Source: Fodinisporobacter ferrooxydans | Lineage (GTDB): Bacteria; Bacillota; Bacilli; Tumebacillales; MYW30-H2 | Length of the DNA stretch: 64,000 nucleotides | Reading direction: 5' to 3' | Assembly (NCBI RefSeq): GCF_022818495.1 | Contig: NZ_CP089291.1 | Coordinates: forward strand, 310,001 to 374,000 | In this document: positions 1 through 64,000 of the stretch, piece by piece | Layout: every line of letters begins with the position of its first letter | How positions within the stretch are numbered: position 1 is the stretch's first letter | Program-made: the position numbers and the translations under genes | The notes under the pieces: model-generated | The model's database searches: none | What the model was told of the DNA's origin: nothing | The model's input: only the letters and a program-made list of their open reading frames with translations

Positions 1-229
1 CAACTGCCATCTCTTGATAACTTATTTGAAGACCTTGCCAAATATCATCAAGAGAATATGTCCATATCCCCTCTTCCAAGCGATTCTCCCATTCATAGCT
101 TCCAGAAGCTATTGGTGAATGATCAGAATCAATCAAAACTGCTTTGATACGGGTAGAACCAAACTCAATACCTAAAGCTGTTCGACTGTTAGCGATATCA
201 GCTTTTATTAGATTCAGCTTATTAGCCAA
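1..229 (-). CDS. FGGY-family carbohydrate kinase, N-terminal part (probable ribulokinase-type), cut by window edge
   Basis: The minus strand reads an open frame running off the window start, beginning TTG-GCT-AAT-AAG. A purine-rich AGGGGG lies about 8 bases upstream, which favours this TTG start. About 20 residues in comes the FGGY phosphate-1 loop, read as [17 protein letters not shown], followed by a Trp/Tyr-rich segment ([18 protein letters not shown]). FGGY kinases phosphorylate sugars such as L-ribulose or xylulose with ATP in the cytoplasm. Its position divergent from araR, with araA nearby and AraR-type operators in its leader, argues for the ribulokinase step of L-arabinose use. Substrate cannot be settled from 76 codons; xylulokinase or an uncharacterised FGGY ATPase are alternatives. 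Confidence 0.75.
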
Positions 230-386
230 TGTAATAATTCCCCCTAAAAGTTTTTCGAAAACTGAACGGTATTTGTACAGCATGAAATCACATTTCAATT
301 GCACGTAAGAACATAAGTTAAAAATTACATTTGAAAAATTATATGAAAAAGATTACATATATACGTATAATTATTTCTATAACTTT

Positions 387-403
387 TATTGTACGTACAA
401 ATA
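387..403. promoter_or_regulatory. AraR operator (kinase side)
   Basis: TATTGTACGTACAAATA is nearly palindromic and matches the known AraR box pattern ATTTGTACGTACAAAT. It lies about 160 bp upstream of the kinase start. Inferred role: repression in the absence of arabinose. Confidence 0.75.
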
Positions 404-543
404 TCATAATGGTCAATACATGATTCATGAAACCTTGACTCTTATACTTGTAGTGTTAGTTCAAAGGCATCGTAAAAGTTTGATCCGTGGACCACATGCA
501 GACATATAAAAGTTCAAATCAGGAATAAATTGTTTAGAATTAT

Positions 544-558
544 ATTGTACGTACACAT
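544..558. promoter_or_regulatory. AraR operator (araR side)
   Basis: ATTGTACGTACACAT is a second AraR-type palindrome, about 150 bp from the first. Two spaced boxes in one divergent region allow cooperative or looped binding, as known for AraR in Bacillus. Confidence 0.7.
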
Positions 559-745
559 TAAAAAATATAAGATTATAGATAAAAGATCGCTTCACATTTA
601 AAATTATCCTATTACAACTAAAATCCCGCTTTAGATATACAAAGCTCTCGGGTTTATAAAACAATTATAGATTGTAGATTTATATAAAACTGCCATTTTG
701 GAATGTAAATTATGATTGTATGCAGATTAAAAGGGTGAGAAAATT

Positions 746-1861
746 GTGAACATACAAAACAAGGTACCAAAATACATTCAACTTATAAGTCAAATTAAAT
801 CATGGGTTATCTCGGGAAAGATGGAACCTGGCCAACAAATTCCTACCGAACACGAATTGGCGCAACAATTTAATATTAGCCGCCATACAGTTCGGCAAGC
901 GATTCATGAGTTGGTTCATGAAAAATGGTTGTATAAAGAGCAAGGGAAAGGAACATTTTTTTGCCCCACCCTGCCTGGACATCAACCGGAAAACTCGTCC
1001 CAAAGCCATATGATCGGTGTTGTTACAACATATATTTCGGATTACATTTTCCCTTCAATTATTCGCGGAATAGAATCCTATTTGACACCAAAAGGGTATT
1101 CGATTCTTTTATTAAGCACAAATAACGATTTTGCCCAAGAAGCAAAAGCTTTAGAAATCATAATGAACAAACAGGTTGATGGTTTGATTATTGAACCAAC
1201 CAAAAGTACGTATCCAAACCCAAACCTTGAATATTATTTATCTTTGCTGGGAAAGCGGATTCCTTTTCTTATGCTGCACGCGTCCTATGAAGAGCTTGGA
1301 TGCACTACCATTAAAGTGGACGATGAAAGAGGAGGCAAGCTTGCCGCCAACCATCTGATCAACTTAGGCTATCGACGGATCGGGGCGATCTTCAAATCGG
1401 ATGATTTACAGGGGAAATATCGTCTAAAGGGTTTTCTGAATGCATTGCAAGAAAATTCTCTTACATTCTATTCTGATTTGATCTCTTTATATACAACCGA
1501 ACAAAAAGATCTGGTTTCCAAAAAGTACGCTGATTTTATTTGTACAAAGCCTGTCGAACAACGTCCGGATGCAATTGTATGCTACAACGATGAAATCGCA
1601 ATCCAATTAATTCAACAATTAAAAAACTATGAAATTCGTGTTCCAGACGATATCTCAATTGTCGGTTTTGATGATTCAAAACTCGCCACGATCAGCGATG
1701 TTCAACTCACGACGATCTCGCATCCCAAATTTGAAATGGGAATGAAAGCAGCTGAAACCATACTGCATCTTATCCAAAATGCGGACATTACTACCAATCA
1801 CAGTATGGATTATACGTTCGAACCGGAGCTAATCGTGAGAAACACGACAAAAAATAAATGA
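746..1861 (+). CDS. araR: AraR-type transcriptional repressor (GntR-like HTH plus LacI-like effector domain)
   Basis: This 371-residue protein starts at GTG behind AAGGGTGAG. Residues 1-75 form a GntR winged helix (YIQLISQIKSWVISGKM, then a GQQIPTEHELAQQF recognition region ending in SRHTVRQAI). Residues from about 85 to the end form a periplasmic-binding-protein/LacI-type sensor, with IGVVTTYISDYIFPSI at its start and DDISIVGFDDS near its end. This chimeric architecture is diagnostic of AraR, which binds L-arabinose and releases its operators. Four matching operators sit around it and araA, supporting its job as local repressor. The length is normal and nothing is broken. The terminator follows at 1885-1945. 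Confidence 0.93.
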   Translation: MNIQNKVPKYIQLISQIKSWVISGKMEPGQQIPTEHELAQQFNISRHTVRQAIHELVHEKWLYKEQGKGTFFCPTLPGHQPENSSQSHMIGVVTTYISDYIFPSIIRGIESYLTPKGYSILLLSTNNDFAQEAKALEIIMNKQVDGLIIEPTKSTYPNPNLEYYLSLLGKRIPFLMLHASYEELGCTTIKVDDERGGKLAANHLINLGYRRIGAIFKSDDLQGKYRLKGFLNALQENSLTFYSDLISLYTTEQKDLVSKKYADFICTKPVEQRPDAIVCYNDEIAIQLIQQLKNYEIRVPDDISIVGFDDSKLATISDVQLTTISHPKFEMGMKAAETILHLIQNADITTNHSMDYTFEPELIVRNTTKNK

Positions 1862-1884
1862 CTTTAATTTCGCTTCCCAAAATC

Positions 1885-1945
1885 AAAAACCTCAAGATAC
1901 GTGTGATGCCAGTAAAGGAAGCATACGAATTCTTGTGGTTTTTTT
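1885..1945 (+). terminator. Rho-independent terminator of araR
   Basis: AAAAACCTCAAGA pairs with TCTTGTGGTTTTT (one mismatch) around a loop that itself contains a short stem, followed by a run of T. Confidence 0.7.
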
Positions 1946-1988
1946 ATGTGCATGTTTGAGGTATTCTTCCAAATATTATAAAAAACAT

Positions 1989-2025
1989 GGCAAAAGGGCT
2001 GTCGCATTGCAGACAGCCTTTTTGC
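1989..2025. terminator. Bidirectional terminator between araR and araA
   Basis: GGCAAAAGGGCTGTC pairs with GACAGCCTTTTTGCC around an 8-base loop. A and T tracts on either side let it work for both converging genes; it lies about 18 bp past the araA stop. Confidence 0.8.
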
Positions 2026-2042
2026 CATGAAATATGAATTTC

Positions 2043-3542
2043 CTATCTCATTTCACGATTTCTCCAGTATATTTCATTCCATCTGAGTTCATTGCGGAAC
2101 GTCAAAGGTGATGTTCCTTTGTTGATCACTACACACTCGATTCCGGCCATTTCCGCCCAGTCTACTAAATTTTCAGCTGTAACGTTGTAGGAGAAGCCTG
2201 TATGGTGAGCACCTCCAGCCAGAATCCATGCTTCAGCTGCATCACGCAATGATGGCTCTGGTTTCCACAGAACTCTAGCTACCGGCAGCTTTGGCATATC
2301 ACGGTCAGGTTGAACCGCATCGACTTCATTGACAACCAACCGGAAACGATGGCCCAGATCAATTACCGACGCACATACAGCAGCACCTGATCTGCCGTCA
2401 AAAACCAAACGTGCGGGGTCTGCTTTGCCACCAATAGATAATGGATGGACTTTGATTCTTGGACGAGTAGCCGAAATTGTTGGACAAACCTCCAGCATAT
2501 GGGCCCCAAGCACCATTTCATTCCCTTTTTCAAAGTGATACGTATAATCCTCCATGAAAGAGGTTCCTTCGTTATCAGCAAGAATTTTCATAACCCGGAC
2601 AAACGCACCTGTTTTCCAGTCGCCTTCACCCCCGAAGCCGTAACCTTCTGCCATCAGCCGTTGAACGGCCAAACCCGGCAGCTGCTTCATCCCATGCAAA
2701 TCTTCAAAAGTTGTGGTAAAAGCACTAAAATTCCCTTCTTTTAAAAATGCTTTCATTCCAAGCTCGATCCGGGCTTGTTCGCGTACTGACTCCCAAACGG
2801 AAGCGGTGTTGCGGGTTTCTGACGAAATATCATAAAGCTCTGTATATTCATCCAGCAGCCTGTTTACCTCAGATTCTGATATTTCATTTATAACTTGTAC
2901 GAGATCACCGACTCCATATCCGCTTACCGACCAACCGAATTGAATTTGCGCAGCTACCTTGTCCCCCTCGGTTACAGCTACCTCGCGCATATTGTCGCCA
3001 AACCTCGCTACTTTCAAATGACGGCTTTCCGTGAAGGCAATAGCCGTGCGCATCCAAGCACCGATTCGGTCTCGTACTTCAACGTCCTCCCAATACCCTA
3101 CAACCACTTTTCTTGCAATCCCCAGACGTGCGCCAATAAACCCATATTCCCGGTCACCGTGTGCGGATTGATTCAAATTCATGAAATCCATATCAATGCT
3201 GTCCCAAGGAATATCACGGTTAAACTGCGTGTGCAAGTGCAGCAGAGGCTTACGCAGTTCAGACAGGCCGGTAATCCACATTTTTGCTGGAGAAAATGTA
3301 TGCATCCATGTGATAATTCCCGCACATGTATCATCTGCATTCGCCTCGATACACAATCTACGAATTGCATCAGGTGTTGTTAGCACGGACTTAAAAATCA
3401 ATTTAAATGGAATATTGGAAGCACGATCCAATCCCTCCGCAATTTTTATTGAATGATTTTCTACTTCTTTCAGTGTTTCTGGCCCGTATAGATGCTGACT
3501 GCCGGTAACAAACCAGAACGTATAGGATTTAAAATCTCTCAT
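2043..3542 (-). CDS. araA: L-arabinose isomerase
   Basis: This 499-residue cytoplasmic enzyme interconverts L-arabinose and L-ribulose using Mn2+. Family signatures run the full length: [16 protein letters not shown] at the N-terminus, [31 protein letters not shown], the metal-site segment with [18 protein letters not shown], and the C-terminal [14 protein letters not shown]. Length equals the family norm (about 500). The start is ATG behind a GAGGAACC ribosome-binding site. Two AraR boxes lie in the leader. With araR and the FGGY kinase it forms the arabinose locus; araD (epimerase) is not in the window and may lie beyond the left edge. Confidence 0.97.
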
Positions 3543-3582
3543 AATGGTTCCTCCTTAAATGTTGTTCGTAAAAAAGAGAAAA

Positions 3583-3597
3583 AATTTGTACGCACAT
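3583..3597. promoter_or_regulatory. AraR operator in araA leader (proximal)
   Basis: ATTTGTACGCACATA matches the AraR box with one broken position in the right half; it lies 41 bp upstream of the araA start. Confidence 0.65.
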
Positions 3598-3677
3598 AAA
3601 AAATGTTACCAAAATAAACACAGAATTTAGCTAGAAATATTTACATTTAACCGTTTTCAAGATGTATAAACGTATAA

Positions 3678-3692
3678 TTTGTACGTACAACA
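3678..3692. promoter_or_regulatory. AraR operator in araA leader (distal)
   Basis: ATTTGTACGTACAAC is a near-perfect AraR palindrome, centred 95 bp from the proximal box. That spacing suits cooperative binding of two dimers. Confidence 0.75.
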
Positions 3693-3697
3693 CAATG

Positions 3698-4040
3698 TGT
3701 TTTTATTGTACCCTGAGCAAACGGTTATTTCAAGTTTTTTATTCTACCCCAACTTCCTCCAGGAATAACCAATTTTCAGTGGTTTTCCATTTATCTTTCA
3801 ATTTCCTTCATCAAAGCCAATAGGGGTACGTGAGTACATCACCCCCATATTAAGCACGCCCAATGTATTCCAATTAAGATAGTAGTTGCTGGCAAGGGAG
3901 CTGAGTTAAAGGAGATTATTTTAAAAAATTATTTAGAATAGTCATTGATTTTTAGGCTTCCTCACTGTCTAGCAGGATTGGAAGTTGAGCATACTGAGAT
4001 TATCAACTAGTAAAGGAGATAATTTCGAATGGAACTTATA
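3698..4040. other. Non-coding stretch upstream of araA with a gene remnant
   Basis: About 340 bp with no intact gene. A short plus-strand frame around 3866-3949 (ending ELKEIILKNYLE, stop) looks like the tail of a lost gene. AAGGAG and ATG near 4014-4033 start a frame that is interrupted at once by the IS3 element. Confidence 0.4.
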
Positions 4041-4091
4041 TAGTGGTCCCCAGAAACTAAACAACTCAGAAGGGACCGATTAAGCTACAAT

Positions 4092-4391
4092 ATGAGTATG
4101 AGAAAACATTATTCGGCATCATTCAAAGCAGAAGTCGTCTTGGAACTACTCAAAGAAGAAAAAACTATCGCTCAGATTTCATCTGAATACGGTGTGCACG
4201 TCACGATGCTCCACCGTTGGAAGAACACTGCCGTAGAGAATATGTCAAGCCTGTTTGAGGACGAAGGCAAGAAGAACGCCACCCTCAAGAAGGAGCATGA
4301 AAAAGAAACGTCTGAACTCTATGCGAAAATCGGTCGCTTAACCACGGAGGTTGAGTGGCTTAAAAAAAAATCTGGCATCAAACCGAACTAG
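4092..4391 (+). CDS. IS3-family transposase OrfA (helix-turn-helix protein)
   Basis: This 99-residue protein has the orfA N-terminal helix-turn-helix (HYSASFKAEVVLELLKEEKT, then HVTMLHRWK) and a Leu/Glu/Lys-rich coiled-coil tail (ELYAKIGRLTTEVEWLKKKS). It binds the element ends. It overlaps orfB by about 40 bases in another frame. The overlap contains AAAAAAAAA near 4361-4369, the usual type of slippery run for the -1 frameshift that makes the OrfAB transposase. Confidence 0.88.
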   Translation: MSMRKHYSASFKAEVVLELLKEEKTIAQISSEYGVHVTMLHRWKNTAVENMSSLFEDEGKKNATLKKEHEKETSELYAKIGRLTTEVEWLKKKSGIKPN

Positions 4392-5280
4392 AGATGATAG
4401 AGTTGCTATGGTCGATCACGATAGTGAGAAACTTTCTATTTCTAGGCAGGCAGAGTTACTCAGCCTGAATCGTTCGAGCCTTTACTACAACCCTGTGAGC
4501 GTCTCTGACGAGGAGATCCGTCTCCGGCGACGCATCGACGAGATATACACAGATCGGCCAGTCTCAGGAAGTCGTTACATTACGGCGATCCTGCGGCGAG
4601 AGGGCTGGGCCATCAACCGCAAGCGTGTCGTACGCTGCATGAGGGAAATGGGGATTGCCGGTGTGAGCCCTAGTCCGAATCTGAGTAAACGGAACCTGGC
4701 CCACAAGATTTATCCCTATCTGCTTAGAGGCGTTAAGGCCAGTCACCCCAATCATGTCTGGTCAATCGACATCACCTATATCCGCCTCAAGCGTGGATGG
4801 ATGTATCTTGTCGCCGTGATTGACTTGTATTCCCGCTATATTGTGAGTTGGGAGTTGGATCAGACACTGGAGATCGACTTCGTGCTGAAGGCCACTCAGA
4901 CGGCTTTGGGGCATGCGAAGCCAGAGATTTGGAACAGCGACCAAGGCAGTCATTTCACCAGTCCACAGTACACGGATATACTCAAGCAAGCTAGCGTCCG
5001 AATTAGCATGGACGGAAAGAATCGAGCTGTGGATAATATCTTTATTGAAAGATTTTGGCGAACGCTCAAGTACCAGGAAGTATACACAAAAGAATACGCC
5101 ACACCACGGGAGGCGCGGGAATCAATCAGAAAATTCGTATACAAGTACAATCACGAACGGCCACACCAATCGCTCAACTATCACACGCCTGCTGGGATTT
5201 ACCTGGATGGCATGAAACCTGAGGATCCGATTCCTACTTCTTCTCGGCAAAATACATATTCAGGAAAGGAGATTGCTTAG
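4351..5280 (+). CDS. IS3-family transposase OrfB (DDE catalytic domain)
   Basis: This 309-residue frame is the catalytic half of the IS3 transposase and is normally made as an OrfAB fusion by frameshifting. It shows the HTH_21 domain (IDEIYTDRPVSGSRYITAIL) and an rve integrase core. Catalytic residues are the Asp in HVWSIDITYI, the Asp in IWNSDQGSHF, and the Glu in NIFIERFWRTLKYQEVY. The C-terminal NHERPHQSLNYHTPAGIY is typical. The native start is probably inside orfA through frameshifting, so the coordinate start is only the open-frame ATG. Confidence 0.9.
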   Translation: MSGLKKNLASNRTRDDRVAMVDHDSEKLSISRQAELLSLNRSSLYYNPVSVSDEEIRLRRRIDEIYTDRPVSGSRYITAILRREGWAINRKRVVRCMREMGIAGVSPSPNLSKRNLAHKIYPYLLRGVKASHPNHVWSIDITYIRLKRGWMYLVAVIDLYSRYIVSWELDQTLEIDFVLKATQTALGHAKPEIWNSDQGSHFTSPQYTDILKQASVRISMDGKNRAVDNIFIERFWRTLKYQEVYTKEYATPREARESIRKFVYKYNHERPHQSLNYHTPAGIYLDGMKPEDPIPTSSRQNTYSGKEIA

Positions 5281-5411
5281 CAACAAAGGGATGAAAGAAA
5301 ACGAACAGGGGAAGCCGCTTCGCTCCTCCCCTCTGGCCTACGGCCATTCACCCCTCCCACTCCTCCTAAAAAGAGGATAGGAACAGGGAAAACTGGACTA
5401 TAGCTTAGAGA

Positions 5412-6251
5412 TTAAAAATTGTTGTCTTGACAAATGGGGCCATCATACGGTGTCCCTCCTTGGATAGAATCTTGCTTTTCCTGATGGATTCGTCGAATAA
5501 TTGGCTCACAATACTTGATCGATCTTACGCGGTCTCCCTGAAAGCGCGGTTGGTAGCGTGTGAAGGCGATATCAATCCCTTCAAGAATCACAACAGTTGC
5601 GATTCCGTCAGCAAGCATCTGCCGAATTCACTCATAATCACCGCTAGGAAGAAACGCAGCGCCGGTTTTGTTGCAAAAATACGTTTCAATCTGTGAGAGA
5701 GATGATGTTTTTTCATCATCATCTTTTACATCTTTTTTATCTTTATCACTATCATGATTAGATAGGACATTTTTGCCCGATGACTGTGCAGAATTGTGTG
5801 TTCTCTGCTCATCAGATAGGGCAGAATTTCCCTGTCTCTCGTTGTTTGACTGTTCATTTTTGCCTTCTCTGTTAGTGAGAGATCCGGCAGATTTGCCTGC
5901 TCTTTGTGAATGAGATAGGGCATGATTGCTGCTATTCATTTTGGCATAAACTCGATTCGTCACTCGAATGATCTGGCCGTATGGGGCACGCGTCATTCGA
6001 ATGTAGGATAGATCATGAAGCCGATTCAGATTGCGTTTTATCGTATCCTGACTGGATTGAAGCACCAGAGCGATTTCCTGATATTTAATGGGTCTGCCAC
6101 CATGTACGAGTCCCCAGACAATTCCGGTGTCATCCTGTGTCTCTGTTGTCGCATGACTTGCACACCATAAAAGTTCCCAGATCGCAGGCCCAATCTTCAA
6201 ACGGTGTAAGAAAAGATCTTCACCCACTGATATCAAGGAGTGGAAATGCAC
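5412..6251 (-). pseudogene. DnaD-like phage/plasmid replication-initiation protein, split by one in-frame TGA
   Basis: Read on the minus strand from 6251, a 207-codon frame ends at TGA (5628-5630). The same frame then continues for about 72 more codons to 5412. Before the stop the protein has a winged helix (RPIKYQEIALVLQSSQDTIKRNLNRL) and a low-complexity acidic linker rich in Ser, Asn and Lys. Beyond the stop comes IRQMLADGIATVVILEGIDIAF...YCEPIIRRIH, the C-terminal fold of DnaD-like replisome organisers. A CGA to TGA change would explain the break. Such proteins load helicase in phages and plasmids; the next genes are phage-type regulators. It may still be made by readthrough, but inactivation is likelier. 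Confidence 0.7.
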
Positions 6252-6285
6252 TCGATCCCTCCTGTCATCAGATTTTTACTAAGAG

Positions 6286-6501
6286 CTAATCCGAGCACCA
6301 GGTGTTTACCCGTTTTAGTGATTTTTGGTCATGTTCTTTTGCCAGATGCCAACCCAACTGCAGTTGAACTTCTTTGAGCTGTTCCTGATAATATCGGACA
6401 GCTCCCAGCGCTTTTAGATCATGAGCCGGATACAACTCCTGGATCTGTTGTTTGTAAAGAGCTTCTTTTTTACGCAGTTTGTCAATTTGTTCACTTTTCA
6501 T
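6286..6501 (-). CDS. Small hypothetical protein of phage-like block
   Basis: A 71-residue charged protein starts at ATG 6501, behind GGAGG seven bases upstream. It begins MKSEQIDKLRKKEALYKQQI and is mostly predicted helix with heptad character (possible coiled coil). Its start overlaps the end of the XRE gene 6491-6748, so they are translationally coupled. I recognise no family. The location suggests a minor replication or regulatory accessory. Confidence 0.6.
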   Translation of the reverse strand: MKSEQIDKLRKKEALYKQQIQELYPAHDLKALGAVRYYQEQLKEVQLQLGWHLAKEHDQKSLKRVNTWCSD

Positions 6502-6748
6502 TTTGAATCGCCTCCTTTTCGTTAGGAGATAGCTTGTCCTGCTGAAGTAAATCTGGGAACAGATGTTCAAGTGATGATTCAAGTGCAGCTGAAATTTGTA
6601 TGGCGCGTTTGAGTGAAAGACCGCGTTTGCCGCTTTCGATATTGTGATAGCCAGCTGAAGAAAGCCTTAATTTTGTGGCAATTTGTTCCTGGGTAAGTCC
6701 TAAACTCTCGCGTCTTTCACGAACGTAACGCAATTCTTGATGGATCAA
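6491..6748 (-). CDS. Small XRE-family DNA-binding protein
   Basis: This 85-residue protein is almost all one Cro/C1-type helix-turn-helix: LRYVRERRESLGLTQEQIATKLRLSSAGYHNIESGKRG with ALESSLEHLF after it. It diverges from the XRE repressor at 6895, with the shared promoter region 6749-6894 between them. This is the classic Cro/CI-like divergent arrangement of temperate elements, so a Cro-like role is likely but inferred from layout only. Confidence 0.82.
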   Translation of the reverse strand: MIHQELRYVRERRESLGLTQEQIATKLRLSSAGYHNIESGKRGLSLKRAIQISAALESSLEHLFPDLLQQDKLSPNEKEAIQNEK

Positions 6749-6812
6749 TCGATCACCCTTCTCTCATGGAAAGTAAGTTTATTATAGGGCGATGAATTCA
6801 ATCAGGTCAATA

Positions 6813-6823
6813 CGTTAATAACG
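6813..6823. promoter_or_regulatory. Palindromic operator candidate in the divergent XRE promoter region
   Basis: CGTTAATAACG is a perfect 5-bp palindrome around one base, lying between the divergent XRE genes. A possible -10 element TATACT is at 6859-6864 for the rightward gene. A binding role for either XRE protein is inferred. Confidence 0.4.
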
Positions 6824-6894
6824 AAATGACTAATATTTTACGTTTTGTTTATTTGTGCTATACTAGACTTAACAAATTGGCGGATGGTGAGACT

Positions 6895-7326
6895 ATGTCA
6901 CTCGGAGAACGGCTAAAGATCGTTCGAATCAAGAAAAACTGGAATCAAACAGAGGCAGCAGACAGGATCAACATCAAAAACGAGACGTTATCTCAGTATG
7001 AACGAGACAGACGAAAGCCTGATCCGCAAATGCTGGCTCATATCGCGAAAACATACGATGTATCGATCGATTATCTGATGGAAATGACGGAGGATCCAAC
7101 CCCGGTTCGTCAGTTACAAAGGCAGCAGGATCTCCTCGAGGATAGTTCGGAGCTTACATTAGAGGAGTCTTTGATGCTAGAGGAAATGAGAAAGAACACC
7201 AAATTTGCGGTTGCGTTTAATGAGTTCTTGTCTGCACCACAGGAGAAGAAAAAGGAATTTTTGCGCATGTGGAAAGTGTACAAGAACTTAGTCGATGAAC
7301 CAGAGGATGAAAGTGACGAGGAATAA
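6895..7326 (+). CDS. XRE-family repressor
   Basis: A 143-residue protein. The ATG at 6895 (MSLGERLKIVRIKKNWNQTE) is preferred over upstream in-frame codons because a GGATGGTGA ribosome-binding site precedes it and the helix-turn-helix domain begins there. Residues 5-62 form a Cro/C1 HTH (NQTEAADRINIKNETLSQYERDRRKPD, then YDVSIDYLMEM). The C-terminal half is acidic, helical and unlike known effector domains, ending DEPEDESDEE. It most resembles SinR/ImmR-like element repressors. With the adjacent ImmA-like gene it suggests an immunity repressor cleared by proteolysis. Confidence 0.85.
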   Translation: MSLGERLKIVRIKKNWNQTEAADRINIKNETLSQYERDRRKPDPQMLAHIAKTYDVSIDYLMEMTEDPTPVRQLQRQQDLLEDSSELTLEESLMLEEMRKNTKFAVAFNEFLSAPQEKKKEFLRMWKVYKNLVDEPEDESDEE

Positions 7327-7377
7327 GACCCAATTTCCCCGGTAGTCAATACGGGGAATTTATTTTATACTCAAAAC

Positions 7378-7391
7378 AGAACGTATGTTCG
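7378..7391. promoter_or_regulatory. SOS-box-like palindrome upstream of the ImmA-like gene
   Basis: AGAACGTATGTTCG keeps the GAAC-N4-GTTC core of the Bacillus LexA/DinR box (CGAAC-N4-GTTCG) and lies 22 bp upstream of the ImmA-like start. It suggests induction of the downstream genes by DNA damage. The match could also be chance or the site of a local S24/XRE repressor. Confidence 0.45.
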
Positions 7392-7412
7392 TATAAAGGT
7401 GCGTGAAGTGCG

Positions 7413-8063
7413 TTGTGGCAGCATATCCTAAGTCAATTACCTATACATTGGCTGGAAGAAAAGGCGAACAGAATCAGAGAAGAGTGCGGAATGAATCAAT
7501 GGAGCGAATTCAACTTAAGGCGGCTGGCTCGCCATTATCAATTGAAAGTCAGGTATCGGCCGGAAAACAGCTGCATGATGAATTTTAGTGAGCGATATTT
7601 AATCATTATCGACAACCGGCTCTCAGTCAAAGAGAGGCGGCAGCAATTGGCGGAAGAGATTTGTCATTGTTTCCTTCCCATTGGGAACCAACTTCTGCAA
7701 TCTCAAATGGAGATTCGAAAACATGAGCGTATGGCAGTTCGAATGTCTGCGTATTTGCTGATGCCGCGTGCCTGGTTGAAGAATGTGATGATCAATGGTG
7801 ATGAACCCGATATGTTTGAAGAATTAGCGGAACGATTTGAAGTGACACCGGAATTTGTGAAATTACGTTTTGAGTTGGACCAGGAGCAATGGCAGAGAGT
7901 GCAGTTTGATAGTTATCCAAAACCACAATCAAAAGCAATGGCGGTTGCTGAAGAACGGGGAATCTATCAAACACGGACAATAGAAGCCGGTGAACAAGGC
8001 GTCAAGTATGAGCTGAGTAATCTTCATGGAGAGTCAAAAATTTACAAGATGATCAAGCTGTGA
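7413..8063 (+). CDS. ImmA/IrrE-family protein with altered metal motif
   Basis: This 216-residue protein uses a TTG start; an in-frame TGA nine bases upstream excludes earlier starts. The ImmA/IrrE fold is recognisable: FNLRRLARHYQLKV...YLIIIDNRLSVKERRQQLAEEICHCFL, then the AVRMSAYLLMPRAWL helix and a winged-helix-like stretch (FEELAERFEVTPEFVKLRF). The usual zinc motif HExxH reads EEICH (residues 81-85), so the first His is Glu while the second His remains. ImmA proteins cut the cognate XRE repressor. This one may be an inactive or differently ligated variant. It ends ten bases before the S24-like gene, so they form an operon. Confidence 0.75.
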   Translation: MWQHILSQLPIHWLEEKANRIREECGMNQWSEFNLRRLARHYQLKVRYRPENSCMMNFSERYLIIIDNRLSVKERRQQLAEEICHCFLPIGNQLLQSQMEIRKHERMAVRMSAYLLMPRAWLKNVMINGDEPDMFEELAERFEVTPEFVKLRFELDQEQWQRVQFDSYPKPQSKAMAVAEERGIYQTRTIEAGEQGVKYELSNLHGESKIYKMIKL

Positions 8064-8072
8064 GGTGGTACG

Positions 8073-8735
8073 ATGAAGTTAGGGACGCATATCGCCGAAA
8101 GATTGCAAGAGTTGATGGATGAACGGAAAATCTCGTTTGAAGACCTTGTTCAACTTGCTGGCATTGATAAGTTGTGGTTGCGAGAGTGCACTGAGTCTGG
8201 ACAATTGACCAATCTGAATGATGTTGTAAAGATCTGCAAAGCTTTTGATGTCCCGTTAGCTTACTTTGTTGGAGAGCAGGTCGTTGAATATGGCAATGGT
8301 GAGACAAACGATGCTTTGGGTTATGATCTTCAAGGTGACCAAGCTCCGGTGGCTTTGCCCGTCTACAGACGATTTTTTGCAAATGAGCAGATATTAACAG
8401 AAGAGAATCAATGCGATGAAGAATGGATCGCACCCGGAATGAAAGGAGAAGCACAATTTATCACAATTGCAGATTTTACGTTAACTCTTCCTTCGGAAAA
8501 AGAGATCCATCCCGGAAATCGATTGTTATGGGCATGTAAACGCTGGCCTGAACATGACGGACAGATTGTCGCCACGGTGTATGAAGAAGAGGCTATTCTT
8601 GGGGTGTTATATCAAGCAGAGGATTGTGAGCAGGTTGTGTTGAAGAGTATTGATGATGGGCAGGATCTGGTTTTGTGGCCGGATGAGGTTGTGATTATTG
8701 CTATTTGTGTGGGGATGATCGTGGAGGATGAGTGA
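8073..8735 (+). CDS. XRE repressor with S24/LexA-like C-terminal domain
   Basis: A 220-residue protein behind GAGGTGG. Residues 1-70 are a diverged Cro/C1 helix-turn-helix (IAERLQELMDERKISFEDLVQLAGID...FDVPLAYFVGE). From about 110 the sequence has the beta-rich shape of S24 repressors (IHPGNRLLWACKRWPEHDGQIVATVYEEEAILGVLY...DLVLWPDEVVIIAICVGMIVEDE). I see no clear Ser-Lys catalytic pair, so self-cleavage is uncertain. Co-transcription with the ImmA-like gene, behind an SOS-like box, points to switch control of a mobile element. Confidence 0.7.
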   Translation: MKLGTHIAERLQELMDERKISFEDLVQLAGIDKLWLRECTESGQLTNLNDVVKICKAFDVPLAYFVGEQVVEYGNGETNDALGYDLQGDQAPVALPVYRRFFANEQILTEENQCDEEWIAPGMKGEAQFITIADFTLTLPSEKEIHPGNRLLWACKRWPEHDGQIVATVYEEEAILGVLYQAEDCEQVVLKSIDDGQDLVLWPDEVVIIAICVGMIVEDE

Positions 8736-8960
8736 ATGGGACTTTTAAATGAGTCGAAAGTTAAAACTAGACCAACAATTTTTTGGTATTGGAAATATAT
8801 AGGTGTCTTATTCAAAGGACTTGAAGAATTCTTGGAAAGCATAGCCTTAAAACTTGAAGAATTGAGTACAAAATATTGGATCTCCACTAAACTAAAAGGA
8901 CTGGGCGTGGTTTTTCGCCCGGTTTTTCTTATGATTACCTTATGTACAAGCAGTTTGTAA
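8736..8960 (+). CDS. Short hypothetical ORF overlapping a terminator
   Basis: A 74-codon frame begins directly at the TGA of the S24-like gene (TGAATG). It is rich in aromatic and hydrophobic residues (TIFWYWKYIGVLFKGLEEFLES). A terminator hairpin lies inside its last third, so only part could be transcribed beyond that point. It may be a genuine small protein or a decayed gene start. No family recognised. Confidence 0.35.
   Translation: MGLLNESKVKTRPTIFWYWKYIGVLFKGLEEFLESIALKLEELSTKYWISTKLKGLGVVFRPVFLMITLCTSSL
8900..8930 (+). terminator. Terminator after the repressor operon
   Basis: ACTGGGCG pairs with CGCCCGGT (one G-T pair) around a TGGTTTTT loop, followed by TTTTTCTT. Confidence 0.65.
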
Positions 8961-9082
8961 AAATTGTAATAAAGTAGTTCCGTGGTCATACATTTTAAAC
9001 ATCAGGTATCAAAGTTGAGAGTTCAAGTTGAACGATCAGAAGTGCAACGTGTGGTTTCACAACAAAAAGGAGGATGAGGTAA

Positions 9083-10252
9083 ATGGCAAAATTGGAAGGT
9101 ATTTCGCAAATCGAGATGATTGGCTTTAAGTCACGTAATCTGGATACGGTTTGTTTTCGTGGGCATGCGCCGTTGGCCCACCTGGCAATGATATCGCAGG
9201 CCGACATCTTCGACCAGGTATCCAACCCTGAAGGGCTGCAGCGGGATCTTTCCCCAAAACACGCAAGCGATGCTTATGAATACGTGCAAAAAGGTGCCGA
9301 CCCCAGCCACCCGAGAGCATTTCCCGAAGTCGTTTTGAACATTAGAAACAAAAAGGTATTGGAGTTGGAAAAAATCGAAATTTCAGTGGAAGACCCTACA
9401 CTAGAGATAGTTCGTCTGCGGTTTGATTTAACCAAACTGGGCTCTGGGGTTGCGGTAAGCCGTATAGATGGAAACCACAGATTGTTTTATGCGGCAGGGG
9501 ATGACCGCAGGCAGCCGATTTTAACCCATGTACCTTTCCAAATTCATATCGGATTGGACCGCGAAAAAGAACGCTCCTTATTCGTCGACATTAATGCTAA
9601 TCAAAAAGGCCTTAACTCATCCCATCTTGCAATCATGCAGAGCAAATTAACGGACGAACAGAAGGAAATAAAGGACCATTTGGAACGTTGGATTGCCAAT
9701 AAGCTTGCAAGTGACAAGGATTCCCCGTGGTACGGCCTTATCCATCTGGGCGGATCGAAGAAGGGATCGCGAACTCAGGGGCTTAATCGCATCGTAAACC
9801 TTATCAGCCTGCAAACAGGCGTAAAAAAGCTACTGACAAAAAGCCAGTACATCCATGATTTCACGGACCCGTATGCGCAGTATCGGCTAATTAACATGTA
9901 TTGGCATGCGGTCAAGAATGTGTTCCAGAATGAATGGACCAAACATAAGGACCATCTGATTCTGAAGAATATTGGGGTTTTAAGCCTTTCGATTCTTGGC
10001 GGGACGATTATCGACAGGTGCATCCCACGCAATAAAGTGGGTGTCCAGGACTTCGAGAAGTATCTGCAGCAGGCGTATGGTCGGTTTGACTGGAGCAAAG
10101 AAGCTACTGGTGACCGCGCCATTACTGGGATGTCAGGCAATCAAGCTGCAATGCTGATCGCTGGCGAAATGGCCGCCGAATTATCCGATGAAGCAGATGA
10201 ACTTACCATTAAGCAGCTTCAAAACAAGCTTCTCACGGGTTCTTCCATATAA
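9083..10252 (+). CDS. DGQHR-domain protein (DndB-like)
   Basis: This 389-residue protein has a strong AGGAGGATGAGG ribosome-binding site. The signature is VSRIDGNHRLFYAAG (about residues 131-145), a variant of the DGQHR motif of DndB and relatives, followed by FQIHIGLDREKERSLFVDINANQKGLN, the ParB-like region typical of the family. DndB is a regulator in DNA phosphorothioation systems, and DGQHR proteins also occur alone in mobile islands. No dndC/D/E genes are in the window, so a role in DNA modification or phage defence is only suggested. A small gene that followed it was destroyed by IS1182. Confidence 0.75.
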   Translation: MAKLEGISQIEMIGFKSRNLDTVCFRGHAPLAHLAMISQADIFDQVSNPEGLQRDLSPKHASDAYEYVQKGADPSHPRAFPEVVLNIRNKKVLELEKIEISVEDPTLEIVRLRFDLTKLGSGVAVSRIDGNHRLFYAAGDDRRQPILTHVPFQIHIGLDREKERSLFVDINANQKGLNSSHLAIMQSKLTDEQKEIKDHLERWIANKLASDKDSPWYGLIHLGGSKKGSRTQGLNRIVNLISLQTGVKKLLTKSQYIHDFTDPYAQYRLINMYWHAVKNVFQNEWTKHKDHLILKNIGVLSLSILGGTIIDRCIPRNKVGVQDFEKYLQQAYGRFDWSKEATGDRAITGMSGNQAAMLIAGEMAAELSDEADELTIKQLQNKLLTGSSI

Positions 10253-10255
10253 AAA

Positions 10256-10286
10256 AGCAGCGGCGATCTACGACAGATCGCCGCTC
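10256..10286. other. Strong hairpin after the DGQHR gene
   Basis: AGCGGCGATCT and AGATCGCCGCT form a perfect 11-bp stem with a 5-base loop just past the stop codon. There is no T tract, so it may be an attenuator or mRNA-end stabiliser between the gene and the next ribosome-binding site. Confidence 0.55.
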
Positions 10287-10330
10287 GAAATTGCCTTATA
10301 AATCAAAGGAGGTTTGTTTCATGTTCTTTA

Positions 10331-11964
10331 AGAGCCTGTTCAAAAAGCCCTGAAAATTGGATAAAAAATAAAAATACACCTATGCGAAAAATGGTAAAAT
10401 GGAAGTAACGACACAACCAAAATTATCTATTTGCGAGGTGCATTTTCATGGATTTGCAGCTTGAACTGCTACCCTACCACTACTATAACACACTCGGCTT
10501 TGATGCGGAACTGATCGATTACATCGATCATGTAGATGATTCGATTGTGCTAGAGAAGATCGCTCCGCTGTATAAGGATGGCGGACGACCTCCAATTGAT
10601 CCTAGAGTCTGCTTCCGGATGCACTACTTGTACTTTACACGTCCGGAGATTTCCTCATTCCGCGAACTGGAGCGGCAACTAAAAGACCCAAAAAATCAGG
10701 CTTGGCGAAACTTTATCGGTGTACCTAGCACGGAAAAAGTACCGGTTCACAGCAGTCTAAGCCATTTTCGTACCAAAGTCAGTGTAGAATTGTTTTATGC
10801 CATCTTGTTTGACCTGATTGCGCAAGCCTTGAAACTCAAAGACTTCCTACAGCCGATGCTGACAGGTATCGATTCAAGACCGATTTGGGCCAACGTCAAC
10901 GGGTACAAGAAAAAACGCTGTGACTGCCCCGACCAGAGTACATGTACGTGCGAGAAGACATATTCCGATCCGGATGCAACCTGCGGTGTACAACGAACAA
11001 AAGCCAACCAGAACAAGTTTTTCATTGGTTATCGCAAGCATTCGATCGTCTGCCCAAGCCCGAAAGGGCCAATTGTATTATTTTCTATCATTCTGCCCAA
11101 TGATACAGCGGATGTCAAAGTCATGCTTCCACTTATCGAAATGATGAAGAAAGTCGAAGGATTGAAGGTCGAGTATTTGGTGACCGACTTAGGCTATTTT
11201 GATGCAGACGATCAGCAAGAAGCGCTGCTGAAGCATGATGTAGCAGTTGTAACAGAAATCAAAAAGAATACTGTCATTCCTGAACACTGCTCCTCTGAAG
11301 GTAAGCCGGAATGCCAGGAAGGTCACGCTCTTGTGTTTGATGGAGTTCGATACAGATACCTACACCGCTTGGTTCCGTGGAGACGATAACAAATGCTCCG
11401 CCTGCCCGTTGCAAGGTCTCTGTGCGATGCAGTTCGGCTATTCCTTCACGGAAAATCCTTTCTTCTATGGCCCTGTACCGCAGGGTAGCATGTTGCAAGA
11501 GCATATGCTGAATTTTCGCAAACAGGTTGAACTCGCGTTTGCTCAGGAATCGAATCAGCTGACATCCGTTATGAAACACAAGAAGGTACCAGTTCGTGAA
11601 ACCAAACGCGTCGAAAAATGGTTCATTCTGCGGGATGCGTTTCGATTGATTGAACGGATGATTCAACACGTACGAGCAACCGTTCTGCCTCCGAATCATG
11701 TAGAAATGATCAAAAAATTACAAGAGTTTCAAGTAGAGCAGCTATCGCTGCAAATAGCTGCGTAGCACACTCTTACAAGATAATTTTTAAAAAGGCGATG
11801 CCAACAACGGGATACGTATGCCCAAAAACAGGGTAACCCTTTATAAGATTGAGAAAGTCTAGTGCCCATCGGCACTGATTTCCTGAATTTTTCATTTTAG
11901 GAAATCTAAATAGAGCTTATTTGTTAACTACAGCAGAATGCTAATGCCTTTTTGAACAGACTCT
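10331..11964 (+). mobile_element. IS1182-family insertion sequence
   Basis: 1,634 bp bounded by inverted ends AGAGCCTGTTCAAAAAG (10331) and, on the other strand, AGAGTCTGTTCAAAAAGGC (11964). It carries an IS1182 transposase that is frameshifted. It sits inside a small gene and lies only 69 bp past the DGQHR stop. The target duplication is not obvious. Confidence 0.85.
10448..11765 (+). pseudogene. IS1182 transposase, frameshifted
   Basis: The first frame (10448-11389, 313 codons) has the IS1182 N-terminal domain (GGRPPIDPRVCFRMHYLYFTRPEISSFREL, here split for reading at Arg-Val) and much of the DDE core, including VEYLVTDLGYFDADDQQEALL. The sequence shifts frame near 11335-11345, and a second frame (to 11765) carries the Cys-rich CSACPLQGLC segment and the conserved C-terminal RDAFRLIERMIQHVRATVLPPN. 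One indel repairs the protein to about 440 residues, the family norm. The element therefore cannot easily make its own transposase unless a frameshift is programmed, which I consider less likely. Confidence 0.8.
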
Positions 11965-12082
11965 ATAACGCTGATTTGAATAAAAAATCCGATGTTCTTC
12001 CAGTAAACCGTGAAGTCACGGTAGAACAAGCAATTTTACTGGCAAAAGCTCATGATTATCGTATTATGGGGGTTGCAACTTA

Positions 12083-12304
12083 ACCATTCTAATTCCCTGT
12101 ATTTTTCCACAAAGTTATCGTTTGATGGTTTGTTTGCTATGCCCTTCTATTTGAGTAGAGCCAGCTACTGTCGATTTCAGACTTTTCTTACTACAGCTAG
12201 GACATGTTAATTTTAAGTTTGGAGGTACATGCTGGAAATACCGAAGATACGACTTGACCGACTTAGATAGATTCATTATGATAATCATGTTGATTTTATT
12301 GATC
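12083..12304 (-). other. Unassigned remnant between IS1182 target and sirtuin fragment
   Basis: A minus-strand frame includes FQHVPPNLKLTCPSCSKKSL, with one CxxC pair, in about 63 codons. It looks like a piece of a zinc-ribbon protein, possibly a transposase, but both ends lack good signals. I do not assign it. Confidence 0.3.
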
Positions 12305-12345
12305 AAGCCTTTGGGAGATGGCAGTCTCCCTAAGGCTATTTTTAT
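12305..12345 (+). terminator. Hairpin with T tract
   Basis: AGCCTTTGGGAGA pairs with TCTCCCTAAGGCT around TGGCAG, followed by ATTTTTAT. Confidence 0.55.
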
Positions 12346-12468
12346 GCCTAACCCTCCGCCAACAAATTTATTCCATTTGTCTATTGTCGCATATTCTCCT
12401 CATTATGTACCGCCAAAAGATTTTCCTAAAGTGTTAGTTTTTACTGCCACCGGATATGGCTGCTGGCA

Positions 12469-12924
12469 TTATCCTACTAATTCTTTATTTACTTCTTGTA
12501 ATACATCTCCTATTTTCCGATTATTTATAACTAAATCGGCATATCCATCCATCTCTGTAGGTTCTATATTTACGATCACTAATTTTACCCGATTTTTCTT
12601 GGCTTTTATCGGATAGTAGTTTGCTGGAGATACTTGTAAAGAAGATCCAAGTACGATAAATAAATCAGCTTTTTCTACTTCTCCATCGGCATGTTGTACT
12701 GCTTCTTTTGGAAGTTCCTCTCCAAATAAAACGACTGTTGGCCGTAGAAACCCTCCACATTCGCAAAAGGATCCGTCTTCTTCAAGATACTTTTTACTTG
12801 GATACTTCCTATTACATGAAAGACAAGCTAGCTGGTTGATGGAACCATGTAGTTCATAGACCTTCTTACTACCTGCCCTCTGATGAAAGCCATCCACATT
12901 TTGGGTAATGATTCCTTGAATCAT
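12469..12924 (-). pseudogene. Sir2-family NAD-dependent deacylase, N-terminally truncated
   Basis: The 151-residue fragment begins inside the NAD-binding core at IIDGF-equivalent ITQNVDGFHQRAGS and continues with the catalytic His in YELHGSI. Two zinc Cys pairs follow (CLSCNRKY and CECGGF), then RPTVVLFGEELP and the Rossmann end FIVLGSSLQVSPA. Sirtuins are about 240 residues; roughly the first 90-100, with the GAGIS loop, are missing. The truncation point coincides with the end of the IS4-like element at 12921, so the IS or an associated deletion removed the 5' part. It is not expected to be active. Confidence 0.85.
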
Positions 12925-14608
12925 GACTTATGCAGTTCGAGACAATAACTGGTAAATATCTGGTTTGGGCGTAGCCCAAAGAAGCATTAAGTAATGCTCT
13001 GGCCAAAATAATTCAATGAGTCTTGCAAATTGCTGCACTTGTGTGTCACAATCAATAGAGATTCGCTGAATACCTCTGTGGTTATTCACGCGAACCTGAC
13101 AACGAGTGTGGAAGAGGCCGCGAACCATTTCGCCGTGGGTGTAGCCTTCATCATCGCTCGTTTTTTCTTTGTTCAATTCAAAAAGTGCAACAGCTAACAA
13201 GGTCTCGGCAGTGAATAATAATTCGAAATGAGCATGATGGTGCGCTTGCGATTCAGAATGGCACTTCTCGAAAGCCAGTTCTTGCTTGGCTGTACGAAAG
13301 AAAACCTCGATCCTCCAGCGTTTTACATATGTTTGTAACGCTTCTTTTGGGGCATCGTGGCGGTTACTTATAAGTAAATATGCACCTTTATAAGTGGCAG
13401 GTGACTCCTCACCTTCGGTGTCTACATCAGCCGAATTGAGTTGTTCATCCTCCTTTAACCGCATGGCGACTACAGCGGCGATTGGAACATATCTATGTTT
13501 CGTCACTTGCTTACCTTTGCGATTCACAGCAGTATAAGGACGCTTCATGTAAATCCCCGGAACGGAAATAGAGACCAACCCGGATGTCGCCTTTCGAGTT
13601 AAGTCTTTAAACACCTCACGGATGAGCATGATTGGAGTCAGCGGCACGAAGCGTTCCCTACGGGTACCAGGTTCGATAACTTTGCGGAATAAAGTTGTGT
13701 TACGTTTTGCTTTAGTCACCCAATCAAAATTGTTTTCTTCAAGAAATGTAAAAAATTTTTTACACAAGTACCACCGATCCATTGCTACCCACAAATGGCA
13801 AGTGACGGATTCACGTAGCATCAATAACATTTGCCTGGCAAGATCCAGTTTGGTAATACCTTCACCTTTTACTTCTGGCTTATGCCAGATACGGTAAAAC
13901 AATGGATACTCCAATCCGCTTTTCAGAACCGCCTGAAGAGCCACGAGATTTGTCGCCCATACATGGACTTTCATTGAGTGGTCAAAGAGCCAACTGAGAA
14001 ACGGAAGTTGCTTGGCATAGGGATGCGCACTGTGAGTATCATCGAGATTGACCACATCCCCATCGGTGAGTCGGGTCAAAGGATCATGCTGCAACCGCTC
14101 GACACGTTTCTTTGCGAATGTCACCCATGCAAACCCATTCGTGAAAAAGCGGCTTAACGTGTATTGAGCTATTTTCCAAGGCTGAAACATCGCCTTGAGT
14201 AATGCGTCCTTATCGACCAACTCAGCTATCTGAAAAACAGAAGAACAATTCGAAACAAGACCAACGACATAGAGAAAGCAAATGAACCATGACGGAGCTC
14301 CACTGCGTTTCATGATACCCGATTGAGTAAGCAAAAGAGATAAATCAAAGCGATCCCAAAGGCTTTTGAGAATGGGTGCTCCTGCACATTCTCCATGATT
14401 GAGTTCTTTAAATCTTGGTTTTTGTAATGCTGACATGAAAAGCCCACCTATAATCTAAAGATATACCCGGTAATTAAAGGTATCCTTCGCGATTATTGTG
14501 GCATTTTCTAAAAGTCAAGTAGTTTTTATGATATTTTTTGAAATATTTCAGACTATTCGGTGTCCTATGATGATAACCAATTAATTACATGAACTGCATA
14601 GGTCATGA
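12921..14608 (-). mobile_element. IS4-like insertion sequence
   Basis: About 1,688 bp between inverted ends TCATGACTTATGCAGTTC (left) and, on the other strand, TCATGACCTATGCAGTTC (right), 17 of 18 identical. It encodes one intact transposase. Flanking sequences do not match each other: the left flank is a sirtuin core and the right flank is unrelated. No target duplication is seen, which points to an adjacent deletion or rearrangement. Confidence 0.83.
12928..14436 (-). CDS. IS4-like transposase
   Basis: A 502-residue DDE transposase. Conserved segments include the first Asp region DGDVVNLDDTHSAHPYAK (about 125-140), VAMDRWYLCKKFFTFLEEN (second Asp), and the YREK-like C-terminal YVKRWRIEVFFRTAKQELAFEKC with the catalytic Glu (about 375). 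This places it in the IS4 superfamily. The frame is complete and begins 155-170 bp inside the right end, as expected for a single-ORF IS. It is probably functional. Confidence 0.85.
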   Translation of the reverse strand: MSALQKPRFKELNHGECAGAPILKSLWDRFDLSLLLTQSGIMKRSGAPSWFICFLYVVGLVSNCSSVFQIAELVDKDALLKAMFQPWKIAQYTLSRFFTNGFAWVTFAKKRVERLQHDPLTRLTDGDVVNLDDTHSAHPYAKQLPFLSWLFDHSMKVHVWATNLVALQAVLKSGLEYPLFYRIWHKPEVKGEGITKLDLARQMLLMLRESVTCHLWVAMDRWYLCKKFFTFLEENNFDWVTKAKRNTTLFRKVIEPGTRRERFVPLTPIMLIREVFKDLTRKATSGLVSISVPGIYMKRPYTAVNRKGKQVTKHRYVPIAAVVAMRLKEDEQLNSADVDTEGEESPATYKGAYLLISNRHDAPKEALQTYVKRWRIEVFFRTAKQELAFEKCHSESQAHHHAHFELLFTAETLLAVALFELNKEKTSDDEGYTHGEMVRGLFHTRCQVRVNNHRGIQRISIDCDTQVQQFARLIELFWPEHYLMLLWATPKPDIYQLLSRTA

Positions 14609-14766
14609 AGGTTTATTAAAGGCAACCAAAACAGCACCAGGATGGCCATGGAAAATTAAACTTGATGAACACACTAAGAGGACTCTGTCGGATTGGGTTT
14701 CCCATTCAGGCCATATTTCAAAACGCTCAAAAACATAAGATTTACATAGCCTAATTCTTTTTTTCA
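14609..14766. other. Junk DNA between IS4-like element and intron fragment
   Basis: No intact gene. A plus-strand stretch from 14610 reads about 40 codons (ending SDWVSHSGHISKRSKT, stop) and resembles the tail of some protein, unrecognised. It is not the missing sirtuin N-terminus. Confidence 0.35.
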
Positions 14767-15219
14767 CTACAAATCCAAAACATATTTGAGGAGTGTGCAG
14801 TATGAATAAACCTTCGGTATTCCTAGTTTTCTCTTCTTCCCCTCTTCTTTTGGTATTTCTACCCTTCGAACGGGATTAGGACGGTATTTACCGTCCAGAA
14901 TGGACTGCCTGAGTTGGCTTCCGTTTTCTTTGAGATATTGCAGAAGCTCATCTACTTTCATCCCATCGACTCCGTGCGCCCCTTTGTTGGATTTAACTCT
15001 CTTGTACGCATAGTTCATGTTGTTTTTATCCACGATTTTCTCAAGCAGTTTCTTTTTCGACATGTCTGCGCCGGTGATGTTGTTTTCAGTTATCCTTTCA
15101 GAACTGTGCACTCCCGCATATCCTTCGTGTTCCGCACTATTCTTTTGCAGTGAGCCTTCCTTACGACTGTCGTCTGCTGGAAGTTGGCTGCACTTCGCTC
15201 CTGTTTTGGTAACATTCAT
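14767..15219 (-). pseudogene. Group II intron reverse transcriptase/maturase, N-terminal fragment
   Basis: The 150-codon frame contains the typical LtrA-like start of the RT domain: KKKLLEKIVDKNNMNYAYKRVKSNKGAHGVDG, with VRRVEIPKEEGKKRKLGIP (RT0/RT1) after it. It then loses homology (VYSYCTLL) and stops. Full-length proteins are over 400 residues, so RT2-7, domain X and the endonuclease part are gone. The real start is probably at MSKKKLLEK. It cannot drive splicing or retrohoming. Confidence 0.85.
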
Positions 15220-15624
15220 TGACTACCACCTCCTTAGGTTCAACCCTTCCCCGATGATGTCGACTTCCTCGGGTACTATGGTATCTGCTGACTTCTCATG
15301 GTAAATCTTGTTTCAACCGTGACTCAAAATTTTATCTCCTCACGTCCATGAGATCTCCCACGGTAAGACGATTCATTTTCATTCCATGTACCCACATCAT
15401 TTACACTGGTATGTCCGTGTAGTTAATAGGACTTGGTTTTGTTATGCAAACTCATCCAATACCATATGCCTGATGATGTTCGTGTTCCTTAGGTCGGAAT
15501 TTTGCCTCCAGCTTCCTTCAGATTCCACCTCGCGGTGGACACCCTTGCTCTTGGCTAATGGTTGGCAACTACAAGCCCCCATAGTGGACTTTCACCACCT
15601 AGTTAATCGCCATGCGTGGCGCAC
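14767..15624 (-). mobile_element. 5' fragment of a group II intron
   Basis: The RNA begins GTGCGCCACGCATGGCG at 15624 on the minus strand, a bacterial group II intron 5' end. It continues with the domain-I-like GGTGGTGAAAGTCCAC, then the ORF fragment. The 3' half with domains V and VI is absent. The 5' end abuts the T tract of a terminator hairpin (15625-15660), the insertion context known for class C introns. Confidence 0.75.
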
Positions 15625-15660
15625 ATAAAAAGGGCGCAACCGCACATTTGCCGGTCACGC
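15625..15660 (-). terminator. Original terminator of the SLH surface gene
   Basis: On the minus strand GGCGTGACCG pairs with CGGTTGCGCC, followed by CTTTTTAT. Removing the transposon at 15702-19270 puts it about 35 bp after the surface-gene stop codon. The intron fragment starts directly after it. Confidence 0.65.
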
Positions 15661-15694
15661 CTATTTCTATTGATTACTTTCCTGCACTGCCTGT

Positions 15695-15701
15695 ATATTG
15701 T
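15695..15701. repeat. Target-site duplication, left copy
   Basis: ATATTGT immediately before the transposon end TGTGAATGAGCAC; the same heptamer follows the right end at 19271-19277. Confidence 0.88.
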
Positions 15702-15705
15702 TGTG

Positions 15706-15740
15706 AATGAGCACTTTGTTTCCGCAGGAAACAAGTGCTC
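15706..15740. repeat. Subterminal hairpin at the transposon left end
   Basis: GAGCACTTTGTTTCC and GGAAACAAGTGCTC form a long stem around GCA. Its outer part overlaps the terminal repeat, so it may be a transposase-binding pair or block read-in transcription. Confidence 0.6.
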
Positions 15741-15825
15741 ATTTGCACATTGGAACAGATTACCGCTATTTTAATGCCGCCTCAATTTGCTAAACTTTTT
15801 GCAAATTATAAGGGCGGTGTTTCGA

Positions 15826-16392
15826 GTGATTATTACCCATCATTTTCCAGTTGATCTTCCCTGTTATTTTCAGCTCGGCAGGGCCAATAATTTCCCTGTG
15901 ATTGAATCTTGCCCGATTTGTAAGTCCCAACAGAAGTTAAAACGCCATGGTTTTTATAACCGCTACGCGATCGAGACCGATGCAGAATATCGGATTCCCA
16001 TTTGCCGTTACAAATGTCCGAATCCCAAATGTAACAAAACATTCGCTATTCTTCCGGATTTTCTGCTTCCCTACTTTCAGAACACGCTCTCTTCCATCTT
16101 GCAGACCTTACAACTATTCTGGGCTTATTGTGTACTGCTATTTAGCCGCCAGTTAGTTTGTTTTTACCGGAAACGGTTGATGGCCAAAAGCAAAATCATC
16201 GAGATGTTCTTTCGTCTTGAGGGGAACAAACAGATCTTCCCAGAAGATCCCATAGAAAAAGCCATAATGCTTCTGAATATGATTGAAACTCTCCCCAGAG
16301 TCACCTTCATTCGAAAGTGGCACAATCATTACATTAGCAGCTTTATGGCACATTCATTTTATCACGGATCACCCGTGGCCAAAACAGAATAA
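15826..16392 (+). CDS. DUF6431-like zinc-ribbon protein of the transposon
   Basis: A 188-residue protein starting at GTG 15826, behind AAGGGCGG; an upstream TTG (15787) would fall within the end repeats. Residues 34-80 form a probable zinc ribbon: CPICKSQQKLKRHGFYNRYA, then CRYKCPNPKCNKTF, i.e. CxxC paired with a second Cys cluster. A hydrophobic helical region follows (FLLPYFQNTLSSILQTLQLFWAYC). I recall this as the DUF6431 pattern. It resembles zinc-ribbon ends of transposases, so it may bind transposon ends or target DNA. Its position first in the transposon suggests a targeting or regulatory part; this is inference. Confidence 0.72.
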   Translation: MIITHHFPVDLPCYFQLGRANNFPVIESCPICKSQQKLKRHGFYNRYAIETDAEYRIPICRYKCPNPKCNKTFAILPDFLLPYFQNTLSSILQTLQLFWAYCVLLFSRQLVCFYRKRLMAKSKIIEMFFRLEGNKQIFPEDPIEKAIMLLNMIETLPRVTFIRKWHNHYISSFMAHSFYHGSPVAKTE

Positions 16393-16537
16393 TGTTTCCA
16401 CATACCTTTTTCCTCGTCAGGGACCGTGTACGGGTTTTATAATGCATCGTAATGGTTAGCCGGCTAGCCTTCGAAAAGGAAGAACGAGAAAGCGCGCCAG
16501 TTCTTTCCAATTTAGACAATGGGAGGCTACTTAACCA

Positions 16538-17803
16538 ATGGATGAACAAAACCGGGAACGCGTGGCCCTTTTTCGCTATGGGATCATCGCTCCCTTGCTC
16601 AATGAACAGGTGGATCGCGCCACATATTTGGCTGAGGTGTCTGCCAAAACCCACGAAGTCCCTTACTATGGTTCCAAAGAATTTACACCCAAGACAATCT
16701 TAGCTTGGCTAAGGCAATATCGCCGTAATGGTTTTGACGCGTTAAAGCCCCAGGCACGTTCGGATCGAGGACAATCCCGATCGTTATCCGGTGAATTACA
16801 GCTGCACTTGGTATCCCTGCGTAAAGAAAATCAAGGAATGCCAGTGACGGTGTTTTATGACCAATTGGTGCAACAAGGAGAGATTTTACCGCAGGATGTA
16901 TCTTATACCTCTATCTATCGCTTACTGAAAAAGGAGGGATTGCTGGGGAAGGGGATAGTGCGTTCGCCCGAACGAAAACGGTTTTCTCATGATACGGTCA
17001 ATATGCTCTGGCAAACCGACCTGTCAGATGGGCCATATCTTCGTACAGGCGACAAAAAAATCAAGACGTATTTAATTGCGGTGATCGATGATTGCTCTCG
17101 CCTATGCACATTTGCGCAATTTGTCCCATCCGAGAAATTTGACGGGCTACGCACAGTCTTGAAAGAAGCTTTGCTTCGCAGAGGCATTCCCAAGATGCTG
17201 TATACCGACAACGGCAAGATCTTTCGTTCCGATACGCTGCATTTGGCTTGTGCAGAATTAGGCATACACCTCCTGCACACGCAGCCCTATGATGCCGCTA
17301 GCAAAGGGAAAATAGAACGCCTGTTCGGAACGATTAAGACGCGTTTCTATTCGCTGTTAAAAGCAAAACCGGCTTCTTCATTGGAAGAACTGAATGAACG
17401 GTTTTGGAAGTGGTTGGAGGAAGACTACCATCGCAAGCCACATTCTTCTCTCAATGGAAAAATGCCGCTCGAAGTGTACTTGTCCCAGATTGATCAAGTA
17501 CGGATGGTCGACGACCCTGCCAAATTAGATCCTATCTTTCTTAAACGGGAGAATCGAACTGTCAAACATGACGGAACGTTTTCGCTCAATAACCAGCTGT
17601 ATGAAGTTCCCGAGCGATTTATAGGTCAAAAGATCGAGATTCGTTACGATGAACAAGGCGTGCATATCTATGAGGACGGGAAACCAGTCGCTCGCGCTTC
17701 TGAAGTGAATTTTCATGATAATGCTCATGTAAAACGAAAACGACCCGCCATCTCCTTCGCTGATATGCAAGGGATGGACAGGAAAGGAGAAGATAGGGAA
17801 TGA
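16538..17803 (+). CDS. DD35E transposase (TnsB/TniA/MuA-like rve family)
   Basis: This 421-residue protein starts at ATG behind GGGAGG. Residues 1-75 are helix-turn-helix DNA-binding sequence (GSKEFTPKTILAWLRQYRRNGFDAL). The integrase core follows, with catalytic Asp161 (LWQTDLSDGP), Asp224 (LYTDNGKIF) and Glu260 (KGKIERLFGTIK). That gives exact DD35E spacing. The C-terminal part (VKHDGTFSLNNQLYEVPERFIGQKIEIRYDE) is the beta-barrel domain of Mu/TnsB-type enzymes. It cuts and joins the transposon ends. Its stop overlaps the ATPase start (ATGA), indicating translational coupling, as in TnsB-TnsC, TniA-TniB and IstA-IstB pairs. Confidence 0.88.
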   Translation: MDEQNRERVALFRYGIIAPLLNEQVDRATYLAEVSAKTHEVPYYGSKEFTPKTILAWLRQYRRNGFDALKPQARSDRGQSRSLSGELQLHLVSLRKENQGMPVTVFYDQLVQQGEILPQDVSYTSIYRLLKKEGLLGKGIVRSPERKRFSHDTVNMLWQTDLSDGPYLRTGDKKIKTYLIAVIDDCSRLCTFAQFVPSEKFDGLRTVLKEALLRRGIPKMLYTDNGKIFRSDTLHLACAELGIHLLHTQPYDAASKGKIERLFGTIKTRFYSLLKAKPASSLEELNERFWKWLEEDYHRKPHSSLNGKMPLEVYLSQIDQVRMVDDPAKLDPIFLKRENRTVKHDGTFSLNNQLYEVPERFIGQKIEIRYDEQGVHIYEDGKPVARASEVNFHDNAHVKRKRPAISFADMQGMDRKGEDRE

Positions 17804-18609
17804 TCATGGCATTCTATTCCCTTTCCAAAATCCCTTTTGCCAAGGAAACCAAAGGTATGTCGCCCTATACTTCCCGTTCCTTTCAAGAAGCAATGGGATG
17901 TTTAACCTACATGAAGCAGGTTCGCGGCATGGCACTTGTTGTCGGCGACCCGGGAGCCGGTAAAACCTACGCCTTGGGTGCATTTGCCGAAGGCTTGGGC
18001 CAATCGCTCTACAAGGTCATCTATTTCCCGTTGTCTACAGGAACAGTAACTGACTTTTACCGTGGATTGGCCTTCGGCCTAGGAGAACAGCCACAAAGTC
18101 GGAAAGTGGATCTGTTTCGCCAAATCCAACAGGCGATTAGCCGTTTGTTCTACGAACAAAAGATTACGCCGGTTTTCATCCTTGACGAGATGCAAATGGC
18201 CAAAGATGTCTTTTTACAAGATTTGAGCCTGCTCTTTAATTTTCACATGGATACCCAGAATCCTTTTGTCCTTCTTATATGCGGCTGGCCTTACTTACGG
18301 GACCGTCTGTCGTTAAACCCACATAGATCCTTATCCCAGCGGCTTTTGGTTCGACATCAGGTCGAGCCGCTGGATAAGGAAGAGGTCAAGGGATATATGG
18401 AGCATCACCTTGCCTATGCCGGGGCGAAATATCCGATTTTCACGGAAGACGCAATAGAAGCTGTTAGTGCCTGTTCCAATGGATATCCACGCCTGATTAA
18501 TTTATTGGCTATGCACGCCCTATTATATGGCAGCCAAAACAAAAAAGAACAGATCGATGCCGAAGTCATCCGGATCATCGCCCCGGAGTGCGGTCTGGCA
18601 TTGAGATAG
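17800..18609 (+). CDS. AAA ATPase of the transposon (TnsC/TniB/ExeA-like)
   Basis: A 269-residue protein with Walker A GDPGAGKT (49-56), Walker B VFILDEMQ (about 125-132), a sensor region LLICGWPYLRDRL and the C-terminal lid GYPRLINLLAMHALLYG. It is of the ExeA/TniB type. In Mu-, Tn7- and IS21-like systems such ATPases bind target DNA, recruit and stimulate the transposase and enforce target immunity. It overlaps the transposase stop by four bases. The second Met (ATG at 17806) is an alternative start. It is intact. Confidence 0.87.
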   Translation: MIMAFYSLSKIPFAKETKGMSPYTSRSFQEAMGCLTYMKQVRGMALVVGDPGAGKTYALGAFAEGLGQSLYKVIYFPLSTGTVTDFYRGLAFGLGEQPQSRKVDLFRQIQQAISRLFYEQKITPVFILDEMQMAKDVFLQDLSLLFNFHMDTQNPFVLLICGWPYLRDRLSLNPHRSLSQRLLVRHQVEPLDKEEVKGYMEHHLAYAGAKYPIFTEDAIEAVSACSNGYPRLINLLAMHALLYGSQNKKEQIDAEVIRIIAPECGLALR

Positions 18610-18679
18610 CTTGGATGGCTTAGAACGAGTCAAAGGGGACAACCCTGATCCCCAAATATTCTCAGGAAAGGAAAGAATC

Positions 18680-18916
18680 ATGATGACCCGAACCCAAAAA
18701 CCAGGAATCCTCGTCTATTGTCCTGCCAAGGAACGCTGGCAAATCCAAAAGATAGACCATTCTTACGACCTTCACTGCGGCGATTGTTTCGAGATTAAGG
18801 TAGGCTATGAGTATATCCCTTGTAGAATAGAACTTGGCTGTGAATGGCTGTTATACCTTCGGGAAACTCGATTTTATTTACATCCAAAACAGAAATACGA
18901 AGTGAAAGTCGATTAA
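18680..18916 (+). CDS. DUF5348-like small protein of the transposon
   Basis: A 78-residue protein starting at ATG-ATG behind AGGAAAGGAAAG, 70 bp past the ATPase. It is beta-rich, with ILVYCPAKERWQIQKIDHSYDLHCGDCFEIKVGYEYIPCRIE and several Cys but no paired zinc motif. I associate this pattern with DUF5348, a small barrel-like domain common beside such transposases. A role in assembly or regulation of transposition is possible; its function is unknown. Confidence 0.65.
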   Translation: MMTRTQKPGILVYCPAKERWQIQKIDHSYDLHCGDCFEIKVGYEYIPCRIELGCEWLLYLRETRFYLHPKQKYEVKVD

Positions 18917-18944
18917 CAAAGAGTGACAAGTGATTACTTCTTAG

Positions 18945-18991
18945 ACCCAGTAGAAAGGCAATAGCTAAATGCTATTGCCTTTCTACTGGGT
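18945..18991. terminator. Perfect 21-bp hairpin after the transposon genes
   Basis: ACCCAGTAGAAAGGCAATAGC pairs perfectly with its inverse copy around TAAAT. There is no long T tract but the stem is very strong; it probably ends the transposon operon. Confidence 0.6.
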
Positions 18992-19252
18992 GCAACAAGC
19001 GATAGCGCGTTAGGAAAAAAGCAAACTTGATCACGTATTAGACGAGTATATAGGGAATGAACGATTTGAACAAGAGCGGAATTGGGATAAAGTGTAGTTG
19101 AAGTAGGATGGATTGGATAATAGTGGAATGAAATACTCGCCAGAAGACCGCGAAAGCGTGCAAATTTTTTAATCATTGGCTAATTTATTCTGAAAAAGGG
19201 GCCTAAAATCTTTCGATATGGGACCTAAATAATTTGCAAATCCTAAGCCGAT
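18992..19252. other. Transposon right-end region
   Basis: About 260 bp without a gene. It contains the inner right-end repeats at 19157-19168 and 19230-19242, and ends in the terminal repeat 19258-19270. Confidence 0.6.
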
Positions 19253-22240
19253 TTATTGTGCAAATTCACAATATTGTTCGTTGCCATCCGGCAATCTGGT
19301 GTACGAATGATTGATGGAAGCTTCTTCAATCTCGCCGAATCCCCAATAGGTTGTCGGTACATCCGGCCATGTAGGAGTTTTTACATCCTCTAAAGGACCG
19401 CGTCCAAGCATTTTATTGATCATTGTCACAGCTTCGGCACGAGACAAATTCTGCTCTGGATGGAAACTTCCATCCGGGTATCCTTGGATAATCCCTGCCT
19501 GTTCGACTGCTCCAATCGCAGCTTGCGCCCAATTCGTTGCTGTATCCGTAAATGCCGCTGCCTGACTCGGAGTCAATTTTTTTACCCGCTGGATGAGACT
19601 TGCCATCTCCGCACGGGTGATCGGTGCATCTGGATGGAACGATCCATCTGGATAACCACTCATCATCCCGTGTGCCGTCATAGCAGCGATTGATTTGGCT
19701 GCCCAATGTGCAGCAGGTACATCTGAATACGAATTAGTAACAGTTGCTGCTGAATTGGTATATTGAAGAATTCTCGCAAGCATTGCTGCCATTTCCGCTC
19801 TCGTAATGGAACGATCCGGTCCAAATGTGCCATCCGGGTATCCAAACATATAGGCTTGGTGCGTTTGAATTGCTAGCGGGATCATACTGAAATCGTAGTG
19901 AATCACAGTTTCCCCTACATGCAGAATTCCGTCTTTCAGATAACTGGTATCACCAAAGGCCAGGCTTCTCGTGTCTTTGCGGCTGTCATATGTTTCATAG
20001 CCATCTTTTTGAGCAAGGATATAATAGTCACCCTTTGGGTATACAACCCAACCATATTGACCACCATTTTTAGTTACCTGTGGATTATGATTCTGGTTTG
20101 GCGCAAAATTCGGCAACTCTGGCAAATCCACAACAGTGCCGGGTGTACGCCCGTTATCCCTGTTTAGCTGTGTATCTGCCCAATACAGTTGTACATTTAC
20201 GCCATCCAATGGTTGATTCGTAGCAGCATCCTTCACAATACCATACGGGTCGATCGACGCCGTATGCACATCCACCTGCCGATTGCCGTTGACCGTTAAC
20301 TGCGCTGTGGTACCTGCCAACTCTTGTCCGGAAGGAGAGACCACATGGACATTCATCGTATATTGTCCAGGTTGCAAATTAGTATTGATGGAGAAGTTCC
20401 CTTGTGAGTCGATCGAAATTTCCGGCACATTTACAGGGTTGCCATTGACATCCGTCAAAGTCGCTGCCAGTTTATTGTCTCCTATCAACGCTGTAAAAGG
20501 ATTTTTCTGTGTACCGCCGCCCCCGAGATTGCCGCTGATTGGGCTGCCGGATGATCCGCCACCTCCGCCTGAACTGCTGCTATGGCTTCCACTATTTGCT
20601 GCTGTAACCGTTACAGTTGCCTGCGCCGACTGGTCTTGGTAAGCAGCCGTTACCACGGTTTGCCCCGCCGCTTTTGCCGTAACGAGTCCATTGGCATCAA
20701 CGGAAACTATACTTGGATCACTTACGCTAAATGTAACACCTGAATTTACGGCAAATTTACTGGAATCCGAATATACGGCTGTGACTACCGTTTGATGCGT
20801 ATTTTCTACAGAAAGCGTATAGGAATCTGTATCTAACGTGATACCTGTAAGTGTTGGCCGCGCATTCACCGTTTGTACGATAGGAGCCGAAGTACTATTG
20901 AAATAGTTGAAGTCTCCACTATACTCTGCCGTGATCGAATGATTGCCAAGCGAGAGACCGGATACGGTAATACTCGCTTGCCCCGACGACGCATCCAGAT
21001 TTGCTGTCCCAAGTGCAGTCGCTCCATTCGTAAATGTTACCGTTCCGGTTGGCTGTCCGAGCGCAGAATCTCCAGGAACCGGAACGGACGCCGTAAATGC
21101 AACAGATTGATCCGGATATGACGGATTCCGTGAACTTTGCAGCGTGACAGTCGGGCTAAAAGCCGTCAAGAACAGTGATGGAGTATTAAACTCATTGTTG
21201 ATAAGTATGCCTGTTGCTACAAACTCCCCATTGCCGTATGTGACGCCTTCTAAAAGTATATTGCTTACATCGGGTCCACCCATGACCGGCTGACCTGTCC
21301 AATTTACTAAATCAGATGAAGTAAATATCTCATCGTCTCGCCTGGAAACTAAAACAAATAAACCGTTGGCATATGTAAAGTCATTGTTTCCGCTTAAATC
21401 CGTCATGCCGCCAAAAGCCGAGACCACTTGAGGAGAGGACCATGTTTGCCCATTATCATTTGAAACGATTAACAAATATACCTTCTTCCATGTACTTGAA
21501 TCAATATAGTGTTCAAGTACAACAAATTTGTTATTTCCAAATGTTATTTGGTCACCGTTTGTGTTCAAATTTGTATTACCTGAATACGTCTCAGTCCAAT
21601 TTGATCCATCAGCGGACGTTAAGATTGCACCGCTATAATATCCATCAAGCGCTACAAATTCCCCGTTTCCATATGCAACATTTTTCAATTGCAAATTTGC
21701 CAGATCCGGTGCGTTTTGCGAACGCCAGTCCGACCCATCTGTTGATGTCAAGATAATCGAGCCGCTAACATCTCCGGTCCCAACAGCTACAAACATATTC
21801 GTTTTGTCACTATAAGCTATACCAGTTAAGGTACTATTTGATAGATTATTAGGCGAAATATAGGTAGAATCACTAACCGTTTGTGATTTCCATGTTTTCC
21901 CATCTGTCGAACTGTAGATCATTCCATGATCACCGACAGCGACAAATTGCCCTCCCCCAAATGTAACCGCTTCAAAGCTTCCATTTAATTCCCAATTATA
22001 ATTGTAAACATCTGCACCTACCCATCCACTGCTATTCTTGTATAAAATCCCGCTTCCAACCGCAACAAATGTTCCGTTTCCATACGCATCACCATATAGA
22101 GAAGTTAGCTGAATACTTGTACTGCTCTGCCAATTCCCTGTTGCTGCCATACTATAAGGGATACCGTTGAAGAGTGAAATTACCGCTAACAATAAAGAAA
22201 AGAAAAATTTGCTCAACCTTCTATGTTTATCACACTTCAA
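19253..22240 (-). CDS. Secreted S-layer-homology protein with BNR-like repeats and Ig-like domains
   Basis: The start is taken as TTG 22240, eight bases after AAAGGAG. The further ATG at 22279 has no such site. A signal peptide follows (KFFFSLLLAVISLFNGIPYSMAA). Residues about 40-380 hold repeated YGNGTFVAVG / STDGKTW units, a BNR/sialidase-type propeller. Then come a Big_3-like Ig domain (SRNPSYPDQSVAFTASVPVP), a Big_2-like domain (VNSGVTFSVSDPSIVSV), a Gly/Ser linker, a carboxypeptidase-regulatory-like domain, and three SLH domains (GYPDGTF..., GYPDGSFHPDAPITRAEM, GYPDGSFHPEQNLSRAEA). It should be anchored to the cell wall. The last five residues come from transposon DNA; the ancestral end read QYTGSAGK. 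Confidence 0.9.
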   Translation of the reverse strand: MKCDKHRRLSKFFFSLLLAVISLFNGIPYSMAATGNWQSSTSIQLTSLYGDAYGNGTFVAVGSGILYKNSSGWVGADVYNYNWELNGSFEAVTFGGGQFVAVGDHGMIYSSTDGKTWKSQTVSDSTYISPNNLSNSTLTGIAYSDKTNMFVAVGTGDVSGSIILTSTDGSDWRSQNAPDLANLQLKNVAYGNGEFVALDGYYSGAILTSADGSNWTETYSGNTNLNTNGDQITFGNNKFVVLEHYIDSSTWKKVYLLIVSNDNGQTWSSPQVVSAFGGMTDLSGNNDFTYANGLFVLVSRRDDEIFTSSDLVNWTGQPVMGGPDVSNILLEGVTYGNGEFVATGILINNEFNTPSLFLTAFSPTVTLQSSRNPSYPDQSVAFTASVPVPGDSALGQPTGTVTFTNGATALGTANLDASSGQASITVSGLSLGNHSITAEYSGDFNYFNSTSAPIVQTVNARPTLTGITLDTDSYTLSVENTHQTVVTAVYSDSSKFAVNSGVTFSVSDPSIVSVDANGLVTAKAAGQTVVTAAYQDQSAQATVTVTAANSGSHSSSSGGGGGSSGSPISGNLGGGGTQKNPFTALIGDNKLAATLTDVNGNPVNVPEISIDSQGNFSINTNLQPGQYTMNVHVVSPSGQELAGTTAQLTVNGNRQVDVHTASIDPYGIVKDAATNQPLDGVNVQLYWADTQLNRDNGRTPGTVVDLPELPNFAPNQNHNPQVTKNGGQYGWVVYPKGDYYILAQKDGYETYDSRKDTRSLAFGDTSYLKDGILHVGETVIHYDFSMIPLAIQTHQAYMFGYPDGTFGPDRSITRAEMAAMLARILQYTNSAATVTNSYSDVPAAHWAAKSIAAMTAHGMMSGYPDGSFHPDAPITRAEMASLIQRVKKLTPSQAAAFTDTATNWAQAAIGAVEQAGIIQGYPDGSFHPEQNLSRAEAVTMINKMLGRGPLEDVKTPTWPDVPTTYWGFGEIEEASINHSYTRLPDGNEQYCEFAQ
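19258..19270 (-). repeat. Transposon right terminal repeat, overlapping the SLH gene end
   Basis: TGTGAATTTGCAC on the minus strand matches the left end in 11 of 13 positions and encodes part of the altered CEFAQ tail. Confidence 0.88.
19271..19277. repeat. Target-site duplication, right copy
   Basis: ATATTGT, identical to 15695-15701; it lies within the SLH reading frame (codons for Gln-Tyr). Confidence 0.88.
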
Positions 22241-22377
22241 ATCCAATTCTCCTTTCTTTTTATTGGTTGGTGAAAACAAGCAAATATTGATGGAAAACTC
22301 CTCGTATTACCCTTATCCGATTACAACAGAAAAATAGTAGTTTACTGCTTTTATTTTTGATCATTGGGTGAGCTGGC

Positions 22378-22824
22378 TCAGAACGGCTTAAAATACATTA
22401 GCAAAATCAACAGAAAGGCTAGCAAGTGCGTAATTCTTTCCAGCTTTCCCGCCTGCTTCCCGATAGCAATATATGAGTCCGGAATGCCTTCGCCGGTATG
22501 TTGGGCGAGAATGTCAGCCTGTTCTTTCATTTTCCTCGGCAGTAATCCGATCACAATTACCTGGGCGGCAAAATATAAGACAAGAGATGCGATGTACCAC
22601 CCTTTTGTAAATAAAGATGGGGTCATGATGCCGAGAATAATCCCTGTGACAAGAAGCGTGAGGCTCCCTGCTTTCGGAAGAAGCTCCAGTTTTTTTAGAA
22701 GTTCCAACGTATACCTTGCTTGAGACGCGGTTTTCGCGCTCTTGGCCACGATTGGGAATCCAAAGGCAGCGCCCAAACCCATAACTGCAGCTACAATGTG
22801 GATGAATACCAATAAACTGTGCAT
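22378..22824 (-). CDS. DUF2269-like integral membrane protein
   Basis: A 148-residue protein with four likely membrane helices: LLVFIHIVAAVMGLGAAFGF, SLTLLVTGIILGIMT, YIASLVLYFAAQVIVIGLL and ITHLLAFLLILLMYF. The leading helix with a His (VFIHIVAAV) and the overall length fit the DUF2269/CopD-like group, some of which bind haem. Function is unknown. It lies 18 bp downstream of the acetolactate decarboxylase gene on the same strand, so the two may be co-transcribed. Confidence 0.7.
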   Translation of the reverse strand: MHSLLVFIHIVAAVMGLGAAFGFPIVAKSAKTASQARYTLELLKKLELLPKAGSLTLLVTGIILGIMTPSLFTKGWYIASLVLYFAAQVIVIGLLPRKMKEQADILAQHTGEGIPDSYIAIGKQAGKLERITHLLAFLLILLMYFKPF

Positions 22825-22842
22825 GTGATCCAGACTCCTAAT

Positions 22843-23703
22843 TTATTTGTGATTGCTTTCCGCCTTTGTTATGTCCTTGCTTGTATCACCTGCCAGGTTT
22901 ACGTTTTGGAAATCTTTATTTTGCGGCAGACTCACTTGGAATTGGGTAAGCTCTGCAAACTGTGCATTTGCCGAATCAAAATGAAGATCCAGCACATGCC
23001 CGCCGCTTGTTTTATCATCTGTAATAAAATGCAGATGCCACCCCGGCACATTGATCCCGCTTGCAAACTTGGGCGTGTAGAAGCCAAAGAGGGTCCCTTT
23101 CACATTCTTGAACTCAAATTCAGATTGATGGCTTGTTGCAACTGTAAGCGGCGGATATGGCTTTTGCTGCTTGGGAACGGTCCGCGCTTTTACATAATTG
23201 AACGTACCGGTAATTTTCACAGCATAAAAATCGTTTTTCTTTGTAAAATGGGATTGCAGTTTAGCCGCCAAATCACTGAAATTTTTAACATTTGAAATTG
23301 TGGTCGTATTCGTCGGCGAAAAGTTTGTGACAACAGCAAATGGTGTTTTCGTTGCATCATCCAATACATGCAGCTTACCCGCGCTGTCGATTTGATAGAA
23401 TTTCCCGTCCATTTCTATCATTTCACCATCCAGCGCATTGATGGTACCCAGTCCCATACTGCCATACTTTCTCAGTTCTCCAAGTGTCATATCTCCGTCA
23501 TCCACGCCAACAATCAAGCCGTTAATGGTGGAGTATTGATACAACAGATCTTTCGGCGCCAACTGGTTTGCAGAAGCAGTGTCTCCTTGTGCAGCTTGCG
23601 AATTTGCAGCGGAAGTACTATTTGTACTTCCGCATCCCGTAATCGCAAACGTTAAGGAAGCTACGGCAAATGCAGAAAGAATTGTGTTTACTTGCTTTTT
23701 CAC
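22843..23703 (-). CDS. Acetolactate decarboxylase with a lipoprotein signal
   Basis: A 286-residue protein. The first 25 residues are a lipoprotein signal (AVASLTFAITGCGS, lipobox Cys24), followed by an Ala/Ser/Thr/Gln-rich linker. From about residue 50 it is a complete acetolactate decarboxylase: QYSTINGLIVGVDDGDMTLGEL, GTINALDGEMIEMDGKFYQ, FNYVKARTVPKQQKPYPPL and the zinc-binding INVPGWHLHFITDDKTSGGH with its three His. The family converts acetolactate to acetoin, usually in the cytoplasm, and is about 240 residues. Here the enzyme should be exported and lipid-anchored. No alsS is nearby. Confidence 0.88.
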   Translation of the reverse strand: MKKQVNTILSAFAVASLTFAITGCGSTNSTSAANSQAAQGDTASANQLAPKDLLYQYSTINGLIVGVDDGDMTLGELRKYGSMGLGTINALDGEMIEMDGKFYQIDSAGKLHVLDDATKTPFAVVTNFSPTNTTTISNVKNFSDLAAKLQSHFTKKNDFYAVKITGTFNYVKARTVPKQQKPYPPLTVATSHQSEFEFKNVKGTLFGFYTPKFASGINVPGWHLHFITDDKTSGGHVLDLHFDSANAQFAELTQFQVSLPQNKDFQNVNLAGDTSKDITKAESNHK

Positions 23704-24069
23704 GCTAAATCCCCCTCATTGAAATAAACCAATTACAAAATCTCTAATTTTAGAAAACTACCTTGAAAGAAACTTACTACTTTCCTAAAAACGATTGCCG
23801 AAAGAAATACTAAGGCGAAAAAAATTATAATATTGAAATGTATAAAATAATATTAGGAAAATTCCCTATTTTTCTTTAAAACTTTAATAATATTCATTAG
23901 AATTTTGATTTTGAGAATAGCTTGATATGCTTTTAAGGGGTTCCACTAACAAAACGCGGATTTCTCACGGGTAAATATTCAAATAGGGGTCAGCCTTGTC
24001 TCCATGAGTTTTAGAAGAAGGCAAGCTTAAACCTTCTCCGGCTTGCCTTCTTCGTTTCGTACTCATTTT
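23704..24069. other. Intergenic region with terminator
   Basis: 366 bp, very AT-rich, with no gene. It contains the upstream region of the decarboxylase gene and a terminator hairpin at 24012-24053. Confidence 0.5.
24012..24053 (-). terminator. Terminator of the alpha/beta hydrolase
   Basis: AGAAGGCAAGC pairs with GCTTGCCTTCT around a 14-base loop, 17 bp past the hydrolase stop. Confidence 0.6.
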
Positions 24070-24765
24070 TTATCCCTTTGAAACACGATCCAACAATAGT
24101 CCTGTCTCACGGGGCATTGTCAAGTTGGGGTTGTGCCCTGTAAGGAGCTCAAAATATTGCCATCCAAGTACCTTTGCCCGTTCTGCGATTTTTGCGATTG
24201 GACCGTACTGAGGTGCTTCTCCACGTTCGGTACAAGCAATGTACGTTCGAGGTAGCTGCTTGGTTTGCGGATTTTTAACTTCCAAACGTTGCAGGAACGT
24301 TTGCAATGGCTGTGCAGAGACTCTGGAATCATACCTTTGCTCTGATGGGAACGGCACTTCCCAACCGTCACCATATACCTCGGACAATGTTTTCAATTGA
24401 TCAGGCAACGGCGAATCCCCAAAAAGATCTGCCATAGATTGACCATCCTCCAACACATAACCATCAATATATACGAGTCGCTGGATCTTCTCCGGAATCC
24501 GTTCTGCCACCCCGGTAATGACTGTCCCACCGTAACTATGTCCAACCAAAAAAACGTGATCGAGTTGTTCAAACTCAAACAGATTGAGAATATCTTCTAT
24601 GTGCGTTTCTAGATTGGTATTAGGCGTCCCAAGATGCTTTCGTTCTCCCAGCCCTGTAAACGTCGGCCTATATACGACATGCCCTAACTTCTGAAGTTCG
24701 GATGCCGGTTCCTTCCAAAACCATCCACCATCCCATGCTCCATGACAAATTACAAATGTCGCCAT
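24070..24765 (-). CDS. Alpha/beta hydrolase (plant-esterase-like family)
   Basis: A 231-residue protein. The second Met, at 24765 (MATFVICHGAWDGGWFW), is chosen because AAAGGGTG lies nine bases upstream and the fold begins there. The oxyanion-hole segment is VICHGAWDGGW; the nucleophile elbow is GHSYGG (Ser near residue 79); the catalytic His is in LLTGHNPNLT. This family includes salicylate-esterase-like and other small-ester hydrolases. Substrate is unknown. It lies just downstream of the LuxR-type regulator on the same strand, which may control it. Confidence 0.85.
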   Translation of the reverse strand: MATFVICHGAWDGGWFWKEPASELQKLGHVVYRPTFTGLGERKHLGTPNTNLETHIEDILNLFEFEQLDHVFLVGHSYGGTVITGVAERIPEKIQRLVYIDGYVLEDGQSMADLFGDSPLPDQLKTLSEVYGDGWEVPFPSEQRYDSRVSAQPLQTFLQRLEVKNPQTKQLPRTYIACTERGEAPQYGPIAKIAERAKVLGWQYFELLTGHNPNLTMPRETGLLLDRVSKG

Positions 24766-24861
24766 TTCATTCACCCTTTCATGCATAGCAACCAGATGCA
24801 GCCGATTCTATCTCAATTTTATCGAGGCTGGATAAGAGAGAAATCAGGAATATTCCCTATT

Positions 24862-27750
24862 TCAAACTTCTTGTTTCATTAGATGTGCTGCCAAAGCGGC
24901 CCGGTGACGAACGTCCAGTTTCCGAAAGATGTTGCGCAAATGGTGATCCACGGTGCGAGGAGAAACGTATAGCTTGGCTGCTACTTCTTTGTCGGTCAGT
25001 CCTTCCGCAACCAACCGAGCCACCTCCCACTCACGTTTCGTGAGGACATCAGAAACGGCTCGGCTTGTGCTTGCAATTACCGCCTTGGCAGCAGCGTGGA
25101 CTCCATCCAATAAACGCTCCGTCTCTGCCTGCTCTCTTGCACCCAAACGGGTAAACACATCCAATGCCGTTTGCAGGCTCTTGACCACAGCGCCGCGTCG
25201 TGCAGCTACCTCTGAGTGATCCGTTATTTCCGCAGTGGTCTCGAACATTCTCCATACACGTCCGGTTGATAAATGGCAGAGTGCCGTTTCATAAGGCAAT
25301 CGGCATGTTTCCGCAAGGGCAGCGGAATCTTCTAGCAACTTAAATGCCTCAGTGTATTGGCTATGCTCACCCTGTAGTTCTCCGAATCGGCGGCGGGCCT
25401 TGATGACGAACCATGGAATCGGTACGGACTCTGCCCAAGTCAAGGCTCGTTCGCAAGCCTCTATCGCCCTTGTCTGGTCTTCAGTCTGACGGTAATAATC
25501 GCTCCAGGCAATATCAAGAAGTGGGCGATGGAGTTTTGACACTTGACTGAGGGGATGTACGTCAGCCGCATCCAGCCATGCTTTGGCCAATTCCACTTCA
25601 TTCCGAAGCAGATGGGCCTGTGCGCGAATCGCATGTACCCAGATAAAAACGGTTGTGGAAGGCGATGGCGGGTCGGCCGGACGAAATGGCGCCAATTTAG
25701 ACAACACGGCATCCAAATGTTCATTATCTCCAGTTTCCACCAGCATAACTGCAGCAAACCAGGTAATGAGGGGATCCGGTTCCGATTCCGCCAAGACGTA
25801 TTCCGACAGGTGTTTATGCCCCTCTGCCCAATTGCCTCTCGTATAATGATAAAATCCAGAGGCGGAATAGTCTTTAGGCATGAAGCCAAGTCCATTTTTC
25901 CCGTTAATTTCGTTTTCCAGAAGCAGCAGCTCTTGAATAACAGCATCCACTTTATCCGGTTGGTCGGTTTTGCTCAGGTATGTATGGTACAGATAATTGG
26001 CAAACAAGATGGTAGCGGACCAGTCATCATGTTGTTGGTATGCCGCCTTACTCAGTTCACGCGCGGTGGCAATGGTTTCATCAAGTCTGCCCAAGAACGC
26101 GGAGAGCCTCGTTTTCATACGCAGCACTTGCGGATGGTGCGTACCAACCCTCGTCTGTAAATCGTTAAGCAATTGCTCAGCCTCTTCCAATCGTCCGTGC
26201 GTATATAGAAAACTCCAGTACACCGTCACGATCCTCGGATATTCGCAGTGACCGCGAAAGAATAGCTGTTCAAGCTTGATGTATCGTTCGTTGGTCAGCA
26301 GTTGCTCCTGTAAGGTCAAAAGTGCTGCAATATCATCAAGCACTACTCTATCTCCACGGAAATAAGCGCGTTCATACAAGAGATGGCGAACCCATGCCTC
26401 TACCGGCAAGTCTTCACTTTGCCGCCCCGCGTCAAGCGCGGTTTCAAAATATCGGACTGCATCGGTTCCGTTCCGTCGTTGCATGCAAAAACCAAGCTTG
26501 AGGAGAATCTCTGCATGCATGGGGCCCCCTTTAGGTGTTGACTCAAGTGCTTGCCGATAACGTTCTTCGGCGTCCAGGATCGCGCCGATGTGAAGCGCTT
26601 GGTCCCCAGCAATGACGAGAAACTGGACGGACCGCGGATCATTGGCGCGCCGATAGTGAAATGCGATCGCGTCGATGGCATCGGGTGAGGTTCTTTCCAA
26701 AACCTCGGCAATCGTTTGGTGACACCGCACCAGTTGTATACCAAGCATCCGGTCCATCAAATGGCTTCTGACAATCGCGTGTCGGAATTGAAACATATCC
26801 GGTTGGTCGTCCATGTTTCGGATGATTCCCAACCGTTTGGCATCGCCAAGCGCAGCAGTTACCGCTTCCTGTGTGCTGATGGAAATGTCCGCAAGCAGAC
26901 GATAACTAAACAATTCTCCAATTTGGGCGGCTTCTTCCAATATAGGTACATATGTTGGGGCCAGGAGATTGAGTTTGCTGTCAATGGCTTGTTGGACCGT
27001 TTCTGACAAAGGAACTGTCACATGCTGGCCACCTTTGAATTGCTCTAAGATTTCTGCCACAAACAGTGGGAAACCATGTGTCAACCGATAGACTTCATTG
27101 GCCAAACGAGAGGGGCTGTCAAGGTGGGGGATCGTTACCCTTGTTAGCTCCTCCACCTCCGCGCGGTTTAACTCTTGAAGCAAGATGCGTTGGCTGCCGG
27201 TCCGCAGCATATCGGAGAAATAGCGATGCATCTCTGTGGAGCGGTGTAAGTCTTCGGATCGATACACCCCAATCACGAGCAGCGGCACTCCATGAAGCCG
27301 ACCGGATAGGTGTCGAAGTAAATCCATGGACGCACGGTCTGACCACTGCAAATCATCGATGATGATAACAAGCGGTCCTTCCGCGTTTTGGAGCCAGCGA
27401 ATCAATGACAGCGCAACTTCGAACGAATCCGCCAAAGCCGGAGCGCTGCCGAATGGTGCCGGTAACAGGGATGGATCCCACCGCCCGCCGCGCATCTGTA
27501 GATTTAAAAACGCTTCCCGCCATGGTCCGTATGGTATCGTCTCACCAGGTCCAAGGCACCGACAAGGGATGCTGGACAACGATGTTTCCGCGCAGGACTG
27601 CAGTACGTGGTTTACAAGCGTAGTTTTGCCAATCCCAGCCTCGCCCCCAACCAGGATGGTGCCACCCTCTCCATTAGCCACGCGTGCCACAGCCTTCGCG
27701 ATGACCTGAACCTCGGACAATCTTCCTACCATTCTTTGTGTGCCTGTCAT
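24862..27750 (-). CDS. Large LuxR-family (MalT/LAL-type) ATPase regulator
   Basis: About 962 residues from ATG 27750, preceded by AGGAGG; the longer open frame has no ribosome-binding site. Residues 20-200 are an AAA_16 ATPase with Walker A VGGEAGIGKTT and Walker B PLVIIIDDLQWSD. The middle (about 370-860) is TPR-like helical repeats. The C-terminus is a LuxR HTH: LTKREWEVARLVAEGLTDKEVAAKLYVSPRTVDHHLRNIF. Such LAL regulators sense a ligand and activate nearby operons. Divergent orientation to the hydrolase at 27953 and proximity to the one at 24070 suggest both are targets; the ligand is unknown. Confidence 0.88.
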   Translation of the reverse strand: MTGTQRMVGRLSEVQVIAKAVARVANGEGGTILVGGEAGIGKTTLVNHVLQSCAETSLSSIPCRCLGPGETIPYGPWREAFLNLQMRGGRWDPSLLPAPFGSAPALADSFEVALSLIRWLQNAEGPLVIIIDDLQWSDRASMDLLRHLSGRLHGVPLLVIGVYRSEDLHRSTEMHRYFSDMLRTGSQRILLQELNRAEVEELTRVTIPHLDSPSRLANEVYRLTHGFPLFVAEILEQFKGGQHVTVPLSETVQQAIDSKLNLLAPTYVPILEEAAQIGELFSYRLLADISISTQEAVTAALGDAKRLGIIRNMDDQPDMFQFRHAIVRSHLMDRMLGIQLVRCHQTIAEVLERTSPDAIDAIAFHYRRANDPRSVQFLVIAGDQALHIGAILDAEERYRQALESTPKGGPMHAEILLKLGFCMQRRNGTDAVRYFETALDAGRQSEDLPVEAWVRHLLYERAYFRGDRVVLDDIAALLTLQEQLLTNERYIKLEQLFFRGHCEYPRIVTVYWSFLYTHGRLEEAEQLLNDLQTRVGTHHPQVLRMKTRLSAFLGRLDETIATARELSKAAYQQHDDWSATILFANYLYHTYLSKTDQPDKVDAVIQELLLLENEINGKNGLGFMPKDYSASGFYHYTRGNWAEGHKHLSEYVLAESEPDPLITWFAAVMLVETGDNEHLDAVLSKLAPFRPADPPSPSTTVFIWVHAIRAQAHLLRNEVELAKAWLDAADVHPLSQVSKLHRPLLDIAWSDYYRQTEDQTRAIEACERALTWAESVPIPWFVIKARRRFGELQGEHSQYTEAFKLLEDSAALAETCRLPYETALCHLSTGRVWRMFETTAEITDHSEVAARRGAVVKSLQTALDVFTRLGAREQAETERLLDGVHAAAKAVIASTSRAVSDVLTKREWEVARLVAEGLTDKEVAAKLYVSPRTVDHHLRNIFRKLDVRHRAALAAHLMKQEV

Positions 27751-27952
27751 GAAGTGCAAGCCTCCTACAATAGACAATTCATGTCGACGTGCGTCTGCCC
27801 GGAAAACCAAACAGCGCGCCAACTGCCTATGATTCTTCTAAAATAGGGAAATTTCCCGATGTCGAAATATGGCCTCTTTATTATAGTAGATTAACGATAG
27901 CCGTAAAAGATTTGGTGATATGAGAGTGCATAAAAGATGCAGGTGTTATCCA

Positions 27953-28801
27953 ATGATTGACGGATGTATAAAACTCAGCGATGGAAGGACATTGGGATTC
28001 GCGGAATTCGGGCAAATGGATGGACACCCCATATTTGTGTTCCATGGGACGCCTGGATTACGGTTTCATTTATTCTCACACCTGGCTACCAAAATCACGC
28101 AAGGGAACATTCGAGTGATCGCACCCGAGCGTCCGGGATACGGCTTGTCCGATCCGAAACCGGATCGGACAATTCTGGATTGGGCTGGCGACGTTCAGCA
28201 GCTGGCTAATCATCTCAGAATTGAGCGGTTTTCACTCGTTGGCATTTCCGGCGGAGACCCTCACGCGATTGCCTGTACATATGCAATGCCGCATCGAGTA
28301 ATCAAAGCGGCTGTCATTTGTGGGATCGGCCCCCTGAATGTGCCGGGGGCTCTGGACACCGTCTCCGAAGAGATCCAAATGTGTGTGGGGGGTGGTGAAT
28401 TGCTGGCTGCATTTACAAATCAGTTAGTCGGTATGGTACGGTCTGATCCAGACGCATTCGTGACATATTTTCTGGGATGTCTTCCCGAGTCTGATCGGAA
28501 TATGATCACTAAAGACATGATTCCCATATTTCGGGATTTTGCCATTGAGGCCGCGCGGAGAACGGACGGCATAATAGATGATTGTCAAATTTTAACAAAA
28601 CCATGAGAGGATTCCGTTTGATAAAATTCAAGTTCCTATTCGGTTTTGGCACAGCGACTGTGACGAAAGCGTGCCGCTTTTCCATGCGCAATATTTGAAA
28701 GGACGTATTCCGAATGCGATACTCCATAAGGTACCCGGAGTCGTGCATAACGGCACGCCGCTTTTTTCCTGTGAGTCAGTCCTGCGCTTTTTAACCAATT
28801 A
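27953..28801 (+). pseudogene. Alpha/beta hydrolase, frameshifted near the C-terminus
   Basis: From ATG 27953 the protein reads LSDGRTLGFAEFGQMDG, FVFHGTPGLRF (oxyanion loop), ERPGYGLSDP and the nucleophile elbow GISGGDP. It ends at TGA 28604-28606 after ILTKP. Continuing in another frame, IPFDKIQVPIRFWHSDCDESVPLFHAQYL carries the expected acid residue, and VPGVVHNGTPLF the expected His. One extra base near 28606-28612 explains this. The family is usually about 280 residues, and the encoded 217-residue product lacks two triad residues, so it should be inactive. An upstream in-frame ATG at 27920 has no clear ribosome site. Confidence 0.8.
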
Positions 28802-28813
28802 ATAAAAAAACTA

Positions 28814-30179
28814 GTGTAAAATGGCTGAATTATCCAATGACTATGAATCTATGATATACTGTGAAGCAAAAGATTCATAGAATGGGACGGATATATTTTG
28901 CATAAACAAACCGCAATTAAAATCGTACTGAGCGAACGGCAACGAAAAGTGCTGGAGAAGATGGCCAAAGGAACCCACACACCGCTGCATTTCATCGAGC
29001 GAGCCAAGATCATTTTACTTTCGGCACAAGAGGTCAACAATTGCGAACTGGCTCGACGTCTCAGCCTCAGTGTCGATACCGTAAAGCGGTGGAGGAAGCG
29101 CTGGTCAACTTTTGCGGTGGAACTGGAACAAGTCGAAACCCATCGCCCTCATGCGCTGAAAGCGAAAATTGAAGCGGCCTTAACCGACGAACAACGATCG
29201 GGTAGACCGTCTGCGTTTACAGCCGAGGAAGTCGCCCATATCCTGACCTTAGCCTGCCAGACACCCGAAAGCTTGGAACTGCCGTTTAGTCATTGGACAC
29301 CCGGATTGCTTGCCCGCGAAGCGGTAAAACGTGGCATCGTTTCCTCGATTTCGACGCGTCAGGTCGGGCGTTTTTTAAAACGAAGCGGACTTGAAACCCC
29401 ATCAAGTGAAAGGATGGCTCAATCCGAAGATCGATGATCCCGAGTTGTACCATCAACAAGTGAAACAGGTGTGTGACGCTTATCATGAGGCATCGGAACT
29501 CGCTGAACAAGGAGTACACGTTTTATGCACGGATGAAAAAACGGGTATTCAGGCGTTAGAACGCGCACAGGCCACGAAACCGATGAAACCGGGGCAAGTG
29601 GAGCGCGTCGAGCAGGAATACATCCGGCATGGCACGACCAGTCTTACCGCTTCACGCGATGTCGTCACGGGCCAGTTGATCGCTCCGATGATTCAGGCGA
29701 CACGTAATGAAGCCGACTTTGTGGAGCATATCCGCCAAGTGGTCCGCCATGATCCAACAGCACCTTACCTGCTCGTGATGGATCAATTGAACACGCATAA
29801 GTCCGAGTCTCTGGTTCGTTTCGTAGCTGCGGAGTGCGGCATACCGGAAGAAGCACTTGGTGAAAAGGGCAAGTCCGGCGTTCTGAAAACGATGGAATCC
29901 CGCGCCGCGTTTCTTACCGATCCTAGCCATCGTATTCGCGTGATCTACACGCCTAAACATTCTTCTTGGCTCAACCAAATTGAATGTTGGTTTAGCATAC
30001 TCTCACGCCGTCTTCTGAATAAACGCGCCAGCTTTGTGTCAGTCGAAGATTTAGAGCAGCGTATTGCCGCATTTATTGATTACTATAACGAACATTTGGC
30101 CAAACCCTTTCGTTGGACTTATGCTGGTAAGCTTCTGAAAATGTAATTATTATAACGCGTTACTTACGCCATTACGCAC
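28814..30179 (+). mobile_element. IS630-family insertion sequence
   Basis: 1,366 bp between TA dinucleotides (28812-28813 and 30180-30181), as expected for IS630/Tc1 elements. Ends are GTGTAAAATGGC and, on the other strand, GTGCGTAATGGC. It encodes a transposase in two frames. It inserted about a dozen bases behind the broken hydrolase gene. Confidence 0.82.
28898..30146 (+). pseudogene. IS630 transposase in two frames
   Basis: Frame one (28898-29437) gives the helix-turn-helix half: ERAKIILLSAQEVNNCELARRLSLSVDTVKRWRKRW and the second HTH up to VGRFLK. Frame two (to 30146) gives the DDE half: GVHVLCTDEKTGIQAL (Asp), YLLVMDQLNTHKS (Asp) and YTPKHSSWLNQIECWFSILSRR (Glu). The shift is +1 close to TTTTTTAAAAC at 29370-29380; dropping the C after AAA restores FLK-EADLKPHQVKGWLN. 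It may be a programmed frameshift at the run or a simple mutation. Joined length is about 410 residues. All catalytic residues are present. Confidence 0.75.
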
Positions 30180-30181
30180 TA

Positions 30182-30387
30182 GGATTCATGAAAGCAATAT
30201 AAATCTAACTTGAAAATAAGATAAGAAAAACGGAGAAATCCTCACGCACAGCAAAGTAACGACTGTGATTGAAAAGCCAATTCCACTATTGGTTCGTTTT
30301 CCTTTTGCATCGCACACAATAAAGAAACGCCGACACTTGTTCATCGACGTTTAAAAAAGGAAATACAGATCCTTTTTTGACTAAGAA
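30182..30387. other. Intergenic region
   Basis: No gene or clear signal seen, apart from a possible weak terminator around 30328-30378 (GCCGACACTTG...) for converging transcripts. Confidence 0.3.
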
Positions 30388-30552
30388 TTAAATTTCGAAC
30401 AATTCCCATTCCTCAAGCATTTCGGTTTGACAATTTGGGCAATGATCCGGATGATCCGTTCGCTTTTTCCATATCCAATTTTCTTCAAACAAGCATCCTG
30501 AGGGTAACATTTCCCACTCCTTGCTACATGTGGTGCAAATATATTCTTCCAT
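30388..30552 (-). CDS. Small zinc-ribbon protein (54 residues)
   Basis: Below common length cut-offs. ATG 30552 follows GGGAGGTG at nine bases. The product begins MEEYICTTCSKEWEML and ends with DHPDHCPNCQTEMLEEWELFEI. The two CxxC pairs (Cys6/9 and Cys38/41) form a rubredoxin-like zinc ribbon. It is acidic and probably cytosolic. Function is unknown; such mini-ribbons often regulate or chaperone. It is a single gene with a good ribosome site. Confidence 0.72.
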   Translation of the reverse strand: MEEYICTTCSKEWEMLPSGCLFEENWIWKKRTDHPDHCPNCQTEMLEEWELFEI

Positions 30553-30767
30553 GTTTTTGCCACCTCCCTTGTGTGACTTTAGGTTAGCCGGAAAAAGTGA
30601 AGGGACGATGTAGTACTTATGAGAAAGTTATGAAGACAATAATGGGTGAGGCCAAATTGCCTTCTTTTTTTACTTTACAGCCAATTCAATTGATCAACAG
30701 GTAAGAGAAGTACGTCATCGTATGGTTCAACCACCCATGCCACTTAATTGCTTCCGCAAATACGGGA

Positions 30768-31240
30768 TTAAATTGCCGAAAAAATGTCGTCGGAAATCTC
30801 GAGTTTACGATTGGCTTCCTGATACAAATCTTTGACATGTGAGCGGTCAACGGATTTTTCTGTTTTCAAATCGTACGCGGTGCCATGATCAAATGTGCCG
30901 TCTTTGGTAATGAAAAAATACTTGCCGTTCGTAAAGGAATGGCCGCGAAACAAGACCAATTGATTGCTGGCGAGCGTCACATCCGCTCCCATCATCGGAT
31001 ATGCGCTCGTATCAATTCCCAGCAAGTGCAGCAGTATTGAAGTCAAGTCGAGCCGCCCGGCCCCGCTTGTGTATAAACGCCGCGATTTTTCCTATGCGAC
31101 AAACGGATGATAAGCGGTGTCTTCATCTGCTTGTACCAGTCGAGGTCGTCGTTTGGCGACCCGATTCATAAATTTGTCGTAATCCGGATCGTTTTCGGAA
31201 ATGCCGTTATCGTGAGCGTCATATAGGGATGCGACCAAGT
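30768..31240 (-). pseudogene. Lipoteichoic acid synthase-like sulfatase, decayed C-terminal part
   Basis: Pieces in different frames match the LtaS catalytic C-terminus. They read YDAHDNGISENDPDYDKFMNRV, then LDWYKQMKTPLIIRLSHRKNRG in another frame, then LTSILLHLLGIDTSAYPMMGAD...LVLFRGHSFTNGKYFFITKDGT. At least two frameshifts are needed and the N-terminal membrane and catalytic parts are missing. It is a dead remnant. LtaS polymerises glycerol phosphate for lipoteichoic acid. Confidence 0.8.
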
Positions 31241-31515
31241 TGTTCAACAAAAAGATTTTACCATTTTACCTATAAAAAACTGAAGCCGAAACTCTTTAAC
31301 GTACGTTTTCCGTATTTTGTTGATGTGATCCCCTATGTGATTACCGCATCATTTTCGACATCCCACAATACATGTTTGTAATTCTATAATTCTTGGAAAT
31401 ATTGGTTCATAATTTTTCAATGCACGCATTGAAATACGATACGATGGTATAGTAATATAAGTCTGTGAAGCTTATCTACTATTTTTCTTAAAATTAGCTA
31501 ATGCAATTGCCTACT

Positions 31516-32295
31516 TTAATATTCAATAGTGATAATTGGTGTTCCGATAACCAAACGAGTATTTTTCTGCAAATTGTTATAGTGGAGCGCAATTTGTACA
31601 TTCATCTTTTTTTCATTTGTATATAAATACGAATGAATGTAAGGTGTGAATCCAGTTATACTGGTTTCTAGATTTGAATAAAGGCCTTCTATCGTATTTG
31701 CACCGACAGAACGAAACATCGTTTGAATTTTTTCCTTTGCTGCATTTCCTTCGATCTTTCCAGGAACCGAACCGACCAAATTTACGTTAAGTTGCGGTTG
31801 TATTTTGTTTGCTATCAAAACTTGTTCCAGACGTTTTTTAAGGATTGCCAGTTGGTTCAAGTTGTTTGTATCTTTTCGCAAACTTAAACTTAAATATGTC
31901 TCTGTCGGAATTCCGGAATGATGAATGCTGGTGACGGTGATTTGTACGTTGGTTCCGGGGTCGAGCTGACCCTGTATTGTGAATGACCGATGCAATTCTG
32001 TAAAATCAGAGAATCGTTTTGGATTTTGCAGGGATAAACTGGTTGCCACTTTATTTGTCAGTTGCGAAACTTCAGAAGACGAAATCCAAGCATGATTCAA
32101 AATTGACCATTGATGCAGTTGAATTTGCTCTAAGTTTGCTTGGGAAGTTTGAAAGGTCTGTTTGTAAACATCAAAGGATTCTGCAACTGCCTTTGTATTT
32201 TTCAAATTGTATATTTGAAACAAAATCATGCTTATACCCAGAAAGATTGCAAATAGGCGTGTTTTTTTTATAAACGATACTTGATTGAATTTCAT
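31516..32295 (-). CDS. YwmB-like exported protein
   Basis: A 259-residue protein with an N-terminal signal/anchor (RLFAIFLGISMILFQIYN). The rest is a mixed alpha/beta domain matching the YwmB (TATA-box-binding-fold) family in layout, with FTIQGQLDPGTNVQITVTS, YLSLSLRK, LNVNLVGSVPGKIEGNAA and a beta-rich C-terminus. YwmB is found in spore-formers near cell-wall genes; its function is not known. Start ATG follows AAAAAGGGGA. The gene stands alone here between a pseudogene and a divergent Fe-S protein gene. Confidence 0.7.
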   Translation of the reverse strand: MKFNQVSFIKKTRLFAIFLGISMILFQIYNLKNTKAVAESFDVYKQTFQTSQANLEQIQLHQWSILNHAWISSSEVSQLTNKVATSLSLQNPKRFSDFTELHRSFTIQGQLDPGTNVQITVTSIHHSGIPTETYLSLSLRKDTNNLNQLAILKKRLEQVLIANKIQPQLNVNLVGSVPGKIEGNAAKEKIQTMFRSVGANTIEGLYSNLETSITGFTPYIHSYLYTNEKKMNVQIALHYNNLQKNTRLVIGTPIITIEY

Positions 32296-32455
32296 GGCTG
32301 ATTCCCCTTTTTCCTATACAAATACTATCAAAACCCTTGATAAAAAGTTTGTACTGAAAATGAATTGTTTATTCATAGATTTCTAGTTTGATAGAAAAAA
32401 TTTTCTTTAAATGAGAGAATCGGAAAAAACCTATGTATGGTAGGAGGAACGCACC

Positions 32456-33088
32456 ATGAAATTTGCTGTAAGTCCTGAAATTCAAGTTGGGGGACCAATG
32501 CTGACTGCACGTGATTTAGCAAAAATTTCGGAAATAGTTGGCGAAGAAGCAAAAATTGAGATAACAACTTTTCAACAGCTAATTGTTGAAATGAAAGATG
32601 ATGAGCAAGCGGAACATGCAAAGAGTGAATTGCTGGCATATGGGCTGAAAGTATATGAAGTTGGATTTGTAGTCAAAAATGTATCAGTTTGTAATTTTTG
32701 TAAAGGCGCTGAAGAAGAAGGATTAGATGTCGCCAAAAAACTAAATCACGCAATCGCTGGTTTAAAGGTTCCATTCCCTTTACGTGTAGGATATACTGGC
32801 TGTCCCAATGCGTGCGGTGAGCCTTTGGTTAAAGATATCGGAGTTATTAAACGGAAAGACAGATTCGAAGTATATATCGGCGGGGAAACAAAAACTACAC
32901 AAGCAGATGTCGGACAACTTCTCTTGCAGGATATTCCTGAACACGACCTAATTACCATTGTTTTAAAGGTAATCACACTGTATCAACTCCATGGGAAAAA
33001 GAGAGAACGATTTAGCCGATTTGTCCAGCGATATGGGTTTGATAGGTTAAAATCTGAGCAAGTTGATATTTTTTCTAATATATTATGA
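32456..33088 (+). CDS. Small nitrite/sulfite reductase-like siroheme/4Fe-4S protein
   Basis: A 210-residue protein with GGAGGAACGCACC before its ATG. Residues 1-65 match the ferredoxin-like half-domain of sulfite/nitrite reductases (LTARDLAKISEIV, IEITTFQQLIVEM). Cys residues follow in VCNFCKGAEEEGLDVAKKL, then GYTGCPNACGEPLVKDIGVI, the CxxxC of the siroheme/4Fe-4S site. Full reductases have two such repeats and over 500 residues. Single-repeat proteins of this size are known, but their substrate is often unassigned. The first pair is CxxC rather than Cx5C. Cytosolic; function uncertain. Confidence 0.72.
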   Translation: MKFAVSPEIQVGGPMLTARDLAKISEIVGEEAKIEITTFQQLIVEMKDDEQAEHAKSELLAYGLKVYEVGFVVKNVSVCNFCKGAEEEGLDVAKKLNHAIAGLKVPFPLRVGYTGCPNACGEPLVKDIGVIKRKDRFEVYIGGETKTTQADVGQLLLQDIPEHDLITIVLKVITLYQLHGKKRERFSRFVQRYGFDRLKSEQVDIFSNIL

Positions 33089-33110
33089 GGAGCCATGCAT
33101 GGATTGTTTT

Positions 33111-33719
33111 TGTCAACTGAAAATTCCACCACTGTCGCAGTTGAAAACTCCCCCACCTGAGAATAAAAAAATATACATATATGATATGTGTAAATTTGGT
33201 AATTGATGAAGGGAGCCCGAGGGCGACTGGAATCAATTACTAAATTTGCGCCAATGCGAAATTCCCCACAAAGGTTTTATGAGTCAGGAAGTTTTATTAA
33301 CGTTTTTTTATTGCTCCATCCACTCCTTTGTTTCCTTGAGTCGATATGAGTTACCATTCATATTAATAAGGTAGGATTTGTGCGTGAGTCTATCGACCAT
33401 TGCTGCTGTAAGTACTGGGTCGTGAAATATCTCACTCCATCTTTCAAAAGATAAATTGGTTGTAATAATAGTTGATTTTCTACCTGTTCTTAGAGATAAA
33501 TGGGTGAATAAGAGTTCAGAGCCTTCTTTATCGAAAGAGATATAGCCGAGCTCATCAGCTATCACCAGATCATATTTCGCAAACTTGTTTCCAAAAGAAC
33601 GTAGCGTCTGTTTAGATCGACTTTCTTTTAATTGAGTAATGAGCGAAGGGACGGAGGTAAATAAGACCTTATATTCCTCCATACAAGCTTTTATCCCAAG
33701 CCCAATCGAAATATGCGTT
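33111..33719 (-). mobile_element. IS21-family remnant A (right part, with istB 3' half)
   Basis: The outer end TGTCAACTGAAAATTCC at 33111 looks like an IS21 terminus. It is followed inward by the istB 3' half on the minus strand. istA and the istB 5' half are missing; the remnant stops at the RIT core site. Confidence 0.65.
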
Positions 33720-33724
33720 TTTCC
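33308..33724 (-). pseudogene. istB ATPase, C-terminal half (IS21 copy A)
   Basis: The minus-strand frame begins at Gly-Lys-Thr-His (GKTHISIGLG, the end of Walker A). It continues with FTSVPSLITQLKES, Walker B YDLVIADELGYISF, and RTGRKSTIITTNLSFERWSEIF...MVDRLTHKSYLINMNGNSYR, stop 33308. The front 100 residues, including the start of Walker A, are replaced by the RIT element. IstB is the DNA-bound ATPase that helps the IS21 transposase. Truncated and inactive. Confidence 0.85.
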
Positions 33725-33751
33725 ATTATGGTAATTTTTCCATAATGGAAA
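33720..33751. repeat. RIT left recombination core
   Basis: TTTCCATTATGG and CCATAATGGAAA, perfect 12-bp inverted arms, surround the 8-bp spacer TAATTTTT. The layout is that of a tyrosine-recombinase crossover site. Confidence 0.75.
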
Positions 33752-33881
33752 TTATCGAAAGTATTTAGTTATGGAAAGAACTGAGCGTATATCCCGTAAC
33801 ATCAATGATTATTCATTGATTTCTTTCCATAACACCTCAGAATAGATCATGAATTTAATCATGTCTATTGGAGGTAAGCCC

Positions 33882-35123
33882 ATGGAAACAAGAAAACTGA
33901 TTGATGAACTCGCGGCGGAGGTCATAACAGAACTTGAGCGATTGAATTACGCATATAACACCTTATGTGGATTGCGTGCTTCGTTCAAAAGGATCTGTGC
34001 ATTCGCACGAGACAGAAATGTGCAATTTTTTTCCGAGGACTTTGGAAAAGAATATTTGAAAGAAAAATACGGCTGCACAATAGATTACTATCTAGATACC
34101 TTCCCCAAAAAAGCTGAACAAGCCATTCGCTCAGTCCGGCTTCTCGGCGATTACCAACTTCATGGTGTTGTCATTCGCAGGATCAAGAAGCGCAAGGGGT
34201 ATATGAAGCCACCACAGTTTGAGAAGGCTCTGACCGCGTACGAAAAAGAATGCGAAAGCAACGACTACTCCCTACGGGGCATGCGTACCAGACTGCAGCG
34301 ATTATTCTTTTTTGTCGATTATCTGTCACTACGCAAGGTGATGGGCTTTAGCGAAATCACGCCTGAAATCATCTCAGATTATGTCATTAGTATTTGTCCA
34401 AATCATGAAAAAAGTATCGCGTCAATACTGACTACTTTGAGAGTGTTCTTGAGGTTTCTCTATCTGCACGGATACATCAAAGAAGACCTATCGCTTAGCA
34501 TGCCAAAGCAGACTAAATATAGATACCCCGCTGTTCCCTCTACCTGGGAGCCGGACGAGGTAAAACGGATGCTTGGTGCTATTGATCGGGCAAGCCCTGT
34601 CGGCAAACGAGACTATGCTATCCTTCTTTTGGTTGCAAAGCTTGGAATACGGGCCGGCGATATTAAGGCGTTGAAACTCTCGGATTTAAATTGGACTTCC
34701 AAAACTATCACCATTACACAGGAAAAAACAAAAGTCGAAGTTACTTATCCAATTCTGCACGACGTGGGCTGGGCATTAATCGATTATCTCCAACATGCCC
34801 GCCCTGTCTGCGATACACCCTATATATTTGTTCGCCTAAATGCCCCTTTTGAAGCCTTCGGTGAAAACGCCAATCTCCATAACATTATTACAAAATACAC
34901 ACGCTTGGCTGGAATTACTGTTCCTCTCGGGAAACGGCACGGTCTCCATTCGTTAAGGCACTCACTAGCGAGTACGCTTTTGGAACAGGGAGCATCCCTT
35001 GCCGTTATCTCTGAAATCCTAGGTCATGTAGACTCGAAGTCTACTTCCGTTTATCTGCACACCGATATGAAAGGGCTAATGTCCTGTGCGCTTGATCCGG
35101 AGGAGGTGATGCTTCATGACTGA
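33882..35123 (+). CDS. RIT tyrosine recombinase A
   Basis: A 413-residue protein from ATG 33882, behind GGAGG at seven bases; upstream in-frame ATGs have no such site. N-terminal SAM-like DNA-binding region, then the phage-integrase catalytic domain: Arg in KLGIRAGDIKALKLSDL, the HSLRH segment (LHSLRHSLAST), ILGHVDSKSTSVYLHT with His and the nucleophile Tyr. The catalytic set is therefore complete. It probably acts with the next two recombinases on the element cores. It overlaps the next gene by eight bases. Confidence 0.9.
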   Translation: METRKLIDELAAEVITELERLNYAYNTLCGLRASFKRICAFARDRNVQFFSEDFGKEYLKEKYGCTIDYYLDTFPKKAEQAIRSVRLLGDYQLHGVVIRRIKKRKGYMKPPQFEKALTAYEKECESNDYSLRGMRTRLQRLFFFVDYLSLRKVMGFSEITPEIISDYVISICPNHEKSIASILTTLRVFLRFLYLHGYIKEDLSLSMPKQTKYRYPAVPSTWEPDEVKRMLGAIDRASPVGKRDYAILLLVAKLGIRAGDIKALKLSDLNWTSKTITITQEKTKVEVTYPILHDVGWALIDYLQHARPVCDTPYIFVRLNAPFEAFGENANLHNIITKYTRLAGITVPLGKRHGLHSLRHSLASTLLEQGASLAVISEILGHVDSKSTSVYLHTDMKGLMSCALDPEEVMLHD

Positions 35124-36102
35124 ATCTCGCCGGTACAAGAGTTCACTGTCCGTCCCAATTGAAGGCTACATCGCTGAGAAGCAGGCTCTTGGGTATGCAT
35201 TTAAGAAAGGTACCGCTTTGCTTAAAAATTTTGATTCTTACGCGCACAGCCACAACCTGACTGAGGCCGTTCTAAGTAAGCAATTGGTGATGGAATGGAC
35301 TGCTCGCAAGCCCAATGAATCCCTATCCACCCAATGTGGTAGGATTTCATTGCTGCGGGGGTTGGCAGAGTACATGAATCGCGTAGGTTATTCAGCGTAT
35401 GTATATCCCAAAGCCATGAACACTGTAAACAGATATACTTACATCCCTTATATATTTTCGAATAACGAAGTGAAACGAATATTTGAGGGGTGTGATCAAT
35501 TTCCGCCAAACAACTGCACGCCTAATCGGCATTTGGTCTTGCCGCTATTACTTCGTATGCTTTACGGATGCGGTCTCCGAATTTCCGAGGCGGTGCAATT
35601 AACTATACAAGATGTCGATCTGAAAAATGGTTCCTTATACATTCGTAATACTAAATTCAACAAAGAGCGGATATTACCTATGTCAGAAAGTCTCAAAGAG
35701 CGATGCCGGGAATATTGTAAAACTGCCGACATCGGTAAGCTGGGGAACCCGTACTTCTTCCCTTCTCCGTATAGGGGACATTATTCTGAGGCAACCCTGT
35801 ACAAGCTCTTTAGGGATGTGCTCCGGAAAGCAAGCATTTCACATCTGGGGAGGGGAAAAGGCCCCCGCATTCATGATTTTCGACATACTTTCGCCGTAAA
35901 TTGCTTGAAAAAGTGGGTTGTGGACGGAAGGGATCTTAATAACTGTCTTCCTTATCTTTCGGCTTATCTCGGTCATGAAGACATTCGTGGTAGTCAAAGA
36001 TATTTGCGGCTGACCGCCGATTTGTATCCCGACCTAATAAGTAAAATCGAAAAAAGCTGCTCATACATCATTCCGGAGGTGAAACCGTATGAAGCAGACT
36101 GA
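35116..36102 (+). CDS. RIT tyrosine recombinase B
   Basis: A 328-residue protein behind GGAGGTGATG. Catalytic domain: Arg in GCGLRISEAVQLTIQDVD, RIHDFRHTFAV (His-x-x-Arg), and YLGHEDIRGSQRYLRL with the terminal His and Tyr. The N-terminal domain (YIAEKQALGYAFKKGTALLK) is the typical core-binding helix bundle of the second RIT protein. Overlap with both neighbours (8 and 14 bases) indicates coupled translation in the fixed RIT order. Confidence 0.9.
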   Translation: MTESRRYKSSLSVPIEGYIAEKQALGYAFKKGTALLKNFDSYAHSHNLTEAVLSKQLVMEWTARKPNESLSTQCGRISLLRGLAEYMNRVGYSAYVYPKAMNTVNRYTYIPYIFSNNEVKRIFEGCDQFPPNNCTPNRHLVLPLLLRMLYGCGLRISEAVQLTIQDVDLKNGSLYIRNTKFNKERILPMSESLKERCREYCKTADIGKLGNPYFFPSPYRGHYSEATLYKLFRDVLRKASISHLGRGKGPRIHDFRHTFAVNCLKKWVVDGRDLNNCLPYLSAYLGHEDIRGSQRYLRLTADLYPDLISKIEKSCSYIIPEVKPYEAD

Positions 36103-37114
36103 TTTTGCGAAGACGCTTGCTCGGTATCTGACAGATTTTCTGCCCGGACAGAGAAACGTCAGCACCAATACGATTAAATCCTACCGCGATACCTTCAAGC
36201 AATATCTTAAGTTCATGCAAGAGGAACATCAGATCAGGCCGGAAAAGATTTCGTTCACTTCAGTGACCATGTCAAGTATTAAAGATTTTTTAAACTGGCT
36301 CGAATCTTCTAAAAGTGTGAGTACCAGCACCCGGAACCAGCGGTTAGCTGCCATTCACAGTTTCTTCAGATATGCACAGTGCGAGAATCCAGAAATCCTA
36401 TTTGAGAGCCAAAAAATACTCGGCATTCCCTTTAAGAAAAAGCAACAACAGACAATAGCACATCTCACTAAGAATCAACTTGCCTATTTGTTCGAACAAC
36501 CTGATACATCCACGAAAAGAGGGCGCCGCGATTTGGCATTAATGGTCGTTTTATACGATGCTGGCGCAAGAGTCCAAGAATTGATCGACCTAAAGGTCTG
36601 TGACGTAAGATTGGCCCAACCCGCAACAATCACTTTGACCGGCAAAGGCAACAAAAAAAGGAACATTCCGATTATGGATAAGACTCGAAGCATCCTTGAA
36701 AACTATATGGCTGAAAACCATCTTCTTGAAAACGGGCGACAGCAAAGTCCCTTGTTTCACAATAGTAGATACCAACCGTTTACTAGACCTGGTATCACAT
36801 ACATCCTCGAAAAGTATTTCAAGCAAGCAAAGCTTAGGAACCTTGATGAGGGATTTCCAAATAAACTGCATCCGCATATGCTGAGGCACTCAAAAGCTCT
36901 ACATCTGTTGGAATCCGGAGTCAATCTGATCTATATCCGTGATTTATTGGGGCATGTGAGTGTGACAACAACTGAGATTTATTTGAGGTTTGATACGGAG
37001 CTCAAAAGAAAGGCTTTAGAAGCAGCATATCCTCAAGTAAGCAGTGAGGATACTCCGGAATGGGAGGAAAACACGGATATCCTTCAGTGGTTGCAGGACC
37101 TTTGCCATTCATAA
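36089..37114 (+). CDS. RIT tyrosine recombinase C
   Basis: A 341-residue XerC/D-like protein behind GGAGGTGAAACC. SAM-like N-domain (TIKSYRDTFKQYLKFM), Arg in YDAGARVQELIDLKVCDV, HMLRHSKALHLLESG (His-x-x-Arg), and LLGHVSVTTTEIYLRF with His and Tyr. It has a longer C-terminal tail than B. Intact. It completes the trio; the right end repeat begins 58 bp downstream. Confidence 0.9.
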   Translation: MKQTDFAKTLARYLTDFLPGQRNVSTNTIKSYRDTFKQYLKFMQEEHQIRPEKISFTSVTMSSIKDFLNWLESSKSVSTSTRNQRLAAIHSFFRYAQCENPEILFESQKILGIPFKKKQQQTIAHLTKNQLAYLFEQPDTSTKRGRRDLALMVVLYDAGARVQELIDLKVCDVRLAQPATITLTGKGNKKRNIPIMDKTRSILENYMAENHLLENGRQQSPLFHNSRYQPFTRPGITYILEKYFKQAKLRNLDEGFPNKLHPHMLRHSKALHLLESGVNLIYIRDLLGHVSVTTTEIYLRFDTELKRKALEAAYPQVSSEDTPEWEENTDILQWLQDLCHS

Positions 37115-37199
37115 TTATTATAGAAAGATTTTCGGAAATGCATAGAGATGATTCTAAGGCGCTACCGAAAATCTTTCCATAACTAAATACTTTCGATAA

Positions 37200-37231
37200 T
37201 TTCCGTTATGGTAATTTTTCCATAACGGAAA
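37200..37231. repeat. RIT right recombination core
   Basis: TTTCCGTTATGG and CCATAACGGAAA surround the same spacer TAATTTTT in the same orientation as the left core. The final GGAAA is also the Gly-Lys pair of the istB Walker A motif. Confidence 0.75.
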
Positions 37232-37646
37232 GACCCACCTCTCGGTGGGGTTAGGTATGGAAGCCCTGGAGAGAGGCCATCGCGTCAGCTTTGTGGCTAT
37301 GGATACCCTCCTCCATTTACTCAAGACACAAGACATTACACGAACATCGCAGGCTCGCATGAGACGTATTCTAGGTTCGGATCTTGTGATCATTGACGAT
37401 CTTATGTTCATGGCCATGGATAAGAATGAGTCAAACATATTCTTTCAATTTATTAATAAACTCTATGATCAATCGTCGATCATTCTAACGTCCAATAAGG
37501 GACCAGAGGAATGGGGTGAATTATTGGGCGATCCGGCCATAACTACTGCTATTCTGGATCGAATTTTGCATAAGAGCGAGGTGATACAGTTAAGTGGAGA
37601 TAGCTTCCGTCTCAAACACAGGGAAACCATATTTGGAAACTTTTAG
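37227..37646 (+). pseudogene. istB ATPase, C-terminal half (IS21 copy B)
   Basis: A plus-strand frame begins at GKTHLSVGLGMEALERGHRV (end of Walker A). It runs through SDLVIIDDLMFMAM (Walker B) and SIILTSNKGPEEWGELLGDP...LDRILHKSEVIQLSGDSFR to stop 37646. It is clearly a different IS21 subgroup from copy A (different Walker B and C-terminus). Yet it is cut at the same codons, where the RIT core begins. Inactive remnant. Confidence 0.85.
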
Positions 37647-37696
37647 GTGTTAAAACTTATTTAGCGAAATCTGCTCAAAGGTACTTGACGGTTACA
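37227..37696 (+). mobile_element. IS21-family remnant B (right part)
   Basis: It contains the istB 3' half and ends near TTGACGGTTACA (37685-37696), which on the other strand reads TGTAACCGTCAA, an IS21-type terminus. It abuts a truncated IS1595 transposase, showing it inserted there. Confidence 0.6.
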
Positions 37697-38195
37697 AAAG
37701 GCCAACGAGAACTTGATTTTTATCGGTTCCACGGCCACGTTTTCCACCTTCTGTTGGGGAACCGATATACATGTCATCGAGTTCCACATAACCGGACAAC
37801 ATATAAAAAGAATCTCGATCCCCCATTGCTTTCCGGATTTTATGCAGCATGAGCCAAGCGGTTGGATACGAGATCTCTAATTCTCTCGTCAACAGGCTCG
37901 CAGAAACACCACGTTTATCATGGGAGACGAGATAAATCGCATTGAACCATTTCCGCAGGGAAGTATGTGTTTTTTCAAAGATGGTTCCCACACAAACAGT
38001 GGTTTGATGCCCGCAATTCCTGCATTCATAAAGCGGAAGCCGACGCGTTTGGATTTTATAAGCTGCTGTATGCTGGCAGTTTGGACATACGAATCCATTT
38101 GGCCATTTCATGTTAAACAGATGTTCATGACAAGCTTCTTCCGTTGAAAATTGCTTTTGAAACTGAATCAGTGTTAATGAATTTTGCTTCGCCAT
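37692..38195 (-). pseudogene. IS1595-family transposase, C-terminally truncated
   Basis: The start is M at 38195 (MAKQNSLTLIQFQKQF). A zinc ribbon follows (CPNCQHTAAYKIQ ... CRNCGHQTTV), then the IS1595 GTIFEKTHTSLRKWFNAIYLV and SYPTAWLMLHKIRKAM, and the first part of the DDE domain (GYVELDDMYIGSP). It stops after NQVLVGLL at the IS21 remnant end. About half the protein, including remaining catalytic residues, is missing. Confidence 0.85.
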
Positions 38196-38206
38196 ACATA
38201 CACCAC

Positions 38207-38244
38207 CGAACGTATTTTGTACCAGTATCGCCAAAATACGTTCG
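38207..38244. repeat. Perfect 13-bp inverted repeat
   Basis: CGAACGTATTTTG and its exact inverse are separated by 12 bases, just upstream of the IS1595 transposase start. It could be an operator or part of the IS end. Confidence 0.55.
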
Positions 38245-38350
38245 TCATAAAACAGTAAACTGAATTAACTTAATAGCCAAATTATTTTTTTTAATCGTTT
38301 AAGCGTACATACGTTTTTTTAGTTATCTGTTCAGATAACCTATGTCCACG

Positions 38351-38395
38351 GAAGTAGATTACCTACTCCGTCCTACTTCTGCGTTTTTTTTTTTG
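38351..38395 (+). terminator. Hairpin with long T run
   Basis: GAAGTAG pairs with CTACTTC, followed by GCG and eleven T. It ends rightward transcripts; the T run also lies in the end of the XRE gene on the other strand. Confidence 0.5.
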
Positions 38396-38611
38396 AATAA
38401 GGTATCGCAACCCATTCATACAGATTATCAAGCGAGCATCCTAATTCAGCAGCAATACTCATGGCATTTTCAAAACTCATTTTTTATTGTCATGACAGTA
38501 AGCATCGATCTGACTTTTAGGCATATCCAATCGCTCAGCTAACTCTTGTTGCGTCATACCCTTTTTATTCAATAATTGCAGAAGTAGCCAACGACTTAGT
38601 TTGTACTCCAT
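38374..38611 (-). pseudogene. XRE-family regulator, frameshifted
   Basis: From ATG 38611 the minus strand reads MEYKLSRWLLLQLLNKKG, then TQQELAERLDMPKSQIDAYC, a Cro/C1-like HTH, up to HDNKK and a stop. Shifting one base at the AAAAAA run restores MSFENAMSIAAELGCSLDNLYEWV, the usual domain end. A homopolymer indel therefore breaks it. It is divergent from the integrase, as a repressor of an integrated element would be. Confidence 0.65.
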
Positions 38612-38679
38612 AGGAAGTCGCCTTTCTGAAATTTTACATGAAAATTATACCAAAAAATCAAATGAGGTGATATTTAAAA

Positions 38680-39887
38680 ATGGCGCAAATTGAAAAAAGA
38701 GGGGAAGGAACTTATCGTTTAACAATTGAAGCTGGTTTTGATTCCAATGGGAAAAGAAAAAGGCACAGAAAAACAGTAAAAGCAAAAAATATTACAGAAG
38801 CAAGAAAGGAATATGCTAAATTTTTAACTGAAATTGAATCGGGCACTTATATAAAACCTGAGAAAATGACGGTTGATTCATTTGTTAATAATGAATGGCT
38901 TAAAAAATTTGCTGAAACAAATTATTCACCCACAACGTTAAAGAAATATATTGGGCAACTAAATGCTCATATTTTACCTGAGATCGGCCATAAACAATTG
39001 GATGATATAAAACCTCTTCACCTTGTAACATACTTAAATAAACTTGAACAAAACGATATAAGGAAGGATGGTCGTGTAGGGAAGCTTTCAGCCGCAACCA
39101 TAAAAGATATATATAAAATCATGAAAAGTGTTTTTAATAAAGCCGTAGAATGGAAAGTAATTAGTAGTGATCCAATGGATGGAGTGAGCCAACCAAAAGT
39201 AGAACGCAAAAAAATGAAATATTATACATCTGATGAAGCTCAAGAAGTAATCGAAGCCTTATATCAAGAACAAGACCAATGGAAGATGTATTTCTTGGGG
39301 GCTTTCGTCGTGGCGAACTCACCGCATTAGAGTGGTCTGATATCGATTTTGAAAATAATACAATAACAATTCGAAAATCATTAGCATTAACAAAAAATGG
39401 ACAAGCAGTAGTAAAAGATCCGAAGACTGAAGAATCATTCCGTACTGTAGATATGCCTCTTTGGTATATGGAGGAATTAAAAATATATTATCGTGAATGG
39501 ATTAAAGAAAAATTAAAGCTCGGGGATATGTGGCAAGGCGAAGATCACCAATACGTATTCCACGGCGGATTCGGTAAACCATATTATTTCACCGTGCCGA
39601 CAGAACAGTGGAAACGAATTTCAAAACGTCATGGATTGAAACAAATTCGTTTACACGATCTTCGACATACAGCAGGTACATTACTTATAGAAGCTGGATT
39701 GGCACAAGGTATTGATACAGACATTACACTCAAAGCGGTGCAAGAACGTTTGGGCCATAAAGATTTCAAAACCACTGCAGATATATATACCCACGTAACC
39801 AAGAAAGCATCCAAGGCCCTTGCAGAACAATTAGATAAATTTGACCCGAAAAATTTCGTCAACAAGTCGTCAATAACAGCAAAATAA
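38680..39887 (+). pseudogene. Phage-type tyrosine integrase, frameshifted
   Basis: The first frame (38680-39330) has the AP2-like arm-binding N-terminus (EKRGEGTYRLTIEAGFDSNG), the SAM-like domain (WLKKFAETNYSPTTLKKYI) and the catalytic-domain start. The second (to 39887) has the Arg segment GGFRRGELTALEWSDIDFE, LHDLRHTAGTLLIEAG and LGHKDFKTTADIYTHVTKK. One base is gained or lost near 39290-39300. Joined length about 400 matches the family. It ends 60 bp from a tRNA-Pro gene, the typical integration site, so it marks the remains of a prophage or ICE. Confidence 0.85.
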
Positions 39888-39918
39888 ACACTTTTTCGTC
39901 AACATCATAAAAAGCACG

Positions 39919-39944
39919 AAAACCCTTGATATACAAGGGTTTTC
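39919..39944 (-). terminator. Terminator between integrase and tRNA-Pro
   Basis: AAAACCCTTG and CAAGGGTTTT around ATATA. It works in both directions; for the tRNA (minus strand) the T tract follows directly. Confidence 0.7.
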
Positions 39945-39947
39945 TTA

Positions 39948-40024
39948 TGGTCGGAATGACAGGATTTGAACCTGCGACCTCTACCTCCCCAAGGTAGCGC
40001 GCTACCAGGCTGCGCCACATCCCG
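39948..40024 (-). tRNA. tRNA-Pro (GGG)
   Basis: Acceptor CGGGATG with CATTCCG, anticodon loop TTGGGGA between CTACC and GGTAG, T-loop GGTTCAAATCC, CCA encoded. Neighbours a broken integrase, so it may be a phage attachment site. Confidence 0.95.
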
Positions 40025-40271
40025 ATTATCTCATTCAAATATTTATGAAATCCAAGAATAAAGGTTGGATTCAGTAATAAAAATAATATTGCATATGATG
40101 CAAATTGTCAAGCTGCCTTTTATCCAATAGCGCTTTGTTAACCGAGTTATTGATTTCTTATCCAATTCTTTACACTCTTCATGCAGGAATGGAAATTGAG
40201 GAAGAGAAAACAATACGTGTAGAAACTTATTGAAATCCCATGAAATATTTTAATTTAGGGGAGTTGATCGT

Positions 40272-40451
40272 ATGTTATGTCCACACTGCGGGCCAAAAGG
40301 CCATTTGGAACAAGTCGCTTTTTCTTCGGAATATGAACGGTTTCATTGTTCAGTCTGCGGTAAAACGTATGTATCATATGCACTTGGTAACGGTGAATTT
40401 ACAGAACCTATACCTCTCTCTTCAAAGGGTAATAATCAAAACATCAAGTGA
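40272..40451 (+). CDS. Small zinc-ribbon protein (59 residues)
   Basis: Below common length cut-offs. ATG 40272 follows AGGGGAG at eight bases. The product starts MLCPHCGPKGHLEQVAF and has RFHCSVCGKTYVSYALGNGE. Two CxxC pairs (Cys3/6 and Cys26/29) form a compact zinc ribbon, followed by a polar tail. Function is unknown. The strong ribosome site and paired Cys outweigh the longer alternative frame in this region, which has no such features. A hairpin follows at 40517-40562. Confidence 0.72.
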   Translation: MLCPHCGPKGHLEQVAFSSEYERFHCSVCGKTYVSYALGNGEFTEPIPLSSKGNNQNIK

Positions 40452-40516
40452 AAACGGATTTCTTACATTTACCCGATATCTATATTCGAAATAAAACAAG
40501 TGCTCATCAAACTTAC

Positions 40517-40562
40517 AGCTATTCTATAACCGTCTGTAACTGGCGACGGCTATAGAATAGCT
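40517..40562 (+). terminator. Hairpin after the zinc-ribbon gene
   Basis: AGCTATTCTATA pairs perfectly with TATAGAATAGCT, with an inner CCGTC/GACGG stem. No strong T tract follows, only TTTTGTTGTT. Confidence 0.55.
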
Positions 40563-40662
40563 CGGCTGAATTTTGTTGTTCCTTTTCCAAACAGAAAACG
40601 AACTTTGCGAAAATTATTAATATAATGGTCAGATTTTCAAATGACTTTTTGGGATTGCTTTA

Positions 40663-40974
40663 CTATCCATAATAGCTTGCAGCATCTATTCTTTCTATGC
40701 CGCTTAACATATAATCCAGTTCAATTTCCAAGTTTAACCGTAAAGGTCCGGGGATTTGTTCTAAAATTTCTGATACTTCAGGTATTTGTAAAGCATCAAT
40801 CAGGTCAGGCTTATTATCCATTGTTTTAGTCCAACTACGAATCTGATCAAGAAAATTATAATATGCATCTCCAAAACGGTAAGCATCAATTTCAACACTT
40901 TCTAGATCGCTCATTTGCATGTATTCCCAGTTATCTAATAAAATGATAAGAGATTCTTTTACTTCTTTGTTCAT
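40663..40974 (-). CDS. Hypothetical acidic protein (103 residues)
   Basis: Starts at ATG 40974, behind AAGGGAGC. The product is acidic and mostly helical (LIILLDNWEYMQMSDLESVEIDAYRFGDAYYNFLDQIRSW). No domain is recognised. The size and acidity recall small immunity-type or Imm-like proteins, but no toxin partner is beside it, so I make no assignment. Confidence 0.6.
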   Translation of the reverse strand: MNKEVKESLIILLDNWEYMQMSDLESVEIDAYRFGDAYYNFLDQIRSWTKTMDNKPDLIDALQIPEVSEILEQIPGPLRLNLEIELDYMLSGIERIDAASYYG

Positions 40975-41348
40975 CGAAACCAGCTCCCTTGTATCAGAAT
41001 TTTAAATTGCAGATCATTTTAAATGATTGTGATTTTTTTCACGTGATGTACAGCAATAAATTTAACTTGTAGGTAGTATACCTTTTCTAAAAAAAGTAAA
41101 AAATAGCAAGAATGACTTATTTTTATAATCCTTTTGAACTATCTTATTTGATTTCATTTAAACGGACTGAAGTATGCTCAAAGCCAAGAATACTCACATT
41201 ATGAATCACAAATCTGTTTCAAAAACAAAAAAACCACTTTACTGTTTTTCACAAACAATAAAGTGGTGCACCGCGATCTATTTCATTTTCATTTGGACAC
41301 ATGATTTTTTCGATCCATAAAATCCATCAAAACAGTATTCTATAAGGT
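40975..41348. other. Intergenic region with a tRNA terminator
   Basis: About 370 bp, AT-rich, no gene seen. It contains the terminator at 41230-41268. Confidence 0.5.
41230..41268 (-). terminator. Terminator of tRNA-Pro (CGG)
   Basis: On the minus strand ACCACTTTATTG pairs with CAGTAAAGTGGT, followed by a run of seven T. Confidence 0.75.
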
Positions 41349-41349
41349 T

Positions 41350-41426
41350 TGGTCGGAATGACAGGATTCGAACCTGCGGCCTCACGGTCCCGAACCGTGC
41401 GCTCTACCAAGCTGAGCTACATTCCG
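41350..41426 (-). tRNA. tRNA-Pro (CGG)
   Basis: Acceptor CGGAATG with CATTCCG, anticodon loop TTCGGGA between CACGG and CCGTG, CCA encoded. It shares its 3' end with tRNA-Pro(GGG). Confidence 0.95.
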
Positions 41427-41587
41427 TCAGGGATCTCTCCAAGAGAATTGATTTAAGAGTATCATTCCGAATGATAAAAGTAAATTCTTAGGAGGATACC
41501 GTTTGGCAAGAAGTCAAAATGTACTGCCTCTTTTAAAAAGAAGCAGAACAAAATTCAATAAAACTAGAAAACTAGGAATATCCAATG

Positions 41588-42460
41588 TTACGAATGAATC
41601 GACTCCATTAGTTTGGCAATTGTATGTTCAATAGATTGAATTCTTTGTGTAACTGATGTTAGCGCAACTGATTGTTCATACGTTACTTCTTTATTTTGCT
41701 CGACCCGAGATGTTATTTGCAGGAATAAATTTTGAACCTCATTTACAATTTTTCCAATTGCTTCGACAGACTCTGAACTCGATGTTGCAAGCTTCCGCAC
41801 TTCATTCGCAACAACTGAAAATCCTCTTCCTGCCTCTCCAACTCTGGCTGCTTCAATAGCAGCATTTAAACCGATTAAATTACTTTGTGAAGCAATATGT
41901 TTGATAATATTCAGAACCTCAAAAATGCTTTTCATTTTGTCTTTTGATTCCGTTGTAATTCGATATGTATCTTGGCTGGCCGATGCCACTTGTTGTGCAG
42001 ATGTAGAGATTTCCTCCACGGTTGCGGATATTTCCTGCAGATACGTATTCAATTCCTCAATTGTGTGAGAAAGAACTTTTACCTGCTCGTCATTTTTTAA
42101 AAGCATTTGTGTAATCCGGGAAGCAACGCCAACTACCGGTCGAACAATTCCAGGATCCCCAGTGATTCCCATGTTTGCAATTCGTACGCCATCGTATACG
42201 ACTGGTATATTGATACCCGCTTTTGTAACTCCACCTGAACGAATTTCTTCATCTTTCGTAACGATACCTTCATCAATGACACCATCGACAACTTTTTTGG
42301 CGACCGGATGAAAATTTCCAATTCGTTTCCGGTCGGACGCAGCAAATATAATTCCATCCTTATCTGTCACCAGTACTGGATATCCGGATTCTTCCGTTAA
42401 GATGTCGCATATATTTTGGGCGATTTCTTTCGTTAGAAGAACTTGAGCATCTGCTTCCAT
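41588..42460 (-). CDS. Soluble chemoreceptor-like protein with sugar-diacid recognition domain
   Basis: A 290-residue protein from ATG 42460, behind GAGGGAGC. Residues 1-125 match the CdaR-type sugar diacid recognition domain ([38 protein letters not shown], then [21 protein letters not shown]). A linker coil follows. Residues 150-290 are the methyl-accepting signalling hairpin with the conserved tip region ([41 protein letters not shown]). There are no membrane helices, so it is cytosolic. It probably senses an organic acid or sugar acid and talks to CheA/CheW, or works outside chemotaxis. No che genes are nearby. Confidence 0.85.
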
Positions 42461-42630
42461 AAACGGCTCCCTCACAGAAATTTAAATAGATTCTCTAGTT
42501 TATAATACCACAAAATTCTTAACAATTTCTTTAAAATATTTAACGGAAAAAAGCGATTTTCACACGCTATGTTTAGCATAAAGCATCCGGAAAAGCGATT
42601 GTGATCACCCTGTGATCAGTGATGAAAAAA

Positions 42631-42657
42631 GCCTTTCAGCAAAATGCTGAAAGGCCT
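42631..42657 (-). terminator. Terminator of the rRNA-tRNA operon
   Basis: GGCCTTTCAGC and GCTGAAAGGC form a strong stem on the minus strand, followed by TTTTTT. It lies 18 bp after tRNA-Arg(CCT). Confidence 0.85.
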
Positions 42658-42674
42658 TGATATAACTGTATTTC

Positions 42675-42753
42675 TGGTGCACCCGGCAGGATTCGAACCT
42701 GCGGCTGACACAGTTTAGGAAACTATCGCTCTATCCACCTGAGCTACGGGTGC
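42675..42753 (-). tRNA. tRNA-Arg (CCT)
   Basis: Acceptor GCACCCG, anticodon loop TTCCTAA, T-loop GGTTCGAATCC, CCA encoded. Last gene of the array. Confidence 0.94.
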
Positions 42754-42756
42754 ATA

Positions 42757-42848
42757 TGGCGGAGAGAGTGGGATTCGAACCCACGGTACGGGTAGTCCCG
42801 TACAACGGTTTTCGAGACCGCCTCCTTCAACCACTCGGACATCTCTCC
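42757..42848 (-). tRNA. tRNA-Ser (CGA)
   Basis: Class II tRNA with a long variable arm (TACGGGACTACCCGTA), acceptor GGAGAGA, anticodon loop CTCGAAA. Confidence 0.94.
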
Positions 42849-42915
42849 ACGATCAAAAAAATAAGTTTAAGTCAAATATACATTTCAATCAATTCCAAAA
42901 ACCGTAAAATAAAAA

Positions 42916-42990
42916 TGGTGCGACTGACAGGAATCGAACCTGTGGCCCCCACCGTGTCAAGGTGGTGCTCTCCCTCTGAGCTACAGTCGC
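42916..42990 (-). tRNA. tRNA-Val (GAC)
   Basis: Acceptor GCGACTG, anticodon loop TTGACAC between CCACC and GGTGG, CCA encoded. Confidence 0.95.
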
Positions 42991-42994
42991 ATCA

Positions 42995-43071
42995 TGGCGT
43001 GCCCTGAGAGATTCGAACTCCCGGCCTTTTGATTCGTAGTCAAACGCTCTATCCAGCTGAGCTAAGGGCAC
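42995..43071 (-). tRNA. tRNA-Arg (ACG)
   Basis: Acceptor GTGCCCT, anticodon loop CTACGAA; A34 would be edited to inosine by TadA. Confidence 0.95.
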
Positions 43072-43093
43072 AGATCTATTAAAACACATGAAA

Positions 43094-43168
<75 letters not shown>

Positions 43169-43173
43169 ATCGA

Positions 43174-43249
43174 TGGTGAGCCATGCTGGACTCGAACCAG
43201 CGACACCCTGATTAAAAGTCAGGTGCTCTACCAACTGAGCTAATGGCTC
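43174..43249 (-). tRNA. tRNA-Lys (TTT)
   Basis: Acceptor GAGCCAT, anticodon loop CTTTTAA, CCA encoded. Confidence 0.95.
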
Positions 43250-43252
43250 AAA

Positions 43253-43327
43253 TGGCTGGGGATGAAGGATTTGAACCTTCGCATGACGGAGTCAAAGTCC
43301 GTTGCCTTACCGCTTGGCTAATCCCCA
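43253..43327 (-). tRNA. tRNA-Gln (TTG)
   Basis: Acceptor TGGGGAT, anticodon loop CTTTGAC, CCA encoded. Confidence 0.95.
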
Positions 43328-43332
43328 ATCAA

Positions 43333-43409
43333 TGGGGTGAGTGATGGGAATCGAACCCACGGATCCCGGAGCCACAATCCGGTGCGTTAACCACTTCGCC
43401 ACACCCACC
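43333..43409 (-). tRNA. tRNA-His (GTG)
   Basis: Acceptor GTGGGTG with an extra 5' G paired to C73, the His identity feature; anticodon loop TTGTGGC. Confidence 0.95.
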
Positions 43410-43442
43410 ATAAGAATGGCACAATAAACAGCAATAAAACAA

Positions 43443-43518
43443 TGGCAGGGGCGGCAGGACTCGAACCCACGACATGCGGTTTTGGAGACCGCCGTTCTAC
43501 CAGCTGAACTACGCCCCT
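43443..43518 (-). tRNA. tRNA-Trp (CCA)
   Basis: Acceptor AGGGGCG, anticodon loop CTCCAAA, CCA end encoded. UGA is thus not normally read by a Trp-UCA tRNA from this array. Confidence 0.95.
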
Positions 43519-43523
43519 AATCA

Positions 43524-43607
43524 TGGTGGAGGGGGTAGGATTCGAACCTACGAAGCTTCCGCAACGGATTTACAGTCCGCCCCATTTGGCCACTTTGGTA
43601 CCCCTCC
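43524..43607 (-). tRNA. tRNA-Tyr (GTA)
   Basis: Class II with a long variable arm, acceptor GGAGGGG, anticodon loop CTGTAAA. Confidence 0.95.
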
Positions 43608-43611
43608 ATGC

Positions 43612-43687
43612 TGGAGCCACCTGCCGGAATCGAACCGGCGACCTCATCATTACGAGTGATGCGCACTACCGACTGTGCTAAGGTGGC
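43612..43687 (-). tRNA. tRNA-Thr (CGT)
   Basis: Acceptor GCCACCT, anticodon loop CTCGTAA, CCA encoded. Confidence 0.95.
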
Positions 43688-43743
43688 AAAGTTAAAACGT
43701 ATTTTATACTTCCGAATACTAATTGAATAATTTTTGTTGGTAT

Positions 43744-44129
43744 GCAGAGTTCGCTATAAGCCACGTTCTGTAATTCCGTGTTGCAAACGGCAACCAGCCT
43801 CACACAGAATTAGTAGTCATCTATCTATCGTCATACGACGATCCACCCTTGGGTTCATTTCCCCTCAGGCAATTCCCCTACCATAATTTGGGTTTCTCGC
43901 AGATGGGGTTTACCTCGTTCCACTCTTCCCATCGCTGGAAAGACTCGTCTCTGTGGCACTTTAAGACTAATCAGAACTCAGAGAGTCCTTTTCATCGCCG
44001 TCAGTATATTCATACTGCCCTAGCTTATTGATTGGCTAGGCATCCAAACTCTAAGCATCGCAGCTTAGGCGAGCGTGGACTTTCCTCACCATAATGAAAA
44101 TTATGGCGCGACTACTCACTAACCCTGCA
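43744..44129 (-). ncRNA. rnpB: RNase P RNA, type B
   Basis: The minus strand contains GAGGAAAGTCCACGCTCG near the 5' end and ACAGAACGTGGCTTATAG near the 3' end, the two universal RNase P RNA blocks (CRI and CRV). P1 pairs GCAGGGTT (from 44129) with AACTCTGC (43744). The overall layout fits the Bacillus (B) class. It is the ribozyme that trims 5' leaders of tRNA. Here it lies inside a tRNA array that it would itself process, between tRNA-Gly and tRNA-Thr. Confidence 0.93.
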
Positions 44130-44135
44130 GTGAAT

Positions 44136-44208
44136 GGAGCGGGCGAAGGGAATCGAACCCTCGACCAGAGCTTGGGAAGCTCTTGTTTTACCACTAAACT
44201 ACGCCCGC
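44136..44208 (-). tRNA. tRNA-Gly (CCC)
   Basis: Acceptor GCGGGCG, anticodon loop TTCCCAA, CCA encoded. Confidence 0.95.
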
Positions 44209-44211
44209 AAA

Positions 44212-44287
<76 letters not shown>

Positions 44288-44351
44288 TTTACAAACGACA
44301 GACATTATAATATCAAAAACAAATATAAATTTCAATATATTTATTTTCTGT

Positions 44352-44426
44352 TGGTGACCCCAAGGGGATTCGAACCCCTGTTACCGCCGTGAAAGGGCGG
44401 TGTCTTAACCGCTTGACCATGGGGCC
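44352..44426 (-). tRNA. tRNA-Glu (TTC)
   Basis: Acceptor GGCCCCA, anticodon loop CTTTCAC, CCA encoded. First tRNA after the 23S gene, about 72 bp away, with no 5S gene between. Confidence 0.95.
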
Positions 44427-44498
44427 AAACAAAAATGTACTTTCAAAACCAGATGCGAATTCTACCGTACCCTTTGCGCACTTATGCCTTATCGTATA

Positions 44499-49747
<5,249 letters not shown>

Positions 49748-50075
49748 CACTTAGTGCTTCAGCACTTCGTGTGAATTTACTCCGCAACCGAAGGTCGTTG
49801 AAGTTTCCACAAAAAATCGCTTAGCAACCGAAGCATTTGACCCTGTCAGAATCAATACTGACTAATGACAGGAGTTACATAATAACTCCCTGCACTTGTT
49901 TAGTTTTCAAGGAACTTCTTAAATAGTATTCCAATCATCAATAGTATTCCAGTTATCTTCAATGACATACTGTCGAAGCGACGTTTATCAATATATCAAA
50001 CATTATTCATTTTGTCAAACATAAAATCCATGGCAAATCATAGTAATTTACAATTCACCATTCCGATATCAAAAA
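49748..50075 (-). promoter_or_regulatory. rRNA operon leader and promoter region
   Basis: 328 bp with no gene. It holds the leader of the operon with processing-stem sequences and a strong promoter (49990-50018). Confidence 0.75.
49990..50018 (-). promoter_or_regulatory. Strong sigma-A promoter of the rRNA operon
   Basis: TTGACA (50013-50018) and TATATT (49990-49995) on the minus strand are spaced 17 bases, close to the sigma-A consensus, about 240 bp upstream of 16S. Confidence 0.8.
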
Positions 50076-50549
50076 TTATTTTGCTGCTTCTTCCAGATAC
50101 AGATGGTCCGATCCGTACTGATGTTGATTGTGAACATGTAAAGACGGCTGGCAAATCTCCATCGGTTCATTCAAGATCATATCGGGAGAAATCACTCGAT
50201 CCGCGCCAACGCTTCGATATGCGGCTGCATTCGGCCTTTTTTCTGCAACAACGATTACATACGGAATTTTCGCTTCCTTTAATGATTGTACGATAAGAGC
50301 CGTTTCCACAATATCATCTTCAAATACTATTGCAACATCAAACTGCCTTAAAGATGAGTGCTCATGAAATGCCGATCGCTTTGATTCCACCTGTAAGACA
50401 TGCAATCCTTCACTATGTTTTTGAACCCACTTCGAGTGTTCCGATCGGCAATCCAAAATCGACACGCGATTTTCTGATTGGACAAGGGATTGTGCATAAA
50501 CAATTCCGACTGTTCGGATGGTTGATACCAATACATTTGGCATATTCAA
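50076..50549 (-). CDS. RCK/TrkA-N-like Rossmann-fold protein
   Basis: A 157-residue protein. The fold resembles one RCK/TrkA-N Rossmann unit: VLVSTIRTVGIVYAQSLVQSENRVSILD (first strand and helix), FDVAIVFEDDIVETALIVQSLKEA, and YVIVVAEKRPNAAAYRSVGADRVISPDMI, typical of K+-transport regulators. The Gly-rich loop is weakened (TIRTVG). The gene is directly downstream of a c-di-AMP riboswitch, which usually controls K+ uptake and osmotic genes. A K+ channel or transporter regulatory subunit is therefore likely, though no membrane partner is adjacent. Start: the second Met (MPNVLV) is equally possible. Confidence 0.72.
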   Translation of the reverse strand: MNMPNVLVSTIRTVGIVYAQSLVQSENRVSILDCRSEHSKWVQKHSEGLHVLQVESKRSAFHEHSSLRQFDVAIVFEDDIVETALIVQSLKEAKIPYVIVVAEKRPNAAAYRSVGADRVISPDMILNEPMEICQPSLHVHNQHQYGSDHLYLEEAAK

Positions 50550-50572
50550 TCAACTCCTGTTTTTGTGCAAAA

Positions 50573-50605
50573 CAAAAAAGACCTACAATTTTAGAAGGTC
50601 CTACT
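50573..50605 (-). terminator. Attenuator terminator of the c-di-AMP riboswitch
   Basis: On the minus strand GACCTTC pairs with GTAGGTC around TAAAATT, followed by six T. It lies between the aptamer and the RCK gene, so ligand binding should stop transcription. Confidence 0.75.
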
Positions 50606-50611
50606 GACCTC

Positions 50612-50745
50612 CTTGCAATTGCCTACGAAGTTAGCTGACGGGTTAGGACGGCAAGGAACATACATCCTTTCTGCAAACAAACAGAATTCACCCCAAAAAG
50701 TGGTTCCTCCGTTCTCATTGTTTTGAGATTCGGCTTTATGCAATT
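50612..50745 (-). promoter_or_regulatory. c-di-AMP riboswitch (ydaO/yuaA type)
   Basis: Conserved pieces of the ydaO aptamer are visible in order on the minus strand: AGCCGAATC, GAACGGAGGAACCA, GGGGTGAATTC, then CCTTGCCGTCCTAACCCGTC and AGCTAACTTCGTAGGC. Downstream is a terminator hairpin and then the RCK-like gene. In known cases c-di-AMP binding turns off K+ uptake and cell-wall genes. Confidence 0.85.
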
Positions 50746-50781
50746 GTATAGTACTATTATATCACCAAATTCAAAAAAACG

Positions 50782-51495
50782 TCATATATTGAGGTTCTTT
50801 TCTCTTGTAGTCAGCCAGTTTTTATGAACGACCTGCAAATATTCCCGCATGGTTTGCTCCGCCAAATTGGGCTGCTGCCGTTTCACTGCATCATATATAT
50901 CCTGCAATTGTTTTAAAACGATATGCAAATATTGTGTTTCATTATGTACGAGTTGAATCACACTGCGCAAAGGCTCCGCAATAATGGACATGTAATTCAT
51001 AAAAATCGAATTATGAGTTGCTTCTGCAAGATAGATATGAAAATATATATCTTCACGGGCCCGAATCTCCGGATCTGTTGCTATTTCCAAATTGAACAAC
51101 ATTTGTGCCAATTTCGAAAGATCTTCTTCATTCCTTCGTTCTGCTGCAAATTTGGCAATCCCTGTTTCCATTAAAAAACAAACGTCCATCAATTCATTCA
51201 TGTGATTTACGCCAAGCAAAAAGGCTGCATTCATCGGCTGTGTAATTCTTTCCACATCAACCGTATGGACAAATGTCCCTTCCCCGTGACGAAGATCTAT
51301 CAGACCCATCCCCTGCAGAGCGCTAAAAGCTTCACGGACTGTTGCACGGCTCACACCGAACTGTACAGACAATTCTTTTAGCGGCGGCAACTTATCTCCC
51401 GGCTTCAGTTCACCTGCTGCAATCATTTGGCGTATCTGATCCGCCACTTGTTCGTAAATTTTTTTTGACCGAATTTTTTTTACTTCCATGGTCAC
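50782..51495 (-). CDS. GntR/FadR-family transcriptional regulator
   Basis: A 237-residue protein; GTG 51495 follows AAAGG at five bases, with ATG two codons later as an alternative. Residues 8-75 are a GntR winged helix (KIYEQVADQIRQMIAAGEL, KELSVQFGVSRATVREAFSAL). Residues 95-230 form the helical FCD ligand-binding domain (MDVCFLMETGIAKFAAERR, DIYFHIYLAEATHNSIF) with the usual metal-binding Asp and His. Relatives sense lactate, gluconate or other acids. No obvious target operon is adjacent. Confidence 0.9.
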   Translation of the reverse strand: MTMEVKKIRSKKIYEQVADQIRQMIAAGELKPGDKLPPLKELSVQFGVSRATVREAFSALQGMGLIDLRHGEGTFVHTVDVERITQPMNAAFLLGVNHMNELMDVCFLMETGIAKFAAERRNEEDLSKLAQMLFNLEIATDPEIRAREDIYFHIYLAEATHNSIFMNYMSIIAEPLRSVIQLVHNETQYLHIVLKQLQDIYDAVKRQQPNLAEQTMREYLQVVHKNWLTTREKNLNI

Positions 51496-51584
51496 ACGAA
51501 CCTTTCATCGTCAATCCCCATAAACACACATACTATGTGATTCTCATTAATTATAGAAAACCAGCGCATTCGCTTACAAGAGGA

Positions 51585-51719
51585 TGTTCAAAAAGCAGTC
51601 AAAACTCCACGGCGGATTGCTTTGTCGAAGCACTCCTTGTGTCTTACTTAACCACTTTTTATACGAAAATAACATTTTCATATCATGTGATGGCCATAAG
51701 GCCATGAAAGTTTTGAACA
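51585..51719. repeat. MITE-like 135-bp unit
   Basis: TGTTCAAAA at the left and TTTTGAACA at the right are exact inverse 9-mers, with an inner palindrome ATGGCCATAAGGCCAT. No coding capacity. The ends resemble the IS1182 ends (CTGTTCAAAAAG) in this window, so it may be mobilised by that family. Confidence 0.5.
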
Positions 51720-51822
51720 CGCACTGCAAGAACTTATTTTCTCTTCTATATTAAAAAAACGTTCTAAAATATAACATCTGTCTAAAAAGAACCTACTGCA
51801 GAAGAGAAAATCCAAAAGAAAG

Positions 51823-51846
51823 AAAAACCCCGCGCAAGGCGAGGTT
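51823..51846 (-). terminator. Terminator of the BI-1 gene
   Basis: On the minus strand AACCTCGC and GCGGGGTT pair around CTTGC, followed by TTTTCTTTC. Confidence 0.75.
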
Positions 51847-51864
51847 CGTAATGGAAAGAAAATT

Positions 51865-52512
51865 TTAGTCTCTGCGTAAACTTACTCCAAAAAAGCGCAA
51901 GATAAAAATAAACAGGTTTACGAAATCCAGATAAAGACTTAAAACAACCAGCGGTACGTCTTCCTGCGCCACGCCATAACGGGCAATTCGGCTTACATCA
52001 AACAATACATAGCCGATAAAGATGAGGATGCCGATTACACTGTATATCATTTCCGCTTGCGTGGAGAACGGAATAAAAATGTTTACAATCCCCATCCCCA
52101 CAAGCGCAAGCACGCCCATAAACAAAAATCCGCCCAAGAAATTAAAATTTGCCTTGGATATGGCTGCATACGCGGCTGCACCGCCAAAGGCGATGACTGT
52201 TACTAGAAATGCACGGTAAATGATGTCAATTCCATATTGATACGCAAAATTATAAACAATCGGGAACAATGTCATGCCCGAAATAAATGTGAACGTATAG
52301 ACAAAAGCGAACCCGACTGCTCTTCTGCGCCGCATGAAAGTAGCAGCGAAGATCATGACTACTTCAATGATCGAGAGCGGCAGAAAGAAAGCGCCCGGTA
52401 CAAATTGTCCTGCATATAGTCCAATCGTACCGATCAACAAGCTCAAGAAAAAGCTCGGCAACACGCGTGCAGGCCCATACTGCCGTTGTGACACAGAACC
52501 ATAATCATACAT
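51865..52512 (-). CDS. Bax inhibitor-1 (YccA/BI-1) family membrane protein
   Basis: A 215-residue protein from ATG 52512 (MYDYGSVSQRQYGPA), with AAGGAGG eight bases before it; the longer frame lacks such a site. Seven hydrophobic helices follow, e.g. FFLSLLIGTIGLYAGQFV, VGFAFVYTFTFISGMTLFP and IYSVIGILIFIGYVLFDVSRI. The last contains the conserved Asp (LFDVSRI) of the BI-1 di-Asp pH sensor, and a second Asp follows in YLDFVNLFIFILRFF. Family members are H+/Ca2+ leak channels or membrane protease modulators. Confidence 0.9.
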   Translation of the reverse strand: MYDYGSVSQRQYGPARVLPSFFLSLLIGTIGLYAGQFVPGAFFLPLSIIEVVMIFAATFMRRRRAVGFAFVYTFTFISGMTLFPIVYNFAYQYGIDIIYRAFLVTVIAFGGAAAYAAISKANFNFLGGFLFMGVLALVGMGIVNIFIPFSTQAEMIYSVIGILIFIGYVLFDVSRIARYGVAQEDVPLVVLSLYLDFVNLFIFILRFFGVSLRRD

Positions 52513-52816
52513 AGAGAATCCCTCCTTAAATCGTATTGTATAACAAAATTGCAATTTTTTCACTAATTCTCGCTGATTTTGGCCGATCCTGCTGCCGCCA
52601 CATGTTTCTATTACTTATATATGGCTTGCCCTCCTGATTCATACTGCTGAAACCATTAGCTTCGTCAACCTTTTTCGCCAAACTTTTCGGCGCAGTGCTT
52701 TAGCGCTTGAGTCGAGACTTATCCCCATGTGGGGATTATACTATTGACATCTAAAATTTTTACTTTCCGATAGTACAAGATACTTTAATTATCATTTTAT
52801 CCAATTCCGGCAATTG

Positions 52817-53113
52817 TTAACACCCGGACAATCCGTTTGGCCTGCTGATCATGAATTCGTCCTGTTCCACATCATAATCAATCGAAAGGCTCTGCAGATA
52901 ATTCAGAGCAAATGGGTCGATATAAAAAGCAATATCTTGCATGTGCAACGTTTGATCACCGGTTATTGACTCATCCAGAGTCAGTTTGAATGATGCCCCG
53001 CCTCAGCCAGGTACGACAGATACACGGACACCCGTGCTTTCCGACTCACCCGCCAAAATGTCTTTCAACTTCTTCGCTGCTTCTTCCGATACGAAAAACG
53101 GCTGTTTATCCAT
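52817..53113 (-). CDS. HesB/IscA-like protein with in-frame UGA (probable selenoprotein)
   Basis: From ATG 53113 (GGAG eight bases upstream) the minus strand reads 36 codons (MDKQPFFVSEEAAKKLKDIL...GVRVSVVPG), then TGA at 53003-53005. It continues GGASFKLTLDESITGDQTLH...DIAFYIDPFALNYLQSL and DEFMISRPNGLSGC, stop 52817. Total 98 codons, the family's usual size. The TGA takes the place of the first conserved Cys of the A-type Fe-S scaffold family (IscA-like SGCSG), and the final Cys is present. A hairpin with stem TGACTC/GAGTCA and loop TGGAT lies about 19 nt past the TGA, as in bacterial SECIS elements. It follows mutY by five bases. A nonsense mutation is the alternative. Confidence 0.72.
52964..52986 (-). 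promoter_or_regulatory. Candidate bacterial SECIS hairpin
   Basis: The minus strand has TGACTC, loop TGGAT, GAGTCA (52967-52983), extendable by one or two pairs. The loop carries GG, and its start is about 25 nt after the UGA. Spacing and loop agree with known bacterial SECIS rules, but it was found by eye. Confidence 0.6.
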
Positions 53114-53118
53114 AATTT

Positions 53119-54225
53119 TCACTCCATCCCCTTCCACTTTGAAAGAATTTTCAGATGAACATTCGGAAACGTAAATTGTTCCAACTCCTCAATCGGTACA
53201 AAACAGTGGCCGCTGTCTTTATCTGAAACTTGCGCCAGGAGCGATTGCTCGCTCTCTGACAGGAAACATTTATACACATTCATGTTCCATTTAATATGAG
53301 AAAATACGTGTTGTACCGTAAAAAAACGCTCACCTATTTGCAATCGGAAACCATATTGTTCATAAAAAGAGGTTTGCAGTGATGTTGGCTCATCCTCTCC
53401 TGTCACCTCATATGTAGGCAACTGCCATAATCCGGCCAGCAAGCCCTCATTGGAACGGCGGTTTATCCAAATCTTCCGCTCCTGCTCGATCAGCGGGACA
53501 ACGATCTGTTGTTCCCGGGGCGGTTTCTTTTTTTCTTTGACAGGCAGCTCTTTTTGTACGCCTTCCGCGTATGCCCGACAGACGGTTTGAACCGGGCAGC
53601 CCAAACAGCGCGGATTGCCGGGAATGCATACAAGCGCGCCGAGTTCCATGAGACCTTGGTTAAACTGGCTTGCTTTTCCGGTTGGAATCATCTGCTGAAC
53701 CATCTGCTCAATCGTTTTCCGTGTTTTTTGTTTGCCAATATCATCGTACAAATAAAATACGCGGGAAATCACGCGCATGACATTTCCGTCTACAGCGGGA
53801 ATTTCCTTATTATATGCGATGCTAAGGACTGCACCCAACGTATACGGGCCAACGCCTGGCAAGTTTCCCATGGCATCCGGCTCATCCGGTACGATTCCAT
53901 TATAATGTGTTTGTACTTCCCGCACCGCTTGATGCAAATTGCGCGCACGGGAATAATACCCCAAACCTTCCCACGCTTTTAAAACGCGGTCTTCCGGTGC
54001 GTCCGCCAGTTCCTGAAGTGTGGGGAACTGCTCCATAAATCGTTCGTAATAGGGAATGACAGCTTCTACGCGAGTCTGCTGCAGCATGATTTCCGATACC
54101 CATATTCGATACGGATCCCGTTCTCTTCTCCACGGCAGTTGACGTTTGTTTTTTTCATACCATTGCACCAAAAGGTCTGCAAACGCCATTGCCTGATGCT
54201 GATCATATCTCTGTGTATGTTTCAA
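53119..54225 (-). CDS. mutY: A/G-specific adenine glycosylase
   Basis: A 368-residue DNA-repair enzyme that removes A opposite 8-oxoG. Motifs: RIWVSEIMLQQTRVEAVIPYYERF (catalytic Glu of the family), the HhH-GPD motif NLPGVGPYTLGAVLSIAYN with IPAVDGNVMRV (catalytic Asp), and the 4Fe-4S cluster CIPGNPRCLGCPVQTVC. The C-terminal NUDIX-like 8-oxoG recognition domain spans about residues 235-365. It is co-oriented with the HesB-like gene just downstream, which is notable because MutY itself carries a 4Fe-4S cluster. Confidence 0.96.
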   Translation of the reverse strand: MKHTQRYDQHQAMAFADLLVQWYEKNKRQLPWRRERDPYRIWVSEIMLQQTRVEAVIPYYERFMEQFPTLQELADAPEDRVLKAWEGLGYYSRARNLHQAVREVQTHYNGIVPDEPDAMGNLPGVGPYTLGAVLSIAYNKEIPAVDGNVMRVISRVFYLYDDIGKQKTRKTIEQMVQQMIPTGKASQFNQGLMELGALVCIPGNPRCLGCPVQTVCRAYAEGVQKELPVKEKKKPPREQQIVVPLIEQERKIWINRRSNEGLLAGLWQLPTYEVTGEDEPTSLQTSFYEQYGFRLQIGERFFTVQHVFSHIKWNMNVYKCFLSESEQSLLAQVSDKDSGHCFVPIEELEQFTFPNVHLKILSKWKGME

Positions 54226-54238
54226 TCGATTTCACCAG

Positions 54239-55354
54239 TTATTTTAAATTTTCAGGGTTGAGACATTTCAATTTATCGATCACAAACAGCCCGTCTTTGC
54301 GAATCAATACATCATCGAAATAAATCTCGCCGCCGCCGTATTCCGGCCTTTGTATACACACCATATCCCAGTGAATGGAAGACTGATTGCCATTGTACGC
54401 ATCGTCATAGCAATTTCCCGGTGTAAAATGGAAGCTGCCGGCGATTTTTTCATCAAATAAAATATCTTTCATCGGATGCAATATGTAGGGATTGACGGCA
54501 ATGCTGAATTCTCCAACATAACGCGCCCCTTCATCCGTATCGAAAACTTCCGTGATGCGTTTTGTATCATTGGCGGTCGCATTGATGATCTTTCCATTTT
54601 GAAATTCCAGATGCACTTGTTCGAACGTAAATCCGGAATAAGGTGACGGCGTATTGAACGTAATATGTCCGTTCACCGAATCCCGAACGGGTGCCGTATA
54701 CACTTCACCATCCGGAATATTCATTTCACCTGCGCATTTGACTGCCGGGATATCTTTAATGGAAAACGCCAAATCAGTCCCTGGTCCGACGATATGTACA
54801 CGATCTGTCCGGTTCATCAATGCTGCCAATACATCCATTGATTTGGACATCTTCTGATAATCGAGGCAGCATACATCGAAGTAAAAATCGGCAAACGCCG
54901 CTGTACTCATATTGGCCAATTGCGCCATCGAATGGTTCGGGTAGCGCAAAATACACCATTTGGTGCGTTTTACCCGTTCATCAAAGTGCACCGGCGTTTG
55001 ATAAAATTTGGACCAAATCTTCATTTTATCTGCCGGAACATCCGCCAGTTCATTAATATTGGCGCCTGCCCGGATGCCGATATACGCATCCATGTCTTTC
55101 ATTCGATCGACTTCATATTTTGCCATCGTTTTGATTTGCTCTTCCGTACATTCCAGCAAAATCGCCCGCAGCAACTCATTATTTTTGTTTGTAACAAACG
55201 GCTGCCCGCCGGCCAGATACGCTTGCCTGACGAGTTCTTGCGCAAGCGGCAACGCCGAATCAAATACTTCGATCAGCACCTTTTCTCCTTGCTGCAGCTT
55301 CACGCTATATTGAATCAAAGTTTGCGCCAATTGTTCGATTCTTGGATCCCTCAT
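54239..55354 (-). CDS. M29-family metallo-aminopeptidase (AmpS/PepS-like)
   Basis: A 371-residue cytosolic peptidase, starting at ATG 55354 (MRDPRIEQLAQTLIQYSVKLQQGEKVLIE), behind GGGAGGCG. Characteristic segments: CAGEMNIPDGEVYTAP with the first metal Glu, EFSIAVNPYILHPMKDILFDEKIAGSFHF and DAYNGNQSSIHWDMV with the further metal ligands Glu/His/Asp. Length and layout equal the family norm. It releases N-terminal residues from peptides. It lies 13 bp upstream of mutY on the same strand and may be co-transcribed with it. Confidence 0.92.
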   Translation of the reverse strand: MRDPRIEQLAQTLIQYSVKLQQGEKVLIEVFDSALPLAQELVRQAYLAGGQPFVTNKNNELLRAILLECTEEQIKTMAKYEVDRMKDMDAYIGIRAGANINELADVPADKMKIWSKFYQTPVHFDERVKRTKWCILRYPNHSMAQLANMSTAAFADFYFDVCCLDYQKMSKSMDVLAALMNRTDRVHIVGPGTDLAFSIKDIPAVKCAGEMNIPDGEVYTAPVRDSVNGHITFNTPSPYSGFTFEQVHLEFQNGKIINATANDTKRITEVFDTDEGARYVGEFSIAVNPYILHPMKDILFDEKIAGSFHFTPGNCYDDAYNGNQSSIHWDMVCIQRPEYGGGEIYFDDVLIRKDGLFVIDKLKCLNPENLK

Positions 55355-55527
55355 ATAAGCATCGCCTCCCGTGTTCAAACATTTTATTGCTTACTTTTTA
55401 TTACTTGCAGTCTATACCTTATTCTTTGTAAAAACAACACAAATTACTTGCCCCTTTTCTTTTGTAAAAACAAGGATGGGTAATCCGCATGGCACGCTGC
55501 ACAAACTATAGCGGGGAGGTGTGTAGA

Positions 55528-55728
55528 ATGTTCGAACTGATGAATACATTTATGCCTCGCAGAAGGAATAACGGGATGGGCATGTTTACATCCATGCTCG
55601 TCGGGGCAACTGTCGGCATTGCTGCTTGGGAAGTCACCCGCAGAGCCATGAGCGGGAATACAGGCGGGCAAATCACCGACAAGGCAATCAATCAAATGGC
55701 GGATACTGTCATGCAATCCCTGAAGTAA
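55528..55728 (+). CDS. Small hypothetical membrane-associated protein
   Basis: A 66-residue protein from ATG 55528, behind GGGGAGGTGTG. It has a basic start (MPRRRNNGMGMF), a hydrophobic segment (TSMLVGATVGIAAWEVTRRAM) and a polar helix ending DTVMQSLK. It resembles short YtxH/DUF-type proteins of Bacilli, but I cannot name a family. The earlier in-frame ATG at 55489 lacks a ribosome site. Confidence 0.6.
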   Translation: MFELMNTFMPRRRNNGMGMFTSMLVGATVGIAAWEVTRRAMSGNTGGQITDKAINQMADTVMQSLK

Positions 55729-55750
55729 TCCAAGTCGCAAGATCATTGCA

Positions 55751-55789
55751 AAAAGGATTCGGGTTGTGTTTCCATGACCCGAATCCCCA
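55751..55789 (-). terminator. Terminator of the fumarase gene
   Basis: GGATTCGGGT and ACCCGAATCC flank a 12-base loop; on the minus strand five T follow. Lies about 65 bp past the fumarase stop. Confidence 0.75.
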
Positions 55790-55853
55790 ATGATCGATCA
55801 TTCAAGGTTGTACGATCCCGGCATTGCGCTCATTCTTTAAAAGCGGCCGCCCA

Positions 55854-57392
55854 TTATTTAAAAACAGTCCCTGCAAAATCTGACAACTTCTTGCCGGAAT
55901 CATCAAGTACGTCCGCATGTAAACTGTTGCCGTGGGAATCCATTGTCACGATTGCCACGAAACCTTCCACCTGCAAATGCCACATGGCTTCCGGCACGCC
56001 AAATTCCTCCAAAAAGTCAACATCATCTACATTTTTTACACATTTTGCATAATATTGTGCCGCACCGCCGATTGCATTCAAATACACTGCGCCGCTTTCC
56101 GCAAGTCCTTTTAACGTCTTTGGCCCCATGCCGCCTTTGCCGATCACAGCACGTATGCCAAATTTCTTGATAATATCTGCCTGGTATGGTTCTTCACGGC
56201 TGCTTGTCGTAGGTCCGGCAGCTTTTACTTCCCAGTTGCCATCCTCTTTTTTCAGCATGACAGGTCCGCAGTGATAGATAACCCCGCCTTGCAAATCCAC
56301 AGGCGCATCATGGTCCATCAGATATTTGTGCAATGCGTCGCGCCCGGTATGCATCGTGCCATTGATCACGACGACATCTCCCACCCGCAATGAGCGAATC
56401 TGCTCTTCCGTGATTGGCGCCTGCAACACGACGCGGCCTTCATCCGATTGCTTGACAGCTTCTTCGATGGCAGATTGTTGTTCAACCGCTGCATCTTCTT
56501 TGTATAACCAGTTTTTAATTTCTCCCGTATCGGCATCAATGATGGCGCCGAGGCGGCGAAATGCCCAGCAGTTATACGCGACAGATACGAAGAAGCTGGC
56601 CGGCAAGCGGTTCATGACGCCGATTTTGCAGCCGAGCAAGCTGACTTTTCCGCCAAAGCCCATTGTTCCGATACCCAATTCATTGGCATGCTCCATAATA
56701 TACGCTTCCAAATCGGCAAGTTCAGGAATCGGGTTTACATCGTCCGCTTTACGGAATAATTGCTCTTTTGCCAATTGGTATCCTGTCGTCCGGTCCCCGC
56801 CGATCCCGACGCCGATAAATCCGGCGCTGCAGCCTTGTCCTTGCGCCTGAAATACCGCATGAAGAATGCATTTGCGAATTCCATCCAGGTCACGGCCGGC
56901 TTTTCCGAGACCCTCAAACTCTGTCGGCAAGCTGTACTGAATGTTCTTATTTTCACAACCGCCGCCTTTTAAAATCAGTTTGACTTCAATTTCATCTTTT
57001 TCCCATTGTTCAAAATGAATGACCGGGGTGCCTGGTCCCAAATTGTTTCCGGAATTTTTGCCGTTCAAGGAATCGACTGAGTTTGGACGCAATTTGCCGA
57101 GCTTTGTCGCCTCCGCAATCGCTTCATGAATCGCTTGTTTCATCACGATCTGATTGGCGCCGACCGGTGTGTGAATCTCAAATGTCGGCATACCTGTATC
57201 CTGACAAATCGGTTGTTGCTCCGTTTCTGCCATATAAATATTTTCTGCAATTGTGCTCAATGCCAACGAAGAACGCGTGCCTACTTCTTCGTCCACTCTG
57301 GCTTTGGCAATCGCTCTGCGTACATCCGGCGGCAAATTCGTAGAAGTTTCAATAATCAGTTTCAAAATGCTTTCTTTAAATGCTTTCATCAT
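55854..57392 (-). CDS. Class I fumarate hydratase (4Fe-4S, fused alpha-beta form)
   Basis: A 512-residue TCA-cycle enzyme interconverting fumarate and malate. The N-terminal alpha part has the three cluster Cys in QQPICQDTGMPTFEI, LKGGGCENKN and FQAQGQGCSAGFIGVGIGG. The C-terminal beta part (about residues 320-512) has GDVVVINGTMHTGRDALHKYL, AGPTTSSREEPYQADIIKKFGIRAVIGKGGMG and EEFGVPEAMWHLQVEGF. Length fits the single-chain class I type. Start ATG-ATG behind AGGAGC. Strictly cytosolic and oxygen-sensitive. Confidence 0.94.
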   Translation of the reverse strand: MMKAFKESILKLIIETSTNLPPDVRRAIAKARVDEEVGTRSSLALSTIAENIYMAETEQQPICQDTGMPTFEIHTPVGANQIVMKQAIHEAIAEATKLGKLRPNSVDSLNGKNSGNNLGPGTPVIHFEQWEKDEIEVKLILKGGGCENKNIQYSLPTEFEGLGKAGRDLDGIRKCILHAVFQAQGQGCSAGFIGVGIGGDRTTGYQLAKEQLFRKADDVNPIPELADLEAYIMEHANELGIGTMGFGGKVSLLGCKIGVMNRLPASFFVSVAYNCWAFRRLGAIIDADTGEIKNWLYKEDAAVEQQSAIEEAVKQSDEGRVVLQAPITEEQIRSLRVGDVVVINGTMHTGRDALHKYLMDHDAPVDLQGGVIYHCGPVMLKKEDGNWEVKAAGPTTSSREEPYQADIIKKFGIRAVIGKGGMGPKTLKGLAESGAVYLNAIGGAAQYYAKCVKNVDDVDFLEEFGVPEAMWHLQVEGFVAIVTMDSHGNSLHADVLDDSGKKLSDFAGTVFK

Positions 57393-57519
57393 TTTCAGGC
57401 TCCTTTATCCGATATGGATGTGTCCTGTCATGGGCGCATCTCTTTTTCCGAATTCTATTATAACGAAATTACAAAAGTTTTTCATAGAAAAGATTTGTAA
57501 GAAGAGATTTATAAAGCAT

Positions 57520-59556
57520 CTATTCACTAGACTTGATCATCCCGAGATATTCTCTGGCAGCTCGAATGTTATATTCTTTTTCTTCTGCCAGCAACAAATT
57601 CCGCACCGCATGTTCAGCCAGATCGCTGCCGATTTTCTTTAATGCGACCAATGCATATTGTCGCACTTGGGGATTGGAATCTTGCAGACGCGGTATCAGA
57701 TAGGGAACGGATTCCGCGGCGGCAATTTTTCCAAGCGCCGAGCAAGCCAGGCGCCTTGTATTGACTTTGGGACTGTCCAACAGTTCATACAACCGCCAAA
57801 GATGTGTATCATCCCTTTGCTCGCCGATCCGATGCGCTTCTTCATCTTCTGTCAGGAGCTTGACCGATTGTTTGGCAAGCATTTGTTCGGCAAGCGCCGG
57901 ATTTGCTTCCGGATCTGCCAAACGATCGCATGCGGCTGCTGTTTCTGCCGCCGCATGCGAGAGATTTGGCTCTTCTGATGTTTTCCATGCATGTTCAGCA
58001 TTTTTTCCTGGCACATGGAACTGTAGTCCGTGATTGCAAATATCGCAGCAAGAATCCGCCATTGATTTCCTGCCCTTTGATTCCCAACTCTGCGGATGAT
58101 CCTGAAGTTCGTCCGATCCGTTCGGAAGAATTGAGGGCTGTGATTGAAAATAGGAGAGAATTTGCTGTCGGCGGCAAACATTCGTCTGTAGTAGGCGATA
58201 CATCGCCAACAGTTTGTCTTGACGGCGATGTTTTAATTTTTGCAAATACCGCAGCGTCTGAAAACGACAGGTTTGCAAGCGTTCCAAATCCACTTCCACC
58301 AACATGCCAAGTGCATCGCTGTCGATGCGTTCCAAACAGCCAAGCTGCTCCCAGATATGAAATAAGAGCTCCCAATTGTCCTGTGTAACGGCTTGTGCTT
58401 GCAACAGCCATTCCCATTCGAGACGCTTTCCGGAGAGAGAGGGAGCTGCCAAAATACAAGCAACCGCCCTGTCATACACTTCACCTTGCGGATATTCACG
58501 TTTTAAGAAATATTGGTGAATTCCCCTGTCTTGGGGTTGATAAAAAACAGCGCAAACACTCGGTGCGCCATCTCGTCCCGCCCGGCCAGCTTCCTGATAA
58601 TACGCTTCGATACTGCTTGGCATATGCAAATGCAGGATATAGCGAATATCCGCTTTGTCAATTCCCATGCCAAACGCGTTTGTCGCCACGACAATGCGCA
58701 GCCGATCATTGGAAAAACGTTCCTGAACCTGCATGCGGTCTGTTGCTTCCAACCCTGCATGGTAGTAGGCGATTTCCGTCGCGGAGTAATATTGGGAAAG
58801 AAACGTGCTGAACTGTTCGCATTCGTTGCGGGAGGGCATATAGACGATTCCTTTGCCCGTCTGGGAGTGTAGAAACTGCAGTCCGGAGAGCCATTTTTCT
58901 TCCCGTGTCTTGCATTCCCGAAAGTAAAAGGACAGATTGGGACGATTAAGACCTTTTTGAACCACCACAGGATGTACCATTTTTAACTGCTTGACAATAT
59001 CGTTCCGCACAAATGTTGTGGCTGTCGCAGTCAGTGCAAGAATGGGAGGAGTGCCAATCTCTTGCCGAATGTCCCCAATCGCCAAGTAATCGGTTCGAAA
59101 GTCATGGCCCCATTCGGATATGCAATGGGCCTCATCGACAACCAGCAAGGATATATCCAATGTCTGCAATGCCCGGCGAAATTCCAGACTGCGCAGCCGC
59201 TCCGGCGCGATATACAAAATCTTGTACAGTCCCTGCCGCGTCTGTGAAATGCGCAATTTTACTTCTGTCGGATGTAATGCGCTGTTGATATATGTTACTG
59301 CCTGATAGCCTTTTTTCTTCAAGCTGTCCACTTGGTCCTGCATGAGAGCAATCAGCGGTGAAATGACCAGAGTGATCCCCGGCAAAAAAAGACTGGGAAA
59401 CTGATAGCATAACGACTTTCCCGCACCGGTACTCATAATTCCCAATGTGTCCCGTTTTTGAAAAACAGAGCGAATCACTTCCATCTGTCCGGGGCGAAAA
59501 CTTGCATAACCAAATCGATGTTGCAACGTGTCATACGCTTGTTTTCGAGTAATCAC
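57520..59556 (-). CDS. RecQ-type DNA helicase with C-terminal HEAT-repeat domain
   Basis: A 678-residue protein. Residues 1-345 hold the SF2 motor: Walker A GIMSTGAGKSLCYQ, DEAHCISEWGHDFR, LTATAT, and motif VI QEAGRAGRDG. A RecQ zinc region has VCRRQQILSYF and SCCDICNHG. Instead of the usual HRDC domain, the end (about 590-670) is HEAT/PBS-lyase-like repeats: NTRRLACSALGKIAAAESVPYLIPRLQ, and NPQVRQYALVALKKIGSDLAEHAV. It unwinds DNA in repair and recombination; the repeats may bind protein or DNA partners. The ATG start and frame are intact. Confidence 0.9.
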   Translation of the reverse strand: MITRKQAYDTLQHRFGYASFRPGQMEVIRSVFQKRDTLGIMSTGAGKSLCYQFPSLFLPGITLVISPLIALMQDQVDSLKKKGYQAVTYINSALHPTEVKLRISQTRQGLYKILYIAPERLRSLEFRRALQTLDISLLVVDEAHCISEWGHDFRTDYLAIGDIRQEIGTPPILALTATATTFVRNDIVKQLKMVHPVVVQKGLNRPNLSFYFRECKTREEKWLSGLQFLHSQTGKGIVYMPSRNECEQFSTFLSQYYSATEIAYYHAGLEATDRMQVQERFSNDRLRIVVATNAFGMGIDKADIRYILHLHMPSSIEAYYQEAGRAGRDGAPSVCAVFYQPQDRGIHQYFLKREYPQGEVYDRAVACILAAPSLSGKRLEWEWLLQAQAVTQDNWELLFHIWEQLGCLERIDSDALGMLVEVDLERLQTCRFQTLRYLQKLKHRRQDKLLAMYRLLQTNVCRRQQILSYFQSQPSILPNGSDELQDHPQSWESKGRKSMADSCCDICNHGLQFHVPGKNAEHAWKTSEEPNLSHAAAETAAACDRLADPEANPALAEQMLAKQSVKLLTEDEEAHRIGEQRDDTHLWRLYELLDSPKVNTRRLACSALGKIAAAESVPYLIPRLQDSNPQVRQYALVALKKIGSDLAEHAVRNLLLAEEKEYNIRAAREYLGMIKSSE

Positions 59557-59715
59557 CCGTTTTCCCCACTCCTATCTCCTGCAGCGCTTTGACTGCCTTT
59601 CATATTCATCTATTGCAAGCATGGATTTTTAAAATTTCTCATACATTTATTTTAAAAGATGTTGTTCAAGCTGCTTGAAAATCACATTTTTACTGAGAAT
59701 CGTAAAGGAGTTGCC

Positions 59716-60891
59716 ATGACAAAACGATTTCGCAAAAAACGTTCCTCTGCCAATCCGCGCATCCGGGTGTTTATTGTCGTATTGTCGATGACACTCGCAA
59801 CTTTATTTATTATAGCAGGAGTCATCGTTAACTATCGAGTCCCGACACGTTCCAATAATAAGGGTTTGGGAATTCCGGCAAACGTACAAGCTTTTTGGCC
59901 GCCGGTGTTTTCACAGACGATCTTTGGCAATGTAGTTCCCGGATTTTCCAATGCCAAGACGGATACGGCGCAAAATCCTTCCGGCATTCTGCTTGCAAAT
60001 ACAACCTTTTTCAGTCGTTTGCTGTCAGCTTTGACGGATATCAATTCAAACAACTTATGGTCGCTATTAAGCACGCAAATTCCCGTCCTGCATCCGAATG
60101 GCTACTTGCTGCATACGGATAATCCGACAGATGTGAACAAGTATACCAACCCGCCTACAGATCCAGGCACACAAGCAAAACAACCGGGCAACGGACAGGC
60201 AGCCCCTCCATCCGCTACAGACCCGCATACACAACTGCCGGGGGGAGGAAAACAATCCCTGCCGCAAATATACATTTATCAGACGCACAACCGGGAATCA
60301 TTTCTGCCGGAATTAGAAAAAGGATTGCAGCCGAATCAAGCGTATGATCCGAATGTCAATATCACTCTGGTCGGGGAACGCCTCACGGAAGACCTGAATA
60401 CGCGCGGTTTGACGACAATCCAGACAACCAACGACTATTGGAAATACGGCGATTATCCGTATTCGCGGAAAACTGTAGAAAAAGAATTGCAAAAATACCC
60501 TCAATTGTCCATGATTTTTGATATTCATCGGGATTCCGGCCCTCGTGATAAAACGACAACTGTAATCGACGGCAAAACCGTGAGCCGAATTTTCTTTATC
60601 ATCGGCGGCGCGAATCCGAATTATCAAGAAAATCTGAAATTCGCCTCGTTGCTGAATAAAAAAATGGAGACATTGTATCCCGGCAAAGATGGACAGCCGG
60701 GCTTAAGTGAAGGAATTTGGGTTAAACAAAAAAATCCCAGCTATGATACCACATATAACCAGGACCTGAATCCCAATATGGTATTGATTGAAATCGGAGG
60801 ACCTTATAATACATTGGACGAAGAGAACCGCGCTGCCGATCTTTTGGCAAACGTCATTCAATCCGTGTGGCAAGACGGGCACAAGCAGTGA
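59716..60891 (+). CDS. spoIIP: Stage II sporulation protein P
   Basis: A 391-residue protein from ATG 59716, with AAAGGAG six bases upstream. A basic N-terminus and one membrane helix (IRVFIVVLSMTLATLFIIAGVIV) are followed by a Pro/Gln-rich linker and the SpoIIP catalytic domain. The first conserved His is in IYIYQTHNRESFLPE, then YSRKTVEKELQKYPQLSMIFDIHRDSGPRD (second His region) and MVLIEIGGPYNTLDEENRAA (Glu). SpoIIP is an amidase/endopeptidase that, with SpoIID and SpoIIM, thins septal peptidoglycan for engulfment. It shows this is an endospore former. Confidence 0.95.
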   Translation: MTKRFRKKRSSANPRIRVFIVVLSMTLATLFIIAGVIVNYRVPTRSNNKGLGIPANVQAFWPPVFSQTIFGNVVPGFSNAKTDTAQNPSGILLANTTFFSRLLSALTDINSNNLWSLLSTQIPVLHPNGYLLHTDNPTDVNKYTNPPTDPGTQAKQPGNGQAAPPSATDPHTQLPGGGKQSLPQIYIYQTHNRESFLPELEKGLQPNQAYDPNVNITLVGERLTEDLNTRGLTTIQTTNDYWKYGDYPYSRKTVEKELQKYPQLSMIFDIHRDSGPRDKTTTVIDGKTVSRIFFIIGGANPNYQENLKFASLLNKKMETLYPGKDGQPGLSEGIWVKQKNPSYDTTYNQDLNPNMVLIEIGGPYNTLDEENRAADLLANVIQSVWQDGHKQ

Positions 60892-60952
60892 ACTCGTTGC
60901 AGCAGGCTGAGCATAATGGAACAGAGAGACAAAAGAAACAGAGAGACAGCAG

Positions 60953-60981
60953 TGAGCAGGTGGAGTGTCTGCCCACCTGCT
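60953..60981 (+). terminator. Hairpin after spoIIP
   Basis: GAGCAGGTGG and CCACCTGCTC form a perfect 10-bp stem 60 bp past the stop, followed by a weak T stretch (ATTTTGTTT). Confidence 0.6.
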
Positions 60982-61043
60982 CCCTGAAAGATTTTGTTTC
61001 CGCGAATACGTCGGGCGCTAAATCAACTGACTGCTAATCAGCA

Positions 61044-62273
61044 CTATTTGCTTGTCGCTTTGACCTGCTTCACATCTTTTCCGCGAATGGCCTGTTCAAA
61101 TGTGCCCCAGACTTCCGGTTGATAATCCCGAACCACACATGTGCCTTTGGCGAATACATGGCGAATTTGGTAGTCATCATCCAACATGACAAGATCCGCA
61201 TCCATGCCTGCGTCAATCCGCCCTTTGGTCGGCAATTTCAGCACTCCGGCGACGTTCGTACTGATGATTTGTACTGCATCCTGAAGGGAAATTCCTTCTT
61301 TTATTACACAATCCCTTGCTTCTCTCCACAGTGTAGACACTTCACAAATTCCCATGCCAACCAATTTTCCATGTTCATCAAAAATCGGCGAACTGCCATT
61401 GCTGTCGGAACTCATCGTGATTCGGTCAAGATCGACTCCATGGTCCAGCAAATATTTGATCGCCTCGCTCGGTTTTACCGATACATGGTCATGTGCATCA
61501 GGAAAAATGCCTGAAGTAATATCTGTGTATCCGCCTTTCTTCCCGTAATTCACCGATTCCTCCAAGAGTTTGGGCTGCCGGTTCAAGTGTGTGGGACAAA
61601 ATTGCGTGATCGGAATATCCGTTTTTTCCAAAATATCATAAAGAGCTTGAAGTCCTGACGGATCATCCCCTACATGCATATGGACAATGCCCGCCTTCCC
61701 TGCGAGCATGCCGCCGACGCGTGCTTCACTTGCCAGTCGGATCAATTCCTGATCGCTGGGATGTGTGGAGCGGTGGTCGGCAATGGCGATCTCGCCAATC
61801 CCGATGACTTTATCGATTAATATCAAATCAGACCTGGGGTTGTCTGTAATTGTCCGGGTCGGCACTTGATACGCACCGGAATACATAAACGTCGTGATTC
61901 CTTCCAATTCAAGTCCGCGCGCCTTCGCCAACAATCCTGCCACAGAACGGGTCGTTCCGTCTGTTCCCAAAACACCGACAACTGTTGTAATACCTGCTGT
62001 CGTCAGAGTGCTCAACATAATTTCCGGCGTACGGTTCTGAAATCCGCCTTCACCGCCTCCGCCGGCAATATGTACATGCTGATCAATAAACCCAGGCACG
62101 ATTTTGCATCCGCTCCCATCGAAAACATCCACATCGATCACACCATCGAGAGCGATCTGTTCCCGCCGAATGGTTGGAGCCATACAGACAATTTTATGAA
62201 ACGCGATGACTATATCTTGCTTCCCTTTGTATTCAGGTGTATAAACTTCCGCTCCATGAATCAGTGTAAACAC
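61044..62273 (-). CDS. iadA: Isoaspartyl dipeptidase (beta-aspartyl-peptidase)
   Basis: About 409 residues; GTG 62273 (VFTLIHGAEVYTPE) is chosen because GGGAGG lies seven bases upstream, inside the longer frame. An amidohydrolase-fold metallo-enzyme: metal His pair in IVPGFIDQHVHIAGGGGEGG, EIAIADHRSTHPSDQE, HMHVGDDPSGLQ with further His, the substrate segment THLNRQPKL, and the final Asp region ITMSSDSNGSSP. It splits beta-aspartyl dipeptides left by protein turnover. Length is normal (about 390). Confidence 0.93.
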   Translation of the reverse strand: MFTLIHGAEVYTPEYKGKQDIVIAFHKIVCMAPTIRREQIALDGVIDVDVFDGSGCKIVPGFIDQHVHIAGGGGEGGFQNRTPEIMLSTLTTAGITTVVGVLGTDGTTRSVAGLLAKARGLELEGITTFMYSGAYQVPTRTITDNPRSDLILIDKVIGIGEIAIADHRSTHPSDQELIRLASEARVGGMLAGKAGIVHMHVGDDPSGLQALYDILEKTDIPITQFCPTHLNRQPKLLEESVNYGKKGGYTDITSGIFPDAHDHVSVKPSEAIKYLLDHGVDLDRITMSSDSNGSSPIFDEHGKLVGMGICEVSTLWREARDCVIKEGISLQDAVQIISTNVAGVLKLPTKGRIDAGMDADLVMLDDDYQIRHVFAKGTCVVRDYQPEVWGTFEQAIRGKDVKQVKATSK

Positions 62274-62480
62274 AGTACTTCCTCCCATTTTCATTCTGTT
62301 GAGCATTTCATTTTCTGTATTTCATAAGCGTTGCAGCCACTAAAAAACAGTCAAAACCCTTGCTTGCCCGCTTTTTCGACACGCGCCAAAACATCTTATT
62401 CACATGTATGGAATGTCCATTTTCCACCAATACTATGCACGATTGCGCAGTACCGAATGAAAGGGGAAAGGGGGAGGCTT

Positions 62481-63983
62481 TTGGACAATACAAAACAAGC
62501 GTCTACAGTGATTCACAAATCCTTGAAACTCAATCGCGACTACTTGGATGAAACGTTAGGCGTAGGCAAAAGCTTCGATATTATTGCAAAAGAGTTTCAT
62601 TTCGATGACCATAAAGCTGCCTGTTATTGCGTCAACGGTTTTTTTATGACAAACGGAATATTCCTGCTGGTTCGCAATATTGGCAAAGAAATTATCAATT
62701 TTGCGAAAAACAATCCATCATTTGAGCCGAACAATCTGGCGGAATATTTAAATACGCATATCTCCTTTGTCCAGGTCTCACTGGAAAAAGATATGAGCAA
62801 AGCTCTGACGCAAATACTGGCCGGCCCCATGGTTTGGTTTCTCGAAGGCTATGATGTAGCTGTTGTTGTCGATACTCGCGTATATCCGGCGCGAAGCCCT
62901 TCCGAATCAGAAGTGGAACGAGTCGTGCGCGGACCGCGGGATGCCTATACCGAAACACTCATTACAAATACCGCTTTGACACGCAGGCGAATTCGTGATC
63001 CAAACTTGCGGATGGAAATCTCGCAAATCGGCGAACGATCAAAGACGGATATTTGTATCTCGTATATCGAAAACTTGACAAATAAAGACTTGGTAAGCAG
63101 AGTAAAAGAACGCTTGAAAACCATTACGACTGACGGAATTCCCATGGCCGAACAGTCCCTTGATGAATATCTGGTAAATTCCCGGTGGAGTTCCCGCTGG
63201 AATCCATATCCCCTCGTTCGCTATACGGAACGTCCTGATATAGCAGCCAATTATTTGCTGCAAGGGCATGTGGTGATATTTGTCGATACAACACCGGAAG
63301 TGATCATACTTCCGACGACCTTTTTTCATCATTTGCATCACCCGGAAGATTATCATATGCGTCCGGCAGTCGGTACATATATGCGTTGGATGATCCTATT
63401 GGCGATCTTGATGTCGCTCTTCTTGCCTGCTGTTTGGCTGGAGTTTGCGATGCATCCAAAATTTTTGCCAAAATGGCTGTGGTTTATCGGGCCGGAAAAA
63501 GGCTCACACCATATTTCTCTGCCTTGGCAGTTGCTTTTTGTAGAGATTGGTCTGGACATACTGCGCAGGGCGATTATCAATACACCTTTGGCGCTTGCTT
63601 CTGCCATCGGTTTGATCGCAGGTATCGTATTCGGACAATTGACCGTTAAAGTGGGATTGATTTCCTCAGAAGCATTGGTCTATATCGCACTGGCAACCAT
63701 CGGTTCTTTTGCAACATCGAGCATTGAACTTTCCAATGCCAATCGGATGACGCGCATCGCTTTGCTGATTCTCGTCGGATTTTTCCATATGTATGGCCTG
63801 ATTGCCGGGATTCTTATATGGTTTATCTGGATGGCAAACGTCAAAACATTCGGCATCCCGTATTTATGGCCGCTGTTTCCGTTTGATTGGCTCGGGGTCA
63901 AGCAGATTTTGATCCGGCAGCCGGCTCCGGCTGAAATGTATCGGCCGAAAATTTTAAAAACCCAGGACATTACAAAGAAGTGA
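62481..63983 (+). CDS. spoVAF: SpoVAF-like spore germination protein (GerA-type family)
   Basis: A 500-residue protein. TTG 62481 (read LDNTKQASTVIHKSLKLNRDYL) follows GGGGGAGG and is preferred to the upstream in-frame ATG. The N-terminal soluble half has the GerA-type pattern SKALTQILAGPMVWFLEGYDVAVVVDTRVYPARSPSESEVERVVRGPRDAYTETL, here shown only in key parts, and TNTALTRRRIRDPNLRME. The second half holds about five membrane helices (e.g. WMILLAILMSLFLPAVWLEF, LALASAIGLIAGIVFGQL). SpoVAF acts in dipicolinate release during germination. The spoVAA-E partners are not in the window, so it may also be a stand-alone GerA-type receptor subunit. Confidence 0.88.
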   Translation: MDNTKQASTVIHKSLKLNRDYLDETLGVGKSFDIIAKEFHFDDHKAACYCVNGFFMTNGIFLLVRNIGKEIINFAKNNPSFEPNNLAEYLNTHISFVQVSLEKDMSKALTQILAGPMVWFLEGYDVAVVVDTRVYPARSPSESEVERVVRGPRDAYTETLITNTALTRRRIRDPNLRMEISQIGERSKTDICISYIENLTNKDLVSRVKERLKTITTDGIPMAEQSLDEYLVNSRWSSRWNPYPLVRYTERPDIAANYLLQGHVVIFVDTTPEVIILPTTFFHHLHHPEDYHMRPAVGTYMRWMILLAILMSLFLPAVWLEFAMHPKFLPKWLWFIGPEKGSHHISLPWQLLFVEIGLDILRRAIINTPLALASAIGLIAGIVFGQLTVKVGLISSEALVYIALATIGSFATSSIELSNANRMTRIALLILVGFFHMYGLIAGILIWFIWMANVKTFGIPYLWPLFPFDWLGVKQILIRQPAPAEMYRPKILKTQDITKK

Positions 63984-64000
63984 ACCGTTTCTACGCTAAA

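Follow-up and report, generated by a model that had tools for sequence, protein, structure and literature searches.

RNA-guided insertion tools derive from AAA-regulated transposons, and a central question about these elements is how the ATPase comes to be loaded by a target selector. MuB, TnsC, and IstB exemplify such ATPases: each binds target DNA and licenses its transposase. Tn7-like elements (TnsB-TnsC-TniQ) and Tn402/Tn5053 (TniA-TniB-TniQ) combine a DDE transposase that has a Mu C-terminal domain with an AAA regulator; they have several end motifs and TGT ends and make 5-bp target duplications. A role for TnsC in target handling has been described (PMC10761935). Bacteriophage Mu (MuA-MuB) has no zinc-ribbon partner, and IS21 (IstA-IstB) is a compact two-component operon in which the transposase and ATPase genes are coupled. 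IS481 elements typically carry a single transposase gene; their ends are TGT...ACA, and their duplications are mostly 6 bp long (range, 2 to 15 bp) (PMC10045372). The nearest named ATPase-bearing elements that we found are ISArsp9 and ISArsp14 (ISNCY), which reach 13 to 17 kb with their cargo, combine a Mu-C transposase with an AAA ATPase, and have ends of the TGTGAATCG type (PMC6305408).

Here, we analyze a transposon in a 64,000-nucleotide stretch of the Fodinisporobacter ferrooxydans genome (NZ_CP089291.1:310001-374000; the window), the features of which are listed in Table 1. The transposon resembles Tn7-like and Tn402/Tn5053 elements in its transposase, AAA regulator, end-motif arrays, and TGT ends. 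Unlike them, it has no TnsA, TniQ, resolvase, cargo, or att-site targeting, its duplications are 6 to 8 bp long, and a zinc-ribbon protein of family DUF6431 stands where TniQ does, unrelated to it in sequence. Among solved structures, the ATPase is closest to MuB, but MuA is far larger than our transposase and distant in the tree, and Mu is a phage. IS21 shares the coupled genes and makes duplications of similar length; however, IstB is weakly similar, IstA forms a separate clade, and there is no third protein. The DDE core is most like the NCBI IS481 model, and the TGT...ACA ends and duplications of about 6 bp also recall IS481 (PMC10045372), whereas here the ATPase and zinc-ribbon protein are fixed partners of a transposase that falls into a separate clade. 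ISArsp9 and ISArsp14 carry a resolvase instead of DUF6431, and their transposase and ATPase lie outside the clade (PMC6305408). The family is a variant within AAA-regulated DDE transposons, and its three-protein set appears to be new. We propose that the 3.6-kb transposon is autonomous, cargo-free, and run by three core proteins (DUF6431, transposase, and ATPase), a reading to which we assign a probability of roughly 70%.

Table 1. Features of the transposon and its flanks (coordinates of the window)
Feature	Coordinates	Strand	Description
Target duplication, left copy	15695..15701	.	ATATTGT
Whole transposon	15702..19270	+	3,569 bp; seven base-identical full genome copies plus one interrupted copy, each with its own target duplication
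Left end	15702..15815	+	tip TGTGAATGAGCAC; sites of the 18-bp motif at 15708, 15742, 15798, and, on the opposite strand, 15776; palindrome
Left-end palindrome	arms 15706-15716 and 15733-15743		11-nt perfect arms; z -7.2
DUF6431 protein	15826..16392	+	188 aa, GTG start; zinc ribbon plus helical (HTH-like) part; Pfam DUF6431
DD35E transposase	16538..17803	+	421 aa; rve and Mu-transpos_C (Pfam, NCBIfam)
AAA_22 ATPase	17800..18609	+	269 aa; AAA_22 E 9e-21
DUF5348	18680..18916	+	78 aa; small beta-barrel accessory protein; Pfam E 2e-14
21-bp perfect hairpin	18945..18991	+	between last gene and right end; z -10.5
Right end	19179..19270	-	tip TGTGAATTTGCAC; sites of the 18-bp motif start at 19247, 19223, and 19179
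Target duplication, right copy	19271..19277	.	ATATTGT

The transposon begins with TGT and finishes with ACA, the left end reading TGTGAATGAGCAC and the right end, as the reverse complement, TGTGAATTTGCAC. The genome is a single contig of 4.86 Mb, in which the transposase finds seven full matches at 100% identity and an eighth that is split in two. Reading of each genomic place revealed that the seven full copies occupy unrelated sites and do not differ at any of their 3,569 bp; the eighth, 7,046 bp long, is otherwise the same but has another element, a 3,471-bp insert, inside its transposase gene. All eight copies start with TGTGAATGAGCAC and finish with the complement of TGTGAATTTGCAC, and their exact direct duplications are CGAATAC, ATATTGT, GGCTAC, GCATTAG, ATAGTAT, CCCCATAT, ATATTAA, and ACGTAT, that is, 6 bp in two copies, 7 bp in five, and 8 bp in one (mode, 7). 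The left junction shows a T-A-N bias. Shared ends combined with differing duplications in eight copies exclude a chance origin. Moreover, joining the flanks of the window copy minus one duplication restores the C terminus of an S-layer-type gene. The insertions lie in unrelated places and mostly inside genes (among the eight copies, those for S-layer, UvrD-like helicase, symporter, and IstB proteins, as well as others), and therefore they are not att-site insertions; this scatter argues against a fixed att site. As judged from these sequence comparisons, the element is a genuine, complete, mobile, and recently active transposon that has recently multiplied in this genome. An initial annotation of the window had claimed a complete mobile element with exact ends, ATATTGT flanks, and a 7-bp target duplication. 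Its ends and flanks proved to be placed correctly, and its claim of mobility is borne out by the eight copies with their own duplications; the 7-bp length holds for the window copy but not as a constant, given the range of 6 to 8 bp.

The ends carry arrays of an 18-bp motif (consensus TTTGCAAATTATTTCGGC), for which a weight matrix was built from the ends of relatives only. At a threshold of at least 10 bits, this matrix finds six sites in the terminal 280 bp and none in the 3.3-kb interior, with a background in the rest of the window of 0.09 per 280 bp; at a threshold of at least 8 bits, there are eight sites in the terminal 280 bp versus one in the remaining 3.3 kb. The extra TTTGCA repeats already noticed at both ends are real, as evidenced by their match to this independently derived motif. 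The layout is as expected for transposase-binding arrays, and the motifs are putative binding sites. The left-end palindrome is largely retained in Paenibacillus ginsengihumi. The hairpin that follows the last gene is probably a terminator or a block to read-through. A conserved right-end hairpin was considered and rejected, since the hairpins that several relatives have there are not the same one. Also, a search with Rfam for structured RNA in or beside the transposon gave only pieces of a group II intron, outside the transposon.

All four genes are intact, and Pfam matches, the catalytic triad, and a gene overlap agree with their earlier description as including a DD35E transposase and an overlapping AAA ATPase. 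The triad residues of the transposase (D161 at 17018, D224 at 17207, and E260 at 17315) have DD35E spacing and are invariant, and the protein has N-terminal HTH domains (HTH_32 and HTH_28 in Pfam). Among solved structures, its profile best matches TnsB of ShCAST, a type V-K CAST (E value, 1e-33), and then IstA (8e-21). The first 4 bp of the ATPase gene (ATGA, 17800-17803) are shared with the end of the transposase gene. The Walker A (G49-K55) and Walker B (D129-E130) motifs of the ATPase are intact, and its profile best matches MuB (E value, 1.5e-13), followed by VchTnsC (Tn6677), ShTnsC (ShCAST), and TnsC of Tn7. At the level of profiles, this likeness to MuB and TnsC is clear but remote. The ATPase group is weakly supported in a tree (68/86), and the TniB family of Pfam is matched in 7 of 24 members. 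The profile searches thereby back the proposal that the two proteins form a pair of the TnsB/TnsC, MuA/MuB, or IstA/IstB kind.

Genome comparisons place this transposon in a family. The same gene order (DUF6431, transposase, and ATPase) is found in Bacillota, Actinomycetota, Pseudomonadota, and a Chloroflexi bin, with relatives in Paenibacillus, Geobacillus, Metabacillus, Sporosarcina, Thermoanaerobacter, Planococcus, Thermobacillus, Acidithiobacillus, Cupriavidus, Pandoraea, Rhodococcus, and Streptomyces. A sample of Bacillota genomes drawn independently of the transposon contains a strong transposase match in 47 of 249, and 88 of the 398 Bacillota genomes sampled for DUF6431 contain it. When loci were chosen by the transposase only, the ATPase was present in 18/18 and DUF6431 in front in 17/18; the single locus without DUF6431 lies at a contig edge, with 260 bp of sequence there. 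Among the best 30 DUF6431 loci, 21 have a transposase within short flanks. One locus (L090) that seemed to be a member without DUF6431 was rejected, because an IS21 element splits it in front of the transposase gene. As for carriage by phages, among 69 relatives on viral contigs L215 is the sole family-level match, with the gene set in place, and the remaining matches are weak.

Mobility is evident elsewhere in the family too. In Thermoanaerobacter wiegelii, there are many nearly identical copies bounded by TGTC ends, and exact duplications, 6 or 7 bp long, flank seven of them. In two further genomes (G011 and G013), the copies have TGT ends, with 6-bp duplications at 8 of the 9 that were checked. 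Single-copy relatives also show TGT ends and duplications of 5 to 9 bp, which count as weaker evidence because the search required a duplication. The genome search with comparison of ends, which could have counted against the initial annotation, supports it instead: the same genes in other genomes come with such ends and duplications. Element length is 3.0 to 3.6 kb throughout, and therefore there is no room for cargo. A single indexed paper mentions DUF6431, listing it in a gene table next to a DDE transposase (PMC12323340), and NCBI annotates the proteins of some relatives as "IS481 family transposase" and "AAA family ATPase." A search of the open literature, with ISfinder and TnCentral lying beyond its scope, found no named element with this gene set and no description of it. 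The three-protein family is widespread, with at least three phyla represented, and apparently unnamed.

Gene trees for the three proteins were compared over 28 elements. Of 25 splits, 23 are common to the transposase and ATPase trees and 17 to those of DUF6431 and the transposase. Mantel r values for these comparisons are 0.90 to 0.91, and the distance correlations overall are 0.85 to 0.91, values that were reached by none of 2,000 permutations. For all computable pairs, dN/dS is 0.11 to 0.24 for DUF6431, 0.06 to 0.15 for the transposase, and 0.03 to 0.19 for the ATPase; DUF6431 evolves faster than its partners. Because DUF6431 is near-constantly present, has matching trees, and is under purifying selection, it is core machinery, as had been suggested from the window, and the same evidence rules it out as cargo. 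Together, the trees indicate that the DUF6431-transposase-ATPase set has been inherited as one unit over at least three phyla.

The fourth gene, DUF5348, is a lineage-specific accessory. Its AF2 model (pLDDT, 83.5) is an SH3/Tudor-like barrel, and its fold matches 3nrl (Z, 9.3), an unannotated protein from Ruminococcus gnavus. DUF5348 is missing from many family members; where it occurs outside this genome, it adjoins the ATPase in 14 of 19 loci. It may conceivably act as an optional modulator. The original view of four genes as one set accordingly holds for the three core genes but not for DUF5348, which is optional.

The DUF6431 protein of the window matches its Pfam family (PF20020) with an E value of 5e-10 and 39.4 bits, above the gathering score of 26.6, and 28/28 relatives match it at E values up to 1. 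Four cysteines are conserved (C29, C32, C64, and C69), and the AF2 model (mean pLDDT, 89.7) has a beta zinc ribbon at residues 25 to 79 followed by five helices. Fold matches of the ribbon are to NrdR and RNA polymerase subunits (Z, 3 to 3.8); a full-length fold match was absent from the PDB and viral models, which gave zinc ribbons and a loose ISCth4 alignment only. The DUF6431 proteins of several relatives match HTH_28, HTH_23, and HTH_Tnp_ISL3, and some match Zn_ribbon_ISL3 (Pfam). From its sequence and model, DUF6431 is most likely a zinc-ribbon-plus-HTH DNA-binding protein. No relation to TniQ is demonstrable by hhalign or fold search: comparison with Tn402 TniQ and Tn7 TnsD gave an hhalign E value of 0.12 with a two-sequence TniQ/TnsD profile, TniQ is absent among the listed fold matches (absence from which is not proof), and Pfam assigns a TniQ domain to none of the four transposon proteins. 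Since a TniQ/TnsD relation is not detectable, the argument for an adaptor role comes from association and domain type. Our favored, though tentative, reading is that DUF6431 may be a small DNA-binding adaptor of relaxed specificity that does a job like that of TniQ, bringing the ATPase to target DNA or nucleating it there.

A different role is conceivable, if somewhat doubtful: DUF6431 could act at the ends, aiding transposase binding or end pairing, or could repress the operon via the left-end motifs. An end motif (15798) lies directly upstream of its start, its zinc ribbon and HTH are like the N-terminal DNA-binding module of ISL3-type transposases (as in the members that match Zn_ribbon_ISL3 and HTH_Tnp_ISL3 and in the weak ISCth4 match), and the untargeted look of the insertion sites would fit such a role. 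However, the transposase has its own N-terminal HTH_32 and HTH_28 domains, of a type that suffices for end binding in IS481/IS3-type elements. DUF6431 could also have a third role, neither target loading nor end binding or regulation.

In two trees, the transposases of the family form one clade (support of 97/96 with 37 members and 100/99 with 29 members), separate from IS21, IS3, IS1202/ISNCY, IS481, and TnsB/TniA/MuA, with three references only standing for IS481. AU tests reject neither a grouping with TnsB/TniA-type transposases (P = 0.31) nor one with IS481 (P = 0.12). IS21 stands apart as a 99/99 clade, with the transposase scoring 60.4 bits against the NCBIfam IS21 model (cutoff, 160) and the ATPase 13.7 bits against that of IstB (cutoff, 200; E value, 0.036). 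The placement of the transposon in a Tn7/Mu superfamily is thus apt as a statement of mechanism, and as one of membership it is no more than possible, given its own clade and the two groupings that the AU tests leave standing. Descent, with loss of TnsA and TniQ, from a Tn7-like or Tn402-like element is unlikely: the best structural relatives are TnsB for the transposase and TnsC/MuB for the ATPase, the end-motif arrays are as in Tn7, and the TnsB/TniA-type grouping is compatible with the AU test, but against it stand the well-supported clade of the transposases, the lack of TniQ, att site, and cargo, and a DUF6431 that cannot be aligned to TniQ. Less probable still is an ordinary IS481-family insertion sequence that acquired two passenger genes, for although the clade has members above the IS481 cutoff of 224 bits (G107, 243.5; the window protein, 212.6), TGT ends and duplications of about 6 bp are usual in IS481 (PMC10045372), and the AU test tolerates the grouping, the two genes are not variable cargo, since practically all members across three or more phyla have them, their trees match, and purifying selection acts on them, and sampled single-gene IS481 transposases fall outside the clade.

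To return to a transposon run by three core proteins, homology makes a division of labor very probable in which the transposase does the end work and the ATPase handles the target. The DD35E transposase would bind the end motifs, pair the ends, cleave at TGT/ACA, and join them to staggered target positions. The AAA ATPase would polymerize on target DNA, mark the target, and activate the transposase. More tentatively, DUF6431 might load the ATPase on target DNA. Because no TnsA-like nuclease or resolvase is encoded (among the transposon ORFs, no resolvase, TniR or other, was found), replicative or copy-out movement is more likely than Tn7-style cut-and-paste; gene content predicts that the mode is probably one of these.

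We also posit, with more doubt than conviction, that the family may be a distinct bacterial transposon superfamily, present in at least three phyla and in about one-fifth of sampled Bacillota genomes, in which a zinc-ribbon/HTH protein unrelated to TniQ does TniQ's work, a third way to link an AAA regulator and its target. The family is a very small natural set of 3.0 to 3.6 kb with three core genes, lacking both cargo and an att site and present in many intact identical copies, and it could serve as a minimal system for studying target choice by such transposons. It also gives a functional setting to two Pfam families of "unknown" function, namely, DUF6431 and DUF5348, the latter of which, in Bacillota, is mostly beside this ATPase. 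Should DUF6431 turn out to be the selector or loader, then whether TniQ is the sole zinc-ribbon solution of this kind becomes directly testable.

The eighth genomic copy of the transposon (locus L016) has its transposase gene split, near the codon for the catalytic glutamate, by a 3,471-bp element that encodes three consecutive tyrosine recombinases in a RIT-like arrangement and is accompanied by the 6-bp repeat CAAAGG. At another locus, L015, the transposon copy lies in an IS21-type IstB gene, so that one AAA-regulated element is inserted into another. For the copy in the window, group II intron pieces, accompanied by a cut LtrA-like ORF, lie immediately upstream. The same genome also carries, at locus L124, the remnant of a second, diverged family member, which retains a right end together with DUF5348 and ATPase pieces, contains at least four end motifs, and adjoins tRNA genes and an integrase fragment.

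Coordinates of the element's left junction, its surroundings, the insert, and the diverged remnant
Feature	Window or locus position	Genome position	Strand	Remark
502-aa IS transposase	window 12928-14436			neighbor of group II intron pieces
Group II intron pieces	window 14767-15543		minus	Rfam RF01998, RF02001
Left-junction triplet of window copy	window 15699-15701			
16 clustered tRNA genes	window 39948-44426		minus	
3,471-bp insert	L016, about 3554-7024	about 2,040,053-2,043,523		
Diverged remnant	L124, about 4030-4920	about 4,272,000-4,273,000		

Three loci (L140, L149, and L152) encode short DUF6431 proteins of about 127 to 138 aa, near which no transposase was found; these proteins are remnants or host-adopted copies. 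On Undibacterium plasmid pUKW01 (L130), a divergent member is present in two tandem, partly duplicated copies, with DUF6431, transposase, and ATPase pieces each repeated. In one Bacillota genome, family transposase matches fall within far longer ORFs of 818 to 851 aa (G144:C17 and C18), which are possibly fusions.

Finally, the eight insertions in this genome (L009 to L016) share a bias at the left junction. The three bases 5' of the left end read T-A-N in seven insertions and T-G-T in one, such that position -3 is T in all eight. The right junctions of these insertions display no corresponding base bias, and the T-A-N bias is absent from distant relatives. Based on eight insertions, the left-junction bias hints at an orientation-specific target preference of the transposon.

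What the first reader, a model, noticed from the sequence alone, without database searches (positions are those of the whole stretch)
33720..37231. RIT element whose core sites coincide with the istB Walker A codons
Seen: three intact, overlapping tyrosine recombinases lie between 33-bp exact inverted repeats and cores with arms TTTCC(A/G)TTATGG and spacer TAATTTTT. On both sides the flanking DNA begins with Gly-Lys-Thr-His codons of istB, pointing outward. The two istB halves belong to clearly different IS21 types. Inferred: the element targets the Walker A coding sequence of IS21 helper ATPases, a conserved site that recurs in many genomes. The present structure arose by recombination between two such insertions.
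Basis: partly seen in the sequence, partly recalled or inferred. Interest (0 to 1): 0.88.

Follow-up and report, generated by a model that had tools for sequence, protein, structure and literature searches.

The report
Transposon homing to IstB Walker A
The window holds a small three-recombinase (RIT) transposon whose relatives repeatedly insert at exactly the same codons, those for the ATP-binding loop of the IS21 helper protein IstB; other RIT lineages each have their own conserved-motif target, so these elements appear to home to the most conserved codons of other mobile elements' genes.

Summary
Three overlapping tyrosine-recombinase genes (RitA, RitB, RitC) lie between 33-bp exact inverted repeats, each flanked by a 32-bp palindromic core. 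Both flanks then begin at the Gly-Lys-Thr-His codons of two different istB genes (36% identical), pointing outward. Relatives found by recombinase sequence alone support the target claim. In the window's clade (23 RitB rows), all 20 with labelled flanks sit at the same istB codon step, although the IstBs are mostly about 30% identical; one further member, with one readable end, is not in istB. RIT targets follow the RIT tree: istB Walker A, istB Walker B, group II intron RT, DDE-transposase Glu motif, amidoligase and others. Normal copies have one core. The window's double-core form with two 3' halves is rare (one other istB case), and six mirror-image copies carry two 5' halves. A predicted 3'-core-3' scar was found in two other genomes. 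A sister RIT in this genome has an exact empty-site twin. Movement has not been tested in the laboratory, and the one dedicated RIT paper could not be read.

The parts
33308..33724 (-). 3' part of istB copy A, starting at the Gly codon of Walker A (GKTHISIGLG...), reading outward
   Evidence: Pfam IstB_IS21 E 1.1e-39, profile 105-236; profile 104-236
33720..33725 (.). left outer 6-bp overlap (TGGAAA on the - strand) = first bases of the istB 3' part
   Evidence: parsed
33726..33745 (.). left palindromic core TTATGGTAAT|TTTTCCATAA (two abutting inverted recombinase-site copies)
33746..33751 (+). left inner 6-bp overlap TGGAAA
33752..33778 (+). left terminal repeat: TTATCGAAAG-N7-TTATGGAAAG (two direct 10-bp sites, 17-bp period), part of the 33-bp exact inverted repeat
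33849..35123 (+). ritA tyrosine recombinase (likely true start 33882)
   Evidence: Phage_integrase E 1.1e-26; many homologues align only from residue 12
35116..36102 (+). ritB tyrosine recombinase
   Evidence: Phage_integrase E 3.3e-25; catalytic positions R155, H253/R256, H287 and Y296 invariant in 11 relatives
36089..37114 (+). ritC tyrosine recombinase
   Evidence: Phage_integrase E 4e-31; 45% identical to a trio member on C. necator pHG1
37173..37199 (-). right terminal repeat, exact inverted copy of the left one
37200..37205 (-). right inner 6-bp overlap (CGGAAA)
37206..37225 (.). right palindromic core, direct repeat of the left core
37226..37231 (+). right outer 6-bp overlap CGGAAA = first bases of the istB 3' part
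37227..37646 (+). 3' part of istB copy B, starting at the Gly codon of Walker A (GKTHLSVGLG...), reading outward
   Evidence: Pfam IstB_IS21 E 1.4e-41, profile 104-236; 36% identical to copy A

Best explanation
The window holds a RIT transposon (3,448 bp between its outermost sites) of a lineage that integrates site-specifically at the Walker A codons of istB. The inferred mobile form is a circle, IR_R-o-palindrome-o-IR_L, in which each 6-bp overlap 'o' (NGGNAA) lies between inverted 10-bp recombinase sites (CTTTNCATAA-o-TTATCGAAAG). Strand exchange at either o with the matching 6 bp of istB (...GTN GGN AAR ACN CAY...) puts the element in. The istB 5' part then joins one inverted repeat directly, and the palindrome always ends up against the istB 3' part, whichever way the element points. 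The overlap at the direct junction is the target's own; the overlap beyond the palindrome is carried in from the circle. Because an inserted element keeps a second, inner exchange site, it can also recombine with a second istB. That yields elements with two 5' parts and a small 3'-palindrome-3' scar. The window copy, with two palindromes and two 3' parts, is a rearranged product of this system. Shown: target and position in many independent insertions, anatomy, one exact filled/empty pair for a sister RIT in this genome, and scars. Inferred: the circle, the roles of the three proteins, and the exact route to the double-palindrome form.
For: Relatives were found by RitB protein sequence only, so sampling was blind to flanks. 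Rejoined empty sites restore intact IstB ORFs cut at G-(V/T)^GKTH in 16 different one-palindrome insertions, confirmed as IstB_IS21 by Pfam in six of seven tested at E 2e-62 to 4e-92 (the seventh, L102, is a weaker DnaC/IstB-like match). One rejoined site aligns without gaps across the junction to annotated intact istB genes. In 30 no-palindrome ends (a few duplicated), GG/GG/GG/AA are invariant while wobble bases vary. IstB targets are a median 31% identical; L057 and L100 have 96% identical RitB but 31% identical IstB. On a 122-row RitB tree, target labels need 27 changes against 72 when shuffled (0 of 200 as low); the window clade has support 100/99. Same-genome pair: the rejoined 1,806-nt site of sister RIT L092 is identical to an intact copy, with 6 bp CAAAGG at the junction. 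Overlap bookkeeping: four Neobacillus copies share one outer overlap (GCCTCC) but have four different direct-junction overlaps, and L077/L078 fit donor and daughter exactly. Predicted 3'-palindrome-3' scars were found in 2 of 15 genomes (3 sites), with 0 control matches.
Against: No movement has been observed, and the circle is inferred. One clade member (L097) has a visible end outside istB. One Walker A insertion (L102) is in a DnaC/IstB-like protein rather than a clear IstB. The istB arms flanking the 6 bp do not resemble the element's own sites, so what reads the target is unknown. The scar halves in the Gracilibacillus genome (G781) are not clearly the partners of that genome's two 5' parts. 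In the Desulforamulus genome (G785), which has two scars, the RIT L114 looks like a normal insertion with a deletion. Some target labels of contig-end loci were assigned by eye.
Confidence: 0.86

Rival explanations
1. The double-palindrome, two-3'-part form arose by homologous recombination between two separate RIT insertions in different istB genes; the element itself needs no second-target reaction.
For: It explains why the left and right overlaps differ (TGGAAA and CGGAAA), why both palindromes have the native orientation relative to the inverted repeats in the window and in L139, and why the opposite class with two 5' parts exists (L068, L096, L105, L106, L107, L133).
Against: It predicts equal numbers of the two classes, but among istB Walker A insertions there are 6 with two 5' parts and 2 with two 3' parts. 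It does not by itself give 3'-palindrome-3' scars. No second copy of this RIT remains in this genome.
Confidence: 0.4
2. The window form arose when a RIT circle inserted into a pre-existing 3'-palindrome-3' scar, whose palindrome-o-3' sites are natural partners for the circle.
For: Such scars exist (L173-L175), and the product would have exactly the window's layout.
Against: The palindrome orientation would match the native one only half the time per case, yet it does so in both informative cases. No scar is seen in this genome.
Confidence: 0.35
3. RIT and IS21 merely travel together by descent (one ancient insertion), so the shared site does not show target specificity.
For: A few pairs are related in both partners (L103 and L104: RitB 94%, IstB 86%).
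Against: RitB 96% with IstB 31% (L057 and L100); median IstB identity 31%; both element orientations occur; other RIT clades hit other genes at conserved motifs.
Confidence: 0.03
4. The istB match at the flanks is accidental sequence created by the palindrome (GGAAA).
For: The Gly-Lys codons lie inside the repeat unit.
Against: Both flanks match IstB over about 132 residues at E about 1e-40, both starting at profile position 104-105.
Confidence: 0.01

Closest known systems
RIT (recombinase in trio) elements, Van Houdt 2009/2012, Ricker 2013
   Same: Three overlapping tyrosine recombinases in the order A-B-C, about 3.5 kb, an inverted repeat of about 28-34 bp and an overlapping palindrome at the ends. 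Published copies interrupt radC, an IS66 tnpA and a Tn6049-like transposase (PMC2864759, PMC3414803).
   Different: PMC3414803 found the ends hard to fit to known recombinase sites. A 2023 table lists RIT target specificity, empty site and mode of movement as not tested (PMC10214605). Here the 6-bp exchange site, the one-sided palindrome and lineage-specific targeting of conserved motif codons are worked out. Ricker 2013 could not be read.
SE elements (strand-biased circularizing integrative elements)
   Same: A 6-bp overlap; the target's 6 bp stays at one junction and the donor's 6 bp is carried to the other (PMC10214605).
   Different: SEs carry four genes (intA, tfp, intB, srap) and cargo; RITs have three recombinases, inverted repeats and a palindrome usable from both sides.
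GInt islands
   Same: Several tyrosine recombinases, 6-nt staggered exchange, and repeated use of a conserved gene (ssb) despite low identity among targets (PMC5385486).
   Different: GInts carry ginD and cargo, and usually do not destroy their target gene.
Tn554-type transposons
   Same: Tyrosine-recombinase transposons with 6-bp transfer and a favoured site in radC (PMC10214605; radC from general knowledge).
   Different: TnpA/B/C gene set; no RIT-type inverted repeats or palindrome are known to me.
Inteins and homing introns in P-loop motifs (general knowledge)
   Same: They occupy the most conserved codons of a gene family.
   Different: They splice out and spare the protein; RITs destroy the gene and use recombinases, not endonucleases.

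Membership tests
RIT element | three adjacent, overlapping tyrosine-recombinase genes | tested here: met
   overlaps of 8 and 14 nt, three Phage_integrase matches
[quoted passage not shown]
   tblastn matches place A, B and C in the same order in about 110 loci; RitC is 45% identical to a C. necator pHG1 trio member
RIT element | total length about 3.5 kb | tested here: met
   3,448 bp between outer sites, 3,512 bp with cores
RIT element | terminal inverted repeats of about 28-34 bp with overlapping palindrome | tested here: met
   33-bp exact inverted repeat and palindromic cores
RIT element | RitA has two core-binding domains, RitC an extra C-terminal helix (PMC8138268) | not tested
   no structure was predicted
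RIT element | mobility | tested here: inconclusive
   exact filled/empty pair for a sister RIT in the same genome and independent insertions of near-identical trios, but no experiment
SE / GInt | fourth gene (srap / ginD) and tfp | tested here: not met
   no further ORF between the inverted repeats other than short ones overlapping the rit genes
SE / GInt | 6-bp overlap with one-sided transfer of donor bases | tested here: met
   inferred from overlaps in Neobacillus copies and L077/L078: works like, not a member
Tn554 family | TnpA, TnpB and TnpC gene set | tested here: not met
   three RIT-type recombinases; no TnpC-like gene

The most novel reading that the evidence does not exclude
RIT elements are motif-homing transposons. 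Each lineage reads the codons of one near-invariant motif of a widespread, mostly selfish gene family (IstB Walker A or Walker B, group II intron RT, DDE-transposase Glu, amidoligase and others), tolerating wobble bases. A palindrome flanked by two exchange sites lets one element join two different target genes, leaving 3'-palindrome-3' scars and rearranging the chromosome between IS copies.
Probability: 0.6. Interest if true: 0.82.

Novelty: new variant of a known kind. Interest (0 to 1): 0.74.

Why it matters
RIT elements have been known since 2009, but a 2023 overview still listed their target choice and mode of movement as untested. The comparison here gives a concrete exchange site, a target rule that follows the RIT tree, and a reason why the sites recur everywhere: the element parasitises the most conserved codons of other mobile elements, which are abundant and dispensable for the host. 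It makes the role of three recombinases directly testable, explains odd istB and group II intron fragments in genomes, and could be a source of recombinases with built-in recognition of coding motifs.

Tried and rejected
A viral-contig scan with the window RitB found nothing. Missing istB 5' halves or a second copy of this RIT in the genome: absent. The genome's other IS21 istB has an intact Walker A and is interrupted elsewhere by a DDE transposon, not by a RIT. Intact copies of Neobacillus target introns, sought to prove which overlap is the target's own: none found. Close intact relatives of the L103 and L070 target IS21 were only 69-73% identical, too far to read the wobble bases of the overlap. 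Pairing the Gracilibacillus scar halves with that genome's two 5' parts was not clean. L114 first looked like a two-5'-part form; it is a normal insertion with a deletion. L098 first looked one-ended; its left end was found 2 kb further out, again in istB. A group of RITs (L081, L150, L154, L155, L166) has a different end motif that was not resolved. Papers: nothing found on RIT and istB; Ricker 2013 and Nielsen 2017 are not held.
Full report
OBSERVATION. The element is present as described. Three overlapping ORFs on the + strand (33849-35123, 35116-36102, 36089-37114) all match Phage_integrase. They lie between 33-bp exact inverted repeats, and each end carries a 32-nt palindromic core; the two cores are direct repeats of each other. 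Beyond each core the sequence reads outward as istB from the Walker A Gly codon: both pieces begin at Pfam IstB_IS21 profile position 104. The pieces are only 36% identical. The genome is one contig of 4.86 Mb; it holds one copy of this element, two core sites and no orphan istB 5' half.

ANATOMY RE-READ. Comparing ends across about 110 RIT loci shows a constant plan. Each element end is TTATCGAAAG-N7-TTATGGAAAG: two direct 10-bp sites at a 17-bp period. The palindrome is two abutting inverted copies of the same site (TTATGNAAAG|CTTTNCATAA). Between palindrome and terminal repeat lie 6 bp, so the exchange site is CTTTNCATAA-[6 bp]-TTATCGAAAG, the usual layout of a tyrosine-recombinase core.

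NORMAL STRUCTURE. Of 68 well-parsed elements, 56 have a palindrome at one end only, 9 at neither end and 3 at both (a few loci are the same element reached twice). For the istB lineage the palindrome always lies on the 3' side of istB, for either element orientation. Rejoining the flanks restores an intact IstB reading frame cut at G-(V/T)^GK(T/S)H. Pfam confirms full-length IstB in six of seven tested; the seventh, L102, is a DnaC/IstB-like ATPase with a weaker match. One rejoined site aligns without a gap across the junction to annotated intact istB genes on plasmids. Across 30 no-palindrome ends the GG, GG, GG and AA bases of the motif are invariant while wobble bases vary freely.

INDEPENDENCE. 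Loci were found by RitB protein sequence only. The IstBs hit are a median 31% identical, and two RITs with 96% identical RitB sit in IstBs that are 31% identical, so this is repeated targeting and not shared descent. On a 122-row RitB tree, target labels need 27 changes against a shuffled mean of 72 (0 of 200 as low). The window falls in a 23-row clade (support 100/99) with 20 istB Walker A members and no labelled member with another target. Two of the other three are contigs that end at the element. The third, L097, has a visible left end beside a peptidase-like gene and is an exception.

OTHER LINEAGES. The rule is wider than istB: group II intron RT at PQG^G(x)LSPLL; DDE transposases of IS21 and other families at the catalytic Glu region (HE^KGNVEN, PES^KGKIENVVKY, AAS^KGKIERLF); IstB Walker B (ILD^EMGY); IS66; amidoligase (SCG^IHVHVD); PcfJ (LM^HHCVGGY); TnpA_REP (EEY^RWSSY); a DNA methyltransferase; and a few others. 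Named plasmid records agree: RITs of Mycetohabitans and Rhizobium sit in IstB Walker B next to istA genes, and those of Rhodococcus and Agrobacterium sit in group II intron RT genes.

DIRECT BEFORE/AFTER PAIR. This genome has two copies of a second RIT lineage (L091, L092). The rejoined 1,806-nt site of L092 is identical, with no mismatch, to an intact transposase gene elsewhere in the genome; the 6 bp at the junction are CAAAGG.

BOOKKEEPING OF THE SIX BASES. In Neobacillus PS3-12, four identical RITs in different introns share the same outer overlap (GCCTCC) but have four different overlaps at the palindrome-free junction. The inner overlap of L144 equals the palindrome-free overlap of L143, and L078 follows from L077 in the same way. 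So the target keeps its own six bases at the palindrome-free junction, and the donor's bases are carried to the far side of the palindrome. The same one-sided rule is reported for SE elements (PMC10214605). Consistently, the palindrome-free overlap is NGGNAA in every istB case, whereas the outer one sometimes breaks the Gly codon (TAGTAA in L070, GGTTAA in L072). The link between direct junction and target base could not be checked against a near-identical intact istB.

THE WINDOW'S DOUBLE-PALINDROME FORM. An inserted element retains an inner exchange site. If that site recombines with a second istB, the products are an element with two 5' parts and a 3'-palindrome-3' scar. Six istB Walker A elements with two 5' parts exist (L068, L096, L105, L106, L107, L133), and a plasmid RIT in istB Walker B has istA genes on both sides. 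The predicted scar was then searched for in 15 genomes: one occurs in the L106 genome and two in the L114 genome, with no control match. Pairing of the scar halves with the L106 5' parts was not clean, so the support is for the reaction type, not for one event. The window, with L139, has the opposite form: two palindromes and two 3' parts. It can come from homologous recombination between two insertions, from a tandem intermediate, or from insertion of a circle into a scar. The palindrome orientation in both informative cases slightly favours the first two.

WHAT IS KNOWN. RITs were described with three recombinases, inverted repeats and a palindrome, and with single copies in radC, IS66 tnpA and a transposase (PMC2864759, PMC3414803). 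A 2023 comparison lists RIT target specificity, empty site and movement as not tested (PMC10214605). I found no paper linking RITs to istB or to motif codons, but the dedicated study (Ricker 2013) is not held, so prior report of part of this cannot be excluded. IstB Walker A and Walker B are required for IS21 ATPase function (PMC11208146), so these insertions are expected to inactivate the helper. That a RIT rides along with a complemented IS21 is speculation.

VERDICT. A member of a known element class, with a well-supported and apparently unreported target rule and attachment-site anatomy.

Noticed in passing
L091, L092 (genome positions about 1.447 and 2.041 Mb, outside the window): Second RIT lineage in the same genome, two copies, in DDE transposases; L092 has an exact intact twin of its target in the same genome.
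   Followed up: yes
L018 (genome 4.126-4.136 Mb): The genome's other IS21 istB has an intact Walker A and is interrupted further downstream by the transposon that L092's RIT targets elsewhere.
   Followed up: partly
L173, L174, L175: Two istB 3' parts head to head with only a palindrome between them: predicted recombination scars.
   Followed up: partly
L185, L187 (plasmids of Mycetohabitans and Rhizobium), L087, L104: RITs inserted in the IstB Walker B codons, a second nucleotide-binding motif of the same protein.
   Followed up: partly
L088, L089, L090 (one genome, within 40 kb): RITs near IS66 genes, one with two 5' parts and one with two palindromes, close together in one chromosome; the arrangement was not worked out.
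   Followed up: no
L081, L150, L154, L155, L166: A RIT clade whose ends read GATGGCTATGTGCCTAAAAATAATATGGG and do not fit the TTAT..AAAG site; target unresolved.
   Followed up: no
L015, L035/L112, L037, L094, L109, L132, L155, L161, L171: Draft contigs of 3.40-3.51 kb that consist of one RIT, some with the palindrome attached; either multi-copy elements or circles.
   Followed up: no
L098 about 3871-5770; L123; L060: RITs carrying about 2-kb inserts, between the left repeat and ritA or inside or before ritC.
   Followed up: no
window 38680-39887: A further tyrosine-integrase gene split into two overlapping ORFs in different frames, probably a broken prophage or island integrase.
   Followed up: no
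window 37692-38234: Truncated transposase-like ORF with a zinc-ribbon start (IS1595-like by eye) directly after the right istB part.
   Followed up: no

Follow-up and report, generated by a model that had tools for sequence, protein, structure and literature searches.

A mutY-linked gene with an in-frame UGA as a probable selenoprotein gene of the PF01521 (A-type Fe-S carrier) superfamily in Fodinisporobacter ferrooxydans

In the window (the whole stretch of DNA that was analysed, 64,000 nucleotides of the Fodinisporobacter ferrooxydans genome), a short frame resembling the A-type Fe-S proteins follows directly behind mutY and is interrupted by a single TGA. The question that this locus raises is whether the TGA marks a broken gene or is read as selenocysteine (Sec), and what the product may do in the latter case. 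The initial annotation had proposed a HesB/IscA-like selenoprotein. We consider it very probable (about 95%), judging from sequence comparison, that the locus is a live selenoprotein gene in which UGA37 is decoded as Sec. This reading is supported by the Sec machinery of the genome, by an alignment column that holds either TGA or Cys, by a covarying hairpin and by the lack of other stops in the relatives.

The gene and its surroundings

The frame of 98 codons with one in-frame TGA at codon 37 was borne out by translation, and the strand, which the initial annotation had not given, is the minus strand. Reading of the frames revealed no gene on the plus strand of the same span. With U standing for the TGA of codon 37, the translation reads MDKQPFFVSEEAAKKLKDILAGESESTGVRVSVVPGUGGASFKLTLDESITGDQTLHMQDIAFYIDPFALNYLQSLSIDYDVEQDEFMISRPNGLSGC, the context of the UGA being VVPG-U-GGASFKLTLDE and Cys98 standing at the C-terminal end. 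The stop codon TGA of mutY (53121-53119) is followed by five bases and then by the ATG of the gene, exactly the gap that had been noted, and the mutY gene is identified by its match to TIGR01084 (354.8 bits, cut-off 286.5). The ribosome-binding site, described earlier as good, is a GGAG 8 nt before the ATG. The features of the locus are as follows.

52817..53113, minus strand: putative selenoprotein CDS, 98 codons and TAA stop, UGA37 read as Sec (translation; PF01521; 13 same-order homologues with TGA in the same column)
53003..53005, minus strand: in-frame TGA, putative Sec codon 37, at the position of the first ligand Cys in IscA/SufA/ErpA (translation, alignments)
52967..52983, minus strand: SECIS-like hairpin TGACTC-TGGAT-GAGTCA, 19 nt past the TGA, G at loop position 2 (covariation in 21 Sec genes; sole motif match in the window; covariance model)
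52820..52822, minus strand: Cys98 codon, matching the first Cys in the C-terminal CxC of A-type carriers (alignments)
53122..53125, minus strand: GGAG ribosome-binding site (sequence)
53119..54225, minus strand: mutY, A/G-specific adenine glycosylase, directly upstream, linkage conserved (TIGR01084; synteny)
51865..52563, minus strand: multi-pass membrane protein, downstream, conserved neighbour (synteny; no NCBIfam match), which we take to be of the Bax-inhibitor-1 type
50782..51495, minus strand: regulator of the GntR/FadR type, a neighbour that part of the order has kept (subfamily-level matches under cut-off; synteny)

Decoding of the in-frame UGA

The components that would be needed for the insertion of Sec, which the initial annotation had advised searching for, are all present in the genome (4.86 Mb, one contig), and selD is present twice. 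The tRNA-Sec with the anticodon UCA scores 60.5 bits against a gathering score of 47, selA scores 598.7 bits, and selB scores 387.5 bits over two segments of a single frame. The two selD genes are different from each other and each carries one internal TGA; one of them follows directly behind selA (G000:C1:2684348-2686658) and the second lies at G000:C1:147069-147986. No selA, selB or selD was recognised among the ORFs listed for a 20-kb stretch around the tRNA-Sec, and selA and selD lie about 16 kb from the tRNA-Sec.

The protein search of 61 genomes returned about 80 matches, 32 of which contain one internal stop. This stop is TGA in 32 of 32 cases, never TAA or TAG, and in the alignments it shares a column with the first ligand Cys at every one of these loci. 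Each of the 13 other genomes in the order has a closest homologue that carries TGA at this codon, is otherwise free of internal stops and shows no frameshift, and the TGA form is found outside the order in 5 further genomes of the class, which appears to be Bacilli. In two genomes of the class (G033 and G052), the closest homologue has Cys in the Sec column (PGCGG), so that this column is occupied by TGA or Cys, as would be expected from the initial proposal. In six within-genus pairs, the sequence downstream of the TGA shows dN of 0.021-0.139 against dS of 0.10-1.31, which indicates that the reading frame past the TGA is under purifying selection.

The cut-off for selB is exceeded in 31 of the 61 genomes, and every genome with the TGA form (19 of 19) has selB or tRNA-Sec. 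One of them, G001, has tRNA-Sec and no selB over the cut-off; G003 and G010 have selB and no tRNA-Sec match, and both are fragmented assemblies, as are those of several relatives. The two genomes with the Cys-type closest homologue, G033 and G052, have no selB, selD or tRNA-Sec over the cut-offs. As separate observations, G001 is rated 100% complete and contains a TGA-bearing selD, TGA-bearing A-type genes and tRNA-Sec, yet no selB over the cut-off, and G005 has a second tRNA-Sec-like match (G005:C14:71129-71219, 55.9 bits), which lies 13 kb away from its main match.

The hairpin, which the initial annotation had placed about 19 nt past the TGA, is present at precisely this distance and is conserved with compensatory changes. 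A comparable stem (at least 6 pairs, G early in the loop) occurs at 13% of the 2343 TGAs in the window, hence the hairpin alone is weak evidence and single-sequence stability does not discriminate. The exact family motif occurs once in the 64 kb (0 mismatches), where 0.15 occurrences are expected at up to 2 mismatches. The combination of TGA and hairpin is more than chance because it is conserved across the relatives. In the alignment of 21 Sec genes (14 homologues plus 7 genes of a paralogous subfamily), the hairpin lies at the same place without gaps, and 95.2% of the pair cells are standard-paired compared to 14-45% if the partners are slid by 1-3 columns. Three pairs change on both sides, the pair types being GC/AU/GU and CG/UA, and the covariation score is 0.298 against 0.196±0.020 for shuffled alignments (0/500). 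In one covarying pair a Val/Ala substitution is matched with a GAA/GAG change in a nearby Glu codon; the latter change is synonymous, and protein constraint therefore fails to explain the covariation of this pair. A hairpin of this kind is absent from the Cys homologues of G033 and G052.

Searched with a covariance model built on the hairpin region, the whole genome yields three places. The first is the window gene (E 9.7e-8), which is itself a training member, and the second is another HesB-like TGA gene (C1:3439103). The third (C1:135791-135847, E 0.0019) belongs to a PF01521 protein with Sec at the same position that had been missed by the protein search; for the Sec reading, this match counts as a success outside the training sample.

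With these data, a decaying copy of iscA/hesB that has suffered a nonsense mutation, to which the single in-frame stop in an A-type gene and the divergence and long branch of the protein might point, is scarcely credible in view of the TGA shared with 13 other genomes of the order, never TAA or TAG and free of frameshifts, the strong purifying selection past it, the conserved hairpin and the Sec machinery. Scattered stops or frameshifts in the relatives, named beforehand as the sign of a pseudogene, were looked for and none was seen. The comparative data (the TGA column, the absence of other stops, dN/dS) rule out a pseudogene or a sequencing error, and together with the TGA at the end of mutY they rule out an alternative genetic code.

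UGA read-through exists in bacteria, and the codon might be decoded as some other residue (by tRNA suppression or read-through as Cys or Trp), or only a 36-residue fragment might be made. We regard this as very improbable: the genome has tRNA-Sec and SelB, the TGA form is limited to genomes with selB or tRNA-Sec, the covarying hairpin lies at SelB distance, and the upstream mutY ends in TGA, which means that TGA is a normal stop in this genome. In the Sec reading, SelB with Sec-tRNA-Sec(UCA) would bind the hairpin 19 nt past UGA37 and insert selenocysteine.

Family, fold and possible chemistry

HesB-like selenoproteins have been known since the mid-2000s and were verified by 75Se labelling in M. 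maripaludis (PMC1794560, PMC11097638, PMC13188914). The 2026 inventory of 119 prokaryotic selenoprotein families contains one HesB-like entry, TIGR01911, with the motif UxGP (PMC13188914). The window protein shares with this type (HesB_rel_seleno) the PF01521 domain, the UGA at the first ligand Cys, the shape and distance of the hairpin and the single C-terminal Cys; it differs in the linkage to mutY, in scoring under the TIGR01911 cut-off (28.9 bits against 66.35), in having UGGA instead of UxGP (UGGP is found in some homologues, e.g., those of G002, G006 and G010), and in forming with its subfamily a separate subtree, the deep forks of the tree of 68 A-type proteins being weakly supported, so that the tree does not establish a single origin of Sec for this subfamily. 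PF01521 (Fe-S_biosyn) is passed with 38.6 bits against the Pfam gathering cut-off of 26.3. The protein remains under the cut-off of TIGR00049 (50 against 58.8 bits) and also under that of NF038090 (IscA_HesB_Se; 43.8 against 85 bits), with which it has the A-type domain in common and whose name suggests that Sec forms are included. Its close relatives are likewise under the NCBIfam cut-offs. The UGGA motif and these scores indicate that the selenoprotein represents, by its sequence, a subfamily of PF01521 that is a divergent sister to the known HesB-like selenoproteins, and that it is not a TIGR01911 member. The window protein itself sits on a long branch (1.33) and is 34-44% identical to its homologues, thus its orthology rests on synteny as well as on sequence.

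The predicted fold of the selenoprotein is that of IscA (A-type). The AlphaFold2 model, built on the homologue alignment, has a pLDDT of 82, with a disordered C-terminus (pLDDT < 50), and the best solved structures for it are all A-type: E. coli IscA (1r94, Z 13.2, rmsd 1.9 over 93 residues), IscA with a [2Fe-2S] cluster (1x0g, Z 12.4) and SufA (2d2a, Z 11.9). Foldseek agrees, and a profile search against solved A-type proteins gives the same group (best E 6e-17). Compared to IscA, SufA and ErpA, the window protein keeps the fold and two of the three ligand positions. Sec37 aligns with their first cluster-ligand Cys, as the initial annotation had claimed for the TGA, and Cys98 with the first Cys of their C-terminal CxC; the chain ends there, and the third canonical ligand, the second Cys of the CxC, is missing. 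The statement that the remaining residues are well conserved for an A-type scaffold is partly correct, given the missing second Cys and the scores under all the curated NCBIfam cut-offs. The Cys-type homologues of G033 and G052 are similar to the window protein in having PGCGG for PGUGG, in the C-terminal Cys and in 37% identity; they differ in having Cys instead of Sec, with no hairpin, no mutY neighbour and no Sec machinery.

The product would accordingly be a 98-residue protein of the IscA (A-type, PF01521) fold in which Sec37 replaces the first cluster-ligand Cys and Cys98 is the only other conserved ligand. It would most likely act as an Fe-S or Fe-binding carrier or as a repair or redox protein, Sec37 and Cys98 of a dimer either ligating the metal or forming a reversible selenenylsulfide.

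The position next to mutY raises the possibility that the protein is a maturation factor dedicated to MutY, supplying its 4Fe-4S cluster or repairing it. Among the 13 other loci of the order, 11 have mutY upstream at a distance of no more than about 1.5 kb, and many have a conserved membrane protein downstream. The linkage to mutY is probably ancestral to the order, and the gene, its UGA and its hairpin would be equally old. Most bacteria have a working MutY and no such gene. A small gene or a longer gap usually intervenes between mutY and the selenoprotein gene, G007 and G012 have no mutY within 1.5 kb of the latter, and in G033 and G052 the Cys homologues do not have mutY as a neighbour; these intervening genes, together with the location of the Cys homologues, argue against a strict MutY-only role. 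We find such a role improbable: of the interest attached earlier to the position by mutY, the conserved synteny stands, while the link to the cluster of MutY is speculation.

A thiol-selenol redox enzyme, in which Sec37 and Cys98 would form a selenenylsulfide on an A-type fold with no function as a metal carrier, is a serious contender that nevertheless falls somewhat short of even odds. The protein has one C-terminal Cys besides Sec, which is kept in 13 of the 14 Sec rows of the alignment, and Sec/Cys pairs are typical of redox selenoproteins (PMC13188914). Furthermore, the mutant in the HesB-like selenoprotein of M. maripaludis, a protein visible by 75Se labelling, still fixes nitrogen without a defect (PMC11097638). 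Against this, the protein shares both its fold and its ligand position with the Fe-S carriers, and the C-terminus is disordered in the model. For the metal-carrier or repair chemistry of the selenoprotein we would put the chances at about even. The narrower idea of a selenium-ligated Fe-S carrier, with Sec37 and Cys98 of the dimer holding the cluster, the protein being one of several Sec A-type paralogues and the Fe-S trafficking of the order running partly on selenium, is rather unlikely.

Other selenocysteine A-type genes and the meaning of the finding

Several further Sec genes of the same superfamily were seen. One family of the order has a second, paralogous Sec subfamily (L048-L052, L056, L057; PGUGGPxYxLALDEP) with the same hairpin. 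The class also contains other diverged Sec A-type proteins (L060, L061, L038, L039, L062; PGUCGPQF, MSUGGPQL and TGGUGTLIDF types), their hairpins being partly shifted by 3 nt. The genome of F. ferrooxydans itself has the second HesB-like TGA gene (L046, G000:C1:3439007-3439294, plus strand; GVGUGGPNYGMTLEES), which scores 47.1 against the TIGR01911 cut-off of 66.35, and the third Sec PF01521 gene (L100, G000:C1:135791-135847, minus strand; EGGUGAGIQFDMVLDEP), which shares 32% identity with the TGGUGT-type protein of L038.

The canonical ErpA of one genus in this order (G002, G006 and G008) has TGA for its first Cys and an intact CGCG motif; that of G008 scores 130.5 bits against the ErpA cut-off of 117. 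The three loci are as follows.

L089, G008:C108:10809-11153: Sec-ErpA
L090, G002:C32:33374-33718: Sec-ErpA
L094, G006:C1:1428559-1428903: Sec-ErpA

The hairpin of these genes is different (TGGCAC-TGGATC-GTGCCA) and lies at the same place. In the tree of A-type proteins Sec-ErpA is nested among the Cys-ErpA proteins with strong support (99/94 and 100/93), which points to an independent change of Cys to Sec, apparently one that affected a core carrier of Fe-S clusters. Of four genomes, two (G002 and G008) showed no Cys-ErpA besides Sec-ErpA; G006 has both forms, and G010 has the Cys form only.

The locus adds to the known selenoproteins an order-wide subfamily that lies under the current NCBIfam cut-offs. 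Such UGA genes are likely to be annotated as truncated or to be missed by standard gene callers. The set of about 32 Sec/UGA A-type genes, with their Cys counterparts and a covarying SECIS, makes the function of HesB-like proteins testable, including the question of whether selenium ligates or transfers Fe-S clusters. Sec-ErpA would tie selenium to a core step of Fe-S trafficking, and if the selenium-ligated carrier reading is true, the genus whose canonical ErpA carries Sec depends on selenium for its Fe-S biogenesis.
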